From Leucobacter chinensis (GTDB lineage Bacteria > Actinomycetota > Actinomycetes > Actinomycetales > Microbacteriaceae): DNA of 64,000 nucleotides. This document shows positions 1 through 64,000 of this stretch, piece by piece. The translations under genes and the position numbers were made by a program. The DNA is taken from positions 62,001 to 126,000 of the forward strand of contig NZ_JAHQZR010000006.1 in assembly GCF_019049105.1 (NCBI RefSeq). The letters are read 5' to 3'. The notes beneath the pieces are model-generated. The model searched no databases, had not been told where the DNA came from, and was given only the letters and a program-made list of their open reading frames with translations. Within the stretch, counting starts at the first letter, position 1; each line of letters starts with the position of its first letter.

Positions 1-523
1 CCGCCTCCGAGATTGCGTGGAACAGCGAGCGAGTAACGAATTCCTCGGCGCAATACTTGAACAATTCCTCGTGAGTTCCGCGACGGCGAAGCTCCATGTG
101 CAGTGTTCCGGCGAGGGCGGCTGCTTCGGTGAGCGTGCTGGCCCTCGTGCCCCGAGCGAGCTGGCCCTTGTCATTGATCCGGTATCCGTAGTGCACCATG
201 AACTCGGAGAGTTGGTCGCGTAGTTGCCCAAAACGATTGGGGTCTCGCGTGTATCGGGCCGGTGACATCGCCTTGGTGATGAAGACCGCCACACAGTTGC
301 CCAGACCCTGACGATACTGCTTGTTGTTCAAGGTGATGTGGAGGCTCTCGCGCTTGTTCCTTCCCTGCTCGCGTTGACTTATCCCTGCCATCGGGAGCAG
401 CGCATCGATCTCGGAGTTACTCAGACCCGGGTACTCGGTCTGGGCTAGGACATCGGCGACGCCTTTGATGAAATACATTGGGAAGGGGTCGATCCGACGC
501 GGTTCACGACTCGAGGTGGTCAT
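1..523 (-). CDS. TIGR02391 family (Hypoth_Ymh) protein, C-terminus cut by window edge
   Basis: I read this frame directly. It starts at ATG 523, overlaps the end of the upstream gene (504-1538) by 20 bases, and stays open to the window edge, giving at least 174 residues. The N-terminal part resembles the helical start of TIGR02391 proteins (FIKGVADVLAQTEYPGLSNS, then a GxGNxVxxFI stretch). The visible end (EELFKYCAEEFVTRSLFHAI) resembles the start of the Hypoth_Ymh domain. Members of this family occur near restriction and abortive-infection genes, but their biochemistry is not settled. The overlap with the membrane-protein gene suggests translational coupling. The family assignment is from memory of the pattern. 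Confidence 0.7.
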   Translation of the reverse strand, partial: MTTSSREPRRIDPFPMYFIKGVADVLAQTEYPGLSNSEIDALLPMAGISQREQGRNKRESLHITLNNKQYRQGLGNCVAVFITKAMSPARYTRDPNRFGQLRDQLSEFMVHYGYRINDKGQLARGTRASTLTEAAALAGTLHMELRRRGTHEELFKYCAEEFVTRSLFHAISEA

Positions 524-1538
524 CGCTCTCACCATCCTCCTCATCGGGGCGGTTGCGCTGGTCTGAGCTCTGTCGCTGACTCGCCTGCTGGTCGATTCGA
601 TAGAGCTTGCGTGCGAACTGGATCGCGTCGGGGGCCGAGTACCAGCCCTTGTCCCGGAGGTGTTCTTCCCAGTCGAGTTCGTCGAGCCGGTGAATGTCGA
701 TGCAGTAGTGCAGATTGTCCGCAGGGATGACGTGCCGTTCGGTGAAGTACCAGCCGTTTCGTCGTTCGACGATTCTCCGAAGAGTCGGGCGGTTTCCAGC
801 AAGGTCTTGGGAGCGCAGTCTGGTCACGTCTGTGAGCATGCTCGCGAGTTCTTCGACCGATTGAGTTGGGACGTTGAGGCCAGTGCCAAGGTCACGCCCA
901 GCATCTCGAACGGCGTAAACGAGCGACTGATAGAAGTCCTCAGGAGTCGTGGAGGCATCCCAAGATGTACTCGACAAGACTGTGCCATCATCTTCCTCAA
1001 GCTGGACGACGAGCGTCTCCGTTGAAGGACGGTCGATGAGGAAGCGGTAGTGAATGTCGGTTTCCCACACAGGAACCCGAACGCCGTCCGCAGTGATGAG
1101 CTGATCCTGCGTCGCCTGACGCAAGGCTCCGATCAAGGAATCGCGGGTTGTGACGTTCACTATGTTGCGGTAGACGTCGAGCTCATCCTCCAATTCCGCA
1201 AGCTGCCGATCGACCAGCGACTGATGGATGTCATCTAGAGAGTGGGCGGCCGTATCCGCGGTTTGCTTTGCCTGTTCAGCGACGCTCTCCGCGCGAGAGG
1301 CGGTGCGCTCGACACGCTCGAAGCTGCGGCGCATCCCAGCCAGCAAGAGCTCGCCTGGGATCAAAAGCAATACGACGACGGCCATGTTCGCCAAGAGGTT
1401 GCTCCACCACGCATCAGCATGCTGCAAGAGCCACGAACCGAACGCCAGCCCCAATCCGACGAGTGCGGTGACGCTCAAGATCAGCGCCCGAGGACGCCAG
1501 CTCTCGGAGGCGTTCGCAGCTGCGCTTCTGGTGCTCAT
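504..1538 (-). CDS. Hypothetical membrane protein with two N-terminal TM helices and a coiled coil
   Basis: I chose ATG 1538 (MSTRSAAANASES), giving 344 aa. The open frame extends to 1736, but that part has no coding character and overlaps the divergent upstream gene. Residues about 18-65 form two hydrophobic segments. About residues 70-120 are rich in E, A, Q and R with heptad-like spacing (probable coiled coil), followed by a soluble domain with a conserved-looking YFTERHVIPADNLHYCID stretch. The tail is very acidic and hydrophilic. I recognise no family. The gene overlaps the downstream TIGR02391 gene by 20 bases, so the two probably work together. A membrane anchor or pore partner for a defence or signalling module is one possibility, unproven. 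Confidence 0.75.
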   Translation of the reverse strand: MSTRSAAANASESWRPRALILSVTALVGLGLAFGSWLLQHADAWWSNLLANMAVVVLLLIPGELLLAGMRRSFERVERTASRAESVAEQAKQTADTAAHSLDDIHQSLVDRQLAELEDELDVYRNIVNVTTRDSLIGALRQATQDQLITADGVRVPVWETDIHYRFLIDRPSTETLVVQLEEDDGTVLSSTSWDASTTPEDFYQSLVYAVRDAGRDLGTGLNVPTQSVEELASMLTDVTRLRSQDLAGNRPTLRRIVERRNGWYFTERHVIPADNLHYCIDIHRLDELDWEEHLRDKGWYSAPDAIQFARKLYRIDQQASQRQSSDQRNRPDEEDGESDDHLES

Positions 1539-1630
1539 GCTCCATTCTATTCCGTGACGCGCATGGGACTGAAGATGCCGCGCCGCACCTGAGAGGTGCC
1601 CACCCGCACCGCTCATGTTTGGAGACCCAC

Positions 1631-1936
1631 ATGCCCACCATCGCACTACTACTGACCGTGCTCCCTGCGGAGAACGTCTACCCGGATCTGTCCGGGGTGG
1701 GAGGTCGCAGCACCCTGATCTCCATCGTCGGCGCACTGCTCACGATCGTGCTCATCGTGTCCGTGCTCATGCTCGTGGTCTCCGCGATCATCTGGGCAAT
1801 CTCGTCCTCGAACGGCAACCCCGGTGTCGCAGCGAAAGGCAAAGTCGGGGTCTTCGTCGCCCTCGGTGCCGCCGTCCTCGCCGGAGCCGGAGTCGCCTGG
1901 ATGAACTTCCTCCTGAACCTCGGCGATGCCCTCTAA
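1631..1936 (+). CDS. DUF6112 family small membrane protein (pilin-like, first copy)
   Basis: The protein has 101 aa from ATG 1631, with GGAG six bases upstream; a TTG at 1619 is in frame but lies before that site. After a short hydrophobic leader come a VYPDLSGVGG motif and two TM helices (about residues 33-57 and 75-97) joined by a short polar loop containing SSNGNPGVAAKGK. This is the pattern of DUF6112 proteins, which precede the VirB6-like gene in actinobacterial conjugative elements. A VirB2/TrbC-like pilin or channel component is a reasonable guess from size and position. A paralogue follows 104 bases downstream. Confidence 0.8.
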   Translation: MPTIALLLTVLPAENVYPDLSGVGGRSTLISIVGALLTIVLIVSVLMLVVSAIIWAISSSNGNPGVAAKGKVGVFVALGAAVLAGAGVAWMNFLLNLGDAL

Positions 1937-2040
1937 CACCCCGTATCCCCGGGCTTCGAGTCGGGTGTTTCGGGGTCGCACCTGACGGGTGACCCCGCAG
2001 CTATCTCGTTGCGGGCCGAAGCCTGTGAAGGAGCCCCACC

Positions 2041-2364
2041 ATGCTTGCCGTCCTCGACACCCTCACCGCCGCCGCCGCAGTCCTGCCCGCGAACATCAAC
2101 ATCACCCCGAACGACTCCGGCCTCCCCGGAATCGGTGCCCTTCGCACCGTCGTCGGTGCAGTGATGACGATCGGGCTGATCCTGTCCGTGCTCGCCCTCA
2201 TCGTCTCCGCGGTGGTGTGGGGCTTCGGGTCAAACTCCTCCAACCCCCACCTGGCTTCCAGGGGAAAGGTCGGGGTGCTGATCTCCTGCGGCGCGGCGAT
2301 CATCACCGGCGCATCAGTCACGCTCATCAACTTCTTCTGGAACGTCGGCCAGACCGTCTCCTAA
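2041..2364 (+). CDS. DUF6112 family small membrane protein (second copy)
   Basis: The protein has 107 aa from ATG 2041, with AAGGAG eight bases upstream. It has the same architecture as the 1631 gene: N-terminal hydrophobic stretch, an ITPNDSGLPGIGALRTVVGA segment, a TM helix, a short loop with SSNPHLASRGKVGV, and a second TM helix. The loops of the two copies are clearly related (xSNxNPxxAxxGKVGV), so this is a tandem duplication that has diverged. It sits directly upstream of the VirB6-like gene and is probably part of the same transfer operon. The role is inferred from position. Confidence 0.8.
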   Translation: MLAVLDTLTAAAAVLPANINITPNDSGLPGIGALRTVVGAVMTIGLILSVLALIVSAVVWGFGSNSSNPHLASRGKVGVLISCGAAIITGASVTLINFFWNVGQTVS

Positions 2365-2371
2365 CCCACGA

Positions 2372-2394
2372 CCTCTACCCGAAGAAGGGAGGGG
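2372..2394 (+). promoter_or_regulatory. Hairpin covering the ribosome-binding site of the VirB6-like gene
   Basis: CCTCT (2372-2376) and CCC (2378-2380) can pair with AGGGG (2390-2394) and GGG (2387-2389) around a GAAGAA loop, with one bulged A. The 3' arm is the Shine-Dalgarno stretch of the GTG start at 2401. It belongs to a set of similar leaders in this element. Pairing was judged by eye. Confidence 0.45.
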
Positions 2395-2400
2395 AACCCA

Positions 2401-3852
2401 GTGGCTGGAATCTGCGACGTCCCCATCATTAGCAACGTCTGCGACGCCGTCGGTGAAGGGGCCGCCACCCTCGTGGCAGCCCCTTTCGACTGGCTCGCAC
2501 AAGCCATCGGGCAGGCCGCGTCCTGGATCTTCCAGGGCGTGTGGGCACTGTTCGACTCCACCACCCTGGTCGATGTCACCGGGGCGGGCTACATCGGCGT
2601 GTACAACGTGATCTTCGGGATCGCGATCTTCATCATGCTGATCTTCTTCTGCCTCCAACTCATCACCGGCCTCATCCGCCGCGACCCCACCGCCCTGTCC
2701 CGCGCAGCTCTCGGGCTCGCAAAGAGCGTGTTGGGGTCGTTCCTGGTGATCACCCTCACCGCAACTCTCCTCGAGGTCGTCGACCAGCTGAGCATCGGCA
2801 TCATCCAAGCCACCGGCACAACGTTGGAGGAAATGGGCGGGAAGATCGGTGTTCTCGTTGCCGGGCTCACCGCGATCAACCTCACCGCACCAGGAGCCGG
2901 GGCAATCATCACGATCTTCCTCAGCTTCCTCGCGATCTGTGCCGCTGCGATCGTCTGGTTCTCACTCCTCATCCGGAAGGCTTTGATCCTCGTCGCGGTC
3001 GTCATGGCACCGATCGCTTTGTCGGGAGCGTCGTGGGATGCGACGAAGGGATGGTTCGGGAAGTGGGCATCGTTCGTGCTCGCGCTGATCTTCTCCAAGC
3101 TGGTGATCGTGGTGGTGTTTCTCGTCGCCATCAACCAGGTCAACGCCCCCATCGATCTGGACCTGTCCTCGATCGCGGATCCGATCGCGGGGATCGTGCT
3201 GATGTTCATCGCCGCGTTCGCCCCGTACATGGTGTACAAGTTCATCAGCTTCGTCGGCTTCGACATGTACCACGTCATGTCCGCCGAACAAGAATCCAAG
3301 CAAGCCATGAACCGGCCCATGCCGCTGCCAGGGAAACCCGACGGTGCAGGCCCGCAGAAGGTCCTCGACGGCGGTGACAACAAGGGTGGCGGAAACGGTG
3401 GAGGCGGCAATGCACCGCCGCCACCGAGCGGGAAGCCATCTGCGCCTGCGGGCGGTGGTGCAGGTTCCGCAGGTGCTGGTGCGGCGTCCGGCTCCGCGGG
3501 CGCTGCTGGATCCGGTGGCGCGGCAGTAGGATCCGGGGGCGGTGCTGCAGCCGCGGGCGGTGCCGGAGCGGGAGCTGCGGCAGGGCCGATCGGGATCGCC
3601 GCGGTTGCTGGGGCGAAGATCGCCAAGGGAGCCGCGGAAGCAGGACCGAAGCTCGGCGGCGCTATTGGTCGCACCGCGGACAACCACGCCGGGGCCGCAA
3701 GCGAAGCACAGACCCCACCACCACCGCCGGATCGCTCCACGCCGCCCGCCCAGCCGAGCGCACCGCCCTCGGAAGCTGTACCGAAGACGCCTCCGGCGAA
3801 ACCTGCGGGTGGGGACGCACCGCCACCGCCGAAGCCCGCACCGAAGTCCTGA
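2401..3852 (+). CDS. VirB6/TrbL-like conjugal transfer membrane protein (SCO6881 family)
   Basis: The protein has 483 aa from GTG 2401, with GGGAGGGG just upstream. The N-terminal half has at least six hydrophobic helices, including paired helices around residues 60-110 and 145-210 with the LLIRKALILVAVVMAPIAL pattern typical of TrbL/VirB6 and SCO6881-type proteins. After about residue 300 the sequence becomes a long Gly/Ala/Pro-rich disordered tail ending in a PPPPKP-type stretch. It would form part of the inner-membrane channel of the secretion apparatus. The position between the DUF6112 genes and the PrgI-like gene matches other actinobacterial elements. Confidence 0.85.
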   Translation: MAGICDVPIISNVCDAVGEGAATLVAAPFDWLAQAIGQAASWIFQGVWALFDSTTLVDVTGAGYIGVYNVIFGIAIFIMLIFFCLQLITGLIRRDPTALSRAALGLAKSVLGSFLVITLTATLLEVVDQLSIGIIQATGTTLEEMGGKIGVLVAGLTAINLTAPGAGAIITIFLSFLAICAAAIVWFSLLIRKALILVAVVMAPIALSGASWDATKGWFGKWASFVLALIFSKLVIVVVFLVAINQVNAPIDLDLSSIADPIAGIVLMFIAAFAPYMVYKFISFVGFDMYHVMSAEQESKQAMNRPMPLPGKPDGAGPQKVLDGGDNKGGGNGGGGNAPPPPSGKPSAPAGGGAGSAGAGAASGSAGAAGSGGAAVGSGGGAAAAGGAGAGAAAGPIGIAAVAGAKIAKGAAEAGPKLGGAIGRTADNHAGAASEAQTPPPPPDRSTPPAQPSAPPSEAVPKTPPAKPAGGDAPPPPKPAPKS

Positions 3853-3897
3853 ACCGACTTCGCACCTGAAAGGAGAGAGAAGACGCACATCCGTCAC

Positions 3898-3931
3898 GCG
3901 GGCGGTAACCCAGCACCGGGTTGCCGCCCGC
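3898..3931 (+). terminator. Strong hairpin between VirB6-like and PrgI-like genes
   Basis: The arms gcgggcggtaaccc (3898-3911) and gggttgccgcccgc (3918-3931) pair over 14 bases with one wobble, around a 6-base loop. TTCTTCG follows. It looks like a partial terminator or attenuator inside the transfer operon. Confidence 0.55.
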
Positions 3932-3942
3932 TTCTTCGTGTC

Positions 3943-3985
3943 CGTACCTGACCTGCACGTACCCGACGTCGTCTTCAGGAGGAGC
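3943..3985 (+). promoter_or_regulatory. CGTACCT leader element before the PrgI-like gene
   Basis: CGTACCTGA at 3943-3951 is followed by TCAGGAGGAG (3975-3984), the ribosome-binding site for ATG 3991. CCTGA and TCAGG can pair (5 bp). The same CGTACCT motif occurs before the genes at 7652, 10296 and 14594. This is the weakest pairing of the four. Confidence 0.4.
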
Positions 3986-3990
3986 CACAG

Positions 3991-5451
3991 ATGAGTACCG
4001 CATCCACGCAGAACGAGTTCGAACTGTCCCCGGTGAAGTTCTCCCGTCTCACCAAACGCGGAATCATCCTCGGCCTCTCCCTCCCACAAGTTATTGCGCT
4101 CTCGATCGCAGTCGCCGTCTTCATCGCCTCCCTGTACACCGGTGGACCCGCGGCGCTCTACACCGCACCCATCTGGGGCACCGCGATCGCCCTCACCTGG
4201 GTTCCCATCAGCGGCAGGAAACTCGTCGAATGGGTACCGATCACCCTGCACTGGCTCCTCCGCCAGGCACTGGGGCAGACCAGGTACCGGCGGCGCGTCG
4301 TCAAGCCCCGGCCCGCTGGGACGCTCGCGCTCCCGGGGGATGCGGCACCGCTTCGCCAGTACGAGGACCCCGAGACCGGGGCGGTCATGGTGCACGATCC
4401 GCACGCACAGACGTTGACTGCGCTGGTGGAGGTGACCCATCCGTCGTTCATCCTCCTCGACCCCGGAGAGCAGGAACGCCGCGTGCACGCCTGGGGACGC
4501 GTCCTGTCCACCGCCTGCCGCTCCACCCGCATCGCCCGCCTGCAGGTGCTCGAGCGCACCGTCCCCGACTCAGGTTCCGGGCTCGCACAGTGGTGGGCCG
4601 AACAGGGCAACGACGACGACTCCTGGGTCGCTCGCACCTACCGGGAGCTCATCGACCGGGCAGGCCCCGCTGGTGAACGGCACATCTCCACCATTTCGCT
4701 GTCCCTTGATATGCGGGCAGCGTCCCGCGCGATCCGCACCGCAGGCGGCAGCCTCAAAGGAGCAGCCGTCGTCCTGAGACAGGAGATGGACACCCTCACC
4801 ACCGCGCTGCGCACCGCAGATCTCAAACCCACCGCCTGGTACACCCCCGGTCAACTCGCCATCATGCTCCGCTCCGCCTACGACCCGGCAATCGCCGCGA
4901 CCCTGGAACGCTCAGGCGAGATCGGGCAAGACCTCGCCGCCGCAGGCCCCGTCGCGGTCGAAGAAACCTGGGACGGGCTTCGCTCTGACAGCGCCCATCA
5001 CGCAGTGCTGTGGATCAGCGAGTGGCCACGCTCCCTCGTCTACCCAGGCTTCCTCGCACCCGTCCTGCTGTCCTCCGGGATTAGGCGCGCATTCACCCTG
5101 CTGTGTGACCCGATCCGCTCCGACCAGGCAGCCCGCGACATCCGCAAGAAGAAAACCGAATACATCTCCGACGCGGCCCAGCGACAAAAAGTCGGACAAA
5201 TCGAAGACGCACAGCAGACAGCCGAATACCAAGACGTCCTCCAACAGGAAGCAGACCTCACCAGCGGCCACGGCGTCCTCCGCTACACCGGCCTCCTCGC
5301 CATCTCCGCCCCTACCGCTGACGAACTCGAGGCCGCGGTATCCGCGATCGAACAAGCAGCAATCCAAGCATCCTGCGAGACCAGGCGGCTCGTCGGCCAG
5401 CAAGCTCAAGCGTTCGTCGCGGCAGCGTTGCCCCTGTGCCGGGGACTATAA
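3991..5451 (+). CDS. PrgI/VirB4-N like conjugal transfer protein (SCO6880 family)
   Basis: The protein has 486 aa from ATG 3991, preceded by AGGAGGAG. Residues about 25-75 contain two TM helices in a PrgI/VirB3-like arrangement. The rest is a soluble domain matching the non-ATPase N-terminal half of VirB4 (DPGEQERRVHAWGRVLSTAC, then an SLSLDMRAASRAIR region, ending ALPLCRGL). There is no Walker A motif. The ATPase half is encoded separately at 7652. In related elements these two genes are adjacent, but here a MerR-MFS pair lies between them. The protein end looks complete. Confidence 0.85.
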   Translation: MSTASTQNEFELSPVKFSRLTKRGIILGLSLPQVIALSIAVAVFIASLYTGGPAALYTAPIWGTAIALTWVPISGRKLVEWVPITLHWLLRQALGQTRYRRRVVKPRPAGTLALPGDAAPLRQYEDPETGAVMVHDPHAQTLTALVEVTHPSFILLDPGEQERRVHAWGRVLSTACRSTRIARLQVLERTVPDSGSGLAQWWAEQGNDDDSWVARTYRELIDRAGPAGERHISTISLSLDMRAASRAIRTAGGSLKGAAVVLRQEMDTLTTALRTADLKPTAWYTPGQLAIMLRSAYDPAIAATLERSGEIGQDLAAAGPVAVEETWDGLRSDSAHHAVLWISEWPRSLVYPGFLAPVLLSSGIRRAFTLLCDPIRSDQAARDIRKKKTEYISDAAQRQKVGQIEDAQQTAEYQDVLQQEADLTSGHGVLRYTGLLAISAPTADELEAAVSAIEQAAIQASCETRRLVGQQAQAFVAAALPLCRGL

Positions 5452-5473
5452 GCGTATGGCTACCTGTGTCCCG

Positions 5474-6268
5474 TTACGGCGTTTGCTCGGGCAGTGAAAT
5501 TAGTTCACTCAGCCGTGTTTCAAGTTGGAGCAACACTGCGCGTTGTTGTCTATTCAGCACGTCGGCTGAGTGTTGAGCCAAAAGATCAGCGGCACCAGTT
5601 GCCTCGAACGGAGATTCATGCGCTGCATAGCTGGTGATCAATGGTGCAAACACTTTCAAGAAATGCTCCACCAGGTCAGAGATTTCGTCTTCGCTGGTGT
5701 TGTCGCCGAGTTCAGCAAACCGCCTGTTCATTGAGCTAACTGCAGGAGCGAACTCTTCGCTGCTGAGTTGCCGGTAGAGCTCAACAAGGTGGTTCATGCC
5801 TCCCTCGCCCGCGAAATGAGCAAGAAGAACGGCCTGGTCCCGATCGAAGCTTCCATACCAGGCGGGCAGGTCTTCGGTAGTGAGCGCGGTAAGGAATGGC
5901 GCTATTTCTGGGGGCGTGTCAGGAGCAGCTAGGTGAGAACGGAGTTGTTCGATGAGTGCTCGCTGTTGCTGCAAACGTTCGATCTCAGATACAAGTTCCT
6001 CGTCAAGTTGCGCTAACAGTTCTTGAGTGCCTGTTTGAGGGTCACTGATTGGGGTTTCTGGTTGGTCGAGAAGATCTGGCATCTGCTCGAGCGCAATGCC
6101 CAGCGAGCTGAGCCGTTTGATGCGCAGCACGCGGATAAGATCATGCACCGTGTAGTCACGGTACCCGTTGGCCCCACGTTCAGGTTCTTCAAGGACGCCG
6201 ACCTGGTGGTAGTGGCGGAGTGCTCGAACTGTCACCCCAGCGAGCCTCGCTAGTTCGCTGCTACGCAT
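5474..6268 (-). CDS. MerR family transcriptional regulator
   Basis: The protein has 264 aa from ATG 6268. Residues 1-70 are a MerR-type winged helix (MRSSELARLAGVTVRALRHY, then NGYRDYTVHDL). A helical linker (EIERLQQQRALIEQL) and a C-terminal helical domain of about 140 residues follow, possibly a TipAS-like ligand-binding domain. The start lies inside the end of the MFS gene (overlap 6261-6268), so the two genes form an operon transcribed against the transfer genes. It probably controls the exporter. Base composition looks less GC-rich than the transfer genes. Confidence 0.88.
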   Translation of the reverse strand: MRSSELARLAGVTVRALRHYHQVGVLEEPERGANGYRDYTVHDLIRVLRIKRLSSLGIALEQMPDLLDQPETPISDPQTGTQELLAQLDEELVSEIERLQQQRALIEQLRSHLAAPDTPPEIAPFLTALTTEDLPAWYGSFDRDQAVLLAHFAGEGGMNHLVELYRQLSSEEFAPAVSSMNRRFAELGDNTSEDEISDLVEHFLKVFAPLITSYAAHESPFEATGAADLLAQHSADVLNRQQRAVLLQLETRLSELISLPEQTP

Positions 6269-7520
6269 CTGTCACCTCCTCTGAAGTCTTGTTCGTGCCT
6301 GTTGCAGTATCTGCTTCTTGTGGTTCCAGGTTACGCAAAGACCGCGCGGTCAAGCCAAGAATGAGTGCGAGCAGCCACATACTTGACAGTGCGATCGAAG
6401 CGACCTGCACATTGAAATACTCGGTCAAGATTGCTGCGGCCATAATGCCCAGCGGGGGTGCTGCGGTCATGATGGCATTCTGGGTACCCATAATGCGGCC
6501 ACGCATTTCTTCCGGGATGCGTTCGATCATCAGCACCCCAATCAGGGCACCGAAGAGGCCACTTGCAGCACCGATGACGAATGCGCCAACGAAGATCACC
6601 CAAACAGTGATCAGCGAAGCGATGATCCCGAACCCAATAGCGGTGCCGATCAGCCCCACAACAAGCCAGATGCGTCGTGGTGTTTTCGTGCCTGCCACCG
6701 CGTAGATGCTGCCGCCGACGAGCATGCCTATTGCGAGAGCGGTGAGTACGAAGCCGAGCAATCCTGGCTGGTTGATTTCGGTGAAGTACACCGGCAGAAC
6801 CAGTCCTTGGAGAGCCCCCAACACGAGCACAGAAAATAGGCTCAGTGTGGTTGTGACGATCAGGAACGGGTTGGTGAATAGTGTGCGCCAGCCCGTACGA
6901 AGTTGGGTCCAGGAACTCGCAGTGGTCTCATCCGTTTCGCCCGGCAGAATCTTGCCAACTTCGCGCGGTATCAGCAAGGTGAGTAGAGCCGCGCCAAGCG
7001 AGGTGGCTGCGGTAATCCACAGCACTGTCGAGCCGTCAAAGAGCACCATCAGGGTGCCAGCTGCCGCAGGGCCAAGAAGGATCGCGACAGCTCCGAGGGC
7101 TTCGCGAATTCCCATGAGTCGTTCTGAAGTGATTTGGCCGTGTCGAAGAATTGCGGGAAGAAGCGCGTCGCGTGCGGTGAGCCCTGGCACGTCACCGACC
7201 GAGCCAAGGATGCCGAACAAAATGAACCAGCCAATGTTCAGTCCAGAAATCATGTCGATCAGAGGCAGTGCTGCAATCGCGGCAGCAGAGATGAGGTCAG
7301 TGACCACCGATGAGGTGCGCCGGTTGATCCGGTCGATGACCACACCCATGGTGAGCCCCGCAATAACAGCTGGAATCGCGGTAGCGGCTGCGACGGTACC
7401 GGCCCCCAGGGCGCTTCCAGTAATTTGCAGCACGATCAGCGGCAACGCGATACCCGCTATCGAGTTGCCCAGTAACGACAGTAGATATGAGGCGAGATAC
7501 GCGAAAGAGATTCTGTTCAT
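6261..7520 (-). CDS. MFS drug-efflux-type transporter
   Basis: The protein has 419 aa from ATG 7520 and about 12 hydrophobic segments. The first runs SFAYLASYLLSLLGNSIAGI. The cytoplasmic loop after TM2 has a GVVIDRINRRTS signature of the MFS. The pattern (MefA/Tap/MFS_3-like) fits proton-driven export of a toxic compound, with unknown substrate. It overlaps the MerR gene by 8 bases. The pair sits inside the conjugation operon on the opposite strand and is probably acquired cargo that could confer resistance. Confidence 0.85.
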   Translation of the reverse strand: MNRISFAYLASYLLSLLGNSIAGIALPLIVLQITGSALGAGTVAAATAIPAVIAGLTMGVVIDRINRRTSSVVTDLISAAAIAALPLIDMISGLNIGWFILFGILGSVGDVPGLTARDALLPAILRHGQITSERLMGIREALGAVAILLGPAAAGTLMVLFDGSTVLWITAATSLGAALLTLLIPREVGKILPGETDETTASSWTQLRTGWRTLFTNPFLIVTTTLSLFSVLVLGALQGLVLPVYFTEINQPGLLGFVLTALAIGMLVGGSIYAVAGTKTPRRIWLVVGLIGTAIGFGIIASLITVWVIFVGAFVIGAASGLFGALIGVLMIERIPEEMRGRIMGTQNAIMTAAPPLGIMAAAILTEYFNVQVASIALSSMWLLALILGLTARSLRNLEPQEADTATGTNKTSEEVTDA

Positions 7521-7560
7521 ACCTCAAGCAAAAACTATGACGTAGGGGCGGAGTCAAGCG
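7521..7560 (-). promoter_or_regulatory. Probable MerR-controlled promoter of the exporter operon
   Basis: On the minus strand CTTGACTCC (TTGACT at 7552-7557) is followed by CCCCTACGTCATAGTTT, ending a few bases before ATG 7520. This layout resembles MerR/TipA-type promoters with the operator between -35 and -10. I cannot set the -10 firmly. The leader would be very short. Confidence 0.4.
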
Positions 7561-7616
7561 TGGGAGGGAGCATGCCTAGCGTCCCGCGGAGCAAGTCGAC
7601 ACAGCAGCAAGGTTCG

Positions 7617-7645
7617 TACCTCTCAAACACCAGCTCTGAGAGGTA
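7617..7645 (+). promoter_or_regulatory. CGTACCT leader hairpin over the ribosome-binding site of the VirB4 ATPase
   Basis: TACCTCTCA (7617-7625) and TGAGAGGTA (7637-7645) form a perfect 9-bp inverted repeat with an 11-base loop. The 3' arm contains GAGAGG, the ribosome-binding site for GTG 7652. Pairing would block ribosome access. This is the clearest member of the leader family in this element. Confidence 0.6.
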
Positions 7646-7651
7646 GCCACT

Positions 7652-9169
7652 GTGTCCCAGAACCGTTCACCGAAGAAGCTCTACTCCACCGTCCTCGTCG
7701 AAGACGGCACCGGACGTAAACACCGCAAGGCGCGTGAGCGCGCGGCCCGCCAGGTCATCGCCCGCGAGCATGCCGAGCAGCGCGCCACAGAGAAAGCGAA
7801 GCTCACGGCGGAGCGCGCGGAAGCGCGTTCCACGAACTACCTCCCCAAAAGCGGCGAGCCGGGGCCTGCGGGATTGCGTTCGTATCGACGGTTCCGGGTG
7901 CCCGCGCATCAGGACACGTCCGCGGCACTGCAGGGCGCGTACCCGTTTCTCGCTGAGGGCGGGCTCGGGTCGCAGGGGGTGTTCGTTGGGCAGGACATAT
8001 ACTCCGGTGGGTCATTCGTGTACGACCCGTGGGTGCTGTATCAGCGGGGCATCATCACCGCCCCGAACCTCGTCCTCGCGGGCATCGTCGGCTCGGGGAA
8101 GTCATCGCTCGCGAAGAGCCTGTACACCAGGTCGATCCCGTTCGGCAGACGCGTCTACGTTCCCGGTGATCCGAAAGGCGAACACACCGCCGTCGCAGAA
8201 GCGGTCGGCGGGCAAGCGATCGTTCTCGGGCACGGGTTGAAGAACCGTCTGAACCCACTCGATGAGGGCTACCGTCCCGCTGGGCTCTCCGACAGTGAGT
8301 GGGCATCCACGGTCGCGTCGCGTCGTCGGGATCTGATCGGCGCGCTTGCTGAGACCGTGTTGGAGCGGTCGCTGTCTCCGTTGGAGCACACGGTGATTGA
8401 TATCGCGCTGCAGGCGGTGGTATCGTCTGCGTCGGTTCCGATCCTGCCGATGGTCGTCGACCGCATCCTCCGCCCTGACAGTGGTGATGATGAGCGGCTC
8501 GCTGAGGACGGTCGGATGGTCGGGCATGCGTTGCGCCGCCTGGTCTCCGGTGACCTCGCAGGCCTGTTCGATGGGCCGTCGACGGTGACGTTCGATCCGA
8601 CGTTGCCGATGATCACCCTCGACCTGTCGCGGGTGGTGGAGAACTCGACTCTGATCTCGGTGCTGATGACCTGTTCGTCGGCGTGGATGGAATCCGCTCT
8701 GCTGGATCCGAACGGTGGTCAGCGGTGGGTTGTGTACGACGAGGCATGGCGGCTGATGTCACACCCTGCCTTGTTGAAACGAATGGATGCACACTGGCGA
8801 CTTGCCCGCCATTACGGGATCGCGAACCTGCTCATCTTTCACAAGCTCACCGACCTCGACAATGTCGGCGATCAAGGCTCTGCCATGCGAGCACTCGCGG
8901 GCAGCCTGCTCGCGAACGCGGAATCACGGATCATCTATCGGCAAGAGTCCGACCAGATCGGAACCACTGGCAAGACTCTCGGGCTCACCGGTACCGAGCA
9001 GAAGCTCCTCCCGTCCCTGGGAACGGGCCAGGGCCTGTGGCGGATCAAGGAGTCCAGTTACGTCGTGCAGCATCAGCTCCATCCCGAGGAGCTGAGGGCC
9101 TTCGACACCACCCAGCGAATGACACAAGCGCCACGCACGCAGGTAGCGGATGCGGTTGGCGAGGCGTGA
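7652..9169 (+). CDS. VirB4/TraC-type conjugation ATPase
   Basis: The protein has 505 aa from GTG 7652. Walker A is GIVGSGKSSLAKS at about residue 143 and a Walker B-like RWVVYDEAWRLM is at about residue 358. The region after Walker A (YVPGDPKGEHTAVAEAVGG) is typical of actinobacterial TraC/VirB4. The N-terminus is highly charged. It would energise assembly of the transfer channel together with the SCO6880-type protein encoded at 3991, which supplies the missing N-terminal VirB4 half. Its TGA overlaps the GTG start of the next gene. Confidence 0.9.
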   Translation: MSQNRSPKKLYSTVLVEDGTGRKHRKARERAARQVIAREHAEQRATEKAKLTAERAEARSTNYLPKSGEPGPAGLRSYRRFRVPAHQDTSAALQGAYPFLAEGGLGSQGVFVGQDIYSGGSFVYDPWVLYQRGIITAPNLVLAGIVGSGKSSLAKSLYTRSIPFGRRVYVPGDPKGEHTAVAEAVGGQAIVLGHGLKNRLNPLDEGYRPAGLSDSEWASTVASRRRDLIGALAETVLERSLSPLEHTVIDIALQAVVSSASVPILPMVVDRILRPDSGDDERLAEDGRMVGHALRRLVSGDLAGLFDGPSTVTFDPTLPMITLDLSRVVENSTLISVLMTCSSAWMESALLDPNGGQRWVVYDEAWRLMSHPALLKRMDAHWRLARHYGIANLLIFHKLTDLDNVGDQGSAMRALAGSLLANAESRIIYRQESDQIGTTGKTLGLTGTEQKLLPSLGTGQGLWRIKESSYVVQHQLHPEELRAFDTTQRMTQAPRTQVADAVGEA

Positions 9170-9687
9170 TCGTGGACGAGGAGTTCGAGTCGCAGCAAAG
9201 CTCCCCAGCAGTCGTGGGTGCACCGGGCAGGCTCACCGAAGAGGAGCTGTCCCGGAACATGATGGCTCTGCACGACGGAATGAGTGGCCTCGGTACCCGG
9301 TACGACAAGCATGTCTTTCTCGCGTTCGAAGACCCGGTGACGTTCGGTGCTGGCCACTACGTCTTCTACCCGCTCGAGGGACACGCGTCGAGGTTCGCGG
9401 TCACCGAGCTGTACACCGGCACCGACTGGCGAGACGACGAAAGGGCTCCGACCTCCTGGTCGTGGGAATCAGAAGTCCACGTGCCGAGTACGGATGGTTC
9501 GTACCCGTGGATGACCATCGGTGAGGGCGAGATCGCGTCCGATGACTACGAGCAACTGCTGCGCGTGACCGAAAACTGGGCGAAGAACACATACCAGTTA
9601 GCCGAGCGCGCAGAAGCCCTAGCGATGGAAGCGGTCGATCGCGGAGACGTGGGCCGGTCGGGGCCAGATCGCACCTTCCTGGCATGA
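9166..9687 (+). CDS. Hypothetical protein in the transfer operon
   Basis: The protein has 173 aa from GTG 9166, which overlaps the stop of the ATPase gene (GTGA), so translation is coupled. The sequence is soluble and acidic, with RLTEEELSRNMMALHDGMSG near the start and a YVFYPLEGH segment in the middle. I recognise no domain or catalytic motif. Position suggests an accessory transfer protein conserved in this kind of element. The next gene overlaps its stop by ATGA. Confidence 0.75.
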   Translation: MIVDEEFESQQSSPAVVGAPGRLTEEELSRNMMALHDGMSGLGTRYDKHVFLAFEDPVTFGAGHYVFYPLEGHASRFAVTELYTGTDWRDDERAPTSWSWESEVHVPSTDGSYPWMTIGEGEIASDDYEQLLRVTENWAKNTYQLAERAEALAMEAVDRGDVGRSGPDRTFLA

Positions 9688-10229
9688 ACCTTCGACGACG
9701 CCTCCGCGCACGCAAACCCGACACCCCGACCTTCAGCGAGAGCCTTCCGCGGGTCGTGCCTGCGGTGTTGCCGCAGATCCTTCTCGAAGCGGTTTCTGAC
9801 ACGAGCCTGGTCGTGACGGTCAACGGCGACAAACTTGCCGCCACCCCGATCACCCGTAGTGAGATCGCTGCAACAGTGACCGAGCTCGTCGCCCGGTTTG
9901 CTACGCGGACGAGGGTGGAGGTGCGGGAACTCGATGGCAGTATCCGAGCTGACATCCTCACGCCACCCGCTCCGCAGCCTCGATCTCCGTTCGCTCCGCC
10001 CGAAACAGCCGGAGCACCAGTGTCGGTTCCGAGCTTGTTGGAGTTCACAGCAGAAGGGTTCGTCCCCGGTGAGGATGTCGCCGTAGCGATCGTACTTCGT
10101 CACTCATCAGCAGATCACACCGGGAATGCCCGTGCCCTGATCGATCAAGGCGAAAAGTTCACTGTGAGGGACGAGATTGTCCTGTTGGGGCGCATCTCGG
10201 GCACGACGTCGGTCCAAACCATCGACTAA
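9684..10229 (+). CDS. Hypothetical protein in the transfer operon
   Basis: The protein has 181 aa from ATG 9684 (ATGA overlap with the previous gene). It has a basic N-terminus (MNLRRRLRARKP), then a VVTVNGDKLAATPITRSEIA segment and a RTRVEVRELDGSIRADIL strand-rich part, then a Pro-rich linker and a C-terminal domain. I recognise no named family. It lies just before the coupling-protein gene, suggesting an accessory role in substrate presentation or regulation. That is inference only. Confidence 0.72.
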   Translation: MNLRRRLRARKPDTPTFSESLPRVVPAVLPQILLEAVSDTSLVVTVNGDKLAATPITRSEIAATVTELVARFATRTRVEVRELDGSIRADILTPPAPQPRSPFAPPETAGAPVSVPSLLEFTAEGFVPGEDVAVAIVLRHSSADHTGNARALIDQGEKFTVRDEIVLLGRISGTTSVQTID

Positions 10230-10238
10230 CTCTGGCCC

Positions 10239-10287
10239 GTACCTGTTCTCTTGACCCCGCTTCTTCCGCCTCTGGGGTCGGGAAGGT
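10239..10287 (+). promoter_or_regulatory. CGTACCT leader hairpin before the coupling-protein gene
   Basis: GACCCC (10253-10258) pairs with GGGGTC (10274-10279). Outside it, ACCT (10241-10244) can pair with AGGT (10284-10287), which includes part of the GGAAGG ribosome-binding site of GTG 10296. The 5' part carries the shared CGTACCT motif. Confidence 0.5.
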
Positions 10288-10295
10288 GCTGTGTC

Positions 10296-12062
10296 GTGTC
10301 TGGACCTGTACAGGCGAAACCCGCCAACGATCTCTTCATCAACCTCGCACTCGGTGCGCTCGTCACTGCCGCCGCGTTCACCGGGCTCCTGCGTATCGCA
10401 GGCTCCGTAACTGCGTTCCTGACCGGCCTGCCGGAGCCAACCTGTGGGTTCACCTCCGGGCTCGCGGTGCTCGCGCACCCGACAGATCCGGGGGCGGCGC
10501 TCGGCGCTGAGGGGCTCAACCCCGTTCTCTATTGGATGGTCGTGTTCGTGTTCCTTGGCCTGTTGGGTGCGGCAGGGTTCTTCGTCGCGCGGGCGATCTA
10601 CCGGTCTCGGTCGAAGACGGATCCGCACCGTCTCGCGGGAACGGCAACTGCGGGTGAAGTCGCACAGGTCGCCTCCGCGAAAGCTCTCGTGAAGAAATCC
10701 GCCACACTGCGCCCGTCACTCACCGAGAAGCCCAGGCCAGAGGAGGTCGGGTATCTGCTCGGGACGGCGAAAGGCGGGCAGGTGTGGGCAACGGTCGAAG
10801 ACTCAATCCTTCTCATCGGCCCGCCCCGTTCCGGAAAGGGCCTACATGTGGTGATCAACGCGATCCTCGACGCACCAGGAGCCGTCATCACCACCAGCAC
10901 TCGTCCCGACAACCTCACCGCCACGATGAAGGCCAGGGAACGGAAAGGGCCAGTGGCAGTGTTCGACCCGCAGCAACTCGCCCCTGGCCTGCCCTCAGGG
11001 ATGCGGTGGTCTCCCGTGCGGGGCTGTCAGGACCCGCTGACGGCGATGATCCGCGCGAAAGGCCTCGCCACCGCGACCGGATTCGGCGGGGTCCAAGACG
11101 CGGGCTTCTGGGAAGGAAAAACCACCGCCGCAATCCAAGGCCTCCTCCACGCGGCAGCCCTCGACGGACGCGATGCGAAGACCCTCTATCAATGGGCGCT
11201 CAACCCCACCCTCGCAGCAGACGCAGTCCGGGTCCTCTCGTCGCATGCGGGGGCAGCGGAAGGGTGGGCAGACTCGCTGGATGCGATGGTGCAGGCCGAT
11301 CCTCGCACCCGCGACTCCATCTGGCAGGGAGTTTCCCTCGCGTTCTCCGCCCTCGCAGACCCCCGCGTTCTCGATGCCGTCAGCCCCGCACCGGGTGAGG
11401 AATTCGATCCCGAAAGTTTCCTCCTCGGCAATGGGACGCTCTATCTCCTTGCTACCGGCGCTGGGGCGGGCGCATCGTCTGCGCTGGTGGCAGCATTCAT
11501 CGAAGACCTCGTCGAGACCGCGAGGAAGATCGCCGCACGCTCACCAGGCGCACGCATGGACCCACCGTTGCTTCTGGCTTTGGATGAGATCGGAAACCTC
11601 GCCCCGCTCCCGTCACTGCCGACGTTGATGGCGGAAGGTGGCGGCACCGGCATCACGCCCCTTCCCGTGCTGCAGTCGCTCGCGCAGGCGCGGGAGAAGT
11701 GGGGCGAGAACCAAGCGAACGCGATCTGGGACGCCTCGATCGTGAAGATCATCCTCGGCGGAGCATCCAACAGTCGCGATCTCCAGGACCTCGCCACCCT
11801 CATCGGCGACCGCGACGAAACCACGGACTCCATCACCACCGACGCGTACGGTGCGCATTCCAGGCAGCGTTCAATCCGTCGAGTCCCGATCCTTCCACCC
11901 GACGTACTGCGGACCCTCCCGTTCGGGACCGGTGTCGTGATGCTCCGCACCGCACGCCCCATCATCACCAACCTCCGCCCATGGCCAGCACGCCCCGACG
12001 GGAAACAACTACGAGCCGATCGCAAGAGCGTCGAACAGGCATTGCAGGGCGGATCACGGTGA
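10296..12062 (+). CDS. TraG/TraD/VirD4-type conjugative coupling protein
   Basis: I took GTG 10296 as the start (GGAAGG nine bases upstream), giving 588 aa. An upstream in-frame TTG at 10251 is less likely. Two TM helices lie at about residues 12-35 and 70-95. Walker A is GPPRSGKGLH at about residue 173 and Walker B is LLLALDEIGNLAPLP at about residue 427. This is the classic layout of a T4SS coupling ATPase that delivers the relaxase-DNA complex to the channel. The gene converges on the cargo operon to its right. Confidence 0.92.
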   Translation: MSGPVQAKPANDLFINLALGALVTAAAFTGLLRIAGSVTAFLTGLPEPTCGFTSGLAVLAHPTDPGAALGAEGLNPVLYWMVVFVFLGLLGAAGFFVARAIYRSRSKTDPHRLAGTATAGEVAQVASAKALVKKSATLRPSLTEKPRPEEVGYLLGTAKGGQVWATVEDSILLIGPPRSGKGLHVVINAILDAPGAVITTSTRPDNLTATMKARERKGPVAVFDPQQLAPGLPSGMRWSPVRGCQDPLTAMIRAKGLATATGFGGVQDAGFWEGKTTAAIQGLLHAAALDGRDAKTLYQWALNPTLAADAVRVLSSHAGAAEGWADSLDAMVQADPRTRDSIWQGVSLAFSALADPRVLDAVSPAPGEEFDPESFLLGNGTLYLLATGAGAGASSALVAAFIEDLVETARKIAARSPGARMDPPLLLALDEIGNLAPLPSLPTLMAEGGGTGITPLPVLQSLAQAREKWGENQANAIWDASIVKIILGGASNSRDLQDLATLIGDRDETTDSITTDAYGAHSRQRSIRRVPILPPDVLRTLPFGTGVVMLRTARPIITNLRPWPARPDGKQLRADRKSVEQALQGGSR

Positions 12063-12084
12063 CGGGAAGCCCTCTTTCTCAGGG

Positions 12085-12708
12085 TTACTGCAGTAGCGCT
12101 GAGTTCAGTTCGACGAGGGTGCGGTTGTGGAAATAATCGTCTTCTCGCAGCACGGTGATGCCTCCTGGCTCCGCGCGCAACCGCATGTGCTGGAGAGCGT
12201 CGATGGGCAGGCGCAAGAACGCGGCTGCGACAAAGGTGAGTGCTCCACCGTGAGTGGAGATGACCTGGTGTTCGCACGGCTTGTCGAGGATCTCGTCCAT
12301 GGCTTCGTAGATGCGGGTTGCGAACCCGTGCATGGTTTCTGCTCCTGCAATCCCCTCATTGTGGCAGAGCCGTTCACCGGTACGAGGTGGCGTGCGGAAG
12401 CGTACATTGAGCCATGACTGCGGTTTCCCTTCCGCGATTCCGTAAGATTTCTCCCGCAGCCGCGCATCGACCACCGCTGGGATGCCCAGATAGTTGGTGA
12501 TGGCCTGGGCGGTCTGCGCGGTGCGCCGCAGGTCTGATGAATACAACTCGACAGTTTCCCCGGGTGGGATTCGTGCTGCGAGTGCGGCACCGATCCGGTC
12601 AGCCGCTTGTAGCCCTTGGTCGGTGAGCTCGGAGTGGTACCAGCCTCCGACTAAACCGTTGACGTGGTGTGTGGCTTCGGGGTGGGTGACCACATACAGC
12701 GTCCTCAT
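12085..12708 (-). CDS. Histidine-phosphatase-like protein with altered RHG motif
   Basis: The protein has 207 aa from ATG 12708, last gene of a four-gene operon (ATGA overlap with the gene upstream). The fold features of the phosphoglycerate mutase-like superfamily are present: ELTDQGLQAADRIGAALA, YSSDLRRTAQTAQAI, a REKSYGIAEGK loop and a late VISTHGGALTF containing the second catalytic His. The N-terminal motif reads THPEATHH where RHG is expected, so the usual first arginine is a threonine while the histidine is kept. Substrate is unknown. Confidence 0.85.
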   Translation of the reverse strand: MRTLYVVTHPEATHHVNGLVGGWYHSELTDQGLQAADRIGAALAARIPPGETVELYSSDLRRTAQTAQAITNYLGIPAVVDARLREKSYGIAEGKPQSWLNVRFRTPPRTGERLCHNEGIAGAETMHGFATRIYEAMDEILDKPCEHQVISTHGGALTFVAAAFLRLPIDALQHMRLRAEPGGITVLREDDYFHNRTLVELNSALLQ

Positions 12709-13691
12709 GCGTCTGTTTCCTGACGTAGATCTCCGGATGGCAGGGAACTGAGATGTTCGTGCGTGAGTAGCCACCCGTGCTCGGTTCGCATGAAGACGTT
12801 CGTGGCACGCCCGGCACCGGAGCGCATCTCGCCTTCTATGGCGCCTTTCCAGTGGTAGGTATAGGTCGCCACAGCTGCTTGATCGGCGTCTGTAACCCAT
12901 TGGATTTTTTCGGCCCAATAGTGCTCATCGGGGATCATCGCCCAGGTGCGTTCAAAGTAGTCGCGCACCTGTGTGAGGCCGATGCAGGTTGCGTCACCGA
13001 AGAAATAGACGGCATCAGAGGAGAGAAGTTTCTCGACCTGGTCAAAGTCGTGCGTATTCGTAGCCGCCAGATACGCACTCAGAGCTTCGGCAGCCGTTGT
13101 TTCTGGTGAACACCCCTTGCCTGGCGCATGAGGGAAGTTCGCCCTCATCTTCCACACCGGAGGTCCTCCGCCCACGCCGGTATGGGTGATGGTTTGAAAT
13201 CCGTGCCGCTCATACAGGCGGACGTTGCGAGGATCAGAGGTGTCCAGCTCCACTGATGCACCGCCTCGCCGGGCCGCTTCAGCCAGCGCGAACGACAACA
13301 GGGCAGACGCGATCCCGCTGCCTTGGGAGTTGGGAAGCACGCCAAGAGTTTCGAGCCGCCATGCTCCTGTCGGTGGATCAGTAGGTAAGTCAGCGTGGTC
13401 GAGTCTGTCGATCCGGTCGCCGTGCAAGCGCACGATCTCGTCGATCATCCCTGGGTCGGGTTCGGGAGCATCGGGCGGCAGGAGCGCGATCACGCCCTCG
13501 CCGTTGCCCACCACGGCGACGATCCCATGCATGTGCGCATACTCGAGATACAGCAACTGTAGATCGTGTAGCCGCTGATGATAGTTCTCTTCAGGAATCA
13601 CGTGGCGCGTCCACGGATAATGTTCAAACGCAGCAGCAAGACTGATTGCGCTCGTGGGGAGGTCGTCGGCGCTAGCTAAGCGGGGTGTCAT
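12705..13691 (-). CDS. GNAT acetyltransferase fused to a SnoaL/NTF2-like domain
   Basis: The protein has 328 aa from ATG 13691, with AGGAG seven bases upstream. Residues about 1-200 form a GNAT domain (GVLPNSQGSGIASALLSFAL is the acetyl-CoA motif; VRLYERHGFQ follows). Residues about 215-328 resemble a SnoaL/DUF4440 NTF2-like domain (ALSAYLAATNTHDFDQVEKL, then VFMRTEHGWLLTHEHLS). Such pairs occur in small-molecule modification or resistance proteins. The gene overlaps its neighbours on both sides, so it belongs to the operon starting at 14477. Confidence 0.82.
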   Translation of the reverse strand: MTPRLASADDLPTSAISLAAAFEHYPWTRHVIPEENYHQRLHDLQLLYLEYAHMHGIVAVVGNGEGVIALLPPDAPEPDPGMIDEIVRLHGDRIDRLDHADLPTDPPTGAWRLETLGVLPNSQGSGIASALLSFALAEAARRGGASVELDTSDPRNVRLYERHGFQTITHTGVGGGPPVWKMRANFPHAPGKGCSPETTAAEALSAYLAATNTHDFDQVEKLLSSDAVYFFGDATCIGLTQVRDYFERTWAMIPDEHYWAEKIQWVTDADQAAVATYTYHWKGAIEGEMRSGAGRATNVFMRTEHGWLLTHEHLSSLPSGDLRQETDA

Positions 13692-14055
13692 TGGGAATCT
13701 CCTGGTTGTCCAGAGGCGCGGCTTGTCCGCCGTTGCCTTTATTGCCTGAAGAGCCGGGGATACCTGAGCCGACAATGGCCTGCAGCGTGGCAAGGTGCCG
13801 TTCGAACGCGGTACGCCCGGTCGTGGTGATGCCAACCCAGGTGCGCGTGCGTCTGCCCACGGTTTCTTTACGCACGGTCACCAGGTCAGCATCTGCGAGC
13901 ACGGTGATGGCTTGCGAGAGTGTGGAGTCACTCACCTCCAGGAGGTTTGCGAGGAATCTGAAATCCACATCTTCCAGGTTCCGCAGCGCGGCCAGTAACG
14001 AGAACCGCACGGGGGAGTGGATGAGGGTGTCGAGGTCTTTGCGGGGATGACTCAT
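13672..14055 (-). CDS. Winged-helix regulator (HTH_34-like, MarR-related)
   Basis: The protein has 127 aa from ATG 14055, which overlaps the stop of the membrane-protein gene (ATGA). The core LIHSPVRFSLLAALRNLEDV, then LANLLEVSDSTLSQAITVLA (recognition helix) and a basic wing (VRKETVGRRTRTWV), matches PF13601-type winged helices. A Gly/Asn-rich tail ends the protein. It probably represses its own operon: a palindromic site lies at the promoter (14484-14502). Confidence 0.85.
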   Translation of the reverse strand: MSHPRKDLDTLIHSPVRFSLLAALRNLEDVDFRFLANLLEVSDSTLSQAITVLADADLVTVRKETVGRRTRTWVGITTTGRTAFERHLATLQAIVGSGIPGSSGNKGNGGQAAPLDNQEIPNDTPLS

Positions 14056-14477
14056 CGGCGAGAGCTCGCAAACAGGCATGCCAAGATCGGGGTGATCGAC
14101 ACGACTCCGGCGAGCACCCACCACCACGGCGAAGACAGACCAAACAATTGCAGCGCGGGGTCAAGCATGAGGGTGTAAAGCGCGAACCAAGTCGCCACCG
14201 CGATGCCCATGTTCCGCAGGCCGTGGCGCGGGATCGACTCGCGATAGCGGAACGCGATCATCCAGATACAGAGCGTGACGAGCAGGAACGGTGCGAACGC
14301 CTTCCAATAGTTCACCTTGACAATGTCAAGCGAAAGCGTAAAGGCCAGCGCATACGCGGCCTGCATGACTACGAAGACACGGAACCATCGCGTGGCTCTC
14401 CGCGCATCCTGCGCAGCCTTCTCACCCACGGCGACCAGACGAGTTGCATCTTCAACAGAGAACTTGTTTTCACTCAT
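14052..14477 (-). CDS. Small membrane protein, first gene of cargo operon
   Basis: The protein has 141 aa from ATG 14477. A hydrophilic N-terminus (about 30 residues) is followed by four hydrophobic helices (VFVVMQAAYALAFTL; FAPFLLVTLCIWMIAF; MGIAVATWFALYTLML; WWWVLAGVVSITPILACLFA). I recognise no named family. Pairing of such a membrane protein with an HTH_34-type regulator is seen in other actinobacteria and suggests a membrane stress or sensing role. The function is not known. Confidence 0.75.
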   Translation of the reverse strand: MSENKFSVEDATRLVAVGEKAAQDARRATRWFRVFVVMQAAYALAFTLSLDIVKVNYWKAFAPFLLVTLCIWMIAFRYRESIPRHGLRNMGIAVATWFALYTLMLDPALQLFGLSSPWWWVLAGVVSITPILACLFASSRR

Positions 14478-14483
14478 GCAACT

Positions 14484-14502
14484 ACTTTATTAATCCTAAA
14501 GT
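14484..14502 (-). promoter_or_regulatory. Palindromic operator-like site at the cargo operon promoter
   Basis: ACTTTA-TTAATCC-TAAAGT is a perfect 6-bp inverted repeat with a 7-base spacer, starting 7 bases upstream of ATG 14477. It is AT-rich in a GC-rich setting and overlaps the probable -10 (TAGGAT on the minus strand). The neighbouring winged-helix protein is the obvious candidate binder. Confidence 0.5.
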
Positions 14503-14532
14503 CGTGGTGTCCAGTCGACACGATCACGGCCC

Positions 14533-14587
14533 GTACCTATCCGGTAGCCCCCTCATGTCCTGTGCAGGGGTGAACCGATAGGAGTAC
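14533..14587 (+). promoter_or_regulatory. CGTACCT leader hairpin over the ssb ribosome-binding site
   Basis: GTACCTATCCGGT (14533-14545) can pair with ACCGATAGGAGTAC (14574-14587) with small bulges, with inner CCCCT/AGGGG pairing. The 3' arm contains TAGGAG, the ribosome-binding site for ATG 14594. The motif is shared with the leaders at 3943, 7616 and 10239. Confidence 0.55.
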
Positions 14588-14593
14588 CCGCTG

Positions 14594-15085
14594 ATGAGCA
14601 TCCGCACCAAACAGTCCCTCGCAGGGTTCGTCGCCACCGATCCGGAGCTGACGTTCACCAGCAGCGGCGACGCGCGCGTCTACATGCGCGTCGGGCAGCC
14701 TCAGGCCCGGTTCGAACAGGACGGCACGTTCACCCAGCTCGACCCGGAGTTCACCGACCTGGTGATGTTCCGCAAGTCCGCTGAGCTCGCACACGAGCAG
14801 TTCCGCAAGGGCGACAACTTCATCGCCGAAGGCGAAACCCGCACCTACACCGGCGACGACGGCATGGAGCGGGAGCAGTTCGTCGCTTCCCGGATCGGGC
14901 ACGACAACAACATCACCCGCTACACCGTCGACCGCGGAGCACCCGAACGCGAGGCACCGCAGCACGAAGCCCCTGGCCGGGAACAGATGCAGCAGGTGCT
15001 CGCGCAGCGTGAAGCAGACCTGGACCCTGAACCACCCGCCGCATCCGCCACGGGCTCGACGGAGCGCGAGGCCGTTGCCCGCTAA
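14594..15085 (+). CDS. ssb: Single-stranded DNA-binding protein of the element
   Basis: The protein has 163 aa from ATG 14594. The N-terminal OB-fold region (LAGFVATDPELTFTSSGDAR, VYMRVGQPQ, FRKSAELAHEQFRKGDNFIA, GETRTYTGDDG) matches SSB. The C-terminal part is a short polar tail ending in TEREAVAR and lacks the acidic DDDIPF-type tip that chromosomal SSBs use to recruit partners. It would protect transferred single strands in donor or recipient. Confidence 0.85.
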   Translation: MSIRTKQSLAGFVATDPELTFTSSGDARVYMRVGQPQARFEQDGTFTQLDPEFTDLVMFRKSAELAHEQFRKGDNFIAEGETRTYTGDDGMEREQFVASRIGHDNNITRYTVDRGAPEREAPQHEAPGREQMQQVLAQREADLDPEPPAASATGSTEREAVAR

Positions 15086-15104
15086 CCCGTGGGGTTTCCA
15101 CGCC

Positions 15105-15148
15105 GGGTGCGGCGACCATCCTCACACCTCCGCCAGGTCGCCGCACCC
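15105..15148 (+). terminator. Hairpin downstream of ssb
   Basis: gggtgcggcgacc (15105-15117) and ggtcgccgcaccc (15136-15148) form a perfect 13-bp inverted repeat with an 18-base loop, 20 bases after the ssb stop. There is no U-run. A second hairpin follows at 15166-15188. Confidence 0.55.
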
Positions 15149-15165
15149 ACCTCTCTTCGCTCTCT

Positions 15166-15193
15166 CGCGCCGCAGCAGCGACGGCGCGTCTTT
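15166..15193 (+). terminator. Second hairpin with short T-rich tail before the DUF4913 gene
   Basis: cgcgccg (15166-15172) pairs with cggcgcg (15182-15188), followed by TCTTTC. With the 15105 hairpin it forms a double terminator or attenuator just before the ribosome-binding site AGGAG of ATG 15212. Confidence 0.45.
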
Positions 15194-15211
15194 CACACTC
15201 AGGAGTAGACG

Positions 15212-15862
15212 ATGAACAGTGGACAACCGACCCCGGATGCGCCGGGGCCAGACTTCGACGGGACGGATCTCGGCGACCTCCCACCCGGCGTGGAGGAAAA
15301 GATGCGCGAGCTCGCGAAACAGGCCTACGTCAGCGACCTCGCGGCAGCCCTCGGGCAAGTGCCACGCCCGATCAACTGGCGCACCCTCCCACCCAGCGAC
15401 CTCGAACACGAACTCCTCGAACTCAACGAATGGGTGGACTGGCTCCGCCACACCTACGGTCTCCCCGCACAGGTGATCCCTCCGATGTGGCACCGCCACC
15501 CGGAACTCTTGTGGGAGCTGTCAGCGCTCAGGCAACACTGGCTGTTCTGCTTCGACCCACAAGCCAAAGGCAACCAGGCCCTCGCCTGGCACCACGACTT
15601 CGCTATCGCCCGCGAACGCCTCCGCGACTGGGTCACGATTTCCGGGACACGCCTGGACCGTGACCGCCCCACCCGCATCACCGCCTGGCCGGGAGGCGAA
15701 TCAGAAGGGTGGGAGGAGCCTGACACTGCTGAGCGTGCCGTGACTGCTCGGATTGAGGACTTCCTTGCGTTCGTAGACGAGCAGGTCGCCTCCAGAACTG
15801 CGGAGCAGGACGCAGTGATCCGTCAGGTGATCGCCGATGAGCAGCGTGGCCGTGATGGGTGA
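15212..15862 (+). CDS. DUF4913-like protein of conjugative elements
   Basis: The protein has 216 aa from ATG 15212, with AGGAG nearby. It has an acidic N-terminus (PDFDGTDLGDLPPGVEEKM), a LEHELLELNEWVDWLRHTYG helix, and an IPPMWHRHPELLWELSALR motif followed by a WHHDFAIARERLRDW helix. The W/H-rich core is characteristic of DUF4913 proteins, found near ssb and recombinase genes in actinobacterial plasmids and elements. Biochemical role unknown. Confidence 0.8.
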   Translation: MNSGQPTPDAPGPDFDGTDLGDLPPGVEEKMRELAKQAYVSDLAAALGQVPRPINWRTLPPSDLEHELLELNEWVDWLRHTYGLPAQVIPPMWHRHPELLWELSALRQHWLFCFDPQAKGNQALAWHHDFAIARERLRDWVTISGTRLDRDRPTRITAWPGGESEGWEEPDTAERAVTARIEDFLAFVDEQVASRTAEQDAVIRQVIADEQRGRDG

Positions 15863-16082
15863 GCAGCCCGCGAAGCGGAAACCACCAGCTTCGGAACGGT
15901 CCTTCGGAATCCAGGCGGTGCATCGCGACCGCCCGAACATGACTGCACTGACGGAGCTATTCGTGCGGTTCACCCTGGCAGAAGCACACGCCCGCCGGGA
16001 TACGCAGCCCATTCCTATGCGGGTACGTCCGGAGGTGCTGAAGCAGGATGCTGACTGGGAACGCACTGGCGAAGGAAGGTAA
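15837..16082 (+). CDS. Small hypothetical protein between the DUF4913 and recombinase genes
   Basis: The protein has 81 aa from ATG 15837 (AGGTGA about seven bases upstream); ATG 15855 is an alternative. It overlaps the end of the DUF4913 gene by 26 bases. It is basic and polar with a MTALTELFVRFTLAEAHARR helix in the middle. It has no recognised domain. Overlap and codon pattern support a real gene translationally linked to its upstream neighbour. Confidence 0.6.
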   Translation: MSSVAVMGEQPAKRKPPASERSFGIQAVHRDRPNMTALTELFVRFTLAEAHARRDTQPIPMRVRPEVLKQDADWERTGEGR

Positions 16083-16109
16083 CATCGCAACCCGCCCAGA
16101 ATGCCTGGT

Positions 16110-16140
16110 GGCGGGGAGAAAGGAATCAGGGATCCCCGCC
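16110..16140 (+). promoter_or_regulatory. Hairpin immediately before the recombinase start, ribosome-binding site in the loop
   Basis: GGCGGGGA (16110-16117) and TCCCCGCC (16133-16140) form a perfect 8-bp inverted repeat. The 15-base loop carries AAAGGAATCAGGGA, the only Shine-Dalgarno-like sequence. The 3' arm ends at the base before ATG 16141. This geometry could limit or time recombinase synthesis. Confidence 0.5.
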
Positions 16141-17913
16141 ATGACCTATGTAACAGACACATTCACCCCTGTATCGAGTCCGGTCGCCGAGAGCATGCTT
16201 GCTCCGGCAGTCACGTATCTGCGGGTCTCCACCAAAGAGCAGGCCACCAAGGGCGGCCGCGACGAAGGCTTCTCGATCCCCGCGCAACGAGCAGCAAACC
16301 ACTCCAAGGCCGAATCGTTAGGCGCTTCGATCATCAAAGAGTTCGTTGACGCAGGCGAGTCCGCGAAAAAAGCAGACCGGCCAGCGCTGCGGGAGATGAT
16401 CGCCTACGTCAAACGACACAAAGTCGCTTACTGCATCGTCCACAAGGTTGACCGGCTCGCCCGCAACCGCGCCGACGACGTCGAGATTCACCTCGCCCTG
16501 CGCGAAGCAGGCGTCATACTTGTCTCCGCGACAGAGAACATCGACGAAACCCCATCCGGGATGCTGCTTCACGGCATCATGTCCTCGATCGCGGAGTTCT
16601 ACTCCGTCAACCTCGCCAACGAGGTGATGAAGGGCCTCGTGCAGAAGGCATCCACCGGCGGCACCCCGATGCGCGCCCCGATCGGCTACCTCAACACCCT
16701 GCACCGCGACGAACTCGGCCGCGAAGTGCGTGGCATCAAACAAGACCCCGACCGGGCGCGCCTGGTGAAGTGGGCGTTCACCGCCTACGCATCGGGAAAC
16801 TACAGCCTCGCCAAGCTTCGCATCGAACTCACGAACAAGGGCCTGCGCTCTGTGCCAACCCCGAAACGCCCTGCGAGACCTTTGGGGCTTTCGAGCGTGC
16901 ATCGAATGCTGCAAAACCCGTACTACAAGGGAGATGTCGTCTACCGGGGTGTCCGATATGACGGGGCACACGAACGGCTCGTTGAGCCAGAAGTCTGGTA
17001 TCAAGTGCAGTCCGTTCTGCGCTCCCACGCCCAGTCCGGGGTCCGCACGCAAAAGCATGACCACTACCTGAAGGGCACCTTGTTCTGTGGAAGGTGTCGT
17101 CAGCGGATGACGATCATCCACGCCAAGAACCGGCACGGCAACATCTACCCGTATTTCATCTGTCTGGGCCGCAACAACAAGCGCACGACCTGTGACATGC
17201 CGTATGCGCCGATGGACCGGGTTGAGAAGCTCGTCTCTGACTACTACCAGCGCATCACCCTCACGCCAGCGATGACCGACGCATTGCGGGGCATGCTGAT
17301 GCACGAGTTCGACCAACTGACCGCGGGCACTAACCAGTCCGTCCGAGACCTCACTGATCGGCGCAAGCAGATCCTTGCTGAGCAGGACAAGCTCCTGGAA
17401 GCACACCTGGCCGAGGCGCTCACGCTGGACCAGTTGAAGAAGTTCCAGACCAGGCTGCGAGCAGAACTTGACGGGATCGAGGCTCAGATCGCTGAGCACC
17501 ACAACGACTACCAGGGAGCCCGAGACCTCATCGACGGAGCCCTTGATCTCGCACGAGATTTCGCCGCTGTGTACGAGCGCTGCGACGACCAGAACAAGCG
17601 CCTCGCGAACCAGACCTTCTTTACCCGCATCTACCTGAATGAAGACGACACCCTCAGTGTGGACACCGCCGCACCGTTTGAGACCATCCTCGACGAGACC
17701 ACGAAGCAGCAGGCCATCACCTGGGCCGACCAGCTCGCCGCCGCCAATAAGAAGAGCGATGTTGTAACCCAAGACCTGTTTCTTCAGGCCCGGGTTACAA
17801 CATCGCTCATTGCGTGCCCCCGGAGGGATTCGAACCCCCGACCTACGGTACCGGAAACCGGCGCTCTATCCCCTGAGCTACGGAGGCAAGTCGTTACAAC
17901 TTTTCAAGCTTAG
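16141..17913 (+). CDS. Large serine recombinase (site-specific integrase/excisionase)
   Basis: The protein has 590 aa from ATG 16141; the frame is open upstream to 16048 but without a plausible start signal. The resolvase domain begins VTYLRVSTKEQ, with Ser30 as catalytic nucleophile. A Recombinase domain is at about residues 170-290 (MRAPIGYLN, LRSVPTPKRP), a zinc ribbon at about 313-355 (FCGRCRQRM, then C..C), then a coiled coil. From about residue 535 the frame runs through a hairpin and from about residue 559 antisense through the tRNA-Arg gene, ending RDSNPRPTVPETGALSPEL and so on. Those last residues are likely an integration by-product, and the native C-terminus in the excised circle would differ. 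Confidence 0.9.
   Translation: MTYVTDTFTPVSSPVAESMLAPAVTYLRVSTKEQATKGGRDEGFSIPAQRAANHSKAESLGASIIKEFVDAGESAKKADRPALREMIAYVKRHKVAYCIVHKVDRLARNRADDVEIHLALREAGVILVSATENIDETPSGMLLHGIMSSIAEFYSVNLANEVMKGLVQKASTGGTPMRAPIGYLNTLHRDELGREVRGIKQDPDRARLVKWAFTAYASGNYSLAKLRIELTNKGLRSVPTPKRPARPLGLSSVHRMLQNPYYKGDVVYRGVRYDGAHERLVEPEVWYQVQSVLRSHAQSGVRTQKHDHYLKGTLFCGRCRQRMTIIHAKNRHGNIYPYFICLGRNNKRTTCDMPYAPMDRVEKLVSDYYQRITLTPAMTDALRGMLMHEFDQLTAGTNQSVRDLTDRRKQILAEQDKLLEAHLAEALTLDQLKKFQTRLRAELDGIEAQIAEHHNDYQGARDLIDGALDLARDFAAVYERCDDQNKRLANQTFFTRIYLNEDDTLSVDTAAPFETILDETTKQQAITWADQLAAANKKSDVVTQDLFLQARVTTSLIACPRRDSNPRPTVPETGALSPELRRQVVTTFQA
17754..17808 (-). terminator. 17-bp hairpin, probable terminator of tRNA-Arg, inside the recombinase frame
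   Basis: gagcgatgttgtaaccc (17754-17770) and gggttacaacatcgctc (17792-17808) form a perfect 17-bp inverted repeat with a 21-base loop that itself contains cctg/cagg. Read on the minus strand it begins seven bases after the tRNA-Arg 3' end and is followed by TTCTTATT, so it looks like an intrinsic terminator for the tRNA. On the plus strand it is translated as part of the recombinase. Confidence 0.65.
17815..17887 (-). tRNA. tRNA-Arg (anticodon CCG)
   Basis: A 73-base cloverleaf on the minus strand: acceptor GCCTCCG pairs with CGGGGGC (one G-U), discriminator A, anticodon loop TTCCGGT with anticodon CCG, T-loop GTTCGAATC. No CCA is encoded. The 3' end faces the conjugative element. The argS gene starts 119 bases away on the other strand, so the spacer carries two divergent promoters. 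Confidence 0.95.
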
Positions 17914-17991
17914 CGCACCGCAGTGGCCGGTGCGTAATGCTCGGCACGGCTGCTGCTTGCGAGCTGAGCGCCGCGGGTTCCCGAATCGAAG

Positions 17992-17997
17992 TAGACT
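17992..17997 (+). promoter_or_regulatory. -10 box (TAGACT) of a leaderless argS transcript
   Basis: TAGACT followed by eight bases and ATG 18006, with no Shine-Dalgarno between. This spacing implies transcription begins at or next to the start codon. Confidence 0.6.
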
Positions 17998-18005
17998 ATT
18001 GAGCT

Positions 18006-19667
18006 ATGACACCGAAAGATCTTCAAGCAGCACTTCTCACCATCGTGACCGATGTCATTGCCTCACGAGGCAGTGACATCCAGGTAACCGAGGCCGACGT
18101 GCAGCTCGAGCGACCGAAGAGCCGCGATCACGGTGACTGGGCCTCAAACGTGGCGATGAAGTTCGCGAAGCGTCTTGGCACGAATCCGCGTGAACTCGCC
18201 GAGGGTATCGCCGCAAAGCTCGCGGAGCTCGACGGTATTGCCAAGGCAGAGGTTGCCGGCCCCGGCTTTATCAATATGACGTTTGACGCGGCGAGCGCGG
18301 GCGCAACCGCCAAGCTTGTCGTCGAACAGGGCGAAGCGTACGGCCGCAGCAACGTGCTCGCTGGCCACAACATCAACATGGAGTTCGTCTCGGCGAACCC
18401 GACCGGTCCGCTGCACATGGGGCACACCCGCTGGGCGGCGCTCGGTGACTCGATTGCTCGGGTGCTCCGTGCCGCGGGTGCCGAGGTGACGAACGAGTAC
18501 TACATCAACGACGCCGGTGCCCAGATGGATAAGTTCGGCCGCTCGGTTCTCGCAGCAGCCCTCGGTGAGCCGGCCCCCGAAGACGCTTACCCGGGCGAAT
18601 ACATCACAAACCTCGGCAAGCGCATCATCGAGGTGCGCCCCGACCTCGGCGACCTGCCGCGTGACGAGGCACTCGCCGAAGCGAGCGAGATCGGCTACCA
18701 GCTGCAGCTCGCCGAGATCAAAGACTCACTCGAGCGGTTCAACGTGCACTTCGACGTGTTCTTCTCAGAGCGCACGATGCACGCGCCGGGCGAGAATGGT
18801 GCGCCGAGCGCGATCGAAAACGCGATGGAGCGCCTGCGTGAGCAGGGCCACGTCTACGAAGCAGACGACGCGACCTGGGTGCGCACGACGGCCTTCGGTG
18901 ATGACAAAGACCGCGTGTTTACCCGCGGCAACGGAATCTTCACGTACTTTGCCGCCGATGCTGCCTACTATCTGTCGAAGATGGATCGCGGTTTCGGCGA
19001 GAAGATTTACCTGCTCGGCGCCGATCACCACGGCTACATTGGTCGTCTCAAGGCGATCGCGGGTGCCGCTGGCGATAACCCCGAGACCGACATCACGGTG
19101 CTCATCGGTCAGCTTGTTAATCTCAACGGCGCACGCCTTTCGAAGCGCGCAGGTAACATTATTGAGCTCGACGACCTGCTCGAATGGCTTGGCTCTGACG
19201 CGCTGCGCTACTGGCTTGCGCGCTACCCAGCTGATTCGCCACTCGCGCTCGACGGTGAGCAGTTGCGCAGTCGCACGAACGACAACCCTGTCTTCTACGT
19301 GCAGTACGCGCATGCTCGTTCACAGGCCGTTGCCCGTAACGCGGCGGCAGCTGGCATCGATCGCAGCGCCTTCGCGCCAGAGATGCTCGTGCACGACACC
19401 GAGAACGACCTGCTCGGCAAGCTGCAGGAGTACCCGCGCATCGTGGCCTGGTCGGCCGAGTTGCGCGAACCGCACCGCATCGCACGCTACCTCGAAGAGC
19501 TTGCCGCGTCGTTTAACCGCTGGTATGACAGCTGCCGCGTGATCCCCCTCGCCGATGCTCCCGTTGAAGATCTGCATCGTACGCGCCTCTGGCTCAACGA
19601 CGCCACCGGTATCGTGCTGCGCAACGGTCTCGACCTGCTTGGCGTGAGCGCGCCAGAGCGCATGTGA
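18006..19667 (+). CDS. argS: Arginyl-tRNA synthetase
   Basis: The protein has 553 aa from ATG 18006, with the usual length and order for class Ia ArgRS. The N-terminal additional domain is followed by the HIGH-type motif (SANPTGPLHMGHTRWAALGD) at about residue 127. The Rossmann core has LLGADHHGYIGRLKAI and a KMSKS equivalent LSKRAGN. The C-terminal DALR anticodon-binding domain ends NDATGIVLRNGLDLLGV. It charges tRNA-Arg in the cytoplasm. The stop (TGATG) overlaps the next gene's ATG. Confidence 0.97.
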   Translation: MTPKDLQAALLTIVTDVIASRGSDIQVTEADVQLERPKSRDHGDWASNVAMKFAKRLGTNPRELAEGIAAKLAELDGIAKAEVAGPGFINMTFDAASAGATAKLVVEQGEAYGRSNVLAGHNINMEFVSANPTGPLHMGHTRWAALGDSIARVLRAAGAEVTNEYYINDAGAQMDKFGRSVLAAALGEPAPEDAYPGEYITNLGKRIIEVRPDLGDLPRDEALAEASEIGYQLQLAEIKDSLERFNVHFDVFFSERTMHAPGENGAPSAIENAMERLREQGHVYEADDATWVRTTAFGDDKDRVFTRGNGIFTYFAADAAYYLSKMDRGFGEKIYLLGADHHGYIGRLKAIAGAAGDNPETDITVLIGQLVNLNGARLSKRAGNIIELDDLLEWLGSDALRYWLARYPADSPLALDGEQLRSRTNDNPVFYVQYAHARSQAVARNAAAAGIDRSAFAPEMLVHDTENDLLGKLQEYPRIVAWSAELREPHRIARYLEELAASFNRWYDSCRVIPLADAPVEDLHRTRLWLNDATGIVLRNGLDLLGVSAPERM

Positions 19668-20431
19668 TGACCACGAAGCGTACCAAAAAGAGGGGGTGGA
19701 TCGCGGCCGTCACGACGGTCTCGATCCTCGCCCTCCTTCTCGGAGGAACCGAGCTGGTAATGCGCCAGGTCGTGCCGAAGACGATGGCCGATCTTGCTCG
19801 TGAGGCTGTGGGGCTGAGCGAAGACCATCCCGTTGACGTTGAGGTCTCGGGGTATCTGACGCCCCAGGTCATCTTCGGAACTTTTTCGAAGGTTCAGATG
19901 AGCGCCGAGAACGTCCCGTTCGCCGAGGGCATTCGTGCCTCGGTCACCGCGAACGCTCGTGAACTCCCGAGAGATGTCACGCAGCACGAACTCGGTGAAA
20001 CGACGCTCACGGCAACGTTTACCGAGCAAGAGTTGACCGAAGTGTTGAAGACGCTGAGTAAGGGCGTGGGGCAGCGGCTCGTCATTGATGGTGACCAGCT
20101 TTCGATTGATAATGAGCTCTCGCTCTTCGGGCAAAAAGTTCCGGTTTCTGTAACATTTGCACCCTCTGTGGTCGATCATCAGCTCCATATTGAACCGATC
20201 GCGGTCGACGCGGCGGGCATTTTGTCGCTCGGTGTCGACCAGCTCGCAGACTTTCCGCTCTTTGCTGATTTCGCCAATGGGCTCGATGTTTGTGTTGCGA
20301 GCTATATGCCCGCGGGGGTTCAACTCGAAGGGCTCTCGCTCTCGACGACCAAAAAGCTCTCGGTCACGCTCTCTGCCGACCCACGAATCGGAGTCGACGA
20401 AACGCTCCAAGAACCAGGCAGCTGTAACTAA
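19667..20431 (+). CDS. DUF2993 (LmeA-like) membrane-anchored lipid-binding protein
   Basis: The protein has 254 aa from ATG 19667, overlapping the argS stop (TGATG). A basic start (TTKRTKKRG) is followed by one TM/signal-anchor helix (WIAAVTTVSILALLLGG) and a periplasm-like beta-rich DUF2993 domain (VEVSGYLTPQVIFGTFSKVQ; RLVIDGDQLSIDNEL). Actinobacterial DUF2993 proteins include LmeA, a phospholipid-binding protein needed for lipomannan maturation. A cell-envelope lipid role is likely here. The gene is coupled to argS, though this need not be functional. Confidence 0.85.
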   Translation: MTTKRTKKRGWIAAVTTVSILALLLGGTELVMRQVVPKTMADLAREAVGLSEDHPVDVEVSGYLTPQVIFGTFSKVQMSAENVPFAEGIRASVTANARELPRDVTQHELGETTLTATFTEQELTEVLKTLSKGVGQRLVIDGDQLSIDNELSLFGQKVPVSVTFAPSVVDHQLHIEPIAVDAAGILSLGVDQLADFPLFADFANGLDVCVASYMPAGVQLEGLSLSTTKKLSVTLSADPRIGVDETLQEPGSCN

Positions 20432-20616
20432 CGATCTGTCACACATTCCCGCGGGGCTTTGGGAATTTGGTAGCCTTATCAAGTTGTTTCGAGGCGCAAA
20501 CCTCGTTCGAATGGCTTCAGGGGTCAATCCGGGCTCGCTCGCCAGAAGAACTCACCATTCTCTGGCGGCTCGATAGAACCTTATTCATGACTCATTATCG
20601 AGCGAGAGGCCTCTTG

Positions 20617-21996
20617 ATGACCGCTGAAACCCGCGTAGACATTGATACCCGCGTTTTTCCTTCAACCGCGCGTCGCGGCAGCCAGTGCGGTCAGCTCAAA
20701 CTCCAAGGAGTGAAAGCAGGCGAGCTCGTTGAGCAGTACGGCTCGCCACTCTACGTGATCGATGAGTACGAAATACGCACCCGGGCCCGTGAGACCCGCG
20801 AGGCGTTCGAACGTGCGTTTGGGCGTCATGGGGCAGAGGTTTCGGTGTACTACGCATCGAAAGCGATGTTGGCTGTCGCTATCGCCGAGTGGGTTACCGA
20901 AGAAGGCCTCGGCGTTGACGTTGCGACGGGGGGAGAGCTCGCGGTCGCGCTTGCTGCGGGAGTCGACGCGTCACGTATCGGCGTTCACGGCAACAACAAG
21001 TCTGACGCCGAAATTCGACGCGCCGTCGAAGCTGGCGTCGGATCGATCGTGATCGATAGTCCCCAAGAAATCGCACGCGTCGCGAAGGCGGCCGAGGCGG
21101 CCAAGACGAGGCAGGCTGTTTTTTTGCGCGTGAACAGCGGTGTTCACGCCTCGACCCACAGTTACCTCGCGACGAGCCACGAAGATCAAAAATTTGGTGT
21201 GCCGCTTACTCAGGCCGCCGCGCTCGCCACTGAGATTCGTTCGTATGCTTCACTCGATTTTCGAGGACTGCACTGCCACATCGGGTCGCAGATTTTTGCG
21301 ACCGACGGTTTTGCCGAATCGGCAAGACGCTTGCTCAGCGTGTATGCCGAGCTCGAAGCCGGAGGCACGGTTGCTGAGCTCAACCTTGGCGGGGGCTTTG
21401 GCATCGCCTACACCTCTGAAGAAGCTGAAGAGGCGCCTGAGATTGGTGCGCTCGCGGCCCTCATCGCTGATGCGGTGGCCGTGACCTGCGCCGAATACGG
21501 CCTCAAGATTCCTCACATGTCATTCGAACCGGGAAGGTCGATCATCGGCCCGGCTGGGGTGACCCTGTACACGGTCGGCACCACGAAACCCGTGACGCTG
21601 ACCGACGCAGACCCTCAAGACGAGGGCGCAGCAGAGCGCCTCTACGTGAGCGTCGATGGCGGTATGAGCGACAACGCTCGGCCCGCGCTCTACGACTCGG
21701 TGTACGTCGCACGTATTGCTTCGCGTCTCAGCACGGCAGAACCGATCCTCACGAGAGTGGTTGGCAAACACTGCGAGGCAGGCGACGTGCTCATCGAGCG
21801 CGAATGGCTGCCGGGCGATGTGCAGCCGGGCGACGTACTTGCGGTACCGGCAACGGGCGCGTACTGCTGGGCGCTCTCAAGTAACTACAACTATGTGCCG
21901 AGGCCACCCGTGGTCGCCGTGCACAACGGAGCATCACGGCTCATCGTGCGAGGCCAAACAGAGGCCGACCTCGTTGCGCAGAGCGTGATCTCCTAA
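20617..21996 (+). CDS. lysA: Diaminopimelate decarboxylase
   Basis: ATG 20617 was chosen (GAGAGG eight bases upstream), giving 459 aa; the frame is open to 20467 without a better signal. Fold-type III PLP enzyme: the PLP lysine is in VYYASKAM, phosphate-binding ELNLGGGFGIAY and GRSIIGPAG segments are present, and the substrate Cys/Glu motif reads VVGKHCEAGDVL. It converts meso-diaminopimelate to L-lysine, the last step of lysine synthesis. It is first in the lysA-hom-thrB run, which shares the aspartate pathway. The 185 bases before it hold no gene. Confidence 0.96.
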   Translation: MTAETRVDIDTRVFPSTARRGSQCGQLKLQGVKAGELVEQYGSPLYVIDEYEIRTRARETREAFERAFGRHGAEVSVYYASKAMLAVAIAEWVTEEGLGVDVATGGELAVALAAGVDASRIGVHGNNKSDAEIRRAVEAGVGSIVIDSPQEIARVAKAAEAAKTRQAVFLRVNSGVHASTHSYLATSHEDQKFGVPLTQAAALATEIRSYASLDFRGLHCHIGSQIFATDGFAESARRLLSVYAELEAGGTVAELNLGGGFGIAYTSEEAEEAPEIGALAALIADAVAVTCAEYGLKIPHMSFEPGRSIIGPAGVTLYTVGTTKPVTLTDADPQDEGAAERLYVSVDGGMSDNARPALYDSVYVARIASRLSTAEPILTRVVGKHCEAGDVLIEREWLPGDVQPGDVLAVPATGAYCWALSSNYNYVPRPPVVAVHNGASRLIVRGQTEADLVAQSVIS

Positions 21997-22027
21997 CCTC
22001 CCCTTACGTGACAGAAATGGAGCCCCA

Positions 22028-23350
22028 GTGAACGGGTACAGAGACCTTCGAGTGGCATTGCTCGGAGCAGGATCGGTTGGATCGCAGGTAGCCAGGCTCA
22101 TTATTGAGCAGGGCGATGAGCTTGCCGCACGCGTGGGCGCGCGCCTCACGCTTGCAGGTATTGCCGTGCGTGACATCGATGCTCATCGAGACGTCGAGCT
22201 GCCGCGTGAACTCTTCACAACCGATGCCGAAACGCTCGTGCTCGGTGCCGACATTGTTGTTGAGCTCATGGGAGGGGTCGAGCCCGCTCGTACGCTGATT
22301 TTGCAGGCCATCGAGGCTGGAGCCGACGTGGTGACCGCGAACAAGGCGCTCATCGCCGAGTGTGGCGCAGAGCTCGCAGAAGCAACTGAGCGCGTTGGTG
22401 CGCAGCTCACGTATGAGGCCGCCGTCGCCGGCGCCATTCCTATTCTGAGGCCGCTTCGCGAGAGCCTCGCTGGTGATCACATCACGCGTGTGCTCGGCAT
22501 TGTGAACGGATCGACGAACTACATTCTTGACCGCATGGATCGCTTTGGCGACAGCGCCGAGGACGCGATGAAGGTCGCTGCTGAGCTCGGTTTTCTTGAG
22601 GCCGACCCAACACTCGATGTTGAGGGGTACGACGCCGCACAGAAGGCAACAATTCTTGCCTCGATGGCCTTTCACACGAACGTGCCGGTCGATGCCGTGC
22701 ACCGCGAGGGCATTACGGCGATCACGGCAGAACAGATCGAGACGGCAAAGCATGCCGGCCAGGTCATCAAGCTGCTCGCAATTGCTGAGCGAGTCGAAGC
22801 GCCCGACGGGAGCCTCGGAGTTTCTGCACGGGTATACCCAGCCCTCATCAACCGTGACCACCCGCTTGCCGCAGTGCATGAGGGCAAGAACGCGGTCTTC
22901 GTCGAGGCAGAGGCCGCGGGAGAACTCATGTTCTATGGTGCGGGTGCTGGCGGGGTTGAAACCGCGAGTGCGGTGCTGGGCGACCTCGTTTCGACCGCGA
23001 AACGGCACGTCGCGGGAGGGCCGGGCATTCAGATGTCGAACCATGCGCAGTATGAGATTTTGCCGGTCGAAGACGTCTACACCCGGTACCTCATCATGCT
23101 CGAGGTCGCCGATGAGCCAGGCGTGCTCGCCTCTGTCGCAGGTATTCTTGCCGAGCAGGGCGTCAGCGCCGCGAGCGTGGAGCAGGCCCCCAGTAAATCT
23201 TCACGTGACGGTGATGGGCCAAGAAACGCTACGCTGGTCATTGGTACCCACACCGCGCGCGAAGCGGCACTCGCTGCAACCGTGCGCGCGCTTGACGCGA
23301 GCGACGTTGTGCGGCACGTCACAAGCGTGCTGCGCATGGAGGGCAACTAA
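22028..23350 (+). CDS. hom: Homoserine dehydrogenase
   Basis: The protein has 440 aa from GTG 22028, with GGAG five bases upstream. The N-terminal Rossmann fold (VALLGAGSVGSQVARL) is followed by the catalytic region (TANKALIAECGAELAEA; VNGSTNYILDRM; AAELGFLEADPTLDVEGYDA) and a C-terminal ACT domain (about residues 350-440; EVADEPGVLASVAGILAEQG). The ACT domain implies threonine feedback inhibition. It reduces aspartate semialdehyde to homoserine. It is followed by thrB rather than the usual thrC. Confidence 0.97.
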   Translation: MNGYRDLRVALLGAGSVGSQVARLIIEQGDELAARVGARLTLAGIAVRDIDAHRDVELPRELFTTDAETLVLGADIVVELMGGVEPARTLILQAIEAGADVVTANKALIAECGAELAEATERVGAQLTYEAAVAGAIPILRPLRESLAGDHITRVLGIVNGSTNYILDRMDRFGDSAEDAMKVAAELGFLEADPTLDVEGYDAAQKATILASMAFHTNVPVDAVHREGITAITAEQIETAKHAGQVIKLLAIAERVEAPDGSLGVSARVYPALINRDHPLAAVHEGKNAVFVEAEAAGELMFYGAGAGGVETASAVLGDLVSTAKRHVAGGPGIQMSNHAQYEILPVEDVYTRYLIMLEVADEPGVLASVAGILAEQGVSAASVEQAPSKSSRDGDGPRNATLVIGTHTAREAALAATVRALDASDVVRHVTSVLRMEGN

Positions 23351-23403
23351 GCAGTTGTGACTCGCCGCTGCGAGTGATGCTTGCGGTGGGTCATGACCAG
23401 TAC

Positions 23404-23423
23404 GGCCGTTCAGTGAAACGGCC
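23404..23423 (+). terminator. Small hairpin between hom and thrB
   Basis: GGCCGTT (23404-23410) pairs with AACGGCC (23417-23423) around a six-base loop. No T-run follows. It could slow transcription or mark an RNA processing site in the hom-thrB mRNA. Confidence 0.35.
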
Positions 23424-23446
23424 TCAAGACTTGAAAGAAGAGACAC

Positions 23447-24358
23447 GTGCCAGTGACCAAACGCATTCACGTGAGGGTTCCCGCAACGAGCGCGAACCTT
23501 GGGCCAGGCTTTGACACCATGGGCATCGCGTTGTCTGTTGGCGACGAGCTCACCGTTGAACAGCTCAGCGAGCCCGGGCTTCAGGTAACGGTCACGGGTA
23601 TTGGCGCTGAGAGCATCCCGACCGACGAGTCGCACCTCATCGTGCGCTCAATTGCCCACGTCTATCAGCGCCTTGGGCGCGACATGCCCGGTATGGCCCT
23701 CACGACGGTAAACCGTATTCCGCACAGCCGGGGCATGGGTTCTTCGGGCTCAGCCATCGTTGCTGGAGTCATGGCCGCGGCCGGTTTACTGGAAGGTTCC
23801 GTCGAGCTGAGCGCCGACGATCTGCTCACCTTCGCGACCGAGCTCGAAGGGCACCCCGACAATGTCGCTCCAGCCCTGTTCGGTGGCCTCACCATCGCTT
23901 GGACGAACGAGCAAGGCCCTCGATCGAAGAAGCTTTCGGTGCACAGGGGAGTGTCGCCACTCGTGCTCGTGCCAGAGTTCACAATGTCGACCGAACTCGC
24001 CCGCAGTTTGCAGCCTGAGCAGGTGCCTTACGCCGATGCGGTGTTTAACCTCTCACGTTCGTCATTGCTTGTCGCAGCCCTCACGCAGAGCCCGGAACTG
24101 CTCTTTGAAGCGACCGAAGATCGACTGCACCAGGACTACCGCGGTGTCGCGATGCCGCGCACGAAAGCTCTCGTTGACACTCTGCGTGCCGCGGGCCACG
24201 CTGCCGTGGTCTCGGGTGCTGGCCCGTCGATCCTCGTGCTGTGCAATGGGCCAGCTGAACGACTTGAGGCAGCGGCCCTCGTGAAAGCACATGACGCAAC
24301 CTGGGAACGAAAGCTTCTTGCGGTTGACACGTTGGGTGCTACAGTAGAACAGGTTTAG
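23447..24358 (+). CDS. thrB: Homoserine kinase
   Basis: The protein has 303 aa from GTG 23447, with AAGAAGAGA upstream. GHMP kinase family: N-terminal VRVPATSANLGPGFDTMGIA, ATP-binding HSRGMGSSGSAIVAGV, and C-terminal AAVVSGAGPSILVL motif 3. It phosphorylates homoserine for threonine synthesis. Threonine synthase (thrC), which normally lies between hom and thrB in actinobacteria, is not present in the window. The gene ends 166 bases before rho. Confidence 0.96.
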   Translation: MPVTKRIHVRVPATSANLGPGFDTMGIALSVGDELTVEQLSEPGLQVTVTGIGAESIPTDESHLIVRSIAHVYQRLGRDMPGMALTTVNRIPHSRGMGSSGSAIVAGVMAAAGLLEGSVELSADDLLTFATELEGHPDNVAPALFGGLTIAWTNEQGPRSKKLSVHRGVSPLVLVPEFTMSTELARSLQPEQVPYADAVFNLSRSSLLVAALTQSPELLFEATEDRLHQDYRGVAMPRTKALVDTLRAAGHAAVVSGAGPSILVLCNGPAERLEAAALVKAHDATWERKLLAVDTLGATVEQV

Positions 24359-24418
24359 TACTGAGAGCACTCGCTCACCGGAACAACCATTTCCCCATCG
24401 CATCACGCGAAGAACGCG

Positions 24419-24448
24419 TTGCGGTGTCATGCCCGCCCAGCATATAGG
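24419..24448 (+). promoter_or_regulatory. Possible rho promoter
   Basis: TTGCGG (24419-24424) and TATAGG (24443-24448) are separated by 18 bases, about 75 bases before GTG 24525. The leader that follows contains short inverted repeats, which could serve autoregulation of rho. Judged by eye only. Confidence 0.35.
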
Positions 24449-24524
24449 GCAAACAGCGCATGCACATGGTAGTTGCAGATCGAACACAGCGATCTCCCCA
24501 GCATGCACCCCCGAAAGGATCACC

Positions 24525-26804
24525 GTGGAGCAGAACTCCAACGAAACATCACCGGAAACGCCAGAATCTTCAGCAACGCCCGAGACTGGCGACGGCGTAA
24601 CGGCCCCGAAGCGCGCACCGCGTCGGGCTACCTCGAAGAAAGTGACGGTCGCTGAAGCAGAGCAGCCGAAGGCCGACGAAGCAGCCGCTGTCGAAGCCGC
24701 TCCGGCTAAGACGACGAAAGCTGCGGCCGCGAAGGCCGAAGCTCCTGAAGCTGCCGAAGACGCAGTGAAAGAAGCCCCGAAGCGGGTTTCTCGTGCGCGT
24801 AAGAAGGCTGCCGAACCAGCAGCTGAAGCCCCCGCAGCCGATGCTGCCGCGACGGAAACCGTGGCAGCAGTGACCCCGGCAGCGCCTGAAAGCACCGAGA
24901 CTCAGGCCGAGCCTGAGGCGAAGAAGCCCGCGACACGCCGGCGCAAGCCAGCCGCGAAGGCAGAGGCCGTGACTGAGGCAACTGCTGAGGCGCCAGCAGC
25001 AGACAAGGCTGAGGAGCCGGCTGTGGCAGCTGCCGAGGCAGAAGCTCCCCGCAAACGCACGCGCCGTGCTACAACCGCGACTGCGAAGGCTGAGGCACAG
25101 GACGCCGCGGCAGCGGCAGAGGGAACCCCAGAGGCAGAGAGCCAGGAAGCGGTAGCCGCGACCAAGACCTCGTCACGCCGCGCTTCGACCACGAAGGGTG
25201 CGGCCACGAAGAGTGCAGCCGCTAAGGGCGCCGCGGCAAAGAACGCCGCGCAAAAGGGCGACGCCGATACCGCCGAGGCCCCTGAAGCCGCCGAGGCCGC
25301 TAAGGCCGATGCCAAGGCTGAGGGCGAGCAGGCAAACGCCGACGAGCAGGCAAAGAGCGATAACCGTCGCAACACTCGTTCGCGCAGTCGCGCTAAGTCA
25401 CAGGATGACGCCGAGAAGGGCGACGCGCAGCAGAACGGCGGTCAGCAGAACAACGGCCAGCAGAACGGTCGTGGCAATAAGAACGACGCGAAGAACGACA
25501 AGAACGACAAGTCGGAGCAGAGCGAAAAGAACGAGCAGCCGGGCGAGGGCCAGGGTCAGCGTCAGGACCGCGACGACCAGCAGTCGTCACGCAGCCGTAC
25601 TCGCCAGCGCGACCGCAAGCGCCGCGGCCAGCAGAACGAAGATCTCATCGATCCCGAGCTCACTGACGAAGACGTGCTGCTGCAGATCGCAGGCATTCTT
25701 GACGTGCTCGATAACTACGCTTTCGTGCGCACCTCGGGTTACCTACCTGGGCCCTCAGACGTGTACGTCTCGCTCGGTCAGGTGAAGCGCTACGGCCTGC
25801 GCAAAGGTGACGCGATCGTTGGCTCGATCCGCAAACCAGCCGAGAATGACAACGGCGGGCGCCAGAAGTACAACGCAATCGTCAAGATTGACTCGGTGAA
25901 CGGTGCGGCCCTGACCGAAGACATGCAGCGTATTGACTTCGCCGAGCTCACGCCGCTGCACCCTGTCGACCGCCTGCGTCTCGAGACCACCGCTGACAAG
26001 GTCACCCCGAGAGTCATCGACCTCGTGGCACCGATCGGCAAGGGCCAGCGTGTTTTGGTTGCTGGCGCACAGCGCTCTGGCAAGTCGGTCGCACTGCAAG
26101 AGATCGCGGCTTCGGTGTCGGCGAACCACCCCGATGCCCACCTCATGATGGTGCTCGTTGACGAGCGCCCCGAAGAGATCACCGAGATGCAGCGCACGGT
26201 GAAGGGTGAGGTCATCGCCTCGACCTTCGACCGTGCCGCTGACGACCACACCACGGTCGCCGAACTCGCCATCGAACGAGCAAAGCGTCTCGTTGAGCTT
26301 GGCCACGACGTGGTCGTGCTGCTCGACTCACTCACGCGACTGAGCCGCGCCTACAACGCTTCGACGCAGAGCTCGGGCCGCGGCCACTCGAACCACATCG
26401 ACGCTTCACAGCTCGCAGCACCAAAAAAGCTCTTCGGTTCAGCACGCAACGTCGAACACGGCGGATCGCTCACGATTATCGCGACGGTACTGACCGAGAC
26501 CGGCTCACGTGCCGACGAGGTCATTTGCGAGGAACTGCGCACCGCGGCAAACAGCGAACTTCGCCTCTCGCGCGAGCTCGCTGAGCGTCGCATGTACCCC
26601 GCACTGAACCTCAACGGTTCGGCGACGCGTCACGAGGAGACGCTCCTGACCAGCCAGGAGGTTGATGCGACCTGGAAGCTTCGCCGTGCGCTCGGCGCGC
26701 AGCCAGAGAGCCAGGCGAGCGAGGCCATTCTCTCGAACATGCAGAAGACCCAGTCAAACGCTGAGTTTCTCACACTGCTGCAGAAGTCGCAGGGTGCGCT
26801 GTAG
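24525..26804 (+). CDS. rho: Transcription termination factor Rho with long disordered N-terminal extension
   Basis: I chose GTG 24525 (GAAAGGA five bases upstream), giving 759 aa. Residues 1 to about 375 are an Ala/Lys/Glu/Arg-rich low-complexity extension with a Gln/Asn-rich stretch around 300-325 (QQNGGQQNNGQQNGRGNKND). The conserved core starts near 381: cold-shock RNA-binding domain (YAFVRTSGYLPGP), then the ATPase with Walker A AGAQRSGKSVALQEI at about 512 and the Walker B/Q-loop region (LLDSLTRLSRAYN). The hexameric helicase ends transcription. Such extensions are known in actinobacterial Rho and add RNA affinity. Confidence 0.97.
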   Translation: MEQNSNETSPETPESSATPETGDGVTAPKRAPRRATSKKVTVAEAEQPKADEAAAVEAAPAKTTKAAAAKAEAPEAAEDAVKEAPKRVSRARKKAAEPAAEAPAADAAATETVAAVTPAAPESTETQAEPEAKKPATRRRKPAAKAEAVTEATAEAPAADKAEEPAVAAAEAEAPRKRTRRATTATAKAEAQDAAAAAEGTPEAESQEAVAATKTSSRRASTTKGAATKSAAAKGAAAKNAAQKGDADTAEAPEAAEAAKADAKAEGEQANADEQAKSDNRRNTRSRSRAKSQDDAEKGDAQQNGGQQNNGQQNGRGNKNDAKNDKNDKSEQSEKNEQPGEGQGQRQDRDDQQSSRSRTRQRDRKRRGQQNEDLIDPELTDEDVLLQIAGILDVLDNYAFVRTSGYLPGPSDVYVSLGQVKRYGLRKGDAIVGSIRKPAENDNGGRQKYNAIVKIDSVNGAALTEDMQRIDFAELTPLHPVDRLRLETTADKVTPRVIDLVAPIGKGQRVLVAGAQRSGKSVALQEIAASVSANHPDAHLMMVLVDERPEEITEMQRTVKGEVIASTFDRAADDHTTVAELAIERAKRLVELGHDVVVLLDSLTRLSRAYNASTQSSGRGHSNHIDASQLAAPKKLFGSARNVEHGGSLTIIATVLTETGSRADEVICEELRTAANSELRLSRELAERRMYPALNLNGSATRHEETLLTSQEVDATWKLRRALGAQPESQASEAILSNMQKTQSNAEFLTLLQKSQGAL

Positions 26805-26851
26805 CGTAGGCCCGCCCCGACAGCACACCGAGAGAGAATTCAAGGAGAATC

Positions 26852-27928
26852 ATGTTTGATCAGGTGCATACGCTTCTCGAAGAGCACCAAGACCTGCAAA
26901 CGCAGCTCGCTGACCCAGAGCTGCACAGCGACCAGGCGCGCGCCAAGCGCGTGAACCGTCGCTACGCAGAGCTGTCGAAAATTAAGGCAGCCTATGAACA
27001 GTGGCAACAGCTCGGTGACGATCTCGAAGCGGCTCGCGAACTTGCGAAAGAAGACGACATGTTCGCCGAAGAGGTGCCCGTGCTCGAAGAGCAGCTCGCG
27101 GTGGCTCAGGAGAAGGTTCGTCGCCTGCTGATTCCGCGTGACCCCGACGACGCTCGCGATGTCATTCTTGAGATCAAAGGTGGTGAGGGCGGCGCTGAGT
27201 CGGCGCTCTTCGGTGCCGATCTGCTGCGCATGTACATGCACTACGCAGAGTCGAAGGGCTGGAAGACCGAGATTCTTGAGAAAGACGAGAACGATCTCGG
27301 CGGTTACAAGAACGTGCAGGTTGCCATCAAGGGCAACGCTCAAGACCCCTCGCAGGGGGTGTGGGCACACCTCAAGTACGAGGGTGGCGTGCACCGCGTG
27401 CAGCGCGTTCCCGTGACCGAGTCGCAGGGCCGCATTCACACCTCAACGACGGGCGTGCTCGTGTACCCCGAGGTTGATGAACCTGAAGAGGTCGACATTC
27501 AGCAGAACGACCTGAAAATCGATGTGTACCGCTCATCAGGCCCTGGCGGTCAGTCGGTGAACACGACTGACTCGGCCGTGCGCATCACGCACATTCCGAC
27601 CGGCATCGTCGTTGCAATGCAGAACGAGAAAAGCCAGCTGCAAAACCGTGAGGCGGGCATGCGTGTGCTTCGCGCACGACTGCTCGCTCGCAAGCAGGAA
27701 GAAGCCGCTGCCGAGGCAAGTGCCTACCGTGCTGGCCAGATTCGTACGATGGATCGTTCAGAGCGCATTCGTACATATAACTTTCCTGAGAACCGTATTG
27801 CCGATCACCGCACGGGTTTCAAGGCCTACAACCTTGATCACGTGATGAATGGTGCGCTCGATGCTGTGGTCGATTCGTGTATTCGAGCCGACGAAGAGTC
27901 GCGACTCGCAGAGCTCGGCAACGACTAG
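26852..27928 (+). CDS. prfA: Peptide chain release factor 1
   Basis: The protein has 358 aa from ATG 26852 with AAGGAG upstream. The GGQ motif is in [20 protein letters not shown] at about residue 233. The stop-codon recognition tripeptide is PVT ([15 protein letters not shown]), which marks RF1 rather than RF2. It recognises UAA and UAG. The methyltransferase prmC, which modifies the GGQ glutamine and usually follows prfA, is 5 kb downstream here. A clear intrinsic terminator follows. Confidence 0.97.
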
Positions 27929-27960
27929 AACGTTAACACCCAGGCTTATCTCTGGGAGCG

Positions 27961-28000
27961 AAAGGGCGCCTGAGGGAATACCTCCGGTGCCCTTTTCTTT
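27961..28000 (+). terminator. Intrinsic terminator after prfA
   Basis: aaagggcgcc (27961-27970) pairs with ggtgcccttt (27986-27995) with one wobble; inner gagg/cctc pairing extends it. CCTTTTCTTT supplies the T-rich tail. Confidence 0.8.
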
Positions 28001-28041
28001 GCCAAAAAACGAGCTGAATCGCCACCCGGAGCACCGCGGGC

Positions 28042-28047
28042 TAGAAT
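28042..28047 (+). promoter_or_regulatory. -10 box (TAGAAT) of a leaderless aminotransferase transcript
   Basis: TAGAAT is followed by seven bases and GTG 28055. An in-frame ATG at 28046 overlaps the -10 box itself and so cannot be in the mRNA, which decides the start in favour of GTG 28055. Confidence 0.6.
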
Positions 28048-28054
28048 GGCCTGT

Positions 28055-29281
28055 GTGAATGAGCAGCGCATCGGCCAGTCGCCGAAACTTCGAGGTGTTC
28101 GCTACGACGTTCGTGGCCCGATTCTGCAAGAGGCTGAGCGTCTTGAACGCGCCGGCGAGAAAGTGCTTCGGCTCAACATCGGTAACCCGGCACCCTTCGG
28201 TTTCGAAGCGCCTGAGGCGGTGCGTGATGCGGTGACGAATGCGCTCTCGATCGCCGAGGGCTACAGCGACTCACGCGGCATTCCTGCGGCCCGCGAAGCG
28301 GTCGCCGAGTTCATGGCGGGTGAGGGGCTCACGAGCGTCTCGCCTGATGACGTGTTTATCGGTAATGGCGTGAGCGAACTCATCTCGATCGTGCTCCAGG
28401 CTATGCTGGGCCCCGGCGATGAAGTGCTCATTCCTGCGCCCGACTATCCGTTGTGGACAGCGCAGGTAACGCTCTCAGGTGGCCGTGCCGTGCACTACGT
28501 GTGCGATGAGGCTGATAACTGGCAGCCCAATCTCGAAGAGATTGAGTCGCTCATTACTCCGAAGACTCGGGCACTCGTGCTCATCAACCCGAACAACCCC
28601 ACCGGCGCCGTCTACTCAGAAGAGCTGGTGCGCAAGTTTGCCCAGCTGGCCGAGCGGTACGGCCTCGTGCTACTCGCTGACGAGATCTACGAGAAGATCC
28701 TCTACCGCGGGGCGCAGCACGTGCACGCCGCGAAGTTTGTCGAATCGACGCTCTGCATCACCTTTGGTGGCCTCTCGAAGGCATACCTCATCGCAGGCTT
28801 CCGAAGCGGCTGGATGGTGCTTTCAGGCAATCAGGAGCGGGCGCAGGAGCTGATCGAGGGCATCACGCTGCTTTCCAACATGCGTATGTGTGCCAACGTT
28901 CCCGCGCAGTACGCGATTCCCGCGGCCCTCAGCGACGATAGTTCGATCCGCGCCCTCACGGCTCCAGGCGGGCGACTGCTTGAGCAGTCGGAGCTCGCGC
29001 ACCAGCTGCTCACCGAGATTCCGGGTGTGACGTGCGTGAAACCAGATGGTGCCCTCTATCTCTTTCCCAAGCTCGACCCAGAGCGGTATCTCATTGAAGA
29101 CGACCGCGCGTTTGTCATCGATTTGTTGCGGGCAACGAACGTGCTCATCACGAACGGTCGCGGCTTCAACTACCCGACGCCAGATCACGTACGCTTTGTG
29201 ACGCTGCCCGACACTGTTGTGCTCACCGAAGCCATTTCGCGCATTGCCGGGTACCTCGATACGGTGCGCGTCGACCACTAG
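28055..29281 (+). CDS. alaA: Alanine-type PLP aminotransferase (AlaA family)
   Basis: The protein has 408 aa from GTG 28055, start set by the -10 box. Very close in pattern to E. coli AlaA: YDVRGPILQEAERLE, VLRLNIGNPAPFGFEAPEAV, IGNGVSELISIVLQAMLGPG, APDYPLWTAQVTLSGG, LINPNNPTGAVYS, ADEIYEKILY, and the PLP lysine in GGLSKAYLIAGFRSGW. It interconverts pyruvate plus glutamate and alanine plus 2-oxoglutarate. It is transcribed alone from its own promoter in the block separating prfA from prmC. Confidence 0.9.
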   Translation: MNEQRIGQSPKLRGVRYDVRGPILQEAERLERAGEKVLRLNIGNPAPFGFEAPEAVRDAVTNALSIAEGYSDSRGIPAAREAVAEFMAGEGLTSVSPDDVFIGNGVSELISIVLQAMLGPGDEVLIPAPDYPLWTAQVTLSGGRAVHYVCDEADNWQPNLEEIESLITPKTRALVLINPNNPTGAVYSEELVRKFAQLAERYGLVLLADEIYEKILYRGAQHVHAAKFVESTLCITFGGLSKAYLIAGFRSGWMVLSGNQERAQELIEGITLLSNMRMCANVPAQYAIPAALSDDSSIRALTAPGGRLLEQSELAHQLLTEIPGVTCVKPDGALYLFPKLDPERYLIEDDRAFVIDLLRATNVLITNGRGFNYPTPDHVRFVTLPDTVVLTEAISRIAGYLDTVRVDH

Positions 29282-29301
29282 ATCTCGAGCGGGACTCGCA
29301 C

Positions 29302-29307
29302 TAGGCT
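29302..29307 (+). promoter_or_regulatory. -10 box (TAGGCT) of a leaderless lipoprotein transcript
   Basis: TAGGCT, then seven bases, then ATG 29315. No ribosome-binding site is present. Confidence 0.5.
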
Positions 29308-29314
29308 TCATAGC

Positions 29315-29809
29315 ATGGGCACTCGAATGATGATGATGACCTGCACGATGCTCGGCGCCGCTGCGGTGCTTACGGGCTGTGCTCAGCCGCACCAGGACAC
29401 CCTGCCTGAGGCGGAAGCAAAGGCCGAAGCTTTCATGCAAGAACTCTCTGCTGACGAAGATAATCTGGGGTCATTTTCGTCCAGGGTTACGTCGAATACC
29501 GCTCCTGAAGACGACGACGCGAACTTTAACGTGACCCTCGACGCAAAGGTGTGGCCAACGCAGGGCGTCGTTGCATGCTTCGGTAAAGGGAACGCCGAGT
29601 TTGTGCTCTCCTTGGTCGACGCCGACGGCTCTACCGTGTCGAATGGGCCGGTTGAGATTGCGTGCGATGGGACGCAAAAGACCATCGAACTCGACGAGGC
29701 CACCGAAGCGATCGGCCTCGTGAGCCTGAGCGTGAGCGCGGTTGACGATGCCGAGGCTTTTGTCGTCGGCGGAGTGCGGGGAACAAGCGTTCTAAACACT
29801 CGTGAGTGA
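29315..29809 (+). CDS. Putative lipoprotein
   Basis: The protein has 164 aa from ATG 29315. A short basic start and a hydrophobic signal segment (MMMMTCTMLGAAAVLTGC) end in a lipobox-like LTGC, so Cys is the likely lipidated residue. The mature part is acidic and soluble (TLPEAEAKAEAFMQELSADE; VVACFGKGNAEFVLSLVDAD) without a domain I recognise. It is likely anchored on the outer face of the cytoplasmic membrane. It sits between alaA and an MFS gene, each with its own promoter. Confidence 0.75.
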   Translation: MGTRMMMMTCTMLGAAAVLTGCAQPHQDTLPEAEAKAEAFMQELSADEDNLGSFSSRVTSNTAPEDDDANFNVTLDAKVWPTQGVVACFGKGNAEFVLSLVDADGSTVSNGPVEIACDGTQKTIELDEATEAIGLVSLSVSAVDDAEAFVVGGVRGTSVLNTRE

Positions 29810-29873
29810 CGGTTTGACCGAAAATCTCGGGACCGTATCGCCGCGCCTGCACAGAGCGGCACGTGTCGAGAGT

Positions 29874-29879
29874 TAGACT
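29874..29879 (+). promoter_or_regulatory. -10 box (TAGACT) of a leaderless MFS transcript
   Basis: TAGACT, then seven bases, then GTG 29887. This fixes the start at GTG 29887 rather than the upstream in-frame codon at 29863. Confidence 0.6.
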
Positions 29880-29886
29880 CAATACT

Positions 29887-31290
29887 GTGAGTCGCCGTAA
29901 AGATACCGCCCCAAGGTTTCTCCCCTGGCTCGTGTGGGGCGTCGCAGAGCTCATGTACATCATCGCGATCATCAATCGCACCTCGCTCTCGGCCCTAGGC
30001 CCGACGGCGCAAGATCAGTTTTCGATCGGTGCTGCGACCCTCTCGATTTTCGCTGTGCTGCAGCTCGTCGTGTACGCGGTAATGCAAATCCCGGTAGGCC
30101 TCTTGCTCGACCGTTTTGGCGTGACCCGCGTGGTGCTCTCGGGCGGCTTGCTGATGGCTATCGGCCAGTTTGGCATGGCATTTGCAGGAGAAGTGTGGAT
30201 CGCGATTGTCGCCCGGATGCTTGTCGGCGCCGGCGACGCGTTTATCTTTACGAGTCTCATGAGACTTCTGCCCGATTGGTTCCCGGCTCGCAAGCTGCCA
30301 ATGCTCGGCCAGCTGACGGGCATGCTTGGCACGCTTGGCCAGGTTGTCTCGCTCTTTCCACTCTCGCTCGCTGTTGGGGTGTTCGGCTGGGCTGCAGGCT
30401 TTACCGGAATCGCGGTTGCCTGCCTGTTCGTCGTGCTCGTCGGTGCGATGACGCTACGCGATACGCCGGGTGAGCCCACGACGGTCGAGCGAATCCGTGG
30501 CAAGCGGGGCAACCTGTCTGAGCGCGCCGAACTCTTGCTCGCCGACGGCAGCATTGGTCTCGCCTCACTGCCTTCGAATACCGGGCTCATCGCCCTTCCG
30601 GTTGCCCCTGGAGCGAACGCGTTCAAGCGGTTCTTTGCAAACATGCGCGTTGTGCTCGGCATTCCAGGGGTGCGTCTCGCGTTCTGGGTGCACTTTTCGA
30701 CGCCCTTTTCACAGCACTTGATGCTGCTGCTCTGGGGCACTCCGTTGCTCGTATACGGCATCGGTATGACCCCGACCGCAGCATCGACGGTTCTGTTCGG
30801 CATGGCGATTACGGGCGGTCTCGCGGGCCTCGTCCTTGGCCGGGCCACCTCTCGGTACCTCGAGCATCGTGTGCACATCGCGATGAGCGTCATGTGCGTC
30901 ATCGCCGTTGCGTGGGGTGTGCTGTTGCTGTGGCCAGGTACCCCGCCGCTGTGGCTTGTGTTGACAGTGACGACGATTACCTCGATGGGCGGCGCCGCCT
31001 CAATGATCGCTTTCGAGATCGTGCGGTCACACTCCCCGCGACGCTTCATCGGGCTCTCGACGGGCACAGCGAACATGGGCGGCTTTATTGCGGCGCTCAT
31101 AGCGATGCTGCTCGTTGGCATTGTGCTCGACGCGCAGGGTGCGGGGTCGCCCGAGACCTTCACGATGGATGCCTTCCGCTGGGCATTCGCGACACAGTAC
31201 CTGGTGTGGATCCCGGCGCTCTGCCTGCTCGTCATTGAGCTGCGCAAAACGCTTCGGTGGAACGAAAAGAACCGCGGCTCGGGCCGCTAG
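29887..31290 (+). CDS. MFS transporter, substrate unknown
   Basis: The protein has 467 aa from GTG 29887, about 12 TM helices. First helix region [19 protein letters not shown]; the loop after TM2 has [17 protein letters not shown], an MFS motif A variant; a long central loop (about residues 195-245) splits the two halves. The N-terminal domain has [18 protein letters not shown], reminiscent of NarK/anion-porter relatives. Its 3' end converges on cysE with only a few bases missing to overlap (31290 and 31287 overlap by four bases). Confidence 0.85.
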
Positions 31291-31850
31291 ATGACGTAAA
31301 AGTCGGCCGTGTCTGGCATCTCTGCAAGGGGTGCACCCCGGCGCGGCCTCGGCTTCGCGGGAATGCCCACGAGCGTTGTCCAAGGTTCGCTATCGTGCAC
31401 GACAACGGCGTTACTGCCAATGGCGCTATCGTGACCGATGCTGATATTGCCGAGTACCTTTGCGCCAGCGCCGATCGTGACCCGGTCGCCAATGGTCGGG
31501 TGACGCTTGCCCTTCTCATGACCGGTGCCGCCCAGGGTGACCTGGTGGTACAGGTGCACATCGTCGCCGACCACGGCCGTTTCGCCAATGACCACGCCCA
31601 TGCCGTGGTCAATGAAGAGACGTCGACCGATGGTGGCTCCCGGGTGAATTTCGATGCCCGTGAACCATCGCACGATTTGCGAGATGACGCGCGGCACAAA
31701 ACGCATGCCTCTGCGCCAGAGCGCGTTGGCAGCGCGGTGCCACCAAACGGCATGAAGGCCCGAGTAGACGCAGAAGATTTCTACGCTTCCTCGGGCCGCC
31801 GGGTCATGCTGTTTGGCCGCTGTAATATCCTCGCGAATGCGACTGAACAT
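31287..31850 (-). CDS. cysE: Serine O-acetyltransferase
   Basis: The protein has 187 aa from ATG 31850; GTG 31856 is an alternative, and neither has a well-spaced ribosome-binding site. Left-handed beta-helix acetyltransferase: [11 protein letters not shown], then ITGIEIHPG-type [20 protein letters not shown] and hexapeptide repeats ([20 protein letters not shown]). It makes O-acetylserine for the adjacent CysK. It lies 16 bases downstream of cysK in the same operon. It is shorter than enteric CysE, as usual for Gram-positive forms. Confidence 0.93.
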
Positions 31851-31866
31851 ACCCACGTTTACTGTC

Positions 31867-32805
31867 TTACTCCTGGTTGAGATCCTCAAACAATACGGTC
31901 GAGAAGTACCGCTCACCGAAGTCGGGAATAACCACGACGATCTTCTTGCCCTGGTTCTCGGGGCGTTTTGCGACCTCGGTCGCCGCATAGACCGCGGCGC
32001 CGCCCGAGATGCCGGCAAGAACGCCCTCTGATGCGCCGAGCGCGCGAGCGGTGCGGATCGAGTCGTCGAGGGTCACGTCGAATACCTCGTCATAAACCTC
32101 TCGGTCGAGCACCTCGGGAACGAAATTCGCGCCGAGGCCCTGAATCTTGTGCGGCCCTGCTTTGCCCTCACTGAGCAGTGGCGAGTCGATCGGCTCAACT
32201 GCGATGACCTTGACTTCGGGGTTCTGCTCTTTCAGGTAGCCGCCTGCGCCGGTGATGGTTCCGCCTGTGCCGATGCCAGCGATAAAAATATCGACGCTGC
32301 CGTCGGTGTCGTTCCAAATCTCGGGGCCGGTGGTTGAGCGGTGGATCGCGGGGTTCGCCGCATTGCCGAACTGGTTGGCGAGCACAGCACCTTCGGTCTC
32401 GGCGACGATCTCTTCGGCCTTAGCGACGGCGCCCTTCATGCCGAGTGGTCCCTCAGTAAGCACAATCTCTGCGCCGTATGCGCGAAGGAGCTTACGGCGC
32501 TCGATGCTCATGGTCTCGGGCATGGTGAGAATGACGCGGTAACCGCGTGCGGCGCCGACAAAAGCGAGTGCGATGCCGGTGTTGCCGCTCGTGCCCTCAA
32601 CGATGGTGCCGCCGGGCTTCAGTGCACCTGACTGCTCAGCGGCGTCGATGATGGCGATGCCGATACGGTCTTTGACGCTGCCGGCGGGGTTATAAAATTC
32701 GAGCTTCGCGTAGATCTCTGCTCCCGCGTCTTCAGCGACGCGATTGAGCTTCACGAGGGGAGTGTTACCGAAGGCCTCGGTAATATTGTTGTATACCCGC
32801 GACAT
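31867..32805 (-). CDS. cysK: Cysteine synthase (O-acetylserine sulfhydrylase)
   Basis: The protein has 312 aa from ATG 32805, with AAAGG upstream. PLP lysine in [14 protein letters not shown]; substrate loop [14 protein letters not shown]; glycine-rich phosphate site [17 protein letters not shown]-terminal [16 protein letters not shown]. It replaces the acetyl group of O-acetylserine with sulfide. Forms an operon with cysE. The 104 bases between it and divergent prmC hold both promoters. Confidence 0.96.
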
Positions 32806-32909
32806 GGGTTACCTTTCGTTGTGCGATACATTGAGCGCCGAATGGCACGAAACCATCATAGCGAAATGTTATTGAAGGCCAAATGTAAACTTATGGATGG
32901 TGTCACATA

Positions 32910-33791
32910 TTGTCATCTGAACACTCGCTTCTCATTCATGAAACGCTCCTGTCACTGAGCAACGCGTTCGAGACCGCTGGTATTCCCGATCCCCAGACAG
33001 ATGCTGAGCTCATCGTAGGGTCTGTGCTGGGTGAAAGCCGGGGAAGGGTGCAGTCGCTCGCGATTATGGGAGGGACACTCGAGCCTGCACAGCGAGAGCG
33101 TATTGAATCGCTTGCGAGTGAGCGTGCGCAACGGGTGCCCCTGCAGCACCTCACGGGCAAGGCTCCTTTTCGTCATTTTGAGCTTGACGTGGGGCCAGGC
33201 GTTTTTGTTCCCAGGCCAGAAACCGAAACGGTTGTGCAATTTGCCATTGATGAGTTGCAGGCCGACATGGCGCCTGAGCCGCTCGCGCTTGACCTGTGTA
33301 CGGGCAGCGGCGCTATTGCACTCGCGATGGCAAGCGAGGTGCAGCGAAGTCGAGTGTGGGCCGTGGAGAAAGACGACCACGCCAGGGCGTGGGCAGAACG
33401 CAACGTTGCGCGTCTGGGTGACGGAAGAGTGACGCTTCTGGCGGGCGATGTCACTTCGCCACCAGCCGAGATCCAACAGCTCAAGGGTAGGCTGTCGGTC
33501 ATCGCGACAAACCCTCCCTACGTTCCTTCCGGGGCTATTCCGCGAGATCCAGAGGTGCGTGATCATGATCCGCAGCTGGCTCTCTATAGCGGCGAAGACG
33601 GGCTCTCGCTCATTCGCGTGATCAGCCGAACCTACCGCGAGTACCTGCGGCCTGGAGGGCTCATCGTCATTGAACACGCTGAGATGCAGGGCAGCGCGGT
33701 GCGCGATATTTTGGCTGCCGACGGATGGAACTCGGCGGCGACCCACCGTGATCTTACCTTTCGTGACCGGGCGACAACCGCGAGGGCGTGA
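32910..33791 (+). CDS. prmC: Release factor glutamine N5-methyltransferase
   Basis: The protein has 293 aa from TTG 32910; no better start exists in frame and the N-terminal helical domain (LIHETLLSLSNAFETAGI) is complete from here. Methyltransferase motif I is ALDLCTGSGAIALAMAS and motif IV is the NPPY signature (VIATNPPYVPS) that binds the glutamine amide. It methylates the GGQ glutamine of release factors, including the PrfA encoded at 26852. It is separated from prfA by alaA, a lipoprotein, MFS and cysKE genes. Confidence 0.94.
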   Translation: MSSEHSLLIHETLLSLSNAFETAGIPDPQTDAELIVGSVLGESRGRVQSLAIMGGTLEPAQRERIESLASERAQRVPLQHLTGKAPFRHFELDVGPGVFVPRPETETVVQFAIDELQADMAPEPLALDLCTGSGAIALAMASEVQRSRVWAVEKDDHARAWAERNVARLGDGRVTLLAGDVTSPPAEIQQLKGRLSVIATNPPYVPSGAIPRDPEVRDHDPQLALYSGEDGLSLIRVISRTYREYLRPGGLIVIEHAEMQGSAVRDILAADGWNSAATHRDLTFRDRATTARA

Positions 33792-33857
33792 GCGCACAGC
33801 CGCCTGCGTGACGGCAACGCGCCCACGCATCAAAAGCTTGAGTTCAGGCACTGGGAG

Positions 33858-33863
33858 TAAACT
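33858..33863 (+). promoter_or_regulatory. -10 box (TAAACT) of a leaderless yrdC transcript
   Basis: TAAACT, then eight bases, then ATG 33872. No ribosome-binding site is present. Confidence 0.55.
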
Positions 33864-33871
33864 CTTGACCC

Positions 33872-34654
33872 ATGGCCGAACTCTATGACTGCTCAGATGC
33901 CTCACAGCTGCTCATCGGCGCCCGTACGGCGCGCCAGGCGATTGGGCGCGGCGAGCTTATCGTGCTACCAACCGACACCGTTTACGGTGTTGCGGCCGAC
34001 GCTTTTAGCCCACAGGCCGTGACGAAACTTCTCGAAGCGAAGGGGCGGGGCAGGCAGTCACCGCCTCCCGTCATGGTTGCCGATATGGCAGCGGTTGGAG
34101 CCCTCGCAGAGAGCGTTCCCGAGTGTGTGGAACGACTCGCGGCTGCGTTCTGGCCTGGGCCACTCACGATTGTTTTGCCGGCGCAACCCTCGCTGAGCTG
34201 GGATCTCGGTGATACCGGGGGAACCGTCGCGTTGCGCATTCCCGCGCAAGACGTCACCCTTGAGATTCTCCGGGAAACAGGCCCGCTCGCGGTCTCGAGC
34301 GCCAATAAGCACGGCGTTCCCGCGGCAAAGAACGCGGCCGAAGCAGACGAGATGCTCGGCGATTCGGTTGCCGCAGTGCTCGACGCGGGCGAGGTGCCCA
34401 CGGGTGAATCGTCGACCATTGTTGACGCAACTCGCGTGAGCGAGGGCAAGCTTCGTATTCTGAGGCAGGGCCCCGTCAGCATCGCAGACCTCGTTGAAGT
34501 GTGCCCCGAACTCGAAGTTAGTGTCGCCCCGAAACGCCCCGCCGTGCCAGCAGCGCCAGAGCCAGGGGCGGCCGAAGCAGAGCCGACTGAAGCTCAGCCA
34601 ACCGAAGCTCAGCCGACCGAGGAAGCGCCGGCAGCCGAGGCAACGGGCAACTAA
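33872..34654 (+). CDS. tsaC: L-threonylcarbamoyladenylate synthase (TsaC/YrdC/Sua5 family)
   Basis: The protein has 260 aa from ATG 33872. The YrdC core occupies about residues 15-215: LIVLPTDTVYGVAADAF, KGRGRQSPPPVMVADM, AAAFWPGPLTIVLPA, GPLAVSSANKHGVPAAKNA, and STIVDATRV. It makes the threonylcarbamoyl-AMP used for t6A modification of ANN-decoding tRNAs. The last 40 residues are an Ala/Pro/Glu tail containing repeated EAQPT units, absent from core family members. The adjoining wecA-like gene starts four bases after its stop. Confidence 0.92.
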   Translation: MAELYDCSDASQLLIGARTARQAIGRGELIVLPTDTVYGVAADAFSPQAVTKLLEAKGRGRQSPPPVMVADMAAVGALAESVPECVERLAAAFWPGPLTIVLPAQPSLSWDLGDTGGTVALRIPAQDVTLEILRETGPLAVSSANKHGVPAAKNAAEADEMLGDSVAAVLDAGEVPTGESSTIVDATRVSEGKLRILRQGPVSIADLVEVCPELEVSVAPKRPAVPAAPEPGAAEAEPTEAQPTEAQPTEEAPAAEATGN

Positions 34655-34657
34655 TTC

Positions 34658-35779
34658 GTGATTCCGTATCTATGGGTGGGTGCGCTTGCGGCGGCGGTAA
34701 CCGCGGTGGCCTCGATCGCGGTGCTGTGGGTGAGCCGCAAATACCAGCTTGCCCCGGAGGTTCGCGAACGCGATATGCATCAGAACCCGACGCCACGCCT
34801 TGGTGGGGTCGCGATGTATATCGGGCTGCTCGCCGGAATGCTCGGTGTTGTGTGGTTCGGGGGCAATGACTTCGCGGTTGTCTTGCAAAATACAAGCCAA
34901 CTGTGGGCGCTACTCATTGCCGTCACGATTATCGTTGTCGTAGGCGTTATCGATGACCTCATCGACCTTGACTGGATGCTGAAGCTCGGAGCTCAACTGG
35001 TCGCCGCCGGTTTGCTCGCATGGCAGGGTGTACAGATTCTTTCGCTGCCACTTGGCAACACGCTCATCGTTGCCTCGCCATATATCAACATGGTGCTCAC
35101 CGTTTTTCTTATGGTGACGGTGATGAACGCGATGAACTTCATCGATGGGCTTGACGGGCTCGTCGCGGGTGTTGCCCTGATTGCAAACCTGACATTCTTT
35201 GTCTACACGATGTTGCTGGCGCGCGATCTTGGGAGCGCTGAATCGGTGAGCTTCGCAAGTCTCATCGCGGCGCTGCTCGTGGGGGTGTGCGTCGGCTTCT
35301 TGCCGTTCAATTGGCACCGCGCAAAAATGTTCATGGGCGATGCGGGCGCCTTGATGATCGGGCTGCTCATGGCGACGTCAACGATCATGGTCACCGGTCA
35401 GCTGAACCCCGCTTCGCTCAGTACCGACGTGGTGATTGCCTCGTGGATTCCGATCATCCTGCCCTTCGCTGTGCTTGCGTTGCCTCTCGCTGATCTGTTG
35501 CTGGCTGTTGCACGCCGGCTGAGGGCAGGGAAGAGCCCATTCAGTGCCGATAGACATCACCTGCACCACAAGCTCATCGACCTTGGGCACTCGCACACGC
35601 AGGCGGCAATGATTTTTCACCTGTGGACCCTCGTGATCTCACTCGCATGCCTGCTTACCTTTACGCTCGAGGGGTATACGATTCCCATTCTTGTTCTCGT
35701 GATTGGCTGTGGGCTGTGCCTTGTTGTCACCCTCGTGCCAGCATCGCGGGCAAAGACATTGCTACGGTTGCACTCGTAA
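34658..35779 (+). CDS. WecA/TagO-like undecaprenyl-phosphate sugar-1-phosphate transferase
   Basis: The protein has 373 aa from GTG 34658, translation probably coupled to tsaC. A polytopic membrane protein of glycosyltransferase family 4 (MraY/WecA): NPTPRLGGVAMYIG, the DDLIDLDW Asp-rich loop, MNFIDGLDGLVAG, NWHRAKMFMGDAGALMIGLL and the HHLHHKLID C-terminal loop. It would start synthesis of an envelope polymer by moving a sugar phosphate to undecaprenyl phosphate. The exact sugar is not determined by sequence. Confidence 0.9.
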   Translation: MIPYLWVGALAAAVTAVASIAVLWVSRKYQLAPEVRERDMHQNPTPRLGGVAMYIGLLAGMLGVVWFGGNDFAVVLQNTSQLWALLIAVTIIVVVGVIDDLIDLDWMLKLGAQLVAAGLLAWQGVQILSLPLGNTLIVASPYINMVLTVFLMVTVMNAMNFIDGLDGLVAGVALIANLTFFVYTMLLARDLGSAESVSFASLIAALLVGVCVGFLPFNWHRAKMFMGDAGALMIGLLMATSTIMVTGQLNPASLSTDVVIASWIPIILPFAVLALPLADLLLAVARRLRAGKSPFSADRHHLHHKLIDLGHSHTQAAMIFHLWTLVISLACLLTFTLEGYTIPILVLVIGCGLCLVVTLVPASRAKTLLRLHS

Positions 35780-35799
35780 CCCCTGAGAGGAACCCCGAC

Positions 35800-36279
35800 A
35801 TGACTGAACCCACGCCAAACGCCATGCCGCAGCCAGAACCAGAACCGATCGAGCGCGAAATGCCGGTCTCGCAGCCTGTATTCGTTAAGGCCCTCAAATG
35901 GTCAGTCGTCGCGACCGTGCTCATGATCATCGTGTTTGGACTTATCGGCTGGCTGGTGAGCGAGGAGCGCGGGCTCATCGGTGGGGTGCTCGGCGCAGCT
36001 GGGGCAGGGGTCTTCTTTGCGCTGACGCTCGGTAGTATCGCATTTGCCAACCGCTTTGTTGAGAGCGACCTGTACGTGCCAATGTTCTTTGGCATCGTGG
36101 TTGGGGGCTGGCTGTTGAAGTTCGTTCTCTTCATTGTTGCGGCTCTACTGCTCAAATCTCAGCCGTGGCTTGACCCAACGATCTTGTTCATCGCCGTCAT
36201 TGTCGGCGTGCTTGTCTCGCTGGCAATCGACGCTTTTGTTGTCTTGAAATCAAGAATTCCACTCGTTTCTGGCCGCTAG
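35800..36279 (+). CDS. AtpI-like small membrane protein preceding the ATP synthase
   Basis: I chose ATG 35800 (GAGAGG ten bases upstream), giving 159 aa. A Pro/Glu-rich N-terminus (TPNAMPQPEPEPIEREMP) is followed by about four hydrophobic segments (VVATVLMIIVFGLIGWLV and so on). Size and position just before atpB match AtpI/DUF-type proteins that help c-ring assembly. Sequence conservation of this group is low, so the assignment rests on topology and context. Confidence 0.75.
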   Translation: MTEPTPNAMPQPEPEPIEREMPVSQPVFVKALKWSVVATVLMIIVFGLIGWLVSEERGLIGGVLGAAGAGVFFALTLGSIAFANRFVESDLYVPMFFGIVVGGWLLKFVLFIVAALLLKSQPWLDPTILFIAVIVGVLVSLAIDAFVVLKSRIPLVSGR

Positions 36280-36300
36280 ACAACCTATTACCCGTACAGG

Positions 36301-36329
36301 TTTCGCTCGCGGCGAGAAGTTGATAGTAT
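36301..36329 (+). promoter_or_regulatory. Candidate promoter of the ATP synthase operon
   Basis: TTTCGC (36301-36306) and TAGTAT (36324-36329) with a 17-base spacer, followed by a leader of about 115 bases to atpB. Spacing is ideal; the -35 is weak. Confidence 0.45.
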
Positions 36330-36450
36330 GGGCGAGGTTCTTCAAGTGTGCGCATTATCAGCAGGTATGAAGAATCTCGTCCCATGATCGCAGTTGTGTG
36401 AGTAGGTACTCGCACCGAGAAACAGGAGACTGGCGCTGTCCGCAACCGCT

Positions 36451-37251
36451 ATGCACCTCGTGACCTTGGCAGCTCTTCCCTTTGAGGGAGGCTTCCACCC
36501 GCCGACGATCGACGAGTTCTTCCCAGACGTCGTACTCTTCGAAGGCACCATCTTCGCGATGAACCGCATCATGATGATTCGTGTTCTCATGATGGTCGTT
36601 CTGCTCGTTCTCTTCTGGCTCGGTACCCGCAACATGCGCGTGATCCCGACCCGTGGTCAGTCGATCACTGAGATGGCACTCGACTTCGTACGCGTGAACA
36701 TTGCTGAAGACCTGCTCGGTAAAGCCGATGCAAAGCGCTTCATGCCTATTCTCGCCTCGATCTTCTTCATGATTCTGGCCTTCAACATCACCGGCATCAT
36801 TCCGTTCCTCAACATTGGTGTCTCGTCGGTGATCGGCGTTCCGCTCGTGCTTGCGGTTGTGACCTACATCACCTTCATTTACGCGGGTGTTAAGAAGAGC
36901 CCGAAGAACTTCTTCAAGAACTCGCTCTTCCCGGCAGGCGTTCCCAAGCCCCTGTACATCATTGTTACCCCGATCGAGTTCTTCTCGACCTTCGTTCTTC
37001 GCCCAGCAACGCTCACGCTGCGTCTGCTCATGAACATGCTCGTAGGCCACTTGCTGCTCGTGCTGTTCTTCTCGGCAACGAACTTCTTCATCTTCAACGC
37101 TGATGGCTTCATGAAGCTCTTCGGTGTTGGCACTTTCGTCGTGGGCTTTGCTTTCACCCTCTTCGAAATCCTGGTGGCATTCCTCCAGGCATACATCTTC
37201 ACCATTCTCACTGGCGTCTACATCCAGCTCGCGCTGGCTGAAGAACACTAA
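36451..37251 (+). CDS. atpB: ATP synthase subunit a
   Basis: The protein has 266 aa from ATG 36451. The helix with the essential Arg is in LRPATLTLRLLMNMLVGHLL, and the C-terminal LQAYIFTILTGVYIQLALAEEH is typical. The start is uncertain: the only good ribosome-binding site (AGGAG, 36424-36428) is 22 bases before this ATG but seven bases before an in-frame CTG at 36436, which would add five residues. It forms the proton half-channels of Fo. First gene of atpBEFHAGDC. Confidence 0.95.
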   Translation: MHLVTLAALPFEGGFHPPTIDEFFPDVVLFEGTIFAMNRIMMIRVLMMVVLLVLFWLGTRNMRVIPTRGQSITEMALDFVRVNIAEDLLGKADAKRFMPILASIFFMILAFNITGIIPFLNIGVSSVIGVPLVLAVVTYITFIYAGVKKSPKNFFKNSLFPAGVPKPLYIIVTPIEFFSTFVLRPATLTLRLLMNMLVGHLLLVLFFSATNFFIFNADGFMKLFGVGTFVVGFAFTLFEILVAFLQAYIFTILTGVYIQLALAEEH

Positions 37252-37275
37252 TTCGGGCTACGTCAACCGGCGTAG

Positions 37276-37527
<252 letters not shown>

Positions 37528-37564
37528 GTCTTCCAACTTTTCCTAGTCTCGAAAGGGAGGCTCG

Positions 37565-38107
37565 ATGAATAACGCAGTACTTGCTGCTGCAGAGGGTAAA
37601 CCAAACCCACTGCTTCCTGCGGATTACGACATCTTCTGGTCGGCAATCATCTTCGTCATCATCCTTATTGCATTCTGGAAGGTCTTCCTTCCTAAGTTCA
37701 CCGCAATGCTCGACGCTCGCGCCGAGGCCATTGAGGGAAACATTGCAAAGGCTGACGAAGCTCAGGCCAAGGCCGAAGCCGCTCTGCAGGAATACAACGC
37801 CCAGCTTGCTGGCGCCCGCGAGGAAGCAGCTGAGATTCGCGATTCAGCTCGTCAGGATGCAACCAAGATTGTTGCCAAGGCGAAGGAAGACGCAACGACC
37901 GAACAGGCTCGCATTGTTCAGTCGGCTCAGGCACAGATCGAAGCCGAGCGTCAGACCGCGTATGTGTCACTCCAGAAGGAAGTTGGCACTCTCGCAATTG
38001 ACCTCGCCTCAGGCGTCGTTGGTGAATCACTCAGCGAAGACGCAAAGGCTACCGCCCTCGTCGACCGCTTTATCGCGGACCTTGAGAACACGAAGGCAGT
38101 GGGCTAA
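37565..38107 (+). CDS. atpF: ATP synthase subunit b
   Basis: The protein has 180 aa from ATG 37565 with AAAGGGAGG upstream. One TM helix (FWSAIIFVIILIAFWKVFLP), then a long charged helical stalk (EAIEGNIAKADEAQAKAEAA; QDATKIVAKAKEDATTEQAR). It is the peripheral stator stalk. Its stop directly abuts atpH (TAAATG). Confidence 0.96.
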   Translation: MNNAVLAAAEGKPNPLLPADYDIFWSAIIFVIILIAFWKVFLPKFTAMLDARAEAIEGNIAKADEAQAKAEAALQEYNAQLAGAREEAAEIRDSARQDATKIVAKAKEDATTEQARIVQSAQAQIEAERQTAYVSLQKEVGTLAIDLASGVVGESLSEDAKATALVDRFIADLENTKAVG

Positions 38108-38884
38108 ATGGGCAGTGCTTCACGGAGCGCTCTAGCGGCGGCTCGCAGCGTTCTCGACTCACAGTCGCAGGCAGGGCTCGGTAGCGAGCTACTGCAGGCC
38201 TCGGCTGTGCTCGAGGGCTCGCCAGCCCTGGTCGGTGGGCTCACCGACCCCGCGGGTGATGCGCAGAGTAAAAAAGAACTCGTTGCAAAGGTCTTCGCCG
38301 AGGCGGGTGCGGGCACTCAGGCCGTACTGAACGCCGCAGCTGGCGAACGCTGGTCGAACACCGACGAGTTCGTTGCAGGTGTTGAAGAGCTCGGAATTCG
38401 TGCTGCTGCTTCGGTTCAGCCCGGTCTTGATGAAGAGCTTCTCGCCATCGAAACAGTGATCAGCGGAAACCACGAGCTTGAGCTCACACTCGGAAGCAAG
38501 CTGGGTGTAGCTGAGCAGAAGGTCAAGGTCGTTCACGAACTGTTCAACGGCAAGGTCTCGGCAACCGCACTTGAGGTTGTTGAGCACACCGTGGCTCAGC
38601 CGCGTGGCCGTCGCATTGGTCGTGTTCTTCGTGACTTCGCAAAGATCATCGCAGACCAGGGAGGCGCCGAACTTGCTACGGTAACGCTCGCCGCACCCCT
38701 TGATGCAGCTCGTCTCGAGCGCCTGCAGACACTACTCTCGGCCCAGTCGGGTCGTGCGGTGAAGCTGACGACCGTCATCGATCCGTCTCTCGTGGGCGGT
38801 GTGCGAATTCAGATTGGCGACAACGTGATTGACGGCAGCGTCAAAGCACGTCTCGACGATCTTCGACTCCAGCTCGCAGGCTAG
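38108..38884 (+). CDS. atpH: ATP synthase subunit delta
   Basis: The protein has 258 aa from ATG 38108. An N-terminal helical part (RSALAAARSVLDSQ) leads into the OSCP/delta domain, with the C-terminal signature IDPSLVGGVRIQIGDNVIDGSV. It is longer than the E. coli protein (177 aa), as usual in actinobacteria, and links the stalk to F1. Confidence 0.95.
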   Translation: MGSASRSALAAARSVLDSQSQAGLGSELLQASAVLEGSPALVGGLTDPAGDAQSKKELVAKVFAEAGAGTQAVLNAAAGERWSNTDEFVAGVEELGIRAAASVQPGLDEELLAIETVISGNHELELTLGSKLGVAEQKVKVVHELFNGKVSATALEVVEHTVAQPRGRRIGRVLRDFAKIIADQGGAELATVTLAAPLDAARLERLQTLLSAQSGRAVKLTTVIDPSLVGGVRIQIGDNVIDGSVKARLDDLRLQLAG

Positions 38885-38932
38885 CGGGTACTACATCTTT
38901 TCCGGCTTGGCCGGTTGACTAGAGGAAAAACA

Positions 38933-40561
38933 ATGGCAGAAATCACCATCAGCCCCGATGAAATTCGCGGCGCCTTGAAGGATTTTGCGGCCTCGTACGA
39001 GCCCGCTGGTGCTGAGAGCACCGAAGTTGGAACGGTTATTGACGCAGCCGACGGTATTGCACACGTCGAGGGCCTTCCCGGCGTTATGGCTAACGAGCTT
39101 GTTCGCTTTGCCGATGGCACCCTGGGCCTCGCCCAGAACCTTGAAGAGAACGAAATTGGTGTCGTTGTGCTCGGTGAGTTCACCGAGATCGCAGAGGGAC
39201 AGCCAGTAACCCGCACCGGTGAGGTGCTCTCGGTTCCGGTTGGCGAGGGCTACCTTGGTCGCGTGGTTGACCCACTCGGCAAGCCCATCGACGGACTCGG
39301 TGAAATCACCGGTATCGAGGGTCGTCGTGCACTCGAGCTCCAGGCTCCCGGCGTTATGCAGCGTAAATCGGTTCACGAGCCGCTGCAGACCGGTATGAAG
39401 GCAATCGACGCGATGATCCCCGTTGGCCGTGGCCAGCGTCAGCTCATCATTGGCGACCGCCAGACCGGTAAGACCGCTCTCGCGATCGATACGATCATCA
39501 ACCAGCGTGCAAACTGGGAGTCGGGTGACCCCACGAAGCAGGTTCGTTGCATCTACGTCGCAATCGGTCAGAAGGGTTCAACCATCGCCTCGGTGAAGGG
39601 TGCACTCGAAGACGCAGGCGCGATGGAGTACACCACCATCGTTGCTTCACCAGCTTCAGACCCCGCAGGCTTCAAGTACCTTGCGCCGTACACCGGTTCG
39701 GCTATCGGCCAGCACTGGATGTACGATGGCAAGCACGTACTCATCGTGTTCGATGACCTCTCGAAGCAGGCTGAAGCCTACCGTGCCGTGTCACTCTTGC
39801 TGCGTCGCCCACCGGGCCGCGAGGCATACCCCGGTGACGTTTTCTACTTGCACTCACGCCTGCTCGAGCGTTGTGCAAAGCTTTCTGACGACCTCGGCGC
39901 AGGCTCGATGACCGGTCTTCCGATCATTGAGACCAAGGCGAACGACGTCTCGGCATACATTCCGACCAACGTAATCTCGATTACCGATGGTCAGATCTTC
40001 CTGCAGTCAGACCTCTTCAACGCAAACCAGCGCCCAGCGGTTGACGTTGGTATCTCGGTTTCACGTGTTGGTGGCGACGCCCAGGTGAAGTCGATCAAGA
40101 AGGTCTCAGGTACGTTGAAGCTTGAGCTCGCTCAGTACCGTGCGCTTGAGGCATTCTCGATGTTCGCATCAGACCTCGACGCTGCAAGCCGCCGTCAGCT
40201 TGACCGTGGTGCACGCCTCACCGAGCTGCTCAAGCAGCCTCAGTACACCCCGTACCCGGTTGAAGATCAGACCGTGTCGATCTGGGCTGGTACCAAGGGT
40301 TACTTCGACGATGTTCCAGTTGTAGACGTTCTGCGCTTCGAGCGTGAGTTCCTCGACTACGTTGCGAACAACTCGCAGGCACTCACGACCCTTCGTGAGA
40401 CGAACGTGCTCGATGACGAAACCGTTGCAACGCTGACGGCTCTCATCGAGAAGTTCAAGCTTGAGTTCCGCACTTCAGAGGGCAAGGCGCTCAACGAGCA
40501 GTTTGACGCACTCGCAGACGAAGACATCAACCAGGAGCAGCTGGTCGTTAACAAGAAGTAG
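38933..40561 (+). CDS. atpA: ATP synthase subunit alpha
   Basis: ATG 38933 chosen (AGAGGA upstream), giving 542 aa. P-loop [15 protein letters not shown] at about residue 170, [11 protein letters not shown] before it, and the C-terminal region with [20 protein letters not shown]. It carries the non-catalytic nucleotide sites of F1. Confidence 0.97.
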
Positions 40562-40632
40562 TTGGTCAGCGGGGTAGCCGAGGCTGCCCCGCACCACACT
40601 TCTCGATCAGTACCTCTAGACACAGGAGAGAC

Positions 40633-43004
<2,372 letters not shown>

Positions 43005-43006
43005 TC

Positions 43007-43270
43007 ATGGCTACCCTCAGCGTCAACATCGTGTCGGCCGACCGTCAGGTCTGGTCAGGCGAAGCAACCCAGATCGTCGCAAAAACGGTCGAGGGCGAGA
43101 TCGGTATTCTTGCCGGTCACGAACCGCTCCTCGCAGTGCTCGGTGATGGTGCAGTTCGCATCACCACCACCGACGGCTCTGTCGTGGTTGTGAACGCAGA
43201 GGGTGGTTTCTTCTCGGTTAACCGCAACTCAGTTGAGGTTGTTGCCGGGCAGGCTTCCCTCGTCGCCTAA
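43007..43270 (+). CDS. atpC: ATP synthase subunit epsilon (short form)
   Basis: The protein has 87 aa from ATG 43007, two bases after the atpD stop. Only the N-terminal beta-sandwich is present (NIVSADRQVWSGEATQIVAK; GEIGILAGHEPLLAVLGDGA; GGFFSVNRNSVEVVAGQ). The C-terminal two-helix domain that blocks ATP hydrolysis in E. coli (139 aa total) is absent. No frame continues it downstream, so it is a genuinely short epsilon rather than a frameshift. Confidence 0.95.
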   Translation: MATLSVNIVSADRQVWSGEATQIVAKTVEGEIGILAGHEPLLAVLGDGAVRITTTDGSVVVVNAEGGFFSVNRNSVEVVAGQASLVA

Positions 43271-43288
43271 CGGCGAAACACTATTCTC

Positions 43289-44068
43289 ATGCGTGTGCTG
43301 TTGCCGCCGTCAGAGTCCAAGCGACCTGACGGCGGCAACGCCATTTTTAGCGCAGAAAAACTGCTCTTCCAAGCAGACCTGGGTGAGACCAGGAAACGCG
43401 TTCTCGAGGCGGTCGTAGCGGTAAGCGCCGACACCCAGCGCGCACAGAAGGCCTTCAAGCTCGGCGCGAAGGCCGCCAACGAACTACAGCACAACCTGCA
43501 TCTGAGCGATGCCCAGGGACTCGCTGCGATTGAGCGCTACGTCGGGGTGCTCTTTGACGAGATCGACATTGATGAGCTCGACGAAGCATCGCGTGGGTGG
43601 ATCGCAGACCACGTCTTCATCCAATCGGCTCTCTTCGGTCTCGTGAGTGCCTCAGATGAGATTCCGCCTTACCGGCTTTCAGCATCGTCACGACTCACCG
43701 ATGAGCTCGGGGCAACGTTAAAGAAAACCTGGCTCGAAGCGTTTGCCGACTTTGAATGGCCAGAGGCGTTCATGCTTGACCTCCGGTCGAAAGACTATGC
43801 CGCACTCGCGCCCCTGCCTGACACGGTCGAGTGGCTTACGCTCGACATCGCTCAGCGAACCGATGATGGGGGAGTGCGGGCGCTCAATCACTTCAATAAG
43901 CGAGCAAAGGGAGACCTCGTGAAGCGTCTCGCCCGCTCGCAGGCGAGCATCACGTCGCAGGCCGAATTCCTGGCGTGGGCGAATGACGAGGGCCTCGAAA
44001 TCACCGAGAGTGGTGAACCGCATCACGCGACACTCGTGACGGCGCTCGGCGCTGTCTCTGCCCGCTAG
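43289..44068 (+). CDS. yaaA: YaaA family peroxide-stress protein
   Basis: The protein has 259 aa from ATG 43289. MRVLLPPSESKRPDGGNAIF at the start and the FKLGAKAANELQHNLHLSD region match the YaaA/DUF328 family; the C-terminal ALNHFNKRAKGDLVKRLARS carries the conserved N..K.KG..R motif. E. coli YaaA limits intracellular iron during hydrogen-peroxide stress. A TATTCT box lies directly upstream, so its promoter may be inside the atpC end. Confidence 0.85.
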   Translation: MRVLLPPSESKRPDGGNAIFSAEKLLFQADLGETRKRVLEAVVAVSADTQRAQKAFKLGAKAANELQHNLHLSDAQGLAAIERYVGVLFDEIDIDELDEASRGWIADHVFIQSALFGLVSASDEIPPYRLSASSRLTDELGATLKKTWLEAFADFEWPEAFMLDLRSKDYAALAPLPDTVEWLTLDIAQRTDDGGVRALNHFNKRAKGDLVKRLARSQASITSQAEFLAWANDEGLEITESGEPHHATLVTALGAVSAR

Positions 44069-44110
44069 CGTGTACCATGGGTGGGTGGGGAACGATGAGC
44101 GGAGAGAAGC

Positions 44111-44971
44111 TTGACTGAAGTAGGCCGTAACGGTTCATACGAACGCGTTGCCCTGTCAGACCATCTCGTCATTGAACTGTCCTGGCACGCAATTACCGAT
44201 ACTGGACTGAGGCGTGAAAACAACCAAGATAGCTACACGGTTGTTCCTCCGATCTTTGCAGTGGCCGACGGCATGGGCGGTCACACCGCAGGCGAGATTG
44301 CCTCTGACGCGGTCGCGACACGCCTCTCAGAACTGCAAGACCTCCAAGACCTCACTCCTGAACACATCGATCGTGTGCTCAGGGAGTCGGTTTTCGATAT
44401 TCAAGAGCGCGTCGGCGAGACTGATCTCGGCGCTGGTACGACGGTAACGGGGCTCGCCCTCGTGAAAAATGACGACCGTGCCTCGTGGCTTGTGCTCAAT
44501 ATTGGTGACTCACGGGTATACCAGTTCTTCCGTGGTTCGCTTAGTCAGGTGACGACCGATCATTCGGTCGTGCAGCACCTCATTGATACCGGGGCAATTA
44601 CCCCGGAAGAGGCCGAGACGCACCCGCACGCAAATGTTATTACGAGGGCCGTCGGCTTCAACGAGGAGCCGATTCCTGACTACACCGAGCTCGCGCTCAT
44701 TCCTGGACAGCGCATGCTCATTTGCTCTGACGGGCTCACCAAAGAGCTCACTGATTTCGGTATTCGTCACTTCCTCTCAACGGCACGCACCGCGAAAGAC
44801 GCCGCAGAGGAACTTCTGCAGCAGGCCCTCCAAAACTCAGGGCGCGACAACGTGACGGTCGTGGTCATCGACGTGCACGCCGTTGGTGATATGCGAGAGA
44901 CGGGCGACCTGTCTCGCACGCGCTTGCCGCTCAACGATCCCTCAGACACCGAAGAAGTTCCTCGAATTTAG
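44111..44971 (+). CDS. PP2C-type serine/threonine phosphatase
   Basis: The protein has 286 aa from TTG 44111 (GGAG six bases upstream; the ATG at 44095 is out of frame and soon stopped). PPM/PP2C motifs: TGLRRENNQDSYTV (metal Asp), VADGMGGHTAGEIASD, NIGDSRVYQFF, a TTDHSVVQHLIDTGAITPEE flap, ICSDGLTKEL and GRDNVTVVVIDV. Cytoplasmic, with no TM segment. It probably opposes PknA/B-type kinases, none of which is in the window. Confidence 0.93.
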   Translation: MTEVGRNGSYERVALSDHLVIELSWHAITDTGLRRENNQDSYTVVPPIFAVADGMGGHTAGEIASDAVATRLSELQDLQDLTPEHIDRVLRESVFDIQERVGETDLGAGTTVTGLALVKNDDRASWLVLNIGDSRVYQFFRGSLSQVTTDHSVVQHLIDTGAITPEEAETHPHANVITRAVGFNEEPIPDYTELALIPGQRMLICSDGLTKELTDFGIRHFLSTARTAKDAAEELLQQALQNSGRDNVTVVVIDVHAVGDMRETGDLSRTRLPLNDPSDTEEVPRI

Positions 44972-44980
44972 GCCTGGCGG

Positions 44981-44986
44981 TACCAT
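44981..44986 (+). promoter_or_regulatory. -10 box (TACCAT) of a leaderless trpF transcript
   Basis: TACCAT, then seven bases, then ATG 44994. This decides the start over the open frame running back to 44883 in the phosphatase gene. Confidence 0.55.
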
Positions 44987-44993
44987 GGAACCC

Positions 44994-45611
44994 ATGCATA
45001 CCCCCTTCGTGAAGATTTGCGGCCTCTCGACTGAGGAGACCGTCGACGCTGCGGTTGCCGCGGGAGCGAGCGCGGTCGGCTTTGTCTTCGCGCCGAGTCC
45101 GAGGCTCGTGACGGCAAATCGTGCTCGGGTGCTTATCGAGCGTGTTCCCGAGGGCATTGAAACGGTTGGTGTGTTTCGCAAACAGCCCCTGAGCGAGGTG
45201 CTCGCGACCGCAAATGCCGCGGGGCTCACCACGGTCCAGTTTCATGGGTACGAGCCGCTGAGCGACGTTGTAGCCGCACAGAAGGCTGGCTTTCAGACCC
45301 TGAGGGCCTTCGCTATTGACGAGTATCTCGCACTCGGCACAGCTGAGCGGGAGCGTTGGAACGAGGAGCGGCTGCTCATCGACGCGGTCGAGCCCGGGGG
45401 AGGCATTCCCTTTGACCCGGCTCAGCTCGGCGACGCGCGCCCGACGGGCTGGTGGCTGCTTGCAGGCGGGCTCACACCCGGCAATGTGGCCGATTGCATG
45501 AGCGTGCTGCAGCCTACGGGCGTTGACGTTTCGAGCGGCGTTGAATCGACGCGTGGGGTGAAGTCGATCGAACGCATTCGTGCGTTCGCGAAGGCAGCGC
45601 TCAGGCAGTAG
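44994..45611 (+). CDS. trpF: Phosphoribosylanthranilate isomerase
   Basis: The protein has 205 aa from ATG 44994. TIM-barrel with FVKICGLSTEETVDAAVAAG (catalytic Cys), GFVFAPSPRLV, VQFHGYE, LLAGGLTPGNVADCM and VDVSSGVESTRGVKS (catalytic Asp). It catalyses the Amadori rearrangement in tryptophan synthesis. It stands alone, away from other trp genes. Confidence 0.9.
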   Translation: MHTPFVKICGLSTEETVDAAVAAGASAVGFVFAPSPRLVTANRARVLIERVPEGIETVGVFRKQPLSEVLATANAAGLTTVQFHGYEPLSDVVAAQKAGFQTLRAFAIDEYLALGTAERERWNEERLLIDAVEPGGGIPFDPAQLGDARPTGWWLLAGGLTPGNVADCMSVLQPTGVDVSSGVESTRGVKSIERIRAFAKAALRQ

Positions 45612-45626
45612 CTGGGCGGTGTGCGC

Positions 45627-46625
45627 CTAGAACGCCACACGAATCTCGCCGACGGGTGCCCCGCCGCCAGAGACACGCAGGTGTAACTCTGGTTTGACCG
45701 CTTCGAAGGCCTCCTGCGAGATTGCGCCAACCCGGGTCAGGAGCTCGCCGGCAACGAGGTGCAGCGGCCGCTGCGAGCCATCGAGCGTTTTTACGACCGC
45801 AACGTATCCAGAGGGCGTGATGACAACGACACTGCCCTCGGCGCCGAGTTTTGAGAACACCCCGAGACGGTCGATGAGCGTTGTGTCATTCGTGCCAGGG
45901 CCGCACACAGCCCAGCCCTCAGCCCGTGCAGAGCGAAGAAGCTCATAGGCATGGCGGTGCAACGGGAAGGGCGACTGGGGCTCGCTCGTAGCCATGCGGC
46001 GCATCGCGCGCGCAAATCCGGTCAGTGATACCGCGTGGGTTGGTGCTCCGCAGCCGTCGACGGCAACGTAGGGCACCTCGCCGGTGAAGCGCTGCACGGT
46101 CTCTTTGATGGTCGTCTGAAGTGGGTGAGTGGGCGAGAGGTACGTCCCGAGATCCCAGCCGTTGACCTGGCAGGTGCGCAGCATTGCGGCGTGCTTGCCC
46201 GAGCAGCAGTGCAGCATACGCTCACGCGATCCGCCACGGCTTGCGTGGGCACGCGCTTCGGCTGCGTTCGACGGCCAAGAGGGAGGGCAGAGCAGTGCTT
46301 TGTCGCTCAGGCCACCGGCGCTGAGCATGCGCCACACAACCTCTGCGTGGCGTTTGAAGCCGTCGTGGCTTGCAAGTGACAATGCGCGCTCTTCGTCACT
46401 GGCGAGGCTGAGCCCCACCGAGTGCATCGCGAGCGACTGAAGCGGTTTCAGCGCTGATCGCGTAAAGAAGGGGGTTTCAGGCGCGCCCATCGCCACGAGG
46501 GTTTCACCCTCGGGCGAGAGCACGACTGCAGAGCCCGCGTGCCGTGACTCGATGAAATCACCGCGAGTCACGACCGCGAGCTCTGCCGATTCGGCGAATG
46601 ACGCCGTTTCGAGGGGTTTGGTCAT
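45627..46625 (-). CDS. L-asparaginase, thermolabile II-type (PF06089)
   Basis: The protein has 332 aa from ATG 46625 (ATGA overlap with the gabT stop). The family motifs are FFTRSALKPLQSLAMHSVGL, LALSLASHDGF-like LSLASHDGF, LHCCSGKHAAMLRTCQVNGW (the SxK catalytic pair) and VDGCGAPTHAVSLTGFA. It belongs to the Rhizobium etli AnsA-type family, unrelated to the E. coli enzymes. It hydrolyses asparagine to aspartate and ammonia. Shares an operon with gabT. Confidence 0.88.
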   Translation of the reverse strand: MTKPLETASFAESAELAVVTRGDFIESRHAGSAVVLSPEGETLVAMGAPETPFFTRSALKPLQSLAMHSVGLSLASDEERALSLASHDGFKRHAEVVWRMLSAGGLSDKALLCPPSWPSNAAEARAHASRGGSRERMLHCCSGKHAAMLRTCQVNGWDLGTYLSPTHPLQTTIKETVQRFTGEVPYVAVDGCGAPTHAVSLTGFARAMRRMATSEPQSPFPLHRHAYELLRSARAEGWAVCGPGTNDTTLIDRLGVFSKLGAEGSVVVITPSGYVAVVKTLDGSQRPLHLVAGELLTRVGAISQEAFEAVKPELHLRVSGGGAPVGEIRVAF

Positions 46626-47965
46626 GCCTGGTATGAAGTGATGGCCTGGTCGATGACCTCGGCGACCTCAGCGATCTGCTCGTCGGTAATGGTAACCGGG
46701 GGCAGGAAGCGCAGCACGTTGCCGTGCAGGCCTGCGTTGAGCAGCAGCACGCCGTTCTGAGCGGCAGTTTGCGTGATGTGGTTCACGAGCTCTGGCAGCG
46801 GGTTCAGCGTGCCGGGCTCAGTGAGCTCGATCGCGAGCATCGCACCGTGGCCACGAACCTCTGCGATCTCCTCGTGACGAGCCTTGAGATCTTCAAGAGC
46901 GGCACCGAGCACGCGGCCAACACGCTGTGCCTCGCGCAGCGGGGTACCCTCTTCGAGCTGTTCGAAAACGGCAACGGCTGCTGCACAGGCGACGGGGTTG
47001 CCACCGAAGGTGCCGCCGAGGCCGCCGGCCGGAGCAACATCCATGATCTCTGCACGTCCCGTGACGCCGGCGAGCGGCAGGCCGCCCGCGATACCCTTGG
47101 CGGTGAGCACCATGTCGGGCTCGAAACCGAAGTGCTCGGTCGCGAAGACCTTGCCCGAGCGGGCGATGCCCGACTGAATCTCATCGGCGATGAAAACAAT
47201 GCCCTTTTCGCGGCACCATGCGGCCAGCGTAGGCAGGTAGCCCTCGGCGGGAACAACGAAGCCGCCCTCACCCTGAATGGGCTCAGCAACGAGGCACGCG
47301 AGGTCGGCAGCGCCAGCGGTTTTCTCAAGCCACTGGATGGTGCGCTTGGCAGCCTCTTCGCCGGTCAGACCGTCGTGCAGCGGGAACGAGTTGGGGGCGC
47401 GGTACACGTCGCCAGCGCGGGGGCCAAAGCCCGTAGCGTAGGGCGAGCCCTTGTGGTTCATCGTCGAGGTGAGCATCGTGCGGCCGTGGTAGGCGTACTC
47501 GAGCACGGCAACGCCGGGACGGCCCGTGTACATGCGGGCGATCTTGACGGCGTTTTCAACGGCCTCGGCGCCCGAGTTCACGAGCATCGTGCGCTTCTCG
47601 CCCGAGATGGGAGCGGTCTTCGCAAGGTACTCGGCGACCTGAACGTAGCCCTCGTACGGGGTCACGGTAAAGAGCGTATGGGTGACCTTGCCCATGGCTT
47701 CGCGAGCAGCCTCGACAACCGCGTCGTTCGTGTGGCCAACGGTGGTGACGCCGATGCCGGCACCGCAGTCGATGAACTGATTGCCGTCAACATCGACGAG
47801 AATGGCATCGTGTGCGTGCTCAATGTAGACGGGAAGAAGAGCCATGACGCCGGGAGGGATCACCTTCGTGCGGCGTTCGTGGAGCTCGCGTGATTTCGGG
47901 CCGGGAACCTCGGTAACGACCTTGCGCGAGAGTGACTGAGTTGCATGGGATTCGTGGTTACTCAT
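46622..47965 (-). CDS. gabT: 4-aminobutyrate aminotransferase
   Basis: The protein has 447 aa from ATG 47965. Class III aminotransferase: VDGNQFIDCGAGIGVTTVGH, NSGAEAVENAVKIARMYTGR, PIQGEGGFVVPAEGY, FIADEIQSGIARSGKVFATE and PLP lysine in LTAKGIAGGLPLAGVTGR. The EPIQGEGG and QSGIARTGK-type motifs favour GABA over ornithine as amine donor. It transfers the amino group to 2-oxoglutarate, giving succinate semialdehyde. Divergent from metG. Confidence 0.9.
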   Translation of the reverse strand: MSNHESHATQSLSRKVVTEVPGPKSRELHERRTKVIPPGVMALLPVYIEHAHDAILVDVDGNQFIDCGAGIGVTTVGHTNDAVVEAAREAMGKVTHTLFTVTPYEGYVQVAEYLAKTAPISGEKRTMLVNSGAEAVENAVKIARMYTGRPGVAVLEYAYHGRTMLTSTMNHKGSPYATGFGPRAGDVYRAPNSFPLHDGLTGEEAAKRTIQWLEKTAGAADLACLVAEPIQGEGGFVVPAEGYLPTLAAWCREKGIVFIADEIQSGIARSGKVFATEHFGFEPDMVLTAKGIAGGLPLAGVTGRAEIMDVAPAGGLGGTFGGNPVACAAAVAVFEQLEEGTPLREAQRVGRVLGAALEDLKARHEEIAEVRGHGAMLAIELTEPGTLNPLPELVNHITQTAAQNGVLLLNAGLHGNVLRFLPPVTITDEQIAEVAEVIDQAITSYQA

Positions 47966-47972
47966 GTCGTAA

Positions 47973-47978
47973 AGTCTA
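47973..47978 (-). promoter_or_regulatory. -10 box (TAGACT) of a leaderless gabT transcript
   Basis: On the minus strand TAGACT, then seven bases, then ATG 47965. AAGGAG lies upstream of the -10 and cannot be in the mRNA if this promoter is used. Confidence 0.55.
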
Positions 47979-48017
47979 CTCCTTGAAACAGAGAGAACTC
48001 GGTGGGCTGAAGTCTCC

Positions 48018-48023
48018 TAGAAT
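48018..48023 (+). promoter_or_regulatory. -10 box (TAGAAT) of a leaderless metG transcript
   Basis: TAGAAT, then seven bases, then ATG 48031. It fixes the start and excludes the open frame back to 47932. Confidence 0.65.
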
Positions 48024-48030
48024 AGAACGT

Positions 48031-49605
48031 ATGCCGAAGCCCGATTCGTTTTTTATCACGACCCCTATTTTTTACGTGAATGATGCCCCGCACATTGGTC
48101 ACGCCTACACCGAGGTGGCCGCCGACGTGCTCGCTCGCTGGCATCGCCAGGCAGGCGACGATACTTGGCTGCTCACGGGCACCGATGAGCACGGCCAGAA
48201 GATTCTGCGCACCGCGACCGCAAACGGTGCCGAGCCCAAAGAGTGGGCTGATCGTCTCGTGAAGAATGAGTGGATCCCACTGCTCGATACCGTGAACATG
48301 TCAAACGACGACTTTATTCGCACGACCGAGCCGCGCCACGAAGAGGGTGTTCAAGCGTTCCTCCAGAAGCTCTACGACGACGGTCACGTGTATGCGGGCG
48401 AGTTCGAAGCGCTCTACTGTGTCGGGTGTGAAGAATTCAAACCGAAGAGCGAGATCGTTGACGGCGAGGGAGCGTTTGAAGGCGAGAAGGTGTGCTCGAT
48501 CCACTCGAAGCCGCTCGAGCTGCTCAAAGAGAAGAACTACTTCTTCAAGATGAGCGCATTCGGCGACGCGCTGCTCAAGCTCTACGAAGAACGCCCCGAC
48601 TTCGTGCAGCCAGCGTCGGCTCGCAACGAGGTTGTCGCCTTCGTTCAGCAGGGCCTTGAAGATCTTTCGATCTCGCGCTCATCGTTTGACTGGGGCATCC
48701 CGATTCCCTGGGACCAGGAGCACGTCACCTATGTCTGGTTTGACGCGCTTTTGAACTACGTGACGGCTACCGGTTACCCGAACGATCCTGAGACGTTCGC
48801 GCGCCGCTGGCCCGGCGTTCACATCGTCGGTAAAGACATTCTGCGTTTTCACGCGGTCATCTGGCCAGCGATGCTCATGGCGGCGGGGCTCGAGGTGCCC
48901 AAGCATGTCTTCGCCCACGGCTGGCTTCTCGTGGGCGGCGAGAAGATGTCAAAGTCGAAGCTCACGGGCATTGCCCCGAACGAGATCATCGACGTGTTTG
49001 GCGCCGACGCGTTTCGCTACTACTTCATGCGTGCCGTCTCGTTCGGGCACGACGGTTCGTTCAGCTGGGAAGACCTTACGGCCCGGTACCACGCCGAGCT
49101 TGCAAACGGCTTCGGCAACCTCGCGAGCCGCACGCTCGCGATGAACGCCAAGTACTTCGATGGCGTGCAGCCTGAGACGGCAGAACTCAGCGACGCTGAC
49201 CAGGCGATCGTTGATCTTGTTGCGCGTGCCGCGACAGAGGCCGACGCGCACGTGAACGCATTCGAGATTCACGAGGCGCTCTCGGTGATCTGGGAGGTTG
49301 TCGATGCGCTGAATGGCTACATCACCGAGATGGAGCCCTGGGTGCTCGCAAAAGACGAGGCCAAGCGCGCCCGCCTTGGCACGGTTCTCGCCACGGTGAC
49401 CGAGGGCCTTCGCGCCCTGGCGGTGCTGCTCTCACCCGTTATTCCTGAGGCGACCGAGAAGCTCTGGGTGGCGCTCGGGGCCAAAGAAACGCTCGGCGAG
49501 CTGCGTGAGCAGCCGCTTCGTGACGCGGGAGCGTGGGGCCAGTTGCCAGCGGGAACCCCGCAGAGCTCACTCGCGGTGCTCTTTCCGCGCGTTGAACAGG
49601 ACTAG
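48031..49605 (+). CDS. metG: Methionyl-tRNA synthetase
   Basis: The protein has 524 aa from ATG 48031. Class I: TTPIFYVNDAPHIGHAYTEV (HIGH), WLLTGTDEHGQKI, LYCVGCEEF in a reduced zinc-binding insert, HGWLLVGGEKMSKSKLTG (KMSKS). It lacks the C-terminal tRNA-binding (EMAP-like) extension seen in E. coli. First gene of metG-tatD-ksgA-ispE. Confidence 0.97.
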   Translation: MPKPDSFFITTPIFYVNDAPHIGHAYTEVAADVLARWHRQAGDDTWLLTGTDEHGQKILRTATANGAEPKEWADRLVKNEWIPLLDTVNMSNDDFIRTTEPRHEEGVQAFLQKLYDDGHVYAGEFEALYCVGCEEFKPKSEIVDGEGAFEGEKVCSIHSKPLELLKEKNYFFKMSAFGDALLKLYEERPDFVQPASARNEVVAFVQQGLEDLSISRSSFDWGIPIPWDQEHVTYVWFDALLNYVTATGYPNDPETFARRWPGVHIVGKDILRFHAVIWPAMLMAAGLEVPKHVFAHGWLLVGGEKMSKSKLTGIAPNEIIDVFGADAFRYYFMRAVSFGHDGSFSWEDLTARYHAELANGFGNLASRTLAMNAKYFDGVQPETAELSDADQAIVDLVARAATEADAHVNAFEIHEALSVIWEVVDALNGYITEMEPWVLAKDEAKRARLGTVLATVTEGLRALAVLLSPVIPEATEKLWVALGAKETLGELREQPLRDAGAWGQLPAGTPQSSLAVLFPRVEQD

Positions 49606-49619
49606 GTGAAACACCCTTC

Positions 49620-50507
49620 ATGAATATGATCAGAAAACGCACGGGGCGCGACGGCCGAGACCTTTCTTGGCCTGAGCAGCCCGAGCCGCTTCCCATTCCG
49701 CTCTACGACAACCACACCCACCTCGAGTTTGAAGACGGGACCGAGGTGCTCGACCCCGAGACCTCGCTCGCAAAAGCCGAGGCCGTCGGGGTGCGCGGAG
49801 TCGTGCAGGTCGGCACCGACCTTGAAACCAGCCGCTGGGGTGCTGCGTTTGCCGCGCAAGACGAACGCGTGCTTGCCGCGGTTGCGCTGCACCCGAACGA
49901 GGCTCCGCGCCTCGCAGAGGCCGGGCTTCTGAGTGAGCACCTCTCAGAGATCGCACGTCTTGCGGCCCAGCCGCGCGTTCGCGCGATCGGCGAGACCGGG
50001 CTCGACTTCTTTCGCACGGGCGAAGAAGGTCGTGACGCACAGATCGAATCGTTCGAAGCGCATATTGACATTGCCAAGAGTCATGGCCTCGCGCTGCAAA
50101 TTCACGATCGCGATGCCCACGAGGCCGTCGTGCAGACGCTCCTCCGTGTCGGAGCGCCCGAGCGCACCGTGTTCCACTGCTTCTCTGGCGACGCCGAATT
50201 CGCGAAACTCTGTGCCGAAAATGGTTGGTACCTCTCGTTTGCAGGCACCGTGACGTTCAAGAACGCGCCGGCGCTTCGCGAGGCGCTCACGGTCACGCCG
50301 GCATCACGCATGCTCGTCGAAACCGACGCACCGTTTCTCACCCCAGAGCCGCACCGTGGTCGCCCGAACGCGCCGTACCTCATGCCGAACACCGTGCGCC
50401 GTATGGCCGAGGTGCTCGAGACTGACCTCGAAGCGCTGTGCGTGCGCCTCGCGCAAAACACCGAGAACGTGTATGGCGAATGGGAGAACGATGAGCCAGG
50501 AGCATAG
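49620..50507 (+). CDS. tatD: TatD family metal-dependent deoxyribonuclease
   Basis: The protein has 295 aa from ATG 49620 (weak ribosome-binding site; ATG 49626 is possible). Metal ligands: YDNHTHLEFEDG, AIGETGLDFFRTG, LQIHDRDAHEAVV, VFHCFSGDAEFA and LVETDAPFLTPEPHRGRPNA. TatD nucleases act in DNA repair and nucleic-acid turnover. The ksgA start lies inside its 3' end. Confidence 0.93.
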   Translation: MNMIRKRTGRDGRDLSWPEQPEPLPIPLYDNHTHLEFEDGTEVLDPETSLAKAEAVGVRGVVQVGTDLETSRWGAAFAAQDERVLAAVALHPNEAPRLAEAGLLSEHLSEIARLAAQPRVRAIGETGLDFFRTGEEGRDAQIESFEAHIDIAKSHGLALQIHDRDAHEAVVQTLLRVGAPERTVFHCFSGDAEFAKLCAENGWYLSFAGTVTFKNAPALREALTVTPASRMLVETDAPFLTPEPHRGRPNAPYLMPNTVRRMAEVLETDLEALCVRLAQNTENVYGEWENDEPGA

Positions 50508-51369
50508 CGACGCCGTTGCCACGCTGCTCGGCCCCGCCGAGGTGCGCGAGCTCGCAGCGCGGCTCGATGTGACCCCGACGAAGAAGCTCGGGCAAAACTT
50601 CGTTCACGACCCCAACACGGTGCGCAAGATCGTGCGGCTCGCTGGCGTTACCGAACACGATGAGGTCATCGAGATCGGCCCTGGGCTCGGCTCGCTCACG
50701 CTGGGCCTGACCGAGGTGGGGGCCTCGGTTACCGCGATTGAGATTGACCCGAGGCTCGCCGCCCAGCTGCCGCAAACCCAGGCGCAGATGCAGCCGAACG
50801 CCAAGCTGCGGGTGGTGCTCAGCGACGCCCTCGACCTTGATCGCTCACACCTCGAGGGGCAGCCGGCTCCGACGGTGCTCGTCGCAAACCTGCCGTACAA
50901 CGTCTCGGTGCCCATTCTCATGCACTTGCTCGAGCTCATTCCCGAGTTGCAGAGCGGTCTCGTCATGGTGCAGGCCGAGGTAGGGTACCGGATCGCCGCG
51001 GGCCCAGGCTCGAAAGAGTACGGCTCGCCCTCGGCTAAGGCCGCCTGGTACGGCGACTGGAGTATCGCGGGAACCGTGAGCCGCAAGATTTTTTGGCCGA
51101 TTCCCGGTGTCGATTCGGTGCTCGTTGGCTTCGCGAAGCACGCAGAGCCGATTGGAACCGAGGCTGAGCGCGCGACCACCTTTGCGCTCGTGAATGCAGC
51201 TTTTGCGGGCAGGCGCAAAATGATTCGGCAGTCGCTGCAGGCGGCGATCCCTGGCTCAACCACCGAGAGTGTGAGTGAACTCGTGCAACGGGCTGGACTT
51301 GATCCGCAAGCTCGTGCAGAATCGCTCTCGATCAGTGATTACCTGCGAATTACCCGGGTGCTCGTTTAG
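50491..51369 (+). CDS. ksgA: 16S rRNA (adenine1518/1519-N6) dimethyltransferase
   Basis: ATG 50491 chosen (GGGAG five bases upstream), giving 292 aa and a 17-base overlap with tatD. Motifs: TPTKKLGQNFVHDPNTVRKI, VIEIGPGLGSLTLGLTEVGA (SAM binding), AIEIDPRLAAQL, and the catalytic VANLPYNVSVPIL. It dimethylates two adenines in the 30S decoding region. Loss gives kasugamycin resistance in other bacteria. Confidence 0.96.
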   Translation: MSQEHSDAVATLLGPAEVRELAARLDVTPTKKLGQNFVHDPNTVRKIVRLAGVTEHDEVIEIGPGLGSLTLGLTEVGASVTAIEIDPRLAAQLPQTQAQMQPNAKLRVVLSDALDLDRSHLEGQPAPTVLVANLPYNVSVPILMHLLELIPELQSGLVMVQAEVGYRIAAGPGSKEYGSPSAKAAWYGDWSIAGTVSRKIFWPIPGVDSVLVGFAKHAEPIGTEAERATTFALVNAAFAGRRKMIRQSLQAAIPGSTTESVSELVQRAGLDPQARAESLSISDYLRITRVLV

Positions 51370-51381
51370 GAATTCGACACC

Positions 51382-52359
51382 TTGTCGCGGTACCTTGTAT
51401 ATATGATCGGTCCGCGACGTAGCGACAGAGTGGTAGCGCGTGCGCCTGGCAAGGTGAACGTTTGCTTTCGGGTTGGCGAAGAGCGACCCGATGGTTCACA
51501 TGTCATCGCGACGCTGTACCAGGCTGTCTCACTGTTTGACACGGTGTTTGCTTACCCGAGTGACACCTTCAGCTTGACGATGCTTGGCACTCACCATGAG
51601 ATTCCCGGCGGCGAGCGTAACTTAGCCATGCGCGCCGCAAAACTGCTGGCTCGCGTGAGCAACTATTCGGGGGCTGTGCACCTCGAGATCGACAAGCAGA
51701 TCCCGCGCGGGTCTGGCATGAGCGGCGGATCGGCTGACGCGGCTGCCGCACTCGTAGCCTGCAACGAACTCTGGCGTCTTGGCTATGATCGCTACACCCT
51801 CAAGAAGATCGGGCTCGATCTCGGCGCCGACGTCGCTTTTGCCCTTGGGGGCGGCACCGCGGTGGGCACGGGACACGGCGACGAGTTCACGCAGGCACTC
51901 AGTATCGGCACGTACCACTGGGTCATTGTGCCGAGCCGTGACCGGTTACGTGAAGACGAGGTCGTGACAGCGCTCACGAAGCACCGTGATAAGCACCGAA
52001 GCGAGCTGGGGCAGGGAACCGAGCACCCGACGGTTGACACGGCGGTGTTGCACGCGGTGCGCTCTGGCGGTACACGACAGCTTGCCGAAGTCATGCAGAA
52101 CGATTTGCAGATGGCCTCGCTGAAGCTTTCGTCTGACGCACTTCTGCACCTGGAGATGGGCGAAGCCGATGGGGCGCTTGCGGGTATCACGCTCGCGACG
52201 ACCTCGGCGGTGGCGCTTCTCGCTGAAGACCGCAGTGCGGCGGAGCACCTGCACTCGCTCTACAGCTCGCAGGACATCGAGTCGATCATGGCTCAGGGCC
52301 CTGTCGGGGGAGCTCGAGTGGTTGAGCGTGCGCTACGTGTGCCTCAGGCGATACGCTAG
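51382..52359 (+). CDS. ispE: 4-diphosphocytidyl-2-C-methyl-D-erythritol kinase
   Basis: The protein has 325 aa from TTG 51382 (TAGGAA nine bases upstream); ATG 51403, without a ribosome-binding site, would remove seven residues. GHMP kinase: VVARAPGKVNVCFRVGEERP, IPRGSGMSGGSADAAAAL (ATP loop) and DVAFALGGGTAVGTG. MEP-pathway isoprenoid synthesis. The run tatD-ksgA-ispE is conserved in actinobacteria. Confidence 0.93.
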   Translation: MSRYLVYMIGPRRSDRVVARAPGKVNVCFRVGEERPDGSHVIATLYQAVSLFDTVFAYPSDTFSLTMLGTHHEIPGGERNLAMRAAKLLARVSNYSGAVHLEIDKQIPRGSGMSGGSADAAAALVACNELWRLGYDRYTLKKIGLDLGADVAFALGGGTAVGTGHGDEFTQALSIGTYHWVIVPSRDRLREDEVVTALTKHRDKHRSELGQGTEHPTVDTAVLHAVRSGGTRQLAEVMQNDLQMASLKLSSDALLHLEMGEADGALAGITLATTSAVALLAEDRSAAEHLHSLYSSQDIESIMAQGPVGGARVVERALRVPQAIR

Positions 52360-52385
52360 AGTCACTGACCCTGAAGGAGCCCGCC

Positions 52386-52571
52386 ATGAACCTTTCTGGA
52401 TACCTCGTTGAGACCATCCTTGTTGACCCGGTGACGGGCGAACCGGTCTTCGGGCAGCAGCAAGAGCCGCAGGAGGTCGTACCCGAGGGGGCCGAGAACC
52501 TGTTGGGCCAGGGAAGCGATGCCTCCGAGAGCGCGGCGGGCGGATGCTGCGGCGGCTCCTGCTGCCAGTAG
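52386..52571 (+). CDS. Small protein with Cys-rich C-terminus
   Basis: The protein has 61 aa from ATG 52386, with AAGGAG six bases upstream, the best ribosome-binding site in the area. The first 35 residues are hydrophilic (LVDPVTGEPVFGQQQEPQEV). After an acidic linker the protein ends GGCCGGSCCQ: four cysteines as two pairs. There is no TM helix or signal peptide. I know no family. Paired cysteines suggest metal or thiol chemistry. It is 26 bases after ispE and tail-to-tail with the DUF779 gene, which also has a CC pair. Confidence 0.7.
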   Translation: MNLSGYLVETILVDPVTGEPVFGQQQEPQEVVPEGAENLLGQGSDASESAAGGCCGGSCCQ

Positions 52572-52597
52572 CACCCACGCGCCGGCCGAAGTCTCAA

Positions 52598-53011
52598 CTA
52601 GAGCAGCCGAGACCTGATAAGAAAACGCTTGCCCTCTGGTGCCTCAAGCGAGAAACCGCTGCCACGACCCACGACCGCGTCGATCGTGAGATGGGTGTGG
52701 GCCCAGAGCTGAAACTGTTCCCGTGACATCCAAAACCCGATCTCGCGGGCTTTGCCTGATGGGTCGGGACTAAGCACGAGCGTGCCAAGCAGAATGTCTT
52801 GGCCGCCGACCTTGAACTCGCCCTCCTGGTAACACATCGGCGCGCTGCCATCGCAGCAACCGCCTGACTGGTGAAACATGAGCGGCCCATGTAGTGACCA
52901 GAGCTGCTCGATGAGTTCGATCGCGCCTTCGGTAAACGAGAGCCGGCTCTCGGTCTCGCCCTCGACCTCAGGCCGCGCTTCGACGAGCCCGGCCTGGCCT
53001 TCGTTCGTCAT
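52598..53011 (-). CDS. DUF779 family protein
   Basis: The protein has 137 aa from ATG 53011 with AAGGAG upstream. Conserved features: LMFHQSGGCCDGSAPMCY with three cysteines, then DILLGTLVLSPD and FWMSREQFQLWAHTHLTIDA. DUF779 genes are regularly found next to ExaC-type aldehyde dehydrogenases, as here. The cysteine cluster suggests metal binding. Last gene of the ALDH-ADH-DUF779 group. Confidence 0.88.
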   Translation of the reverse strand: MTNEGQAGLVEARPEVEGETESRLSFTEGAIELIEQLWSLHGPLMFHQSGGCCDGSAPMCYQEGEFKVGGQDILLGTLVLSPDPSGKAREIGFWMSREQFQLWAHTHLTIDAVVGRGSGFSLEAPEGKRFLIRSRLL

Positions 53012-53084
53012 GATGTCTTCTCCTTCGCCGCGGAAGAGGGGTGCGGATCGACGCTGCGTGCGCTGATCCGCACCCCTTCAGCTG

Positions 53085-54119
53085 TTAGGACTGCGCGAGC
53101 CGCAGCACGACGCGGCCGTCGATCTTGCCGGCGCGCATCTCGTCGAACACGTCGTTCACGTCGTCGAGCGGTCGCTCTGAGACGGTCGGGTGAATGAGGC
53201 CGCGCGCGTAGAAGTCGAGCGCCTCAATCATGTCTTGACGGGTGCCGACGATCGAGCCTCGAATCGTGAGGCCCTTGAGCACGATGTCGAAGATCGGGGC
53301 GGGGAAGTCGCCGGGTGGCAGACCGTTGAACACGATCGTTCCGCCGCGGCGGGTCATACCGATCGCCTGCCCAAACGCCGACGGGTGCACGGCGGTCACG
53401 AGCACGCCGTGGGTTCCGCCCGTCTCGCGTTGAATCGCCTCGACGGGGTCTTCTGAGAGCGCGTTCACGGTCACCTCGGCGCCGTGCTTCTTCGCGAGCG
53501 CGAGCTTGTCGTCGGCAATATCGACCGCGGCAACGCGCATGCCCATCGCGACCGCGTACTGCACGGCGATGTGACCGAGGCCACCGATGCCTGAAATAAC
53601 GACCCACTGGCCCGGCAGCACGCCGGTCATCTTGAGTCCCTTGTACACGGTAACGCCGGCGCAGAGCACCGGGGCGACCTCGACGGGGTCAGAGCCAGCG
53701 GGCACGACCGCGGCATAGGTTGCGTCGACGAGCATGTACTCGGCGAACGAACCGTCGACCGAGTAGCCGCCGTTTTGTTGCTGCTCGCAGAGTGTCTCCC
53801 AGCCCGTGCGACAGAAATCGCAGTGGCCGCAGGCCGACCAGAGCCAGGCGTTGCCGACGAGGTCGCCGACCGCGATGTTCGTGACACCCTCGCCAATGGC
53901 CTCGACAAGGCCGACGCCCTCGTGGCCGGGAATGAAGGGTGGGCTCGGCTTCACCGGCCAGTCACCCTCGACCGCGTGCAGGTCGGTGTGGCACACGCCC
54001 GTTGTGAGCACGCGCACGAGCGCTTGGCCGGGGCCTGGTGTGGGGACGTTCTGTTCGCCAACGTCGAGTGGTTTGCCGAACGCGGGCACCTGGGCCGCGC
54101 GCATGGTGTTGGTGGTCAT
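53085..54119 (-). CDS. adhP: Zinc-dependent alcohol dehydrogenase (AdhP type)
   Basis: The protein has 344 aa from ATG 54119 with AAAGGA upstream. Catalytic zinc Cys in TTGVCHTDLHAVEGDWPVKP and His in PGHEGVGLVEAIG; the structural-zinc four-Cys loop is ACGHCDFCRTGWETLCEQQQ; Rossmann VISGIGGLGHIAVQYAVAMG. Prefers ethanol and other primary alcohols with NAD in the family. Lies between the ALDH and DUF779 genes. Confidence 0.93.
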   Translation of the reverse strand: MTTNTMRAAQVPAFGKPLDVGEQNVPTPGPGQALVRVLTTGVCHTDLHAVEGDWPVKPSPPFIPGHEGVGLVEAIGEGVTNIAVGDLVGNAWLWSACGHCDFCRTGWETLCEQQQNGGYSVDGSFAEYMLVDATYAAVVPAGSDPVEVAPVLCAGVTVYKGLKMTGVLPGQWVVISGIGGLGHIAVQYAVAMGMRVAAVDIADDKLALAKKHGAEVTVNALSEDPVEAIQRETGGTHGVLVTAVHPSAFGQAIGMTRRGGTIVFNGLPPGDFPAPIFDIVLKGLTIRGSIVGTRQDMIEALDFYARGLIHPTVSERPLDDVNDVFDEMRAGKIDGRVVLRLAQS

Positions 54120-54200
54120 GATGGGTGATCCTTTCTAGGGCCGCTGCGTTGCGGCCCGGTTGCTGGGTGTTGTGGTGTTGCGTTTTGTGTGGCCTGGGGT

Positions 54201-55724
54201 CTAGAAGAAGCCCTGCGCGTTTTCGGTGTAGCTCACGAGCAGGTTCTTCGTCTGCTGGTAGTGATCGAGCATCATGAGGTGATTCTCGCGCCCGATGCCG
54301 CTCGACTTGTAGCCACCGAACGCTGCGTGGGCGGGGTAGGCGTGGTAGTTGTTGACCCAGACGCGGCCGGCCTGAATGTCGCGCCCAGCACGGTAGGCGG
54401 TGTTGCCGTTGCGGCTCCATACGCCGGCCCCAAGGCCGTAGAGGGTGTCGTTGGCGATGCGAATGGCGTCGTCGTAGTCGGTGAACGAGGTGGTCGAGAC
54501 GACGGGCCCGAAGATCTCTTCCTGGAAGATGCGCATCGAGTTGTCGCCCCTGAAGATGGTCGGCTGAATGTAGAAGCCGCCCGCGAGCTCGCCCCCGAGA
54601 TCTTCAACGCCGCCGCCCGTGAGTACGTCGGCGCCCTCTTGCCGGCCGATGTCGAGGTACGACTTGATCTTCTCGAACTGGTCGTTTGACGCCTGGGCGC
54701 CGACCATCGTGTCGGTATCGAGGGGGTGACCGCGTTTGATGAGCTCGGTTCGGGCTACCGCCGCGCCCCAGAAGTCGTCGGCAATCGACGCCTGCACGAG
54801 CGCGCGTGACGGGCAGGTGCACACCTCGCCCTGGTTGAGGGCGAACATCGTGAACCCCTCTTGGGCCTTGTCCCAGTAGGCGTCGTCGTTCGCCATGACG
54901 TCTTCGAAGAAGATGTTTGGGCTCTTGCCACCGAGCTCGAGGGTCACGGGAATGATGTTCTCTGACGCGTACTGCATGATGAGGCGGCCCGTCGTGGTCT
55001 CGCCGGTGAAGGCGATCTTGCGGATGCGCGGGTTCGACGCGAGTGGCTTGCCCGCCTCGGCGCCGAAACCGTTCACGATGTTCACGACGCCTGCCGGCAG
55101 CAGGTCACCGATGAGCTCGAACAGGACGAGGATCGAAGCGGGGGTCTGCTCTGCGGGTTTCAGCACGATGGCGTTGCCGGCCGCGAGGGCCGGAGCGAGC
55201 TTCCACACGGCCATGAGAATCGGGAAGTTCCACGGAATAATCTGGCCCACGACGCCCAGCGGCTCGTGAAAGTGGTAAGCGACGGTGTTGTCGTCGATCT
55301 GCGAGTTGCCGCCCTCCTGCGCGCGAATAGCGCCAGCGAAGTAGCGAAAATGGTCGATCGCGAGCGGCAGGTCGGCATTGAGCGTCTCGCGCACAGCCTT
55401 GCCGTTGTCCCACGTCTCGGCCACGGCGAGCATCTCGAGGTTCTCTTCCATGCGATCGGCGATCTTGTTGAGGATCACCGCGCGCTCGGCTGGGCTCGTT
55501 TTGCCCCAGGCAGGAGCCGCCGCGTGGGCCGCGTCGAGCGCAGCCTCAATATCTTCGGCCGTGCCACGGGCGATCTCGCAAAATGCCTGGCCGGTGACGG
55601 GGGTCACGTTCTCGAAATAGTTGCCCTTGACGGGTGCGATCCACTCACCACCGATGTAGTGTTCGTAGCGGCTCTTGAAGGTGACGAGCGAGCCGGGCTG
55701 GCCTGGTGAAGCGTACAGGGTCAT
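54201..55724 (-). CDS. Aldehyde dehydrogenase (ExaC/AldB-like)
   Basis: ATG 55724 chosen (AAGGAG seven bases upstream), giving 507 aa; the frame is open further but without coding sense. Motifs: [45 protein letters not shown], catalytic Glu in [16 protein letters not shown] and catalytic Cys in [16 protein letters not shown]. Oxidises acetaldehyde and similar aldehydes to acids. First enzyme gene after the GAF regulator; followed 81 bases later by adhP. Confidence 0.93.
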
Positions 55725-55839
55725 GATGCTCTCCTTTGACGACGTTGTCATTTCGTGCCCCGCAGCGAGGTGGGGCTGCGGTATCGAGAGACTACGACCG
55801 GCACCGTTGCATCTTCGTAGCACGGGCGCCAGGAGCCGC

Positions 55840-57180
55840 CTAGAGAGCGTCGAGCTTTGCCACGACCCGGGCCCGTTTTGGGCTGAGCGGAGGCAGAATT
55901 TGCAGCAGTGTTTGCCACACCTCAGCATCGTCTTCGGCCCACTGCTGGGCATACTCGAAGAGCAGCTCGGGTGAAGCTGACTGCAGCATGGACTGCCTGA
56001 GCGTCATCTCGAGGTCGTGACGAAGCGCCTCGACACACGGCGCCTCAGAACCGGGCAGCGCCTCGCCGCCGTAGCCCGAGAGTGCGAGTCGGTGCGCGCC
56101 CCGGCCCAACGCCGCCAGGGTGTCATGCGCATCGACCGAGATGGTCTGCGAGAGCCGGTACGGTTTCGCGCGCACCTCGATGGGTACGCGGTGTGCTGAG
56201 AGGAGTTTGCGTAGTCTCGCGAGCTCTGCCCGGAGCGTCTCGGCGCTACCCGTCTCGCCATACACCGCATCGGTGAGGGCGCCCGAGGTGAGCCCCTGCG
56301 GCGCACCGGCGAGCGCCACCAGGATTTCAGCGTGACGACGGCCGAGCTCAAGGGTTTCTGCCCCGACGGTGAGCAGCGCTGGCTCTCTGCCGAGCACCAT
56401 GAGCTGCGGTGAACGCCTGGCCGCGCGCTCGGGCTTGCGCCTGCGCGCGGTCTTCAGGCTCTCTGCCTCGACCCTGCGACGCATCGCCTCGAGACTCAGC
56501 TCGGCCTCGACGGCAGCCCTCGTCGCCTCGACGAACGGCAGTACGTGCGGCTCGGCAACCGTCTCACGGCCCGTAATATCGATCACGCCAAGAATCGCGC
56601 CGGTCTCGGGATCGTGCACCGGTGTCGCCGCGCAGCTCCACTGGTGCACCGCACGGCTGAAGTGCTCGGCGCCGAAGAGCTGTAGCGGGTGGTCGAGGGC
56701 GAGTGCGCTACCTGGGGCGCTCGTGCCAACGGCCCGTTCAGACCAGTCGGTTCCCTCGGCAAAACCCATGTCTTCGGCGAGAGCGCGGAGGCGTCGATCG
56801 CCGTCGATCCACAGCAATCTGCCCTGGGCATCGCCGACCGCGACAATAAATCCCGAATCTTCGGCCTCGCGAAAGAGAATTCGCTCAAGCATCGGCAAAG
56901 CCGTTGCGAGCGGATGCACCTCGCGCAACGCCGCGAGCTCGTCTGCCGTGAGGTCTGGGCTGCTCGGTTGCGCCTCGGGATCGACGAGGTGATCGAGTGA
57001 GCGCTGCCACGAGTGAAGAATGATTTCTCGCATCGGAGTGAGCACCCCTCGGCGGGGCCTGGCGGGGGTGCGTTCGACCCAGGCGTCGCCACTGAGAAAG
57101 CGCTCGTAGGCGTGCTCAATCTCGCGACGGCGCTGAGACGTCGACTCGCCCTGACGCAGGGCACGCCACTCAGTGAACAC
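55840..57180 (-). CDS. GAF-domain regulator with C-terminal winged helix, AcoR-like sensor without AAA+ domain
   Basis: The protein has 446 aa from GTG 57180 (AAGGAG six bases upstream; TTG 57183 is closer). N-terminal AcoR-like part: [80 protein letters not shown]. Residues about 265-345 resemble a Trans_reg_C/SARP-like winged helix ([37 protein letters not shown]). It lacks the sigma-54 AAA+ domain of true AcoR. It probably activates the downstream aldehyde/alcohol dehydrogenase genes in response to a small molecule. Confidence 0.85.
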
Positions 57181-57474
57181 CAACGACTCCTTCGGTTTGG
57201 TTGAGGCGAGTCTACGGTGTTTAGCAGGGGGTTACCAGGGAATGTTTTTGGGCTTGCGAACGCTCGAAAAATCGCACCTGAGAACCCCAAAAAAGCCTAT
57301 TTTCTGCCGAAGTGCTATGCTAAAGAAGTTGCCTGTGAAAACTGGTTGAGGCTTTTGGTCTCCTGGTAGACACAGATGTTGCTCACGCCCTGTGCGTGGT
57401 TGATCCACCATATTTGGGCGAGGCACGATCGCGGGCAACCGATACCGAGTGATACGAATGACTAAGGATGATAC

Positions 57475-58872
57475 GTGGAATCTAACAAGAAGAAGGTAGC
57501 AATTATCGGAGCCGGCCCGAGCGGCATGGCCCAGATGCGGGCATTCGAATCTGCAGCGCGTAACGGCAAGGGTGCGGTTGATATTGTATGTTTCGAAAAG
57601 CAGGCTGACTGGGGCGGACAGTGGAACTACACGTGGCGCACCGGCCTCGACGAGCACGGCGAGCCCGTGCACTCAAGTATGTACCGCAACCTCTGGTCGA
57701 ACGGCCCCAAGGAGGCCCTCGAGTTCGCCGACTACACCTTTGACGAGCACTTCGGTCGCGCGATCTCGTCGTACCCACCCCGCCCGGTGCTCTGGGACTA
57801 CATCGCTGGTCGCATGGAGCAGTCGAAGGTGCGCAAGCTCGTGCGTTTCGAGACCGTCGTGCGCTGGGTCGACTTCAACGAGGCCGACAACACCTTCACG
57901 GTTGCGAGCGAGCACCTGCCTACCGGAGCGACGACGCGCGAGGTCTTCGACCACGTGATCGTAGCGAGCGGGCACTTCTCGTTCCCGAACACCCCAGATT
58001 TCGAGGGGATCGACACCTTTCCCGGCAGCATCACGCACGCCCACGATTTTCGCGGGGCAGAGTCGCTCGTCGGTCGCGACGTGCTTGTCGTGGGGTCGAG
58101 CTACTCGGCCGAAGACATCGGCAGCCAGGCCTACAAGATGGGTGCACGCTCGGTAACCGCGAGCTACCGCACCGCGCCCATGGGCTACGACTGGCCGGAG
58201 GGCTTCGAGGAGCGCCCCGGCATCGAGCGCTTCGAGGGCAAGACCGTGCACTTCATCGACGGCACCTCGCGTGAGTTCGACGCCGTCATCTTCTGCACCG
58301 GCTACGTGCACAAGTACCCGTTCCTGCCGAAGGAGCTCGCGCTCTCAGGCCCGAACACCGTGTACCCCGAGGGGCTGTACCGTGGCGTCGTGTGGCAGGA
58401 TAACCCCGGTCTCTTCTATGTTGGCGCGCAGGACCAGTGGTTCACGTTCAACATGTTCGACGCGCAGGCCTGGTACGTGCGCGACCTCATTCTCGGCGAC
58501 GCCCCGATGCCCTCGGCCGACGAACGCGCCGCATCGATCGCCGAGTGGGCTGAACGCTTCGACGCGCTCGAGACCGCAGAAGACGAGGTCTACTTCCAGA
58601 GCGACTACGTGCGCGACCTCAACGAACAGACCGACTACCCGATGTTCGATCTCGACGAGGTCAACAAGATCTTCGTGAGCTGGATGAACGACAAGCGCGA
58701 AGACATCATGGGCTACCGCGACCGCTGCTACCGCTCGGTCATGACCGGAACCGTCGCAGCGAACCACCACACCCCGTGGATGAAGGAACTCGACGACAGC
58801 CTCGAACGCTACCTCGCGACCGACATCGACAACGACGACCTGTCACCAGAGCAGGCTTCGCTGGCCGTATAG
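57475..58872 (+). CDS. tmm: Flavin monooxygenase, probable trimethylamine monooxygenase
   Basis: The protein has 465 aa from GTG 57475 (AAGGAT seven bases upstream). FAD site VAIIGAGPSGMAQMRAFESA; FMO-type GGQWNYTWRTGLDEHGEPVH; WSNGPKEALEFADYTFDEHF; NADPH site VLVVGSSYSAEDIGSQAYKM; FCTGYVHKYPFLP; DQWFTFNMFDAQAWYVRDLI. Recalled bacterial Tmm from Methylocella and marine bacteria is very similar along its whole length, including the FDAQAW and YRDRCYRS regions. It would oxidise trimethylamine to its N-oxide; related enzymes also take dimethyl sulfide or indole. Divergent from the GAF regulator across 290 bases. Confidence 0.88.
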   Translation: MESNKKKVAIIGAGPSGMAQMRAFESAARNGKGAVDIVCFEKQADWGGQWNYTWRTGLDEHGEPVHSSMYRNLWSNGPKEALEFADYTFDEHFGRAISSYPPRPVLWDYIAGRMEQSKVRKLVRFETVVRWVDFNEADNTFTVASEHLPTGATTREVFDHVIVASGHFSFPNTPDFEGIDTFPGSITHAHDFRGAESLVGRDVLVVGSSYSAEDIGSQAYKMGARSVTASYRTAPMGYDWPEGFEERPGIERFEGKTVHFIDGTSREFDAVIFCTGYVHKYPFLPKELALSGPNTVYPEGLYRGVVWQDNPGLFYVGAQDQWFTFNMFDAQAWYVRDLILGDAPMPSADERAASIAEWAERFDALETAEDEVYFQSDYVRDLNEQTDYPMFDLDEVNKIFVSWMNDKREDIMGYRDRCYRSVMTGTVAANHHTPWMKELDDSLERYLATDIDNDDLSPEQASLAV

Positions 58873-58935
58873 CGGATCGCCGGGCTTAGCAGCGTGGTCG
58901 CCCCGATCCCGCTGAGCCGGTAATCTAACCGCGCC

Positions 58936-58975
58936 CCAGAGCACCCCGAAGTTCTTTGACTTCGGGGTGCTCTGG
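58936..58975 (+). terminator. Perfect 17-bp hairpin after tmm
   Basis: ccagagcaccccgaagt (58936-58952) and acttcggggtgctctgg (58959-58975) with a six-base loop. There is no T-run, as is common for actinobacterial terminators. It ends 15 bases before the next start codon, so it could also affect translation of that gene. Confidence 0.65.
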
Positions 58976-58990
58976 CGTAAGAATGGGGGT

Positions 58991-59302
58991 ATGGACGATG
59001 CAGTTATTCTCACCCCAGATCTTGCCCGCGCTGCCCGCGCGTTCACGAAGGTGTCACCGAAGACCATCGCCGAGGGCGCGGGCCTGACCAGAGACGAAGT
59101 TCGCAACTTCGAGCGCGGCAAGGCCGACCTCGAAGAAGCCCAGAAAGCGCGTCTCGTCGAGTCGCTCGAGAAGTACGGCGCGCTCTTCATTCCCGAAGAC
59201 GAAGAAGCCGGCTACGGTGTGCGCCGCAAGTTCACGCGCACGACGCTCAAGCGCCTCAACACCTGGGAGGGCGAGGGCGGCCAGCCGCAACCGGCCGACT
59301 AA
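58991..59302 (+). CDS. Small HTH (XRE-like) protein
   Basis: The protein has 103 aa from ATG 58991 (ATG 58984 is out of frame). The segment LARAARAFTKVSPKTIAEGA then GLTRDEVRNFERGKADLEEA resembles an XRE-type helix-turn-helix with the (F)ERG turn. The C-terminus is basic then acidic (RRKFTRTTLKRLNTWEGEGG). Putative DNA-binding protein, target unknown. No clear ribosome-binding site; a strong hairpin ends 15 bases upstream. Confidence 0.78.
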   Translation: MDDAVILTPDLARAARAFTKVSPKTIAEGAGLTRDEVRNFERGKADLEEAQKARLVESLEKYGALFIPEDEEAGYGVRRKFTRTTLKRLNTWEGEGGQPQPAD

Positions 59303-59418
59303 CCGCGTGCCTGCCTGCGGCCCCGCGGTTCTGCGGGGTTGCGGCCCTGCCGGTCTGGCCCTGCCTGTCTGTCTCCGCGGTTGCCTGCGGAGTTTCCTGC
59401 CGGATGTTCGTGTTTTTT

Positions 59419-59483
59419 GCGTCTACTTGACGCAAAGTTAGGGTGTTGAGCGCAAAACACCCTGCTTTTCGTCAAGTAAACGC
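59419..59483. repeat. 65-base near-perfect palindromic intergenic repeat
   Basis: Outer arms gcgtctacttgacg (59419-59432) and cgtcaagtaaacgc (59470-59483) differ at one position; inner arms gggtgtt (59441-59447) and aacaccc (59456-59462) are perfect; the centre is GCGC. The two halves align almost end to end. Lies between the HTH and ABC-F genes, after a low-complexity G/C stretch (59303-59400). It could form a cruciform or be a REP/MITE-like unit or bidirectional terminator. Confidence 0.65.
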
Positions 59484-59579
59484 GTCGGCGCAGCCACCTG
59501 ACCCGCTGAGCGCAGTGGCCAGACGCGTATGGCGCATAATCCAGAGGCTAGAGCCGCCAGCGCAGCGCCCGCAGCGGTG

Positions 59580-61496
59580 CTACGCCTCGAGTTGCTCCGA
59601 AAGCTCGAGCCAGCGCTCCTCGAGCGTTGCGGCCTCGGTCTCAATGTCGGTGATGGTGGCCATCTCGGCACCGAGGCGCTCAAAGTCTGACTGGTCGAGC
59701 TCGGCGAGGGCGGTGCGCTTCGCGTCGGCATCTGCCGAGAGCCGCTGCATCTTGCGCTCGATCGACTGGAGCTCTTTTTCGAGCGTTCGGCGCTCGGCTC
59801 CTGACAGTAAAGGTGACCCGGTCCCTGAGCCCGATCCGCCAGCAGAGCCAGGGCCGCTAGACGAGGCCGAAGCGCCAGCCGAGCCTGAACCGCCGGCAGC
59901 CCCGGAGCCGCGTGCCGAACCCGTGCCGCCAGCGCTCGCCGCAGCACCAGCGGAGGCGGGGGCCGTTGCCTGGCCTTTTGCCTCGGCCGCGCGCAGCGAG
60001 AGGTACTCGTCGACGCCGCCCGGCAGGTGGCGCAGGCGCTGGCCGATGAGGGCGTACTGCTGGTCGGTGACGCGCTCCAAGAAATAGCGGTCGTGAGAGA
60101 CGACGATGAGCGTGCCGGGCCAGGTGTCGAGCAGGTCTTCCATGGCCGAGAGCATGTCGGTATCCATGTCGTTTGTGGGCTCATCGAGAATGAGCACGTT
60201 CGGCTGGTCAAGCAAGACGAGCAGGAGCTGCAGGCGGCGCTGTTGGCCGCCCGAGAGATCCTTGACGCGAGTCGAGAGCTGCTCTGAACGGAAGCCGAGT
60301 TGCTCAAGCAGTTGGCTGGGCGAGAGGTCTTGGGCCTTCGATCCGCTGCCAACCGTGTAGCTCTGGCGCAGGCGCCCGACGACGGTGCGCACGGGCTCAT
60401 CGAGGTGCTCTTCGAGTTCATCGATGCGCTGCGTGAGGGTACGTACCTCGACGGTCTTGCCGCGTTTGACGGTGCCGCTCGTGGGCTCGAGGGTGCCCGT
60501 GATGAGACTCAGCAGGGTTGACTTGCCCGAGCCGTTGACGCCCAGAATGCCCGTGCGCTCGCCCGGAGCGAGGCGCCACTCGACGTCGCGCAAGACCTCG
60601 CGATCGTCGAACGAAACACCGACGTCGACGAGGTCGACGACGTCTTTGCCGAGCCTCGCGACCGCGAGCGACTTGAGGGCCGTGGCGTCGCGCACCTCGG
60701 GAACATCGGCGATGAGTTCGTTTGCGGCCTCGATGCGAAACTTCGGCTTTGCGGTGCGGGCCGGGGCTCCGCGGCGCAGCCAGGCGAGCTCTTTGCGTGC
60801 GAGGTTTTGGCGTTTCTGCTCGATCGTGGCCGCCTGGCGGTCGCGCTCGACGCGCTGCAGAATGTAGGCCGCGTAGCCACCCTCGAAGGGCTCGACGATG
60901 CCATCGTGCACCTCCCACGTGGCGGTGCATACCTCGTCGAGAAACCAGCGGTCGTGCGTGACGGTGAGTAGCGCACCCTGGCCTGCGGGCCAGCGGCGTT
61001 TCAGGTGCTCGGCAAGCCAAGCGATGGCCTCGACATCGAGGTGGTTCGTGGGCTCGTCGAGCATGAGAATGTCCCAGTCGCCCGTGAGGAGTTTTGCGAG
61101 TGAAACACGGCGGCGCTGGCCGCCAGACAACGACTCGACGTTCGCGCTCCAGTCGAGATCGCCGAGCAAGCCCGCGATGATTTCGCGGGTGCGGGTCTCG
61201 CCAGCCCACTCGTACTCGGGTCGATCGCCCACAACTGACTCTGCGACCGTTGCGCCGGGGTCGAGCGTGTCTTGCTGGCTGAGCACCCCGATCGTGACGC
61301 CGCCTCGCATGGTGACCTTGCCCTCGTTCGGCTCGACGAGCCCCGCGAGCATGCCGAGCAGGCTCGACTTGCCGTCGCCGTTACGGCCGACGATGCCGAT
61401 GCGGTCGCCCTCGTGTACCCCGACGGTGATGCCCTCGAAGACGGTGCGGGTTGGGTAGCGTAGGTGTAGGCGTTCGCCGCCGAGTAGGTGTGCCAT
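59580..61496 (-). CDS. ABC-F family ATPase
   Basis: The protein has 638 aa from ATG 61496; GTG 61505 would add three residues. Two ABC domains: Walker A GIVGRNGDGKSSLLGMLAGL with LSGGQRRRVSLAKLL and LDEPTNHLD; second GILGVNGSGKSTLLSLITGT with LSGGQQRRLQLLLVLL and LDEPTNDMDTDML. No TM helices. A Gly/Ser/Ala linker at about residues 510-565 joins a C-terminal coiled coil (LEKELQSIERKMQRLSADAD), as in Uup-like members. ABC-F proteins act on ribosomes or in DNA metabolism. Role here not fixed. Confidence 0.92.
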   Translation of the reverse strand: MAHLLGGERLHLRYPTRTVFEGITVGVHEGDRIGIVGRNGDGKSSLLGMLAGLVEPNEGKVTMRGGVTIGVLSQQDTLDPGATVAESVVGDRPEYEWAGETRTREIIAGLLGDLDWSANVESLSGGQRRRVSLAKLLTGDWDILMLDEPTNHLDVEAIAWLAEHLKRRWPAGQGALLTVTHDRWFLDEVCTATWEVHDGIVEPFEGGYAAYILQRVERDRQAATIEQKRQNLARKELAWLRRGAPARTAKPKFRIEAANELIADVPEVRDATALKSLAVARLGKDVVDLVDVGVSFDDREVLRDVEWRLAPGERTGILGVNGSGKSTLLSLITGTLEPTSGTVKRGKTVEVRTLTQRIDELEEHLDEPVRTVVGRLRQSYTVGSGSKAQDLSPSQLLEQLGFRSEQLSTRVKDLSGGQQRRLQLLLVLLDQPNVLILDEPTNDMDTDMLSAMEDLLDTWPGTLIVVSHDRYFLERVTDQQYALIGQRLRHLPGGVDEYLSLRAAEAKGQATAPASAGAAASAGGTGSARGSGAAGGSGSAGASASSSGPGSAGGSGSGTGSPLLSGAERRTLEKELQSIERKMQRLSADADAKRTALAELDQSDFERLGAEMATITDIETEAATLEERWLELSEQLEA

Positions 61497-61549
61497 ATCG
61501 CTCACAATCGTAGCCGCTTGGTGGGCGGCCCGCTGGGAAAAGCGGTGCG

Positions 61550-62050
61550 CTACTCGGTCGCTTCGAGGTCGAGCGAGAGTTTGCGCAGTAACTGGGTCAG
61601 TCGGTCGCGCTCTGCCCGCGAGAGCCCCGCGAGCAACTGCTCCTCGGCGTCGGTGAGGCGCGTGATGGCCGCGTCGACGAGCGTGAGGCCGTGCGCGGTG
61701 ATCTCGACGAGCACGCCGCGCCCGTCACCGGGGTCGGGAAGGCGGTTCACGAGGCCACGCTTGACCATACCGTCGATGCGGTTCGTCATGGTGCCGCTCG
61801 AAACCATCGTTTCGCGCACGAGCACCTTGGGGCTTTTGCGGTAGGGCTCACCCGAGCGGCGCAGCACCGAGAGCACATCGAACTCCCAGGCGTTCAGCTC
61901 TGAGCGCTCAAACGCGTTCGAGCGTGCCTTTGCCAAACGCTTCGAAATTCGCGTGATGCGCGAGAAGACGCCGAGGGGGTCGAGGTCGAGATCTGGGCGC
62001 TCGCTGCTCCACTCGGCCACGATCTGGTCGACGATATCTTCTCTCTTCAT
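61550..62050 (-). CDS. MarR family transcriptional regulator
   Basis: ATG 62050 chosen, giving 166 aa. MarR winged helix: ELNAWEFDVLSVLRRSGEPY, VRETMVSSGTMTNRIDGMVK (recognition helix), RGLVNRLPDPGDGRGVLVEI (wing with DxRG), and a C-terminal dimer helix. A GATAAT box lies six bases upstream of the start, so this transcript may be leaderless too. Its target may be the adjacent ABC-F gene or its own promoter. Confidence 0.9.
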   Translation of the reverse strand: MKREDIVDQIVAEWSSERPDLDLDPLGVFSRITRISKRLAKARSNAFERSELNAWEFDVLSVLRRSGEPYRKSPKVLVRETMVSSGTMTNRIDGMVKRGLVNRLPDPGDGRGVLVEITAHGLTLVDAAITRLTDAEEQLLAGLSRAERDRLTQLLRKLSLDLEATE

Positions 62051-62134
62051 GAACCTATTATCGCAAGTTTTCCTCTCAGTTCGTCGTGCGGGCTGAAATC
62101 TGGCAGAATAGTGTGGTGCCGAATTTTGGCATGA

Positions 62135-62206
62135 TCCGCCTTGGTGTAATGGCAGCACGACAGCCTTTGGAGCTGTTAGGTCTAGGTTCGAATCCTAGGG
62201 GCGGAG
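62135..62206 (+). tRNA. tRNA-Gln (anticodon TTG)
   Basis: A 72-base cloverleaf: acceptor TCCGCCT pairs with GGGCGGA (one T-G), discriminator G, anticodon stem acagc/gctgt with loop CTTTGGA (anticodon TTG), T-stem ctagg/cctag with TTCGAAT. No CCA is encoded. It lies 44 bases before glmU and may share its transcript. Confidence 0.94.
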
Positions 62207-62250
62207 CGGCACCGGGAGCTCTTGGTGTGAAGTCACCTGAAAGGGAACGC

Positions 62251-63696
62251 ATGTCACAGCGGCCTTCAGACGGTCTTGCCGTTGTTATCCTGGCTGCGGG
62301 TCAGGGAACCCGCATGAAGTCGTCACTGCCCAAAGTCTTGCACCCCATCGCTGGCCGCTCGCTTATTCAGCATGTTCTTGATGTTGCCGGCAGCCTTGGC
62401 GCCGAGCACGTGCTCGCGGTAGTGCGGCATGAGCGCGAGCGAGTTGCCCAGGCGATCGCCGAGCACGCTCCCGACACGATCATCGTCGACCAGGATGAGG
62501 TGCCCGGCACCGGGCGTGCGGTTGAGCAGGCCCTGCAGGCATTGCCCGACGATTTTGACGGTTCAGTGGTTGTGCTCTCTGGTGACGCTCCACTTATCGA
62601 CCACGATACGTTGCAAATGCTCATCGACGGCCACCTGGCTGAGGGTCGCAAGATGACGCTGCTCTCGGCGCTGTTCGACGACCCGACGGGTCTTGGCCGC
62701 ATTCTTCGCAGCGACGACCAGCGCATGCTCGGCATTGTCGAAGAGAAAGACGCGACCGATGAAGAGCGTCGCATCACCGAGGTTAACGGTGGCATCTACG
62801 TTTTCCACCGTCGCACGTTGCAAGACACGCTCGCGACGATCGATACGAATAACGCGCAGGGCGAGAAGTACCTCACCGATGCCGCGGCTCGCATTCTTGC
62901 GTCGGGCGGAGCCGTTGATGCGGTTGCGACGACCGATACCTGGCTCATCGCTGGCGTCAATGATCGGGCGCAGCTCGCCGACGTGGGCCGTGAGCTCAAC
63001 CGCCGTATCGTGCGCAAGCATCAGCAGGCTGGGGTCACGATTCAAGACCCATCAACGACGTGGATCGAAGCCGGGGTCTCCATCGGAGCCGACACGCTTA
63101 TTCTTCCAGGCACGTATCTGCACGGCGCCACCTCGATCGCTTCGAACGCGATCGTTGGGCCAGACACGACTCTTGTTGACACGGAGGTGCGCGAGGGTGC
63201 GCACGTTCGCCGTTCAGAGGTTCACCTCGCCGTGATCGGTGAGGGGGCGAGCGTGGGGCCTTTCTCGTACATTCGTCCGGGCACCGAGCTTGGCGAGTCG
63301 TCGAAGATCGGCGCGTTTGTCGAGGCGAAGAACGCCAAGATTGGCGACGCCTCGAAGGTGCCCCACCTGAGCTACGTGGGCGATGTCACGGTCGGTACCG
63401 ACTCGAACATCGGGGCAGGCACGATCGTCGCGAACTACGACGGCGTGAAGAAGCACGAAACCGTCGTGGGCGACGGCGTGCGCATTGGTTCGAAGAACGT
63501 GCTCGTCGCTCCCGTGACGGTGCACGACGGGTCTTACACTGCGGCTGGTACCGTGGTGCGCAAAGACGTTCCGGCCGGGTCTCTCTCTATGGGAGTTCTG
63601 CCGCAGCGACACATTGAGGGCTGGGTCGCCGACAAGCGCCCAGGGTCGAGTTCAGCCAAAGCGGCTGAAAGGGCAGGAGAAACACAGGAATCATGA
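62251..63696 (+). CDS. glmU: Bifunctional GlmU: N-acetylglucosamine-1-phosphate uridyltransferase / glucosamine-1-phosphate acetyltransferase
   Basis: ATG 62251 chosen (AAAGGGA upstream), giving 481 aa. Pyrophosphorylase domain: LAAGQGTRMKSSLPKVLHPI, VVLSGDAPLIDHDTL, ITEVNGGIYVFHRR. C-terminal left-handed beta-helix: IRPGTELGESSKIGAFVEAK, GDASKVPHLSYVGDVTVGTD, IGAGTIVANYDGVKKHETVV. Makes UDP-GlcNAc for peptidoglycan. The stop overlaps the prs start (ATGA). Confidence 0.97.
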   Translation: MSQRPSDGLAVVILAAGQGTRMKSSLPKVLHPIAGRSLIQHVLDVAGSLGAEHVLAVVRHERERVAQAIAEHAPDTIIVDQDEVPGTGRAVEQALQALPDDFDGSVVVLSGDAPLIDHDTLQMLIDGHLAEGRKMTLLSALFDDPTGLGRILRSDDQRMLGIVEEKDATDEERRITEVNGGIYVFHRRTLQDTLATIDTNNAQGEKYLTDAAARILASGGAVDAVATTDTWLIAGVNDRAQLADVGRELNRRIVRKHQQAGVTIQDPSTTWIEAGVSIGADTLILPGTYLHGATSIASNAIVGPDTTLVDTEVREGAHVRRSEVHLAVIGEGASVGPFSYIRPGTELGESSKIGAFVEAKNAKIGDASKVPHLSYVGDVTVGTDSNIGAGTIVANYDGVKKHETVVGDGVRIGSKNVLVAPVTVHDGSYTAAGTVVRKDVPAGSLSMGVLPQRHIEGWVADKRPGSSSAKAAERAGETQES

Positions 63697-64000
63697 CCGC
63701 CATCAAGCTCGCCGGTGAAAAGAAACTGGTACTCATTTCGGGTCGTGCGTACCCGGAGCTTGCGCAAAATGTTGCGGCAGAACTCGGTGCAGAGCTCGTT
63801 GAAACCGATGCGCGCACCTTTGCAAACGGTGAAATCTATGCGCGCTTCGGTGAGAGCGTGCGTGGAGCTGATGCGTTTGTAATGCAGTCACACACCCACC
63901 CCATTAACGAGTGGCTCATGGAGCAGCTCATCATGGTCGATGCGCTCAAGCGGGCCTCTGCGAAGCGCATTACCGTTGTTGCGCCCTTCTACCCGTACTC
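63693..64000 (+). CDS. prs: Ribose-phosphate pyrophosphokinase, C-terminus cut by window edge
   Basis: ATG 63693 overlaps the glmU stop (ATGA). The visible 102 residues begin MTAIKLAGEKKLVLISGRAY and include ARTFANGEIYARFGESVRGA, VMQSHTHPINEWLMEQLIMV and DALKRASAKRITVVAPFYPY, all typical of PRPP synthetase. It makes PRPP for nucleotide, His and Trp synthesis. glmU-prs pairing is conserved in many bacteria. Confidence 0.96.
   Translation, partial: MTAIKLAGEKKLVLISGRAYPELAQNVAAELGAELVETDARTFANGEIYARFGESVRGADAFVMQSHTHPINEWLMEQLIMVDALKRASAKRITVVAPFYPY

Follow-up and report, generated by a model that had tools for sequence, protein, structure and literature searches.

A box shared by the leaders of a conjugative element of Leucobacter chinensis looks like a previously undescribed transcription start signal

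Genes of a conjugative element in Leucobacter chinensis share, just ahead of their starts, a short motif that by its sequence looks like a previously undescribed transcription start signal. The motif is a box, GYACCT, followed in many leaders by a hairpin over the Shine-Dalgarno (SD) sequence. It is probably the core of a promoter specific to the element, with the transcription start at +13 from the box, an uncharacterised protein of the element as the likeliest factor and a fold of the leader that silences read-through RNA. The motif and its spacing, the strand bias, the position at +13, the pyrimidine/purine step found there, the covariation and the link with the gene of the candidate protein were all seen directly in the sequences. 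A literature search for the motif or for DUF6112, one of the protein families of the element, found nothing relevant.

The window, as the whole analysed stretch of 64,000 nucleotides is called here, lies within a 2.94-Mb genome. The first 18 kb contain the downstream portion of the element, whose beginning lies upstream of the window, near L084:9487, and whose end is marked by a tRNA gene (17815–17887) adjoining an argS-like gene. The proteins encoded include DUF6112, the SCO6881 and SCO6880 families, a VirB4-like ATPase, TraG/VirD4, an SSB-like protein and a recombinase. The cargo comprises an MFS transporter and others, and minus-strand cargo genes immediately precede the boxes at 1585, 7616 and 14533. 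The related set consisted of 80 loci from other actinobacterial genomes, chosen by relatives of the VirB4-like protein. The elements are hosted by Microbacteriaceae, Micrococcaceae, Nocardioides, Propionibacteriales and others. The locus closest to the window element comes from Leucobacter.

The box in the window and in related elements

The original prediction described leader hairpins before six genes of the element and a heptamer, CGTACCT, common to four of them. The heptamer is indeed present on the plus strand at 3943, 7615, 10238 and 14532, ahead of the starts at 3991, 7652, 10296 and 14594; the remaining 46 kb of the window contain it twice on the plus and three times on the minus strand. 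The other two genes of the proposed set, 2401 and 16141, have no box upstream and drop out of it. CGTACCT is one form of the wider box GYACCT. Additional copies of the latter are found in the window at 1585, 1978 and 9671 (genes 1631, 2041 and 9684), and at least five more are located in the same element upstream of the window (L084).

All boxes of the element in the window are on the plus strand. The promoter-like box GCACCTGAGAGGT (1585–1598; matrix score 11.0), with a predicted start at 1598, precedes gene 1631, the first copy of DUF6112, and GCACCT is kept in the homologous leaders of this copy. The second copy (gene 2041) follows the promoter-like box GCACCTGACGGGT at 1978–1991, with a predicted start at 1991. 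This box has the best matrix score of the window (20.4), a covariance-model match of 18.7 bits and, 3' of it, an SD-hiding hairpin (z −2.5). Gene 3991 (SCO6880 family) is preceded by the promoter-like box GTACCTGACCTGC at 3944–3957 (matrix score 12.7; predicted start 3957), and its leader scores 22.5 bits with the covariance model. Between gene 2401 and this box lies a terminator-like plus-strand hairpin of 14 pairs with a T-rich tail (3898–3931); similar hairpins precede the counterpart of gene 3991 in the related loci L004 and L014.

Further downstream, the promoter-like box GTACCTCTCAAAC (7616–7629; matrix score 11.2), with a predicted start at 7629, precedes gene 7652 for the VirB4-like ATPase. 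At the promoter-like box GCACCTTCCTGGC (9671–9684), the ATG at 9684 stands exactly at +13, and the gene would be leaderless; the same arrangement occurs in the homologues of L004, L005, L009, L010 and L011. The TraG/VirD4 gene (10296) is preceded at 10239–10295 by the box GTACCTGTTCTCT and a long stem hiding GGAAGG. This box is the weakest of all as a promoter, with no purine at +13. The promoter-like box GTACCTATCCGGT (14533–14546; matrix score 12.4), with a predicted start at 14546, stands before the SSB gene at 14594.

In about 80 related elements, in which the proteins encoded downstream of the box were clustered, GYACCT stands ahead of at least 10 gene families and on one strand throughout. 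The search of homologous elements that had been proposed as a check of the motif thus turned out in its favour, with GYACCT kept before the same genes. It is present in the SSB leaders of 39 of the 41 non-redundant loci (1 on the reverse strand) and in 25 of 29 leaders of the second DUF6112 copy (0 on the reverse strand). Across 83 loci, the succession of GYACCT, an SD sequence and an open reading frame was counted 381 times on the gene strand versus 99 times on the reverse; permuted hexamers gave a mean of 76 and a maximum of 163 in the same count. The second position of the box is C in 77% and T in 22%. Genes that overlap their predecessor lack the box in the gene maps examined.

Start-site signature and the candidate reader

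An ATG lies exactly 13 nt after the start of the box in 32 non-redundant genes (35 in all). The neighbouring distances are far less populated, with 4 at +12, 1 at +14 and 0 at +15, and the reverse strand gives 6 at +13. None of the 32 genes has an SD sequence, and 23 have GG at −13 to −11; most belong to the membrane-protein family TMP, the 9684 family and DUF6112. Of 188 SD-led leaders, 84% have a pyrimidine at position 12 and a purine at position 13, versus about 23% nearby, and this step is seen separately in the SSB, DUF6112, TMP, MPTF, SCO6880 and VirB4 families. Furthermore, a GG about 12 nt upstream of the box reaches a density of 0.49 at −12 against a background of 0.08, with one base of slack.

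The fixed ATG, the pyrimidine/purine step and the upstream GG could all arise from a transcription start fixed 13 nt after the box. Judging from this spacing, the signal would read GG-N10-GYACCTGnCnGGY|R, with the start 13 nt after the first G of the box. Such a start would put the box at −13 to −8, with A at −11, the pyrimidine at −1 and the purine at +1. In the leaders examined no −35 element was found, and upstream of the box there is just the GG about 10 bp away. The box leaders are thus not sigma-70 promoters with −35 and −10 elements and a spacer of about 17 bp, and a GG placed 10 bp before the box matches no sigma-70 promoter known to us. Promoters of the sigma-54 −24/−12 type have GG-N10-GY spacing and a start about 12 nt downstream. 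A sigma-54 promoter was rejected, because the spacing is shared but the sequence does not fit: the box has no TTGCA, its second position is C or T, with no invariant GC, and its conserved part is ACCT.

The signature was also found in a held-out set of loci fetched by the candidate protein alone, with the genome of the window excluded and the matrix taken from earlier leaders. The gene strand gave 52 matches with a score of at least 13 and the reverse strand 2; in 12 matches an ATG at +13 begins a frame of at least 70 codons. In 45 kb of the host chromosome there were 9 places with a matrix score of at least 10; therefore the matrix alone is not specific. The TraG leaders fit the promoter reading poorly, as they keep the box and the hairpin and show the pyrimidine/purine step in 5 of 12 and the GG in 0 of 12.

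The protein most likely to read the box is an uncharacterised product of the element, about 280 aa long (L084:15169–16008) and encoded upstream of the ParB-like gene. Relatives of it were present in about 45 of the loci compared, and in 28 of the 297 genomes of the order. No leader is better conserved than its own, even where the proteins share 30% identity, and box and hairpin stand directly before its gene in 20 of 30 independently found loci. The genome of the window contains two copies of the candidate gene and two elements with boxes. A third T4SS region in this genome (L129) has six weak matrix matches, no candidate gene and no +13 ATG.

No match to the candidate was obtained with Pfam, NCBIfam, PHROG or PDB sequence profiles. 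The Sigma70_r2 profile did not match it either, in a search that gave seven other matches in the host genome. AlphaFold confidently models the N-terminal domain as helical (pLDDT 84.7), and the protein has a second helical domain. When the N-terminal model was compared with PDB structures, sigma factors came first and made up about half of 35 weak matches (best E 2.7); they included sigma-32, RpoS region 2, SigE, SigI, WhiG and T4 gp55. The best match of the same domain among viral models was a phage sigma-like factor (E 0.79). The modelled N-terminal domain resembles sigma region 2, below significance; all structural E-values are above 0.7, and the sigma likeness is therefore a lead and not proof.

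The promoter could instead be read by a host factor, such as an ECF sigma factor or an activator, with some other role left for the candidate protein. This is unlikely. The sub-significant sigma similarity of the candidate and the several sigma factors encoded in the host genome would agree with it, but the motif accompanies the element in hosts from several actinobacterial families. Moreover, the motif was not found in distant related T4SS plasmids of Streptomyces, Arthrobacter and Glutamicibacter, which have no candidate gene.

Pairing of the box with the Shine-Dalgarno sequence

Pairing between the box and the SD sequence (GY.CCU with AGGNRC), followed by a variable stem, is found in most leaders. 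Of the six hairpins originally proposed, four (7652, 10296, 14594 and 16141) are more stable than dinucleotide shuffles of their leaders, whereas those of 3991 (z +0.3) and 2401 (z −1.1) are not. The perfect 9-bp stem TACCTCTCA/TGAGAGGTA at 7617–7645 on the plus strand, singled out from the beginning as a perfect repeat, was confirmed; the SD sequence is its 3' arm, and its MFE is −12.1 versus −5.4 in the shuffles (z −2.9). The 10296 leader gives z −2.9 and the 14594 leader z −2.0. In the latter, folding and compensatory changes point to an SD-hiding stem CCTATCcGGT/ACCGATAGG around an inner GC hairpin (14536–14585, plus strand). The leader of 16141 (z −2.3), with no box, holds its SD sequence in the loop, and a repeat like it is visible in just the two closest relatives, L007 and L010.

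The covariation check suggested for these stems supports the SD-hiding pairing. The 53 leaders were aligned without gaps and anchored on the box, and a cell was counted when both sides had changed and pairing was kept. The 76 compensatory cells obtained compare with 34.5 ± 5.6 after shuffling (0/500) and with 20–43 when the partner was slid. Consensus folding of a MAFFT alignment gave no structure because the stem arms shift register, a problem solved by box anchoring. Swapping the 3' arms between loci weakens the pairing in the SSB, VirB4 and first-copy DUF6112 leaders (0/5000 each) and in the TraG leaders (1/5000, z −4.5). The effect is weak for the second DUF6112 copy (80/5000) and not significant for the 3991 leaders (292/5000, n=7). 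In their SD-hiding stem with compensatory changes, these leaders resemble SD-sequestering leader RNAs of the translational-control type; the +13 spacing suggests that the main mRNA would lack the complete stem.

The mean unpaired probability of the SD sequence is 0.28 in read-through RNA, 0.34 with the 5' arm shuffled and 0.38 in transcripts starting at +13; the difference between 0.28 and 0.38 (p 2e-9) is a modest effect in a leader set pre-filtered for pairing energy. The covariance model is too weak alone, its best match outside the elements in the whole genome (L086, 25.7 bits) being inside a called open reading frame. Rfam searches of positions 1–20000 of the window (E up to 5) and of seven related loci (gathering threshold) returned tRNAs and chance-level matches alone, and no leader family in the latter.

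The original prediction took the shared motif as the mark of a common switch. A shared regulator at the level of the element is likely; a role of the box mainly as an RNA switch is improbable. On that reading, an element protein or an antisense RNA would bind the box in the transcript in trans and open or close the SD hairpin. The SD-hiding stems with compensatory changes speak for this, as does conservation of the box beyond the need of pairing, with the A of position 3 mostly mismatched in a set selected on the box. The TraG leaders, with box and hairpin and no start-site signature, also agree with it. However, it leaves unexplained the genes with an ATG at +13, where there is neither an SD sequence nor room for a hairpin, as well as the pyrimidine/purine step at the same +13 place, and no Rfam family was matched. 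The +13 ATG without an SD sequence, together with the fixed step, argues for a promoter with a fixed start.

The same +13 ends, leaderless ATG and hairpin logic would be expected from RNA processing, that is, from a nuclease that reads GG-N10-GYACCT in a long polycistronic RNA. Cleavage 13 nt downstream would take away the anti-SD arm and leave leaderless or SD-exposed mRNAs. Processing is quite improbable nevertheless, as no candidate nuclease was seen and a pyrimidine/purine at −1/+1 is typical of initiation. The boxes 1585, 7616 and 14533 follow minus-strand cargo, which makes long sense transcripts less likely, and a terminator-like hairpin stands ahead of box 3944. Translational coupling, by which the stem would hide the SD sequence and the gene would be translated just after the upstream cistron, is very doubtful. 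Most TraG leaders and some VirB4 leaders do have the upstream stop within 30 nt ahead of the box, near the reach of a terminating ribosome, but in many other leaders the stops are 20–140 nt away, and three boxes of the window follow minus-strand cargo. Coupling also leaves the +13 ATG, the upstream GG and the common box sequence unexplained. Also rejected were a dyad operator (GG and CC are symmetric, the remainder is not), a leader peptide with its start close to the box (GTG codons are there in some cases but not in general) and terminators before all boxes (a strong inverted repeat in 6 of 187, hence not general).

Proposed mechanism and comparison with known systems

As an element-specific promoter, the box would occupy the place of the −10 element, with A at −11. 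Boxes stand before most independently translated genes, so that one factor could switch on the transfer and replication genes together. RNA that is read through from outside would have its SD sequence buried by pairing with the box and the bases after it; a transcript initiated by the box would have no such anti-SD arm. Genes with the ATG at +13 would give leaderless mRNAs, and their read-through copies would offer no SD sequence. With both designs, the SD-hiding hairpin and the leaderless start, the genes would stay untranslated unless the element's own factor fires. Since the arm lowers SD exposure and the leaderless genes have no SD sequence, translation would be tied to initiation at the box, and the hairpin would add a second level of silencing against read-through RNA. 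Cargo insertions such as those before 1585, 7616 and 14533 would also be tolerated if every box has a promoter.

Outside transcripts of the IS10 and IS50 transposase genes fold so that the ribosome-binding site is hidden, and transcripts from their own promoter are translated. This protection against read-through concerns one gene per insertion sequence, whereas here many genes and leaderless variants would be covered. SigN resembles the proposed arrangement as a case of a mobile element with its own alternative sigma factor; however, SigN is recognised as a sigma factor, whereas no sigma domain is recognised in the candidate and no −35 element is present in its motif. SetCD is a transcriptional activator. 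It is the element-encoded master regulator of the transfer genes in the SXT/R391 family of ICEs (PMC4344509). Unlike in the SetCD regulon, the motif described here fixes a predicted start site and would double as an anti-SD arm.

T4 gp55 is a diverged sigma-family factor that docks at the site of sigma domain 2, and gp33 takes the site of sigma domain 4 (PMC2988020). Although the structure comparison with the candidate's N-terminal domain also returned gp55, this is a phage protein with no detectable sequence similarity to the candidate, and the present system differs in its GC-rich box, the GG 10 bp upstream and the second helical domain of the protein. In Mycobacterium tuberculosis, leaderless mRNAs account for 26% of genes with a primary start site (PMC3898074). 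Their start codon is at the transcription start and there is no SD sequence, as predicted for the +13 genes here, but they were mapped and belong to the general transcriptome, whereas here one promoter class of a mobile element is predicted.

To our knowledge, little is known about how such integrated elements are silenced and later activated. It is conceivable, and put forward here tentatively, that this class of actinobacterial elements possesses a sigma-like factor, highly diverged and hitherto unrecognised, that has a promoter type of its own (GG-N10-GYACCTG without a −35 element) and a multi-gene regulon that may be translatable from that promoter alone, by leaderless starts or by the use of the promoter as an anti-SD arm. 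If true, the switch, its target sites and the start site to the base would all be named, and the promoter sequence would perform double duty as a DNA recognition site and an RNA silencer of read-through.

Cargo blocks and boxed genes

Three minus-strand cargo blocks lie in the element at 504-1557, 5474-7520 and 12085-14477, and just downstream of each of them stands a core gene led by the box, the GYACCT promoter-like motif. The contents of these blocks include a MerR/MFS pair and phosphatase/GNAT/MarR-like genes. In homologous elements such as those of loci L008 and L009, the VirB4 box is kept, though the cargo before VirB4 is absent there. Among the boxed genes identified along this element, the first encodes a DNA methylase (PF01555; L084:9487-10662, at the locus that includes the part upstream of the window). 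In the related elements of L029, L035, L048 and their relatives, the box also precedes large surface-protein-like genes (up to ~1000 aa), which constitute cluster 4 in the protein clustering of related elements. A second box, GCACCTGAAAGGA (3862-3875), is located just beyond the end of gene 2401; it leads no gene within 100 nt and is perhaps a relic.

Other T4SS regions of the genome

The window's genome holds a second boxed element (G000:C17; L085, L087), which also carries the candidate regulator gene. The third T4SS region (G000:C11; L129) was found to lack both the candidate regulator gene and +13 starts.

The recombinase gene and the element end

The recombinase gene is preceded by an inverted repeat with the Shine-Dalgarno site in its loop (16110-16140). 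A similar repeat, bearing no relation to the box, occurs in L007 and L010. The recombinase frame spans 16048-17913, and a minus-strand tRNA gene (17815-17887) overlaps its 3' end, which suggests that the end of the recombinase gene is rebuilt by the integration site of the element.

Follow-up and report, generated by a model that had tools for sequence, protein, structure and literature searches.

The nearest bacterial precedent for the gene arrangement described below is dsiB of the Dehalococcoides ssrA islands, a serine recombinase gene that overlaps the att site at its 3' end and extends into the T-loop of the tmRNA; its authors speculated that the enzyme may have its full function only when circular or when a further island lies next to it (PMC3146451). 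In archaea, the suicidal tyrosine integrases of SSV1, pTN3 and pT26-2 carry attP inside the integrase gene, which is split by integration (PMC8371274, PMC5495485). Mycobacteriophage BPs places attP in its repressor gene; integration shortens the C-terminus, and the longer form is unstable through an ssrA-like tag (PMC4557955). Fusions of a recombination directionality factor (RDF) to the C-terminus of integrases of the phiC31/Bxb1 type have been engineered and favour excision (PMC5737554). Among elements that use tRNA genes, two reports describe actinobacterial AICEs with a serine recombinase in tRNA-Leu and phage phiRSM1 in tRNA-Ser (PMC3218068, PMC3816273), and serine-recombinase integration into tRNA genes is described there as rare (PMC3218068).

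The window analyzed here, a 64,000-nucleotide stretch of Leucobacter chinensis, contains a large serine recombinase (LSR) gene that combines features of these systems. Compared by layout, it resembles dsiB in that the recombinase gene overlaps att at its 3' end and extends into the RNA gene that serves as target; unlike dsiB, whose target is ssrA and for which no conserved domain past att was shown, it has a selected, in-frame tail with a double helix-turn-helix (HTH), natural fusions with that tail, and tRNA targets in actinobacterial LSRs. As in the archaeal suicidal integrases, integration would split the recombinase gene at attP, whereas the enzyme here is a serine rather than a tyrosine recombinase and its catalytic part would stay whole instead of being separated. 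As in BPs, attP lies within a coding gene and the protein form is predicted to report the integration state, but here attP sits in the recombinase gene instead of a repressor gene, and a DNA-binding domain is what the longer form has in addition. Fold and domains are those of the phiC31/Bxb1 integrases, in which type a C-terminal fusion can alter reaction direction; unlike the engineered RDF fusions, the natural fusion occurs in the state that must integrate. Integration by a serine recombinase at a tRNA 3' end is shared with the AICEs and phiRSM1, and the accessible parts of those reports make no mention of a split recombinase gene or of T-arm recognition (PMC3218068, PMC3816273). Relative to the dsiB precedent, a split LSR with a selected tail appears to be new; earlier descriptions may exist beyond the open-access literature. 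We regard it as highly probable that attP lies inside the LSR gene and that the gene has the two protein forms predicted from the element ends.

Table 1. Positions in the window of the recombinase gene, its tRNA target, the attachment-site features and further genes of the element.
Feature	Position	Strand	Remarks
LSR ORF, integrated form	16048..17913	+	621 aa; first ATG at 16048, putative start
tRNA-Arg(CCG), integration target, intact	17814..17887	-	tRNA call and empty site L006 in G001
30 host-encoded codons (antisense tRNA-Arg and upstream flank)	17821..17910	+	Replace the 161-aa tail when integrated
Recombination core TGCGTGCCCC, right junction	17811..17820	+	Left junction vs right junction vs G001 empty site
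P-arm half-site motif	17794..17799	+	GTTACA here; family consensus GTTCGA at -20..-15 from core GT
Putative attB half-site TCGAAC of the tRNA T-arm	17830..17835	+	+16..+21 from core GT
Inverted repeat, left arm, element-borne	17754..17770	+	Perfect 17-bp stem; also in G001 element beside tRNA-Leu
Inverted repeat, right arm	17792..17808	+	Perfect 17-bp stem; overlaps attP P-arm half-site
TraG/VirD4-type coupling protein of the element	10251..12062	+	Pfam
SSB-like protein of the element	14594..15085	+	Pfam

The ORF at the right end of the element (Table 1) contains Resolvase (PF00239, 54-205), Recombinase (PF07508, 234-325) and zinc-ribbon (PF13408, 341-400) domains above Pfam cutoffs, and is on these domains assigned to the LSRs. 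Its frame runs antisense through tRNA-Arg(CCG) to a stop codon at 17911-17913, with no earlier stop in frame. A sequence-only reading had described this open frame and placed the last ~55 residues over a hairpin and then the tRNA gene; this description is accurate, and ~52 codons lie between 17754 and the stop. Sequencing error was considered as the source of the read-through and ruled out, because homologues read through likewise.

Comparison of the window's own genome (G000) with a same-genus genome (G001) defines the element ends. First, G001 has a tRNA-Arg/argS locus without the element (L006), whose identity with the window begins at 17811. The left flank of this empty site, a terminator-like hairpin, is present in G000 at C20:37952-38019, where the left junction passes from host flank through TGCGTGCCCC into element DNA; this second copy of the core (G000:C20:38020-38029) lies outside the window. 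The element so delimited is 41.8 kb long, with its left end upstream, beyond the window. On the other side of the occupied tRNA, the gene at 18006..19667 (+), which we take from its sequence to be argS, is collinear with the empty site. Second, a related element of G001 occupies tRNA-Leu(CAG), with its tail (described below) 108 kb away; this site is empty in G000, and joining the G001 flanks at GTGC reproduces it. The core is thereby narrowed to 10 bp in G000 and 4 bp (GTGC) in G001, and the two reciprocal empty sites fix the element architecture at the sequence level. A TrwC relaxase, the coupling protein and the defined att ends mark the element as a predicted integrative conjugative element. 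Just inside its left end and outside the window (L043, 1097-5296, minus strand), a SIR2_2 protein adjoins a large AAA_13 ATPase, possibly an element-carried defence pair. Opposite-strand cargo at 12085-14477 of the window (minus strand) comprises a histidine phosphatase, a GNAT-SnoaL fusion ORF, a MarR-like winged-helix regulator and an uncharacterized 141-aa ORF.

When the right and left ends are joined virtually at the core, the recombinase frame stays open and the predicted circle encodes a protein of 752 aa. Residues 1-591 are common to both forms; the predicted circle adds 161 residues and the integrated copy 30 host-encoded ones. The suggestion that integrated and circular elements encode different C-termini, and hence two protein forms, is supported by the joined ends (752 vs 621 aa), and the circle does not encode the same tail as the integrated copy. 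Circularization and translation of both forms are inferred from sequence. Within the 161 residues of the tail, Pfam recognizes two HTH units (HTH_23/HTH_38/HTH_7-like), which an AlphaFold model renders as two confident three-helix units. The nearest Foldseek match of the tail model is 2LVS, a CRISPR-repeat-binding protein (E 4e-4), followed at weaker E-values by Tc3 transposase, Mos1 and Pax domains; these neighbours are bipartite DNA-binding proteins. In the model of a natural fusion, L025, the LSR fold extends to ~507, the junction falls at 528, and the HTHs occupy 583-619 and 631-667; this model matches serine integrase structures such as 9dxd, 9rah and 4kis. Since all known LSR domains precede the core in the models, the split is not expected to inactivate the enzyme, and the integrated 621-aa form is predicted to be a catalytically complete, tail-less LSR.

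A search for the tail found it in 24 of the 37 genomes of the family and 17 of 34 in the wider class. In 28 of 33 cases, the tail nearest to the recombinase on its contig shares its strand and sits at the other end of the element (binomial p = 8e-13 against 1/4); the remaining five pairs break this geometry, some of them probably owing to neighbouring elements. Because a longest-exact-match search is too noisy for cores of 4-10 bp, cores were located by a codon-phased comparison and a frame-blind scan. In the former, recombinase and tail share phase at the core in 14 elements, which fall into two phase classes, with most boundaries read from core similarity and the crossover inferred in most elements; further elements have matching GTG phases. 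In the latter, restricted to cores with runs of at least 6 bases, the best core match is in frame in 11 of 13 elements (p = 2e-4). One exception is G028, whose halves are on different contigs and whose apparent core joins out of frame. The tails are, by their dN/dS, under purifying selection: four of five pairs give 0.20-0.26 and the G656 pair 0.45, compared with 0.06 for one recombinase body pair. These data bear on the trivial explanation that the read-through arises by chance from the open frames of GC-rich DNA, with attP merely overlapping the 3' end of the gene and nothing past the core of importance. A similar explanation was proposed for dsiB (PMC3146451), and the antisense tRNA residues are indeed conserved neither in length nor in origin; however, a conserved double HTH in the same frame and under purifying selection on the other side of the core, found at the expected element end in most pairs, makes an accident very improbable. 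Two further tails, L190 and L202 (G656:C6:143734-148469), lie 4.4 kb apart on the same strand and are perhaps a small second element or a remnant.

Unsplit genes also occur naturally. Seven ORFs contain a complete recombinase and both HTH units (L025, L311, L312, L314, L316, L320 and L322); an eighth fused ORF, L101, is broken in its N-terminal part. Not counted as complete fusions are L274, which was flagged and shows an odd match pattern, and L220 and L267, with broken or partial tails. The contig of L025 shows no terminal overlap of the kind that would mark a circular plasmid. In Sediminivirga luteola (G683:C7), fused L311 and L312 are followed by L313, which runs into tRNA-Ala, at a spacing of 46-49 kb on one contig; in Gulosibacter chungangensis (G682:C16), fused L314 is followed 42 kb on by L315, which runs into tRNA-Lys. 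From their layout, both look like tandem arrays at one tRNA in which each inner recombinase gets its missing tail from the element that follows. The inner recombinases are full-length, some with a tail from another sub-family, which suggests combinatorial chimeras; that chimeric fusions remain in frame indicates that the phase at the core is conserved.

A different reading would make the left-end ORF an independent HTH gene, such as a regulator or a directionality factor, that is translated in the integrated state, its fusion in the circle being incidental. The ORF is open and conserved, and the G000 tail has an ATG three codons in. However, the tails share no consistent internal start with a ribosome-binding site, and an ATG is missing altogether from several of them, which makes it unlikely that the integrated element translates the tail separately; in addition, crossing the core leaves the frame intact in both phase classes, and the natural fusions are uninterrupted. 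We consider an independent gene improbable and retain the split LSR as the preferred reading.

This split layout is, on the evidence of sequence comparisons, a property of the family. Homologues in Microbacteriaceae adjoin many different tRNAs and read into them. In the class, 35 of 395 genomes have close relatives; every alignment ends at or before the junction region, and most of the ORFs continue antisense into the T-arm. Of 80 loci in a scan of named actinobacterial genomes, 64 have an ORF that enters a tRNA (Ala, Val, His, Lys, Arg, Leu or Met), 6 were marked as tail fusions, 5 are truncated at a contig end and 5 are classed as other, some of the latter still closing with a typical antisense T-arm peptide. 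The homologues do not end before the hairpin, as they would on the counter-scenario raised by the sequence-only reading; they run into whichever tRNA they occupy. The host-encoded tails are not homologous to one another, their lengths range from 0 to several hundred residues, and most tRNA-His elements have a stop directly after the core. The emphasis of the earlier reading lay on a gain of tRNA-encoded residues, and an antisense tRNA tail does exist; the informative event, in contrast, is the loss of the conserved double-HTH tail. That the antisense tail is itself functional and defines an excision-specific isoform is the least probable of the alternatives considered: it is present in most integrated copies, but its sequence is set by the tRNA and flank, and neither its length nor, in most tRNA-His elements, its presence is maintained. 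Outside the class, many LSRs also read into tRNAs and the tail is detected in only 6 of 20 genomes. Loci L326-L342, also outside the class, are shorter LSRs that run antisense into tRNAs, most of them with no double-HTH tail detected; the trait of reading into a tRNA may be older than the tail. Searches of plasmid and phage collections returned distant LSRs only.

Alignment of 50-odd right junctions on the core reveals a P-arm motif, GGTTcgAatA, with GTTCGA at -20..-15, and the left ends of the tails carry the inverse motif at +21..+26 (P'). In LSR attachment sites, the outer motif of attP typically lies ~5 bp further out than that of attB. The attP of this family likewise has inverted half-sites whose outer motif is 5 bp further out than the T-arm motif (+21..+26 vs +16..+21). 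From this spacing we infer that the enzyme recognizes the tRNA T-arm as an attB half-site, and because the predicted recognition is of the T-arm, many tRNAs can serve as targets.

These observations can be assembled into a putative cycle. On the circle, the gene would encode the full-length enzyme, a complete LSR extended by a double-HTH tail for bipartite DNA binding. When attP recombines with the 3' end of a tRNA gene, with the T-arm as one half-site and the crossover at the end of the tRNA, the codons for the tail would come to lie at the opposite end of the element, leaving an integrated gene for a catalytically complete, tail-less LSR whose last residues, read antisense from the tRNA, carry no meaning. 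The full-length gene would be restored by excision or by a second element in tandem. The layout suggests that switching between free and inserted states is built in. It is possible, at somewhat less than even confidence, that the tail gives the enzyme made from the circle a hold on DNA close to attP and so promotes integration, and that losing the tail contributes to locking the element in place until excision factors come into play. The main alternative to such an integration-aid role is autoregulation: with the same architecture, the full-length enzyme would repress or activate its own promoter in the circle through the tail, with no direct effect on recombination. The bipartite DNA-binding architecture of the double HTH is compatible with this, and we regard it as possible though rather doubtful. 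A role of the tail as an RDF is weakly disfavoured, because an engineered integrase-RDF fusion favours attL x attR (PMC5737554), which is the wrong state.

More speculatively, and with less than even probability, integration would itself be the directionality switch: the tailed LSR of the circle would integrate, the tail-less LSR would act differently at attL x attR, and tandem insertion would re-arm an array with full-length, in part chimeric, enzymes. The family would then be a bacterial serine-recombinase counterpart of the self-splitting integrases, with the universal tRNA T-arm as a portable attB half-site. Normally a separate factor is credited with the directionality of serine integrases; in this family, a different enzyme is predicted for each state from the layout of the gene alone. 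The split LSR also contradicts a published statement that recombinases which disrupt their own gene are confined to archaea, and a T-arm half-site would explain how one LSR family uses many tRNA genes. For annotation, the integrated ORF is not the full gene. Recombinases mined from integrated copies for genome engineering would likewise carry a host-derived tail and lack ~130-165 residues.

The P arm of the window element also contains a long inverted repeat. The 17-bp perfect stem described by the sequence-only reading is real (loop 21 nt), and shuffles of the same stretch reach at most 8 bp. Its assignment as the terminator of the host tRNA-Arg did not survive: the G001 element carries the same hairpin beside tRNA-Leu, and the native terminator-like hairpin is at the other element end. 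By sequence comparison, the hairpin belongs to the element and not to the host tRNA, for which it is a possible replacement terminator. In 5 of 9 members of the window element's clade, the P arm has a 9-17 bp inverted repeat of varying sequence. The P arms of L013, L014 and L078 have long inverted repeats (12-17 bp) in the position that corresponds to 17754-17808 of the window; all lie within the coding frame, differ in sequence from one another, and are candidates for an extra binding site or for such a terminator.
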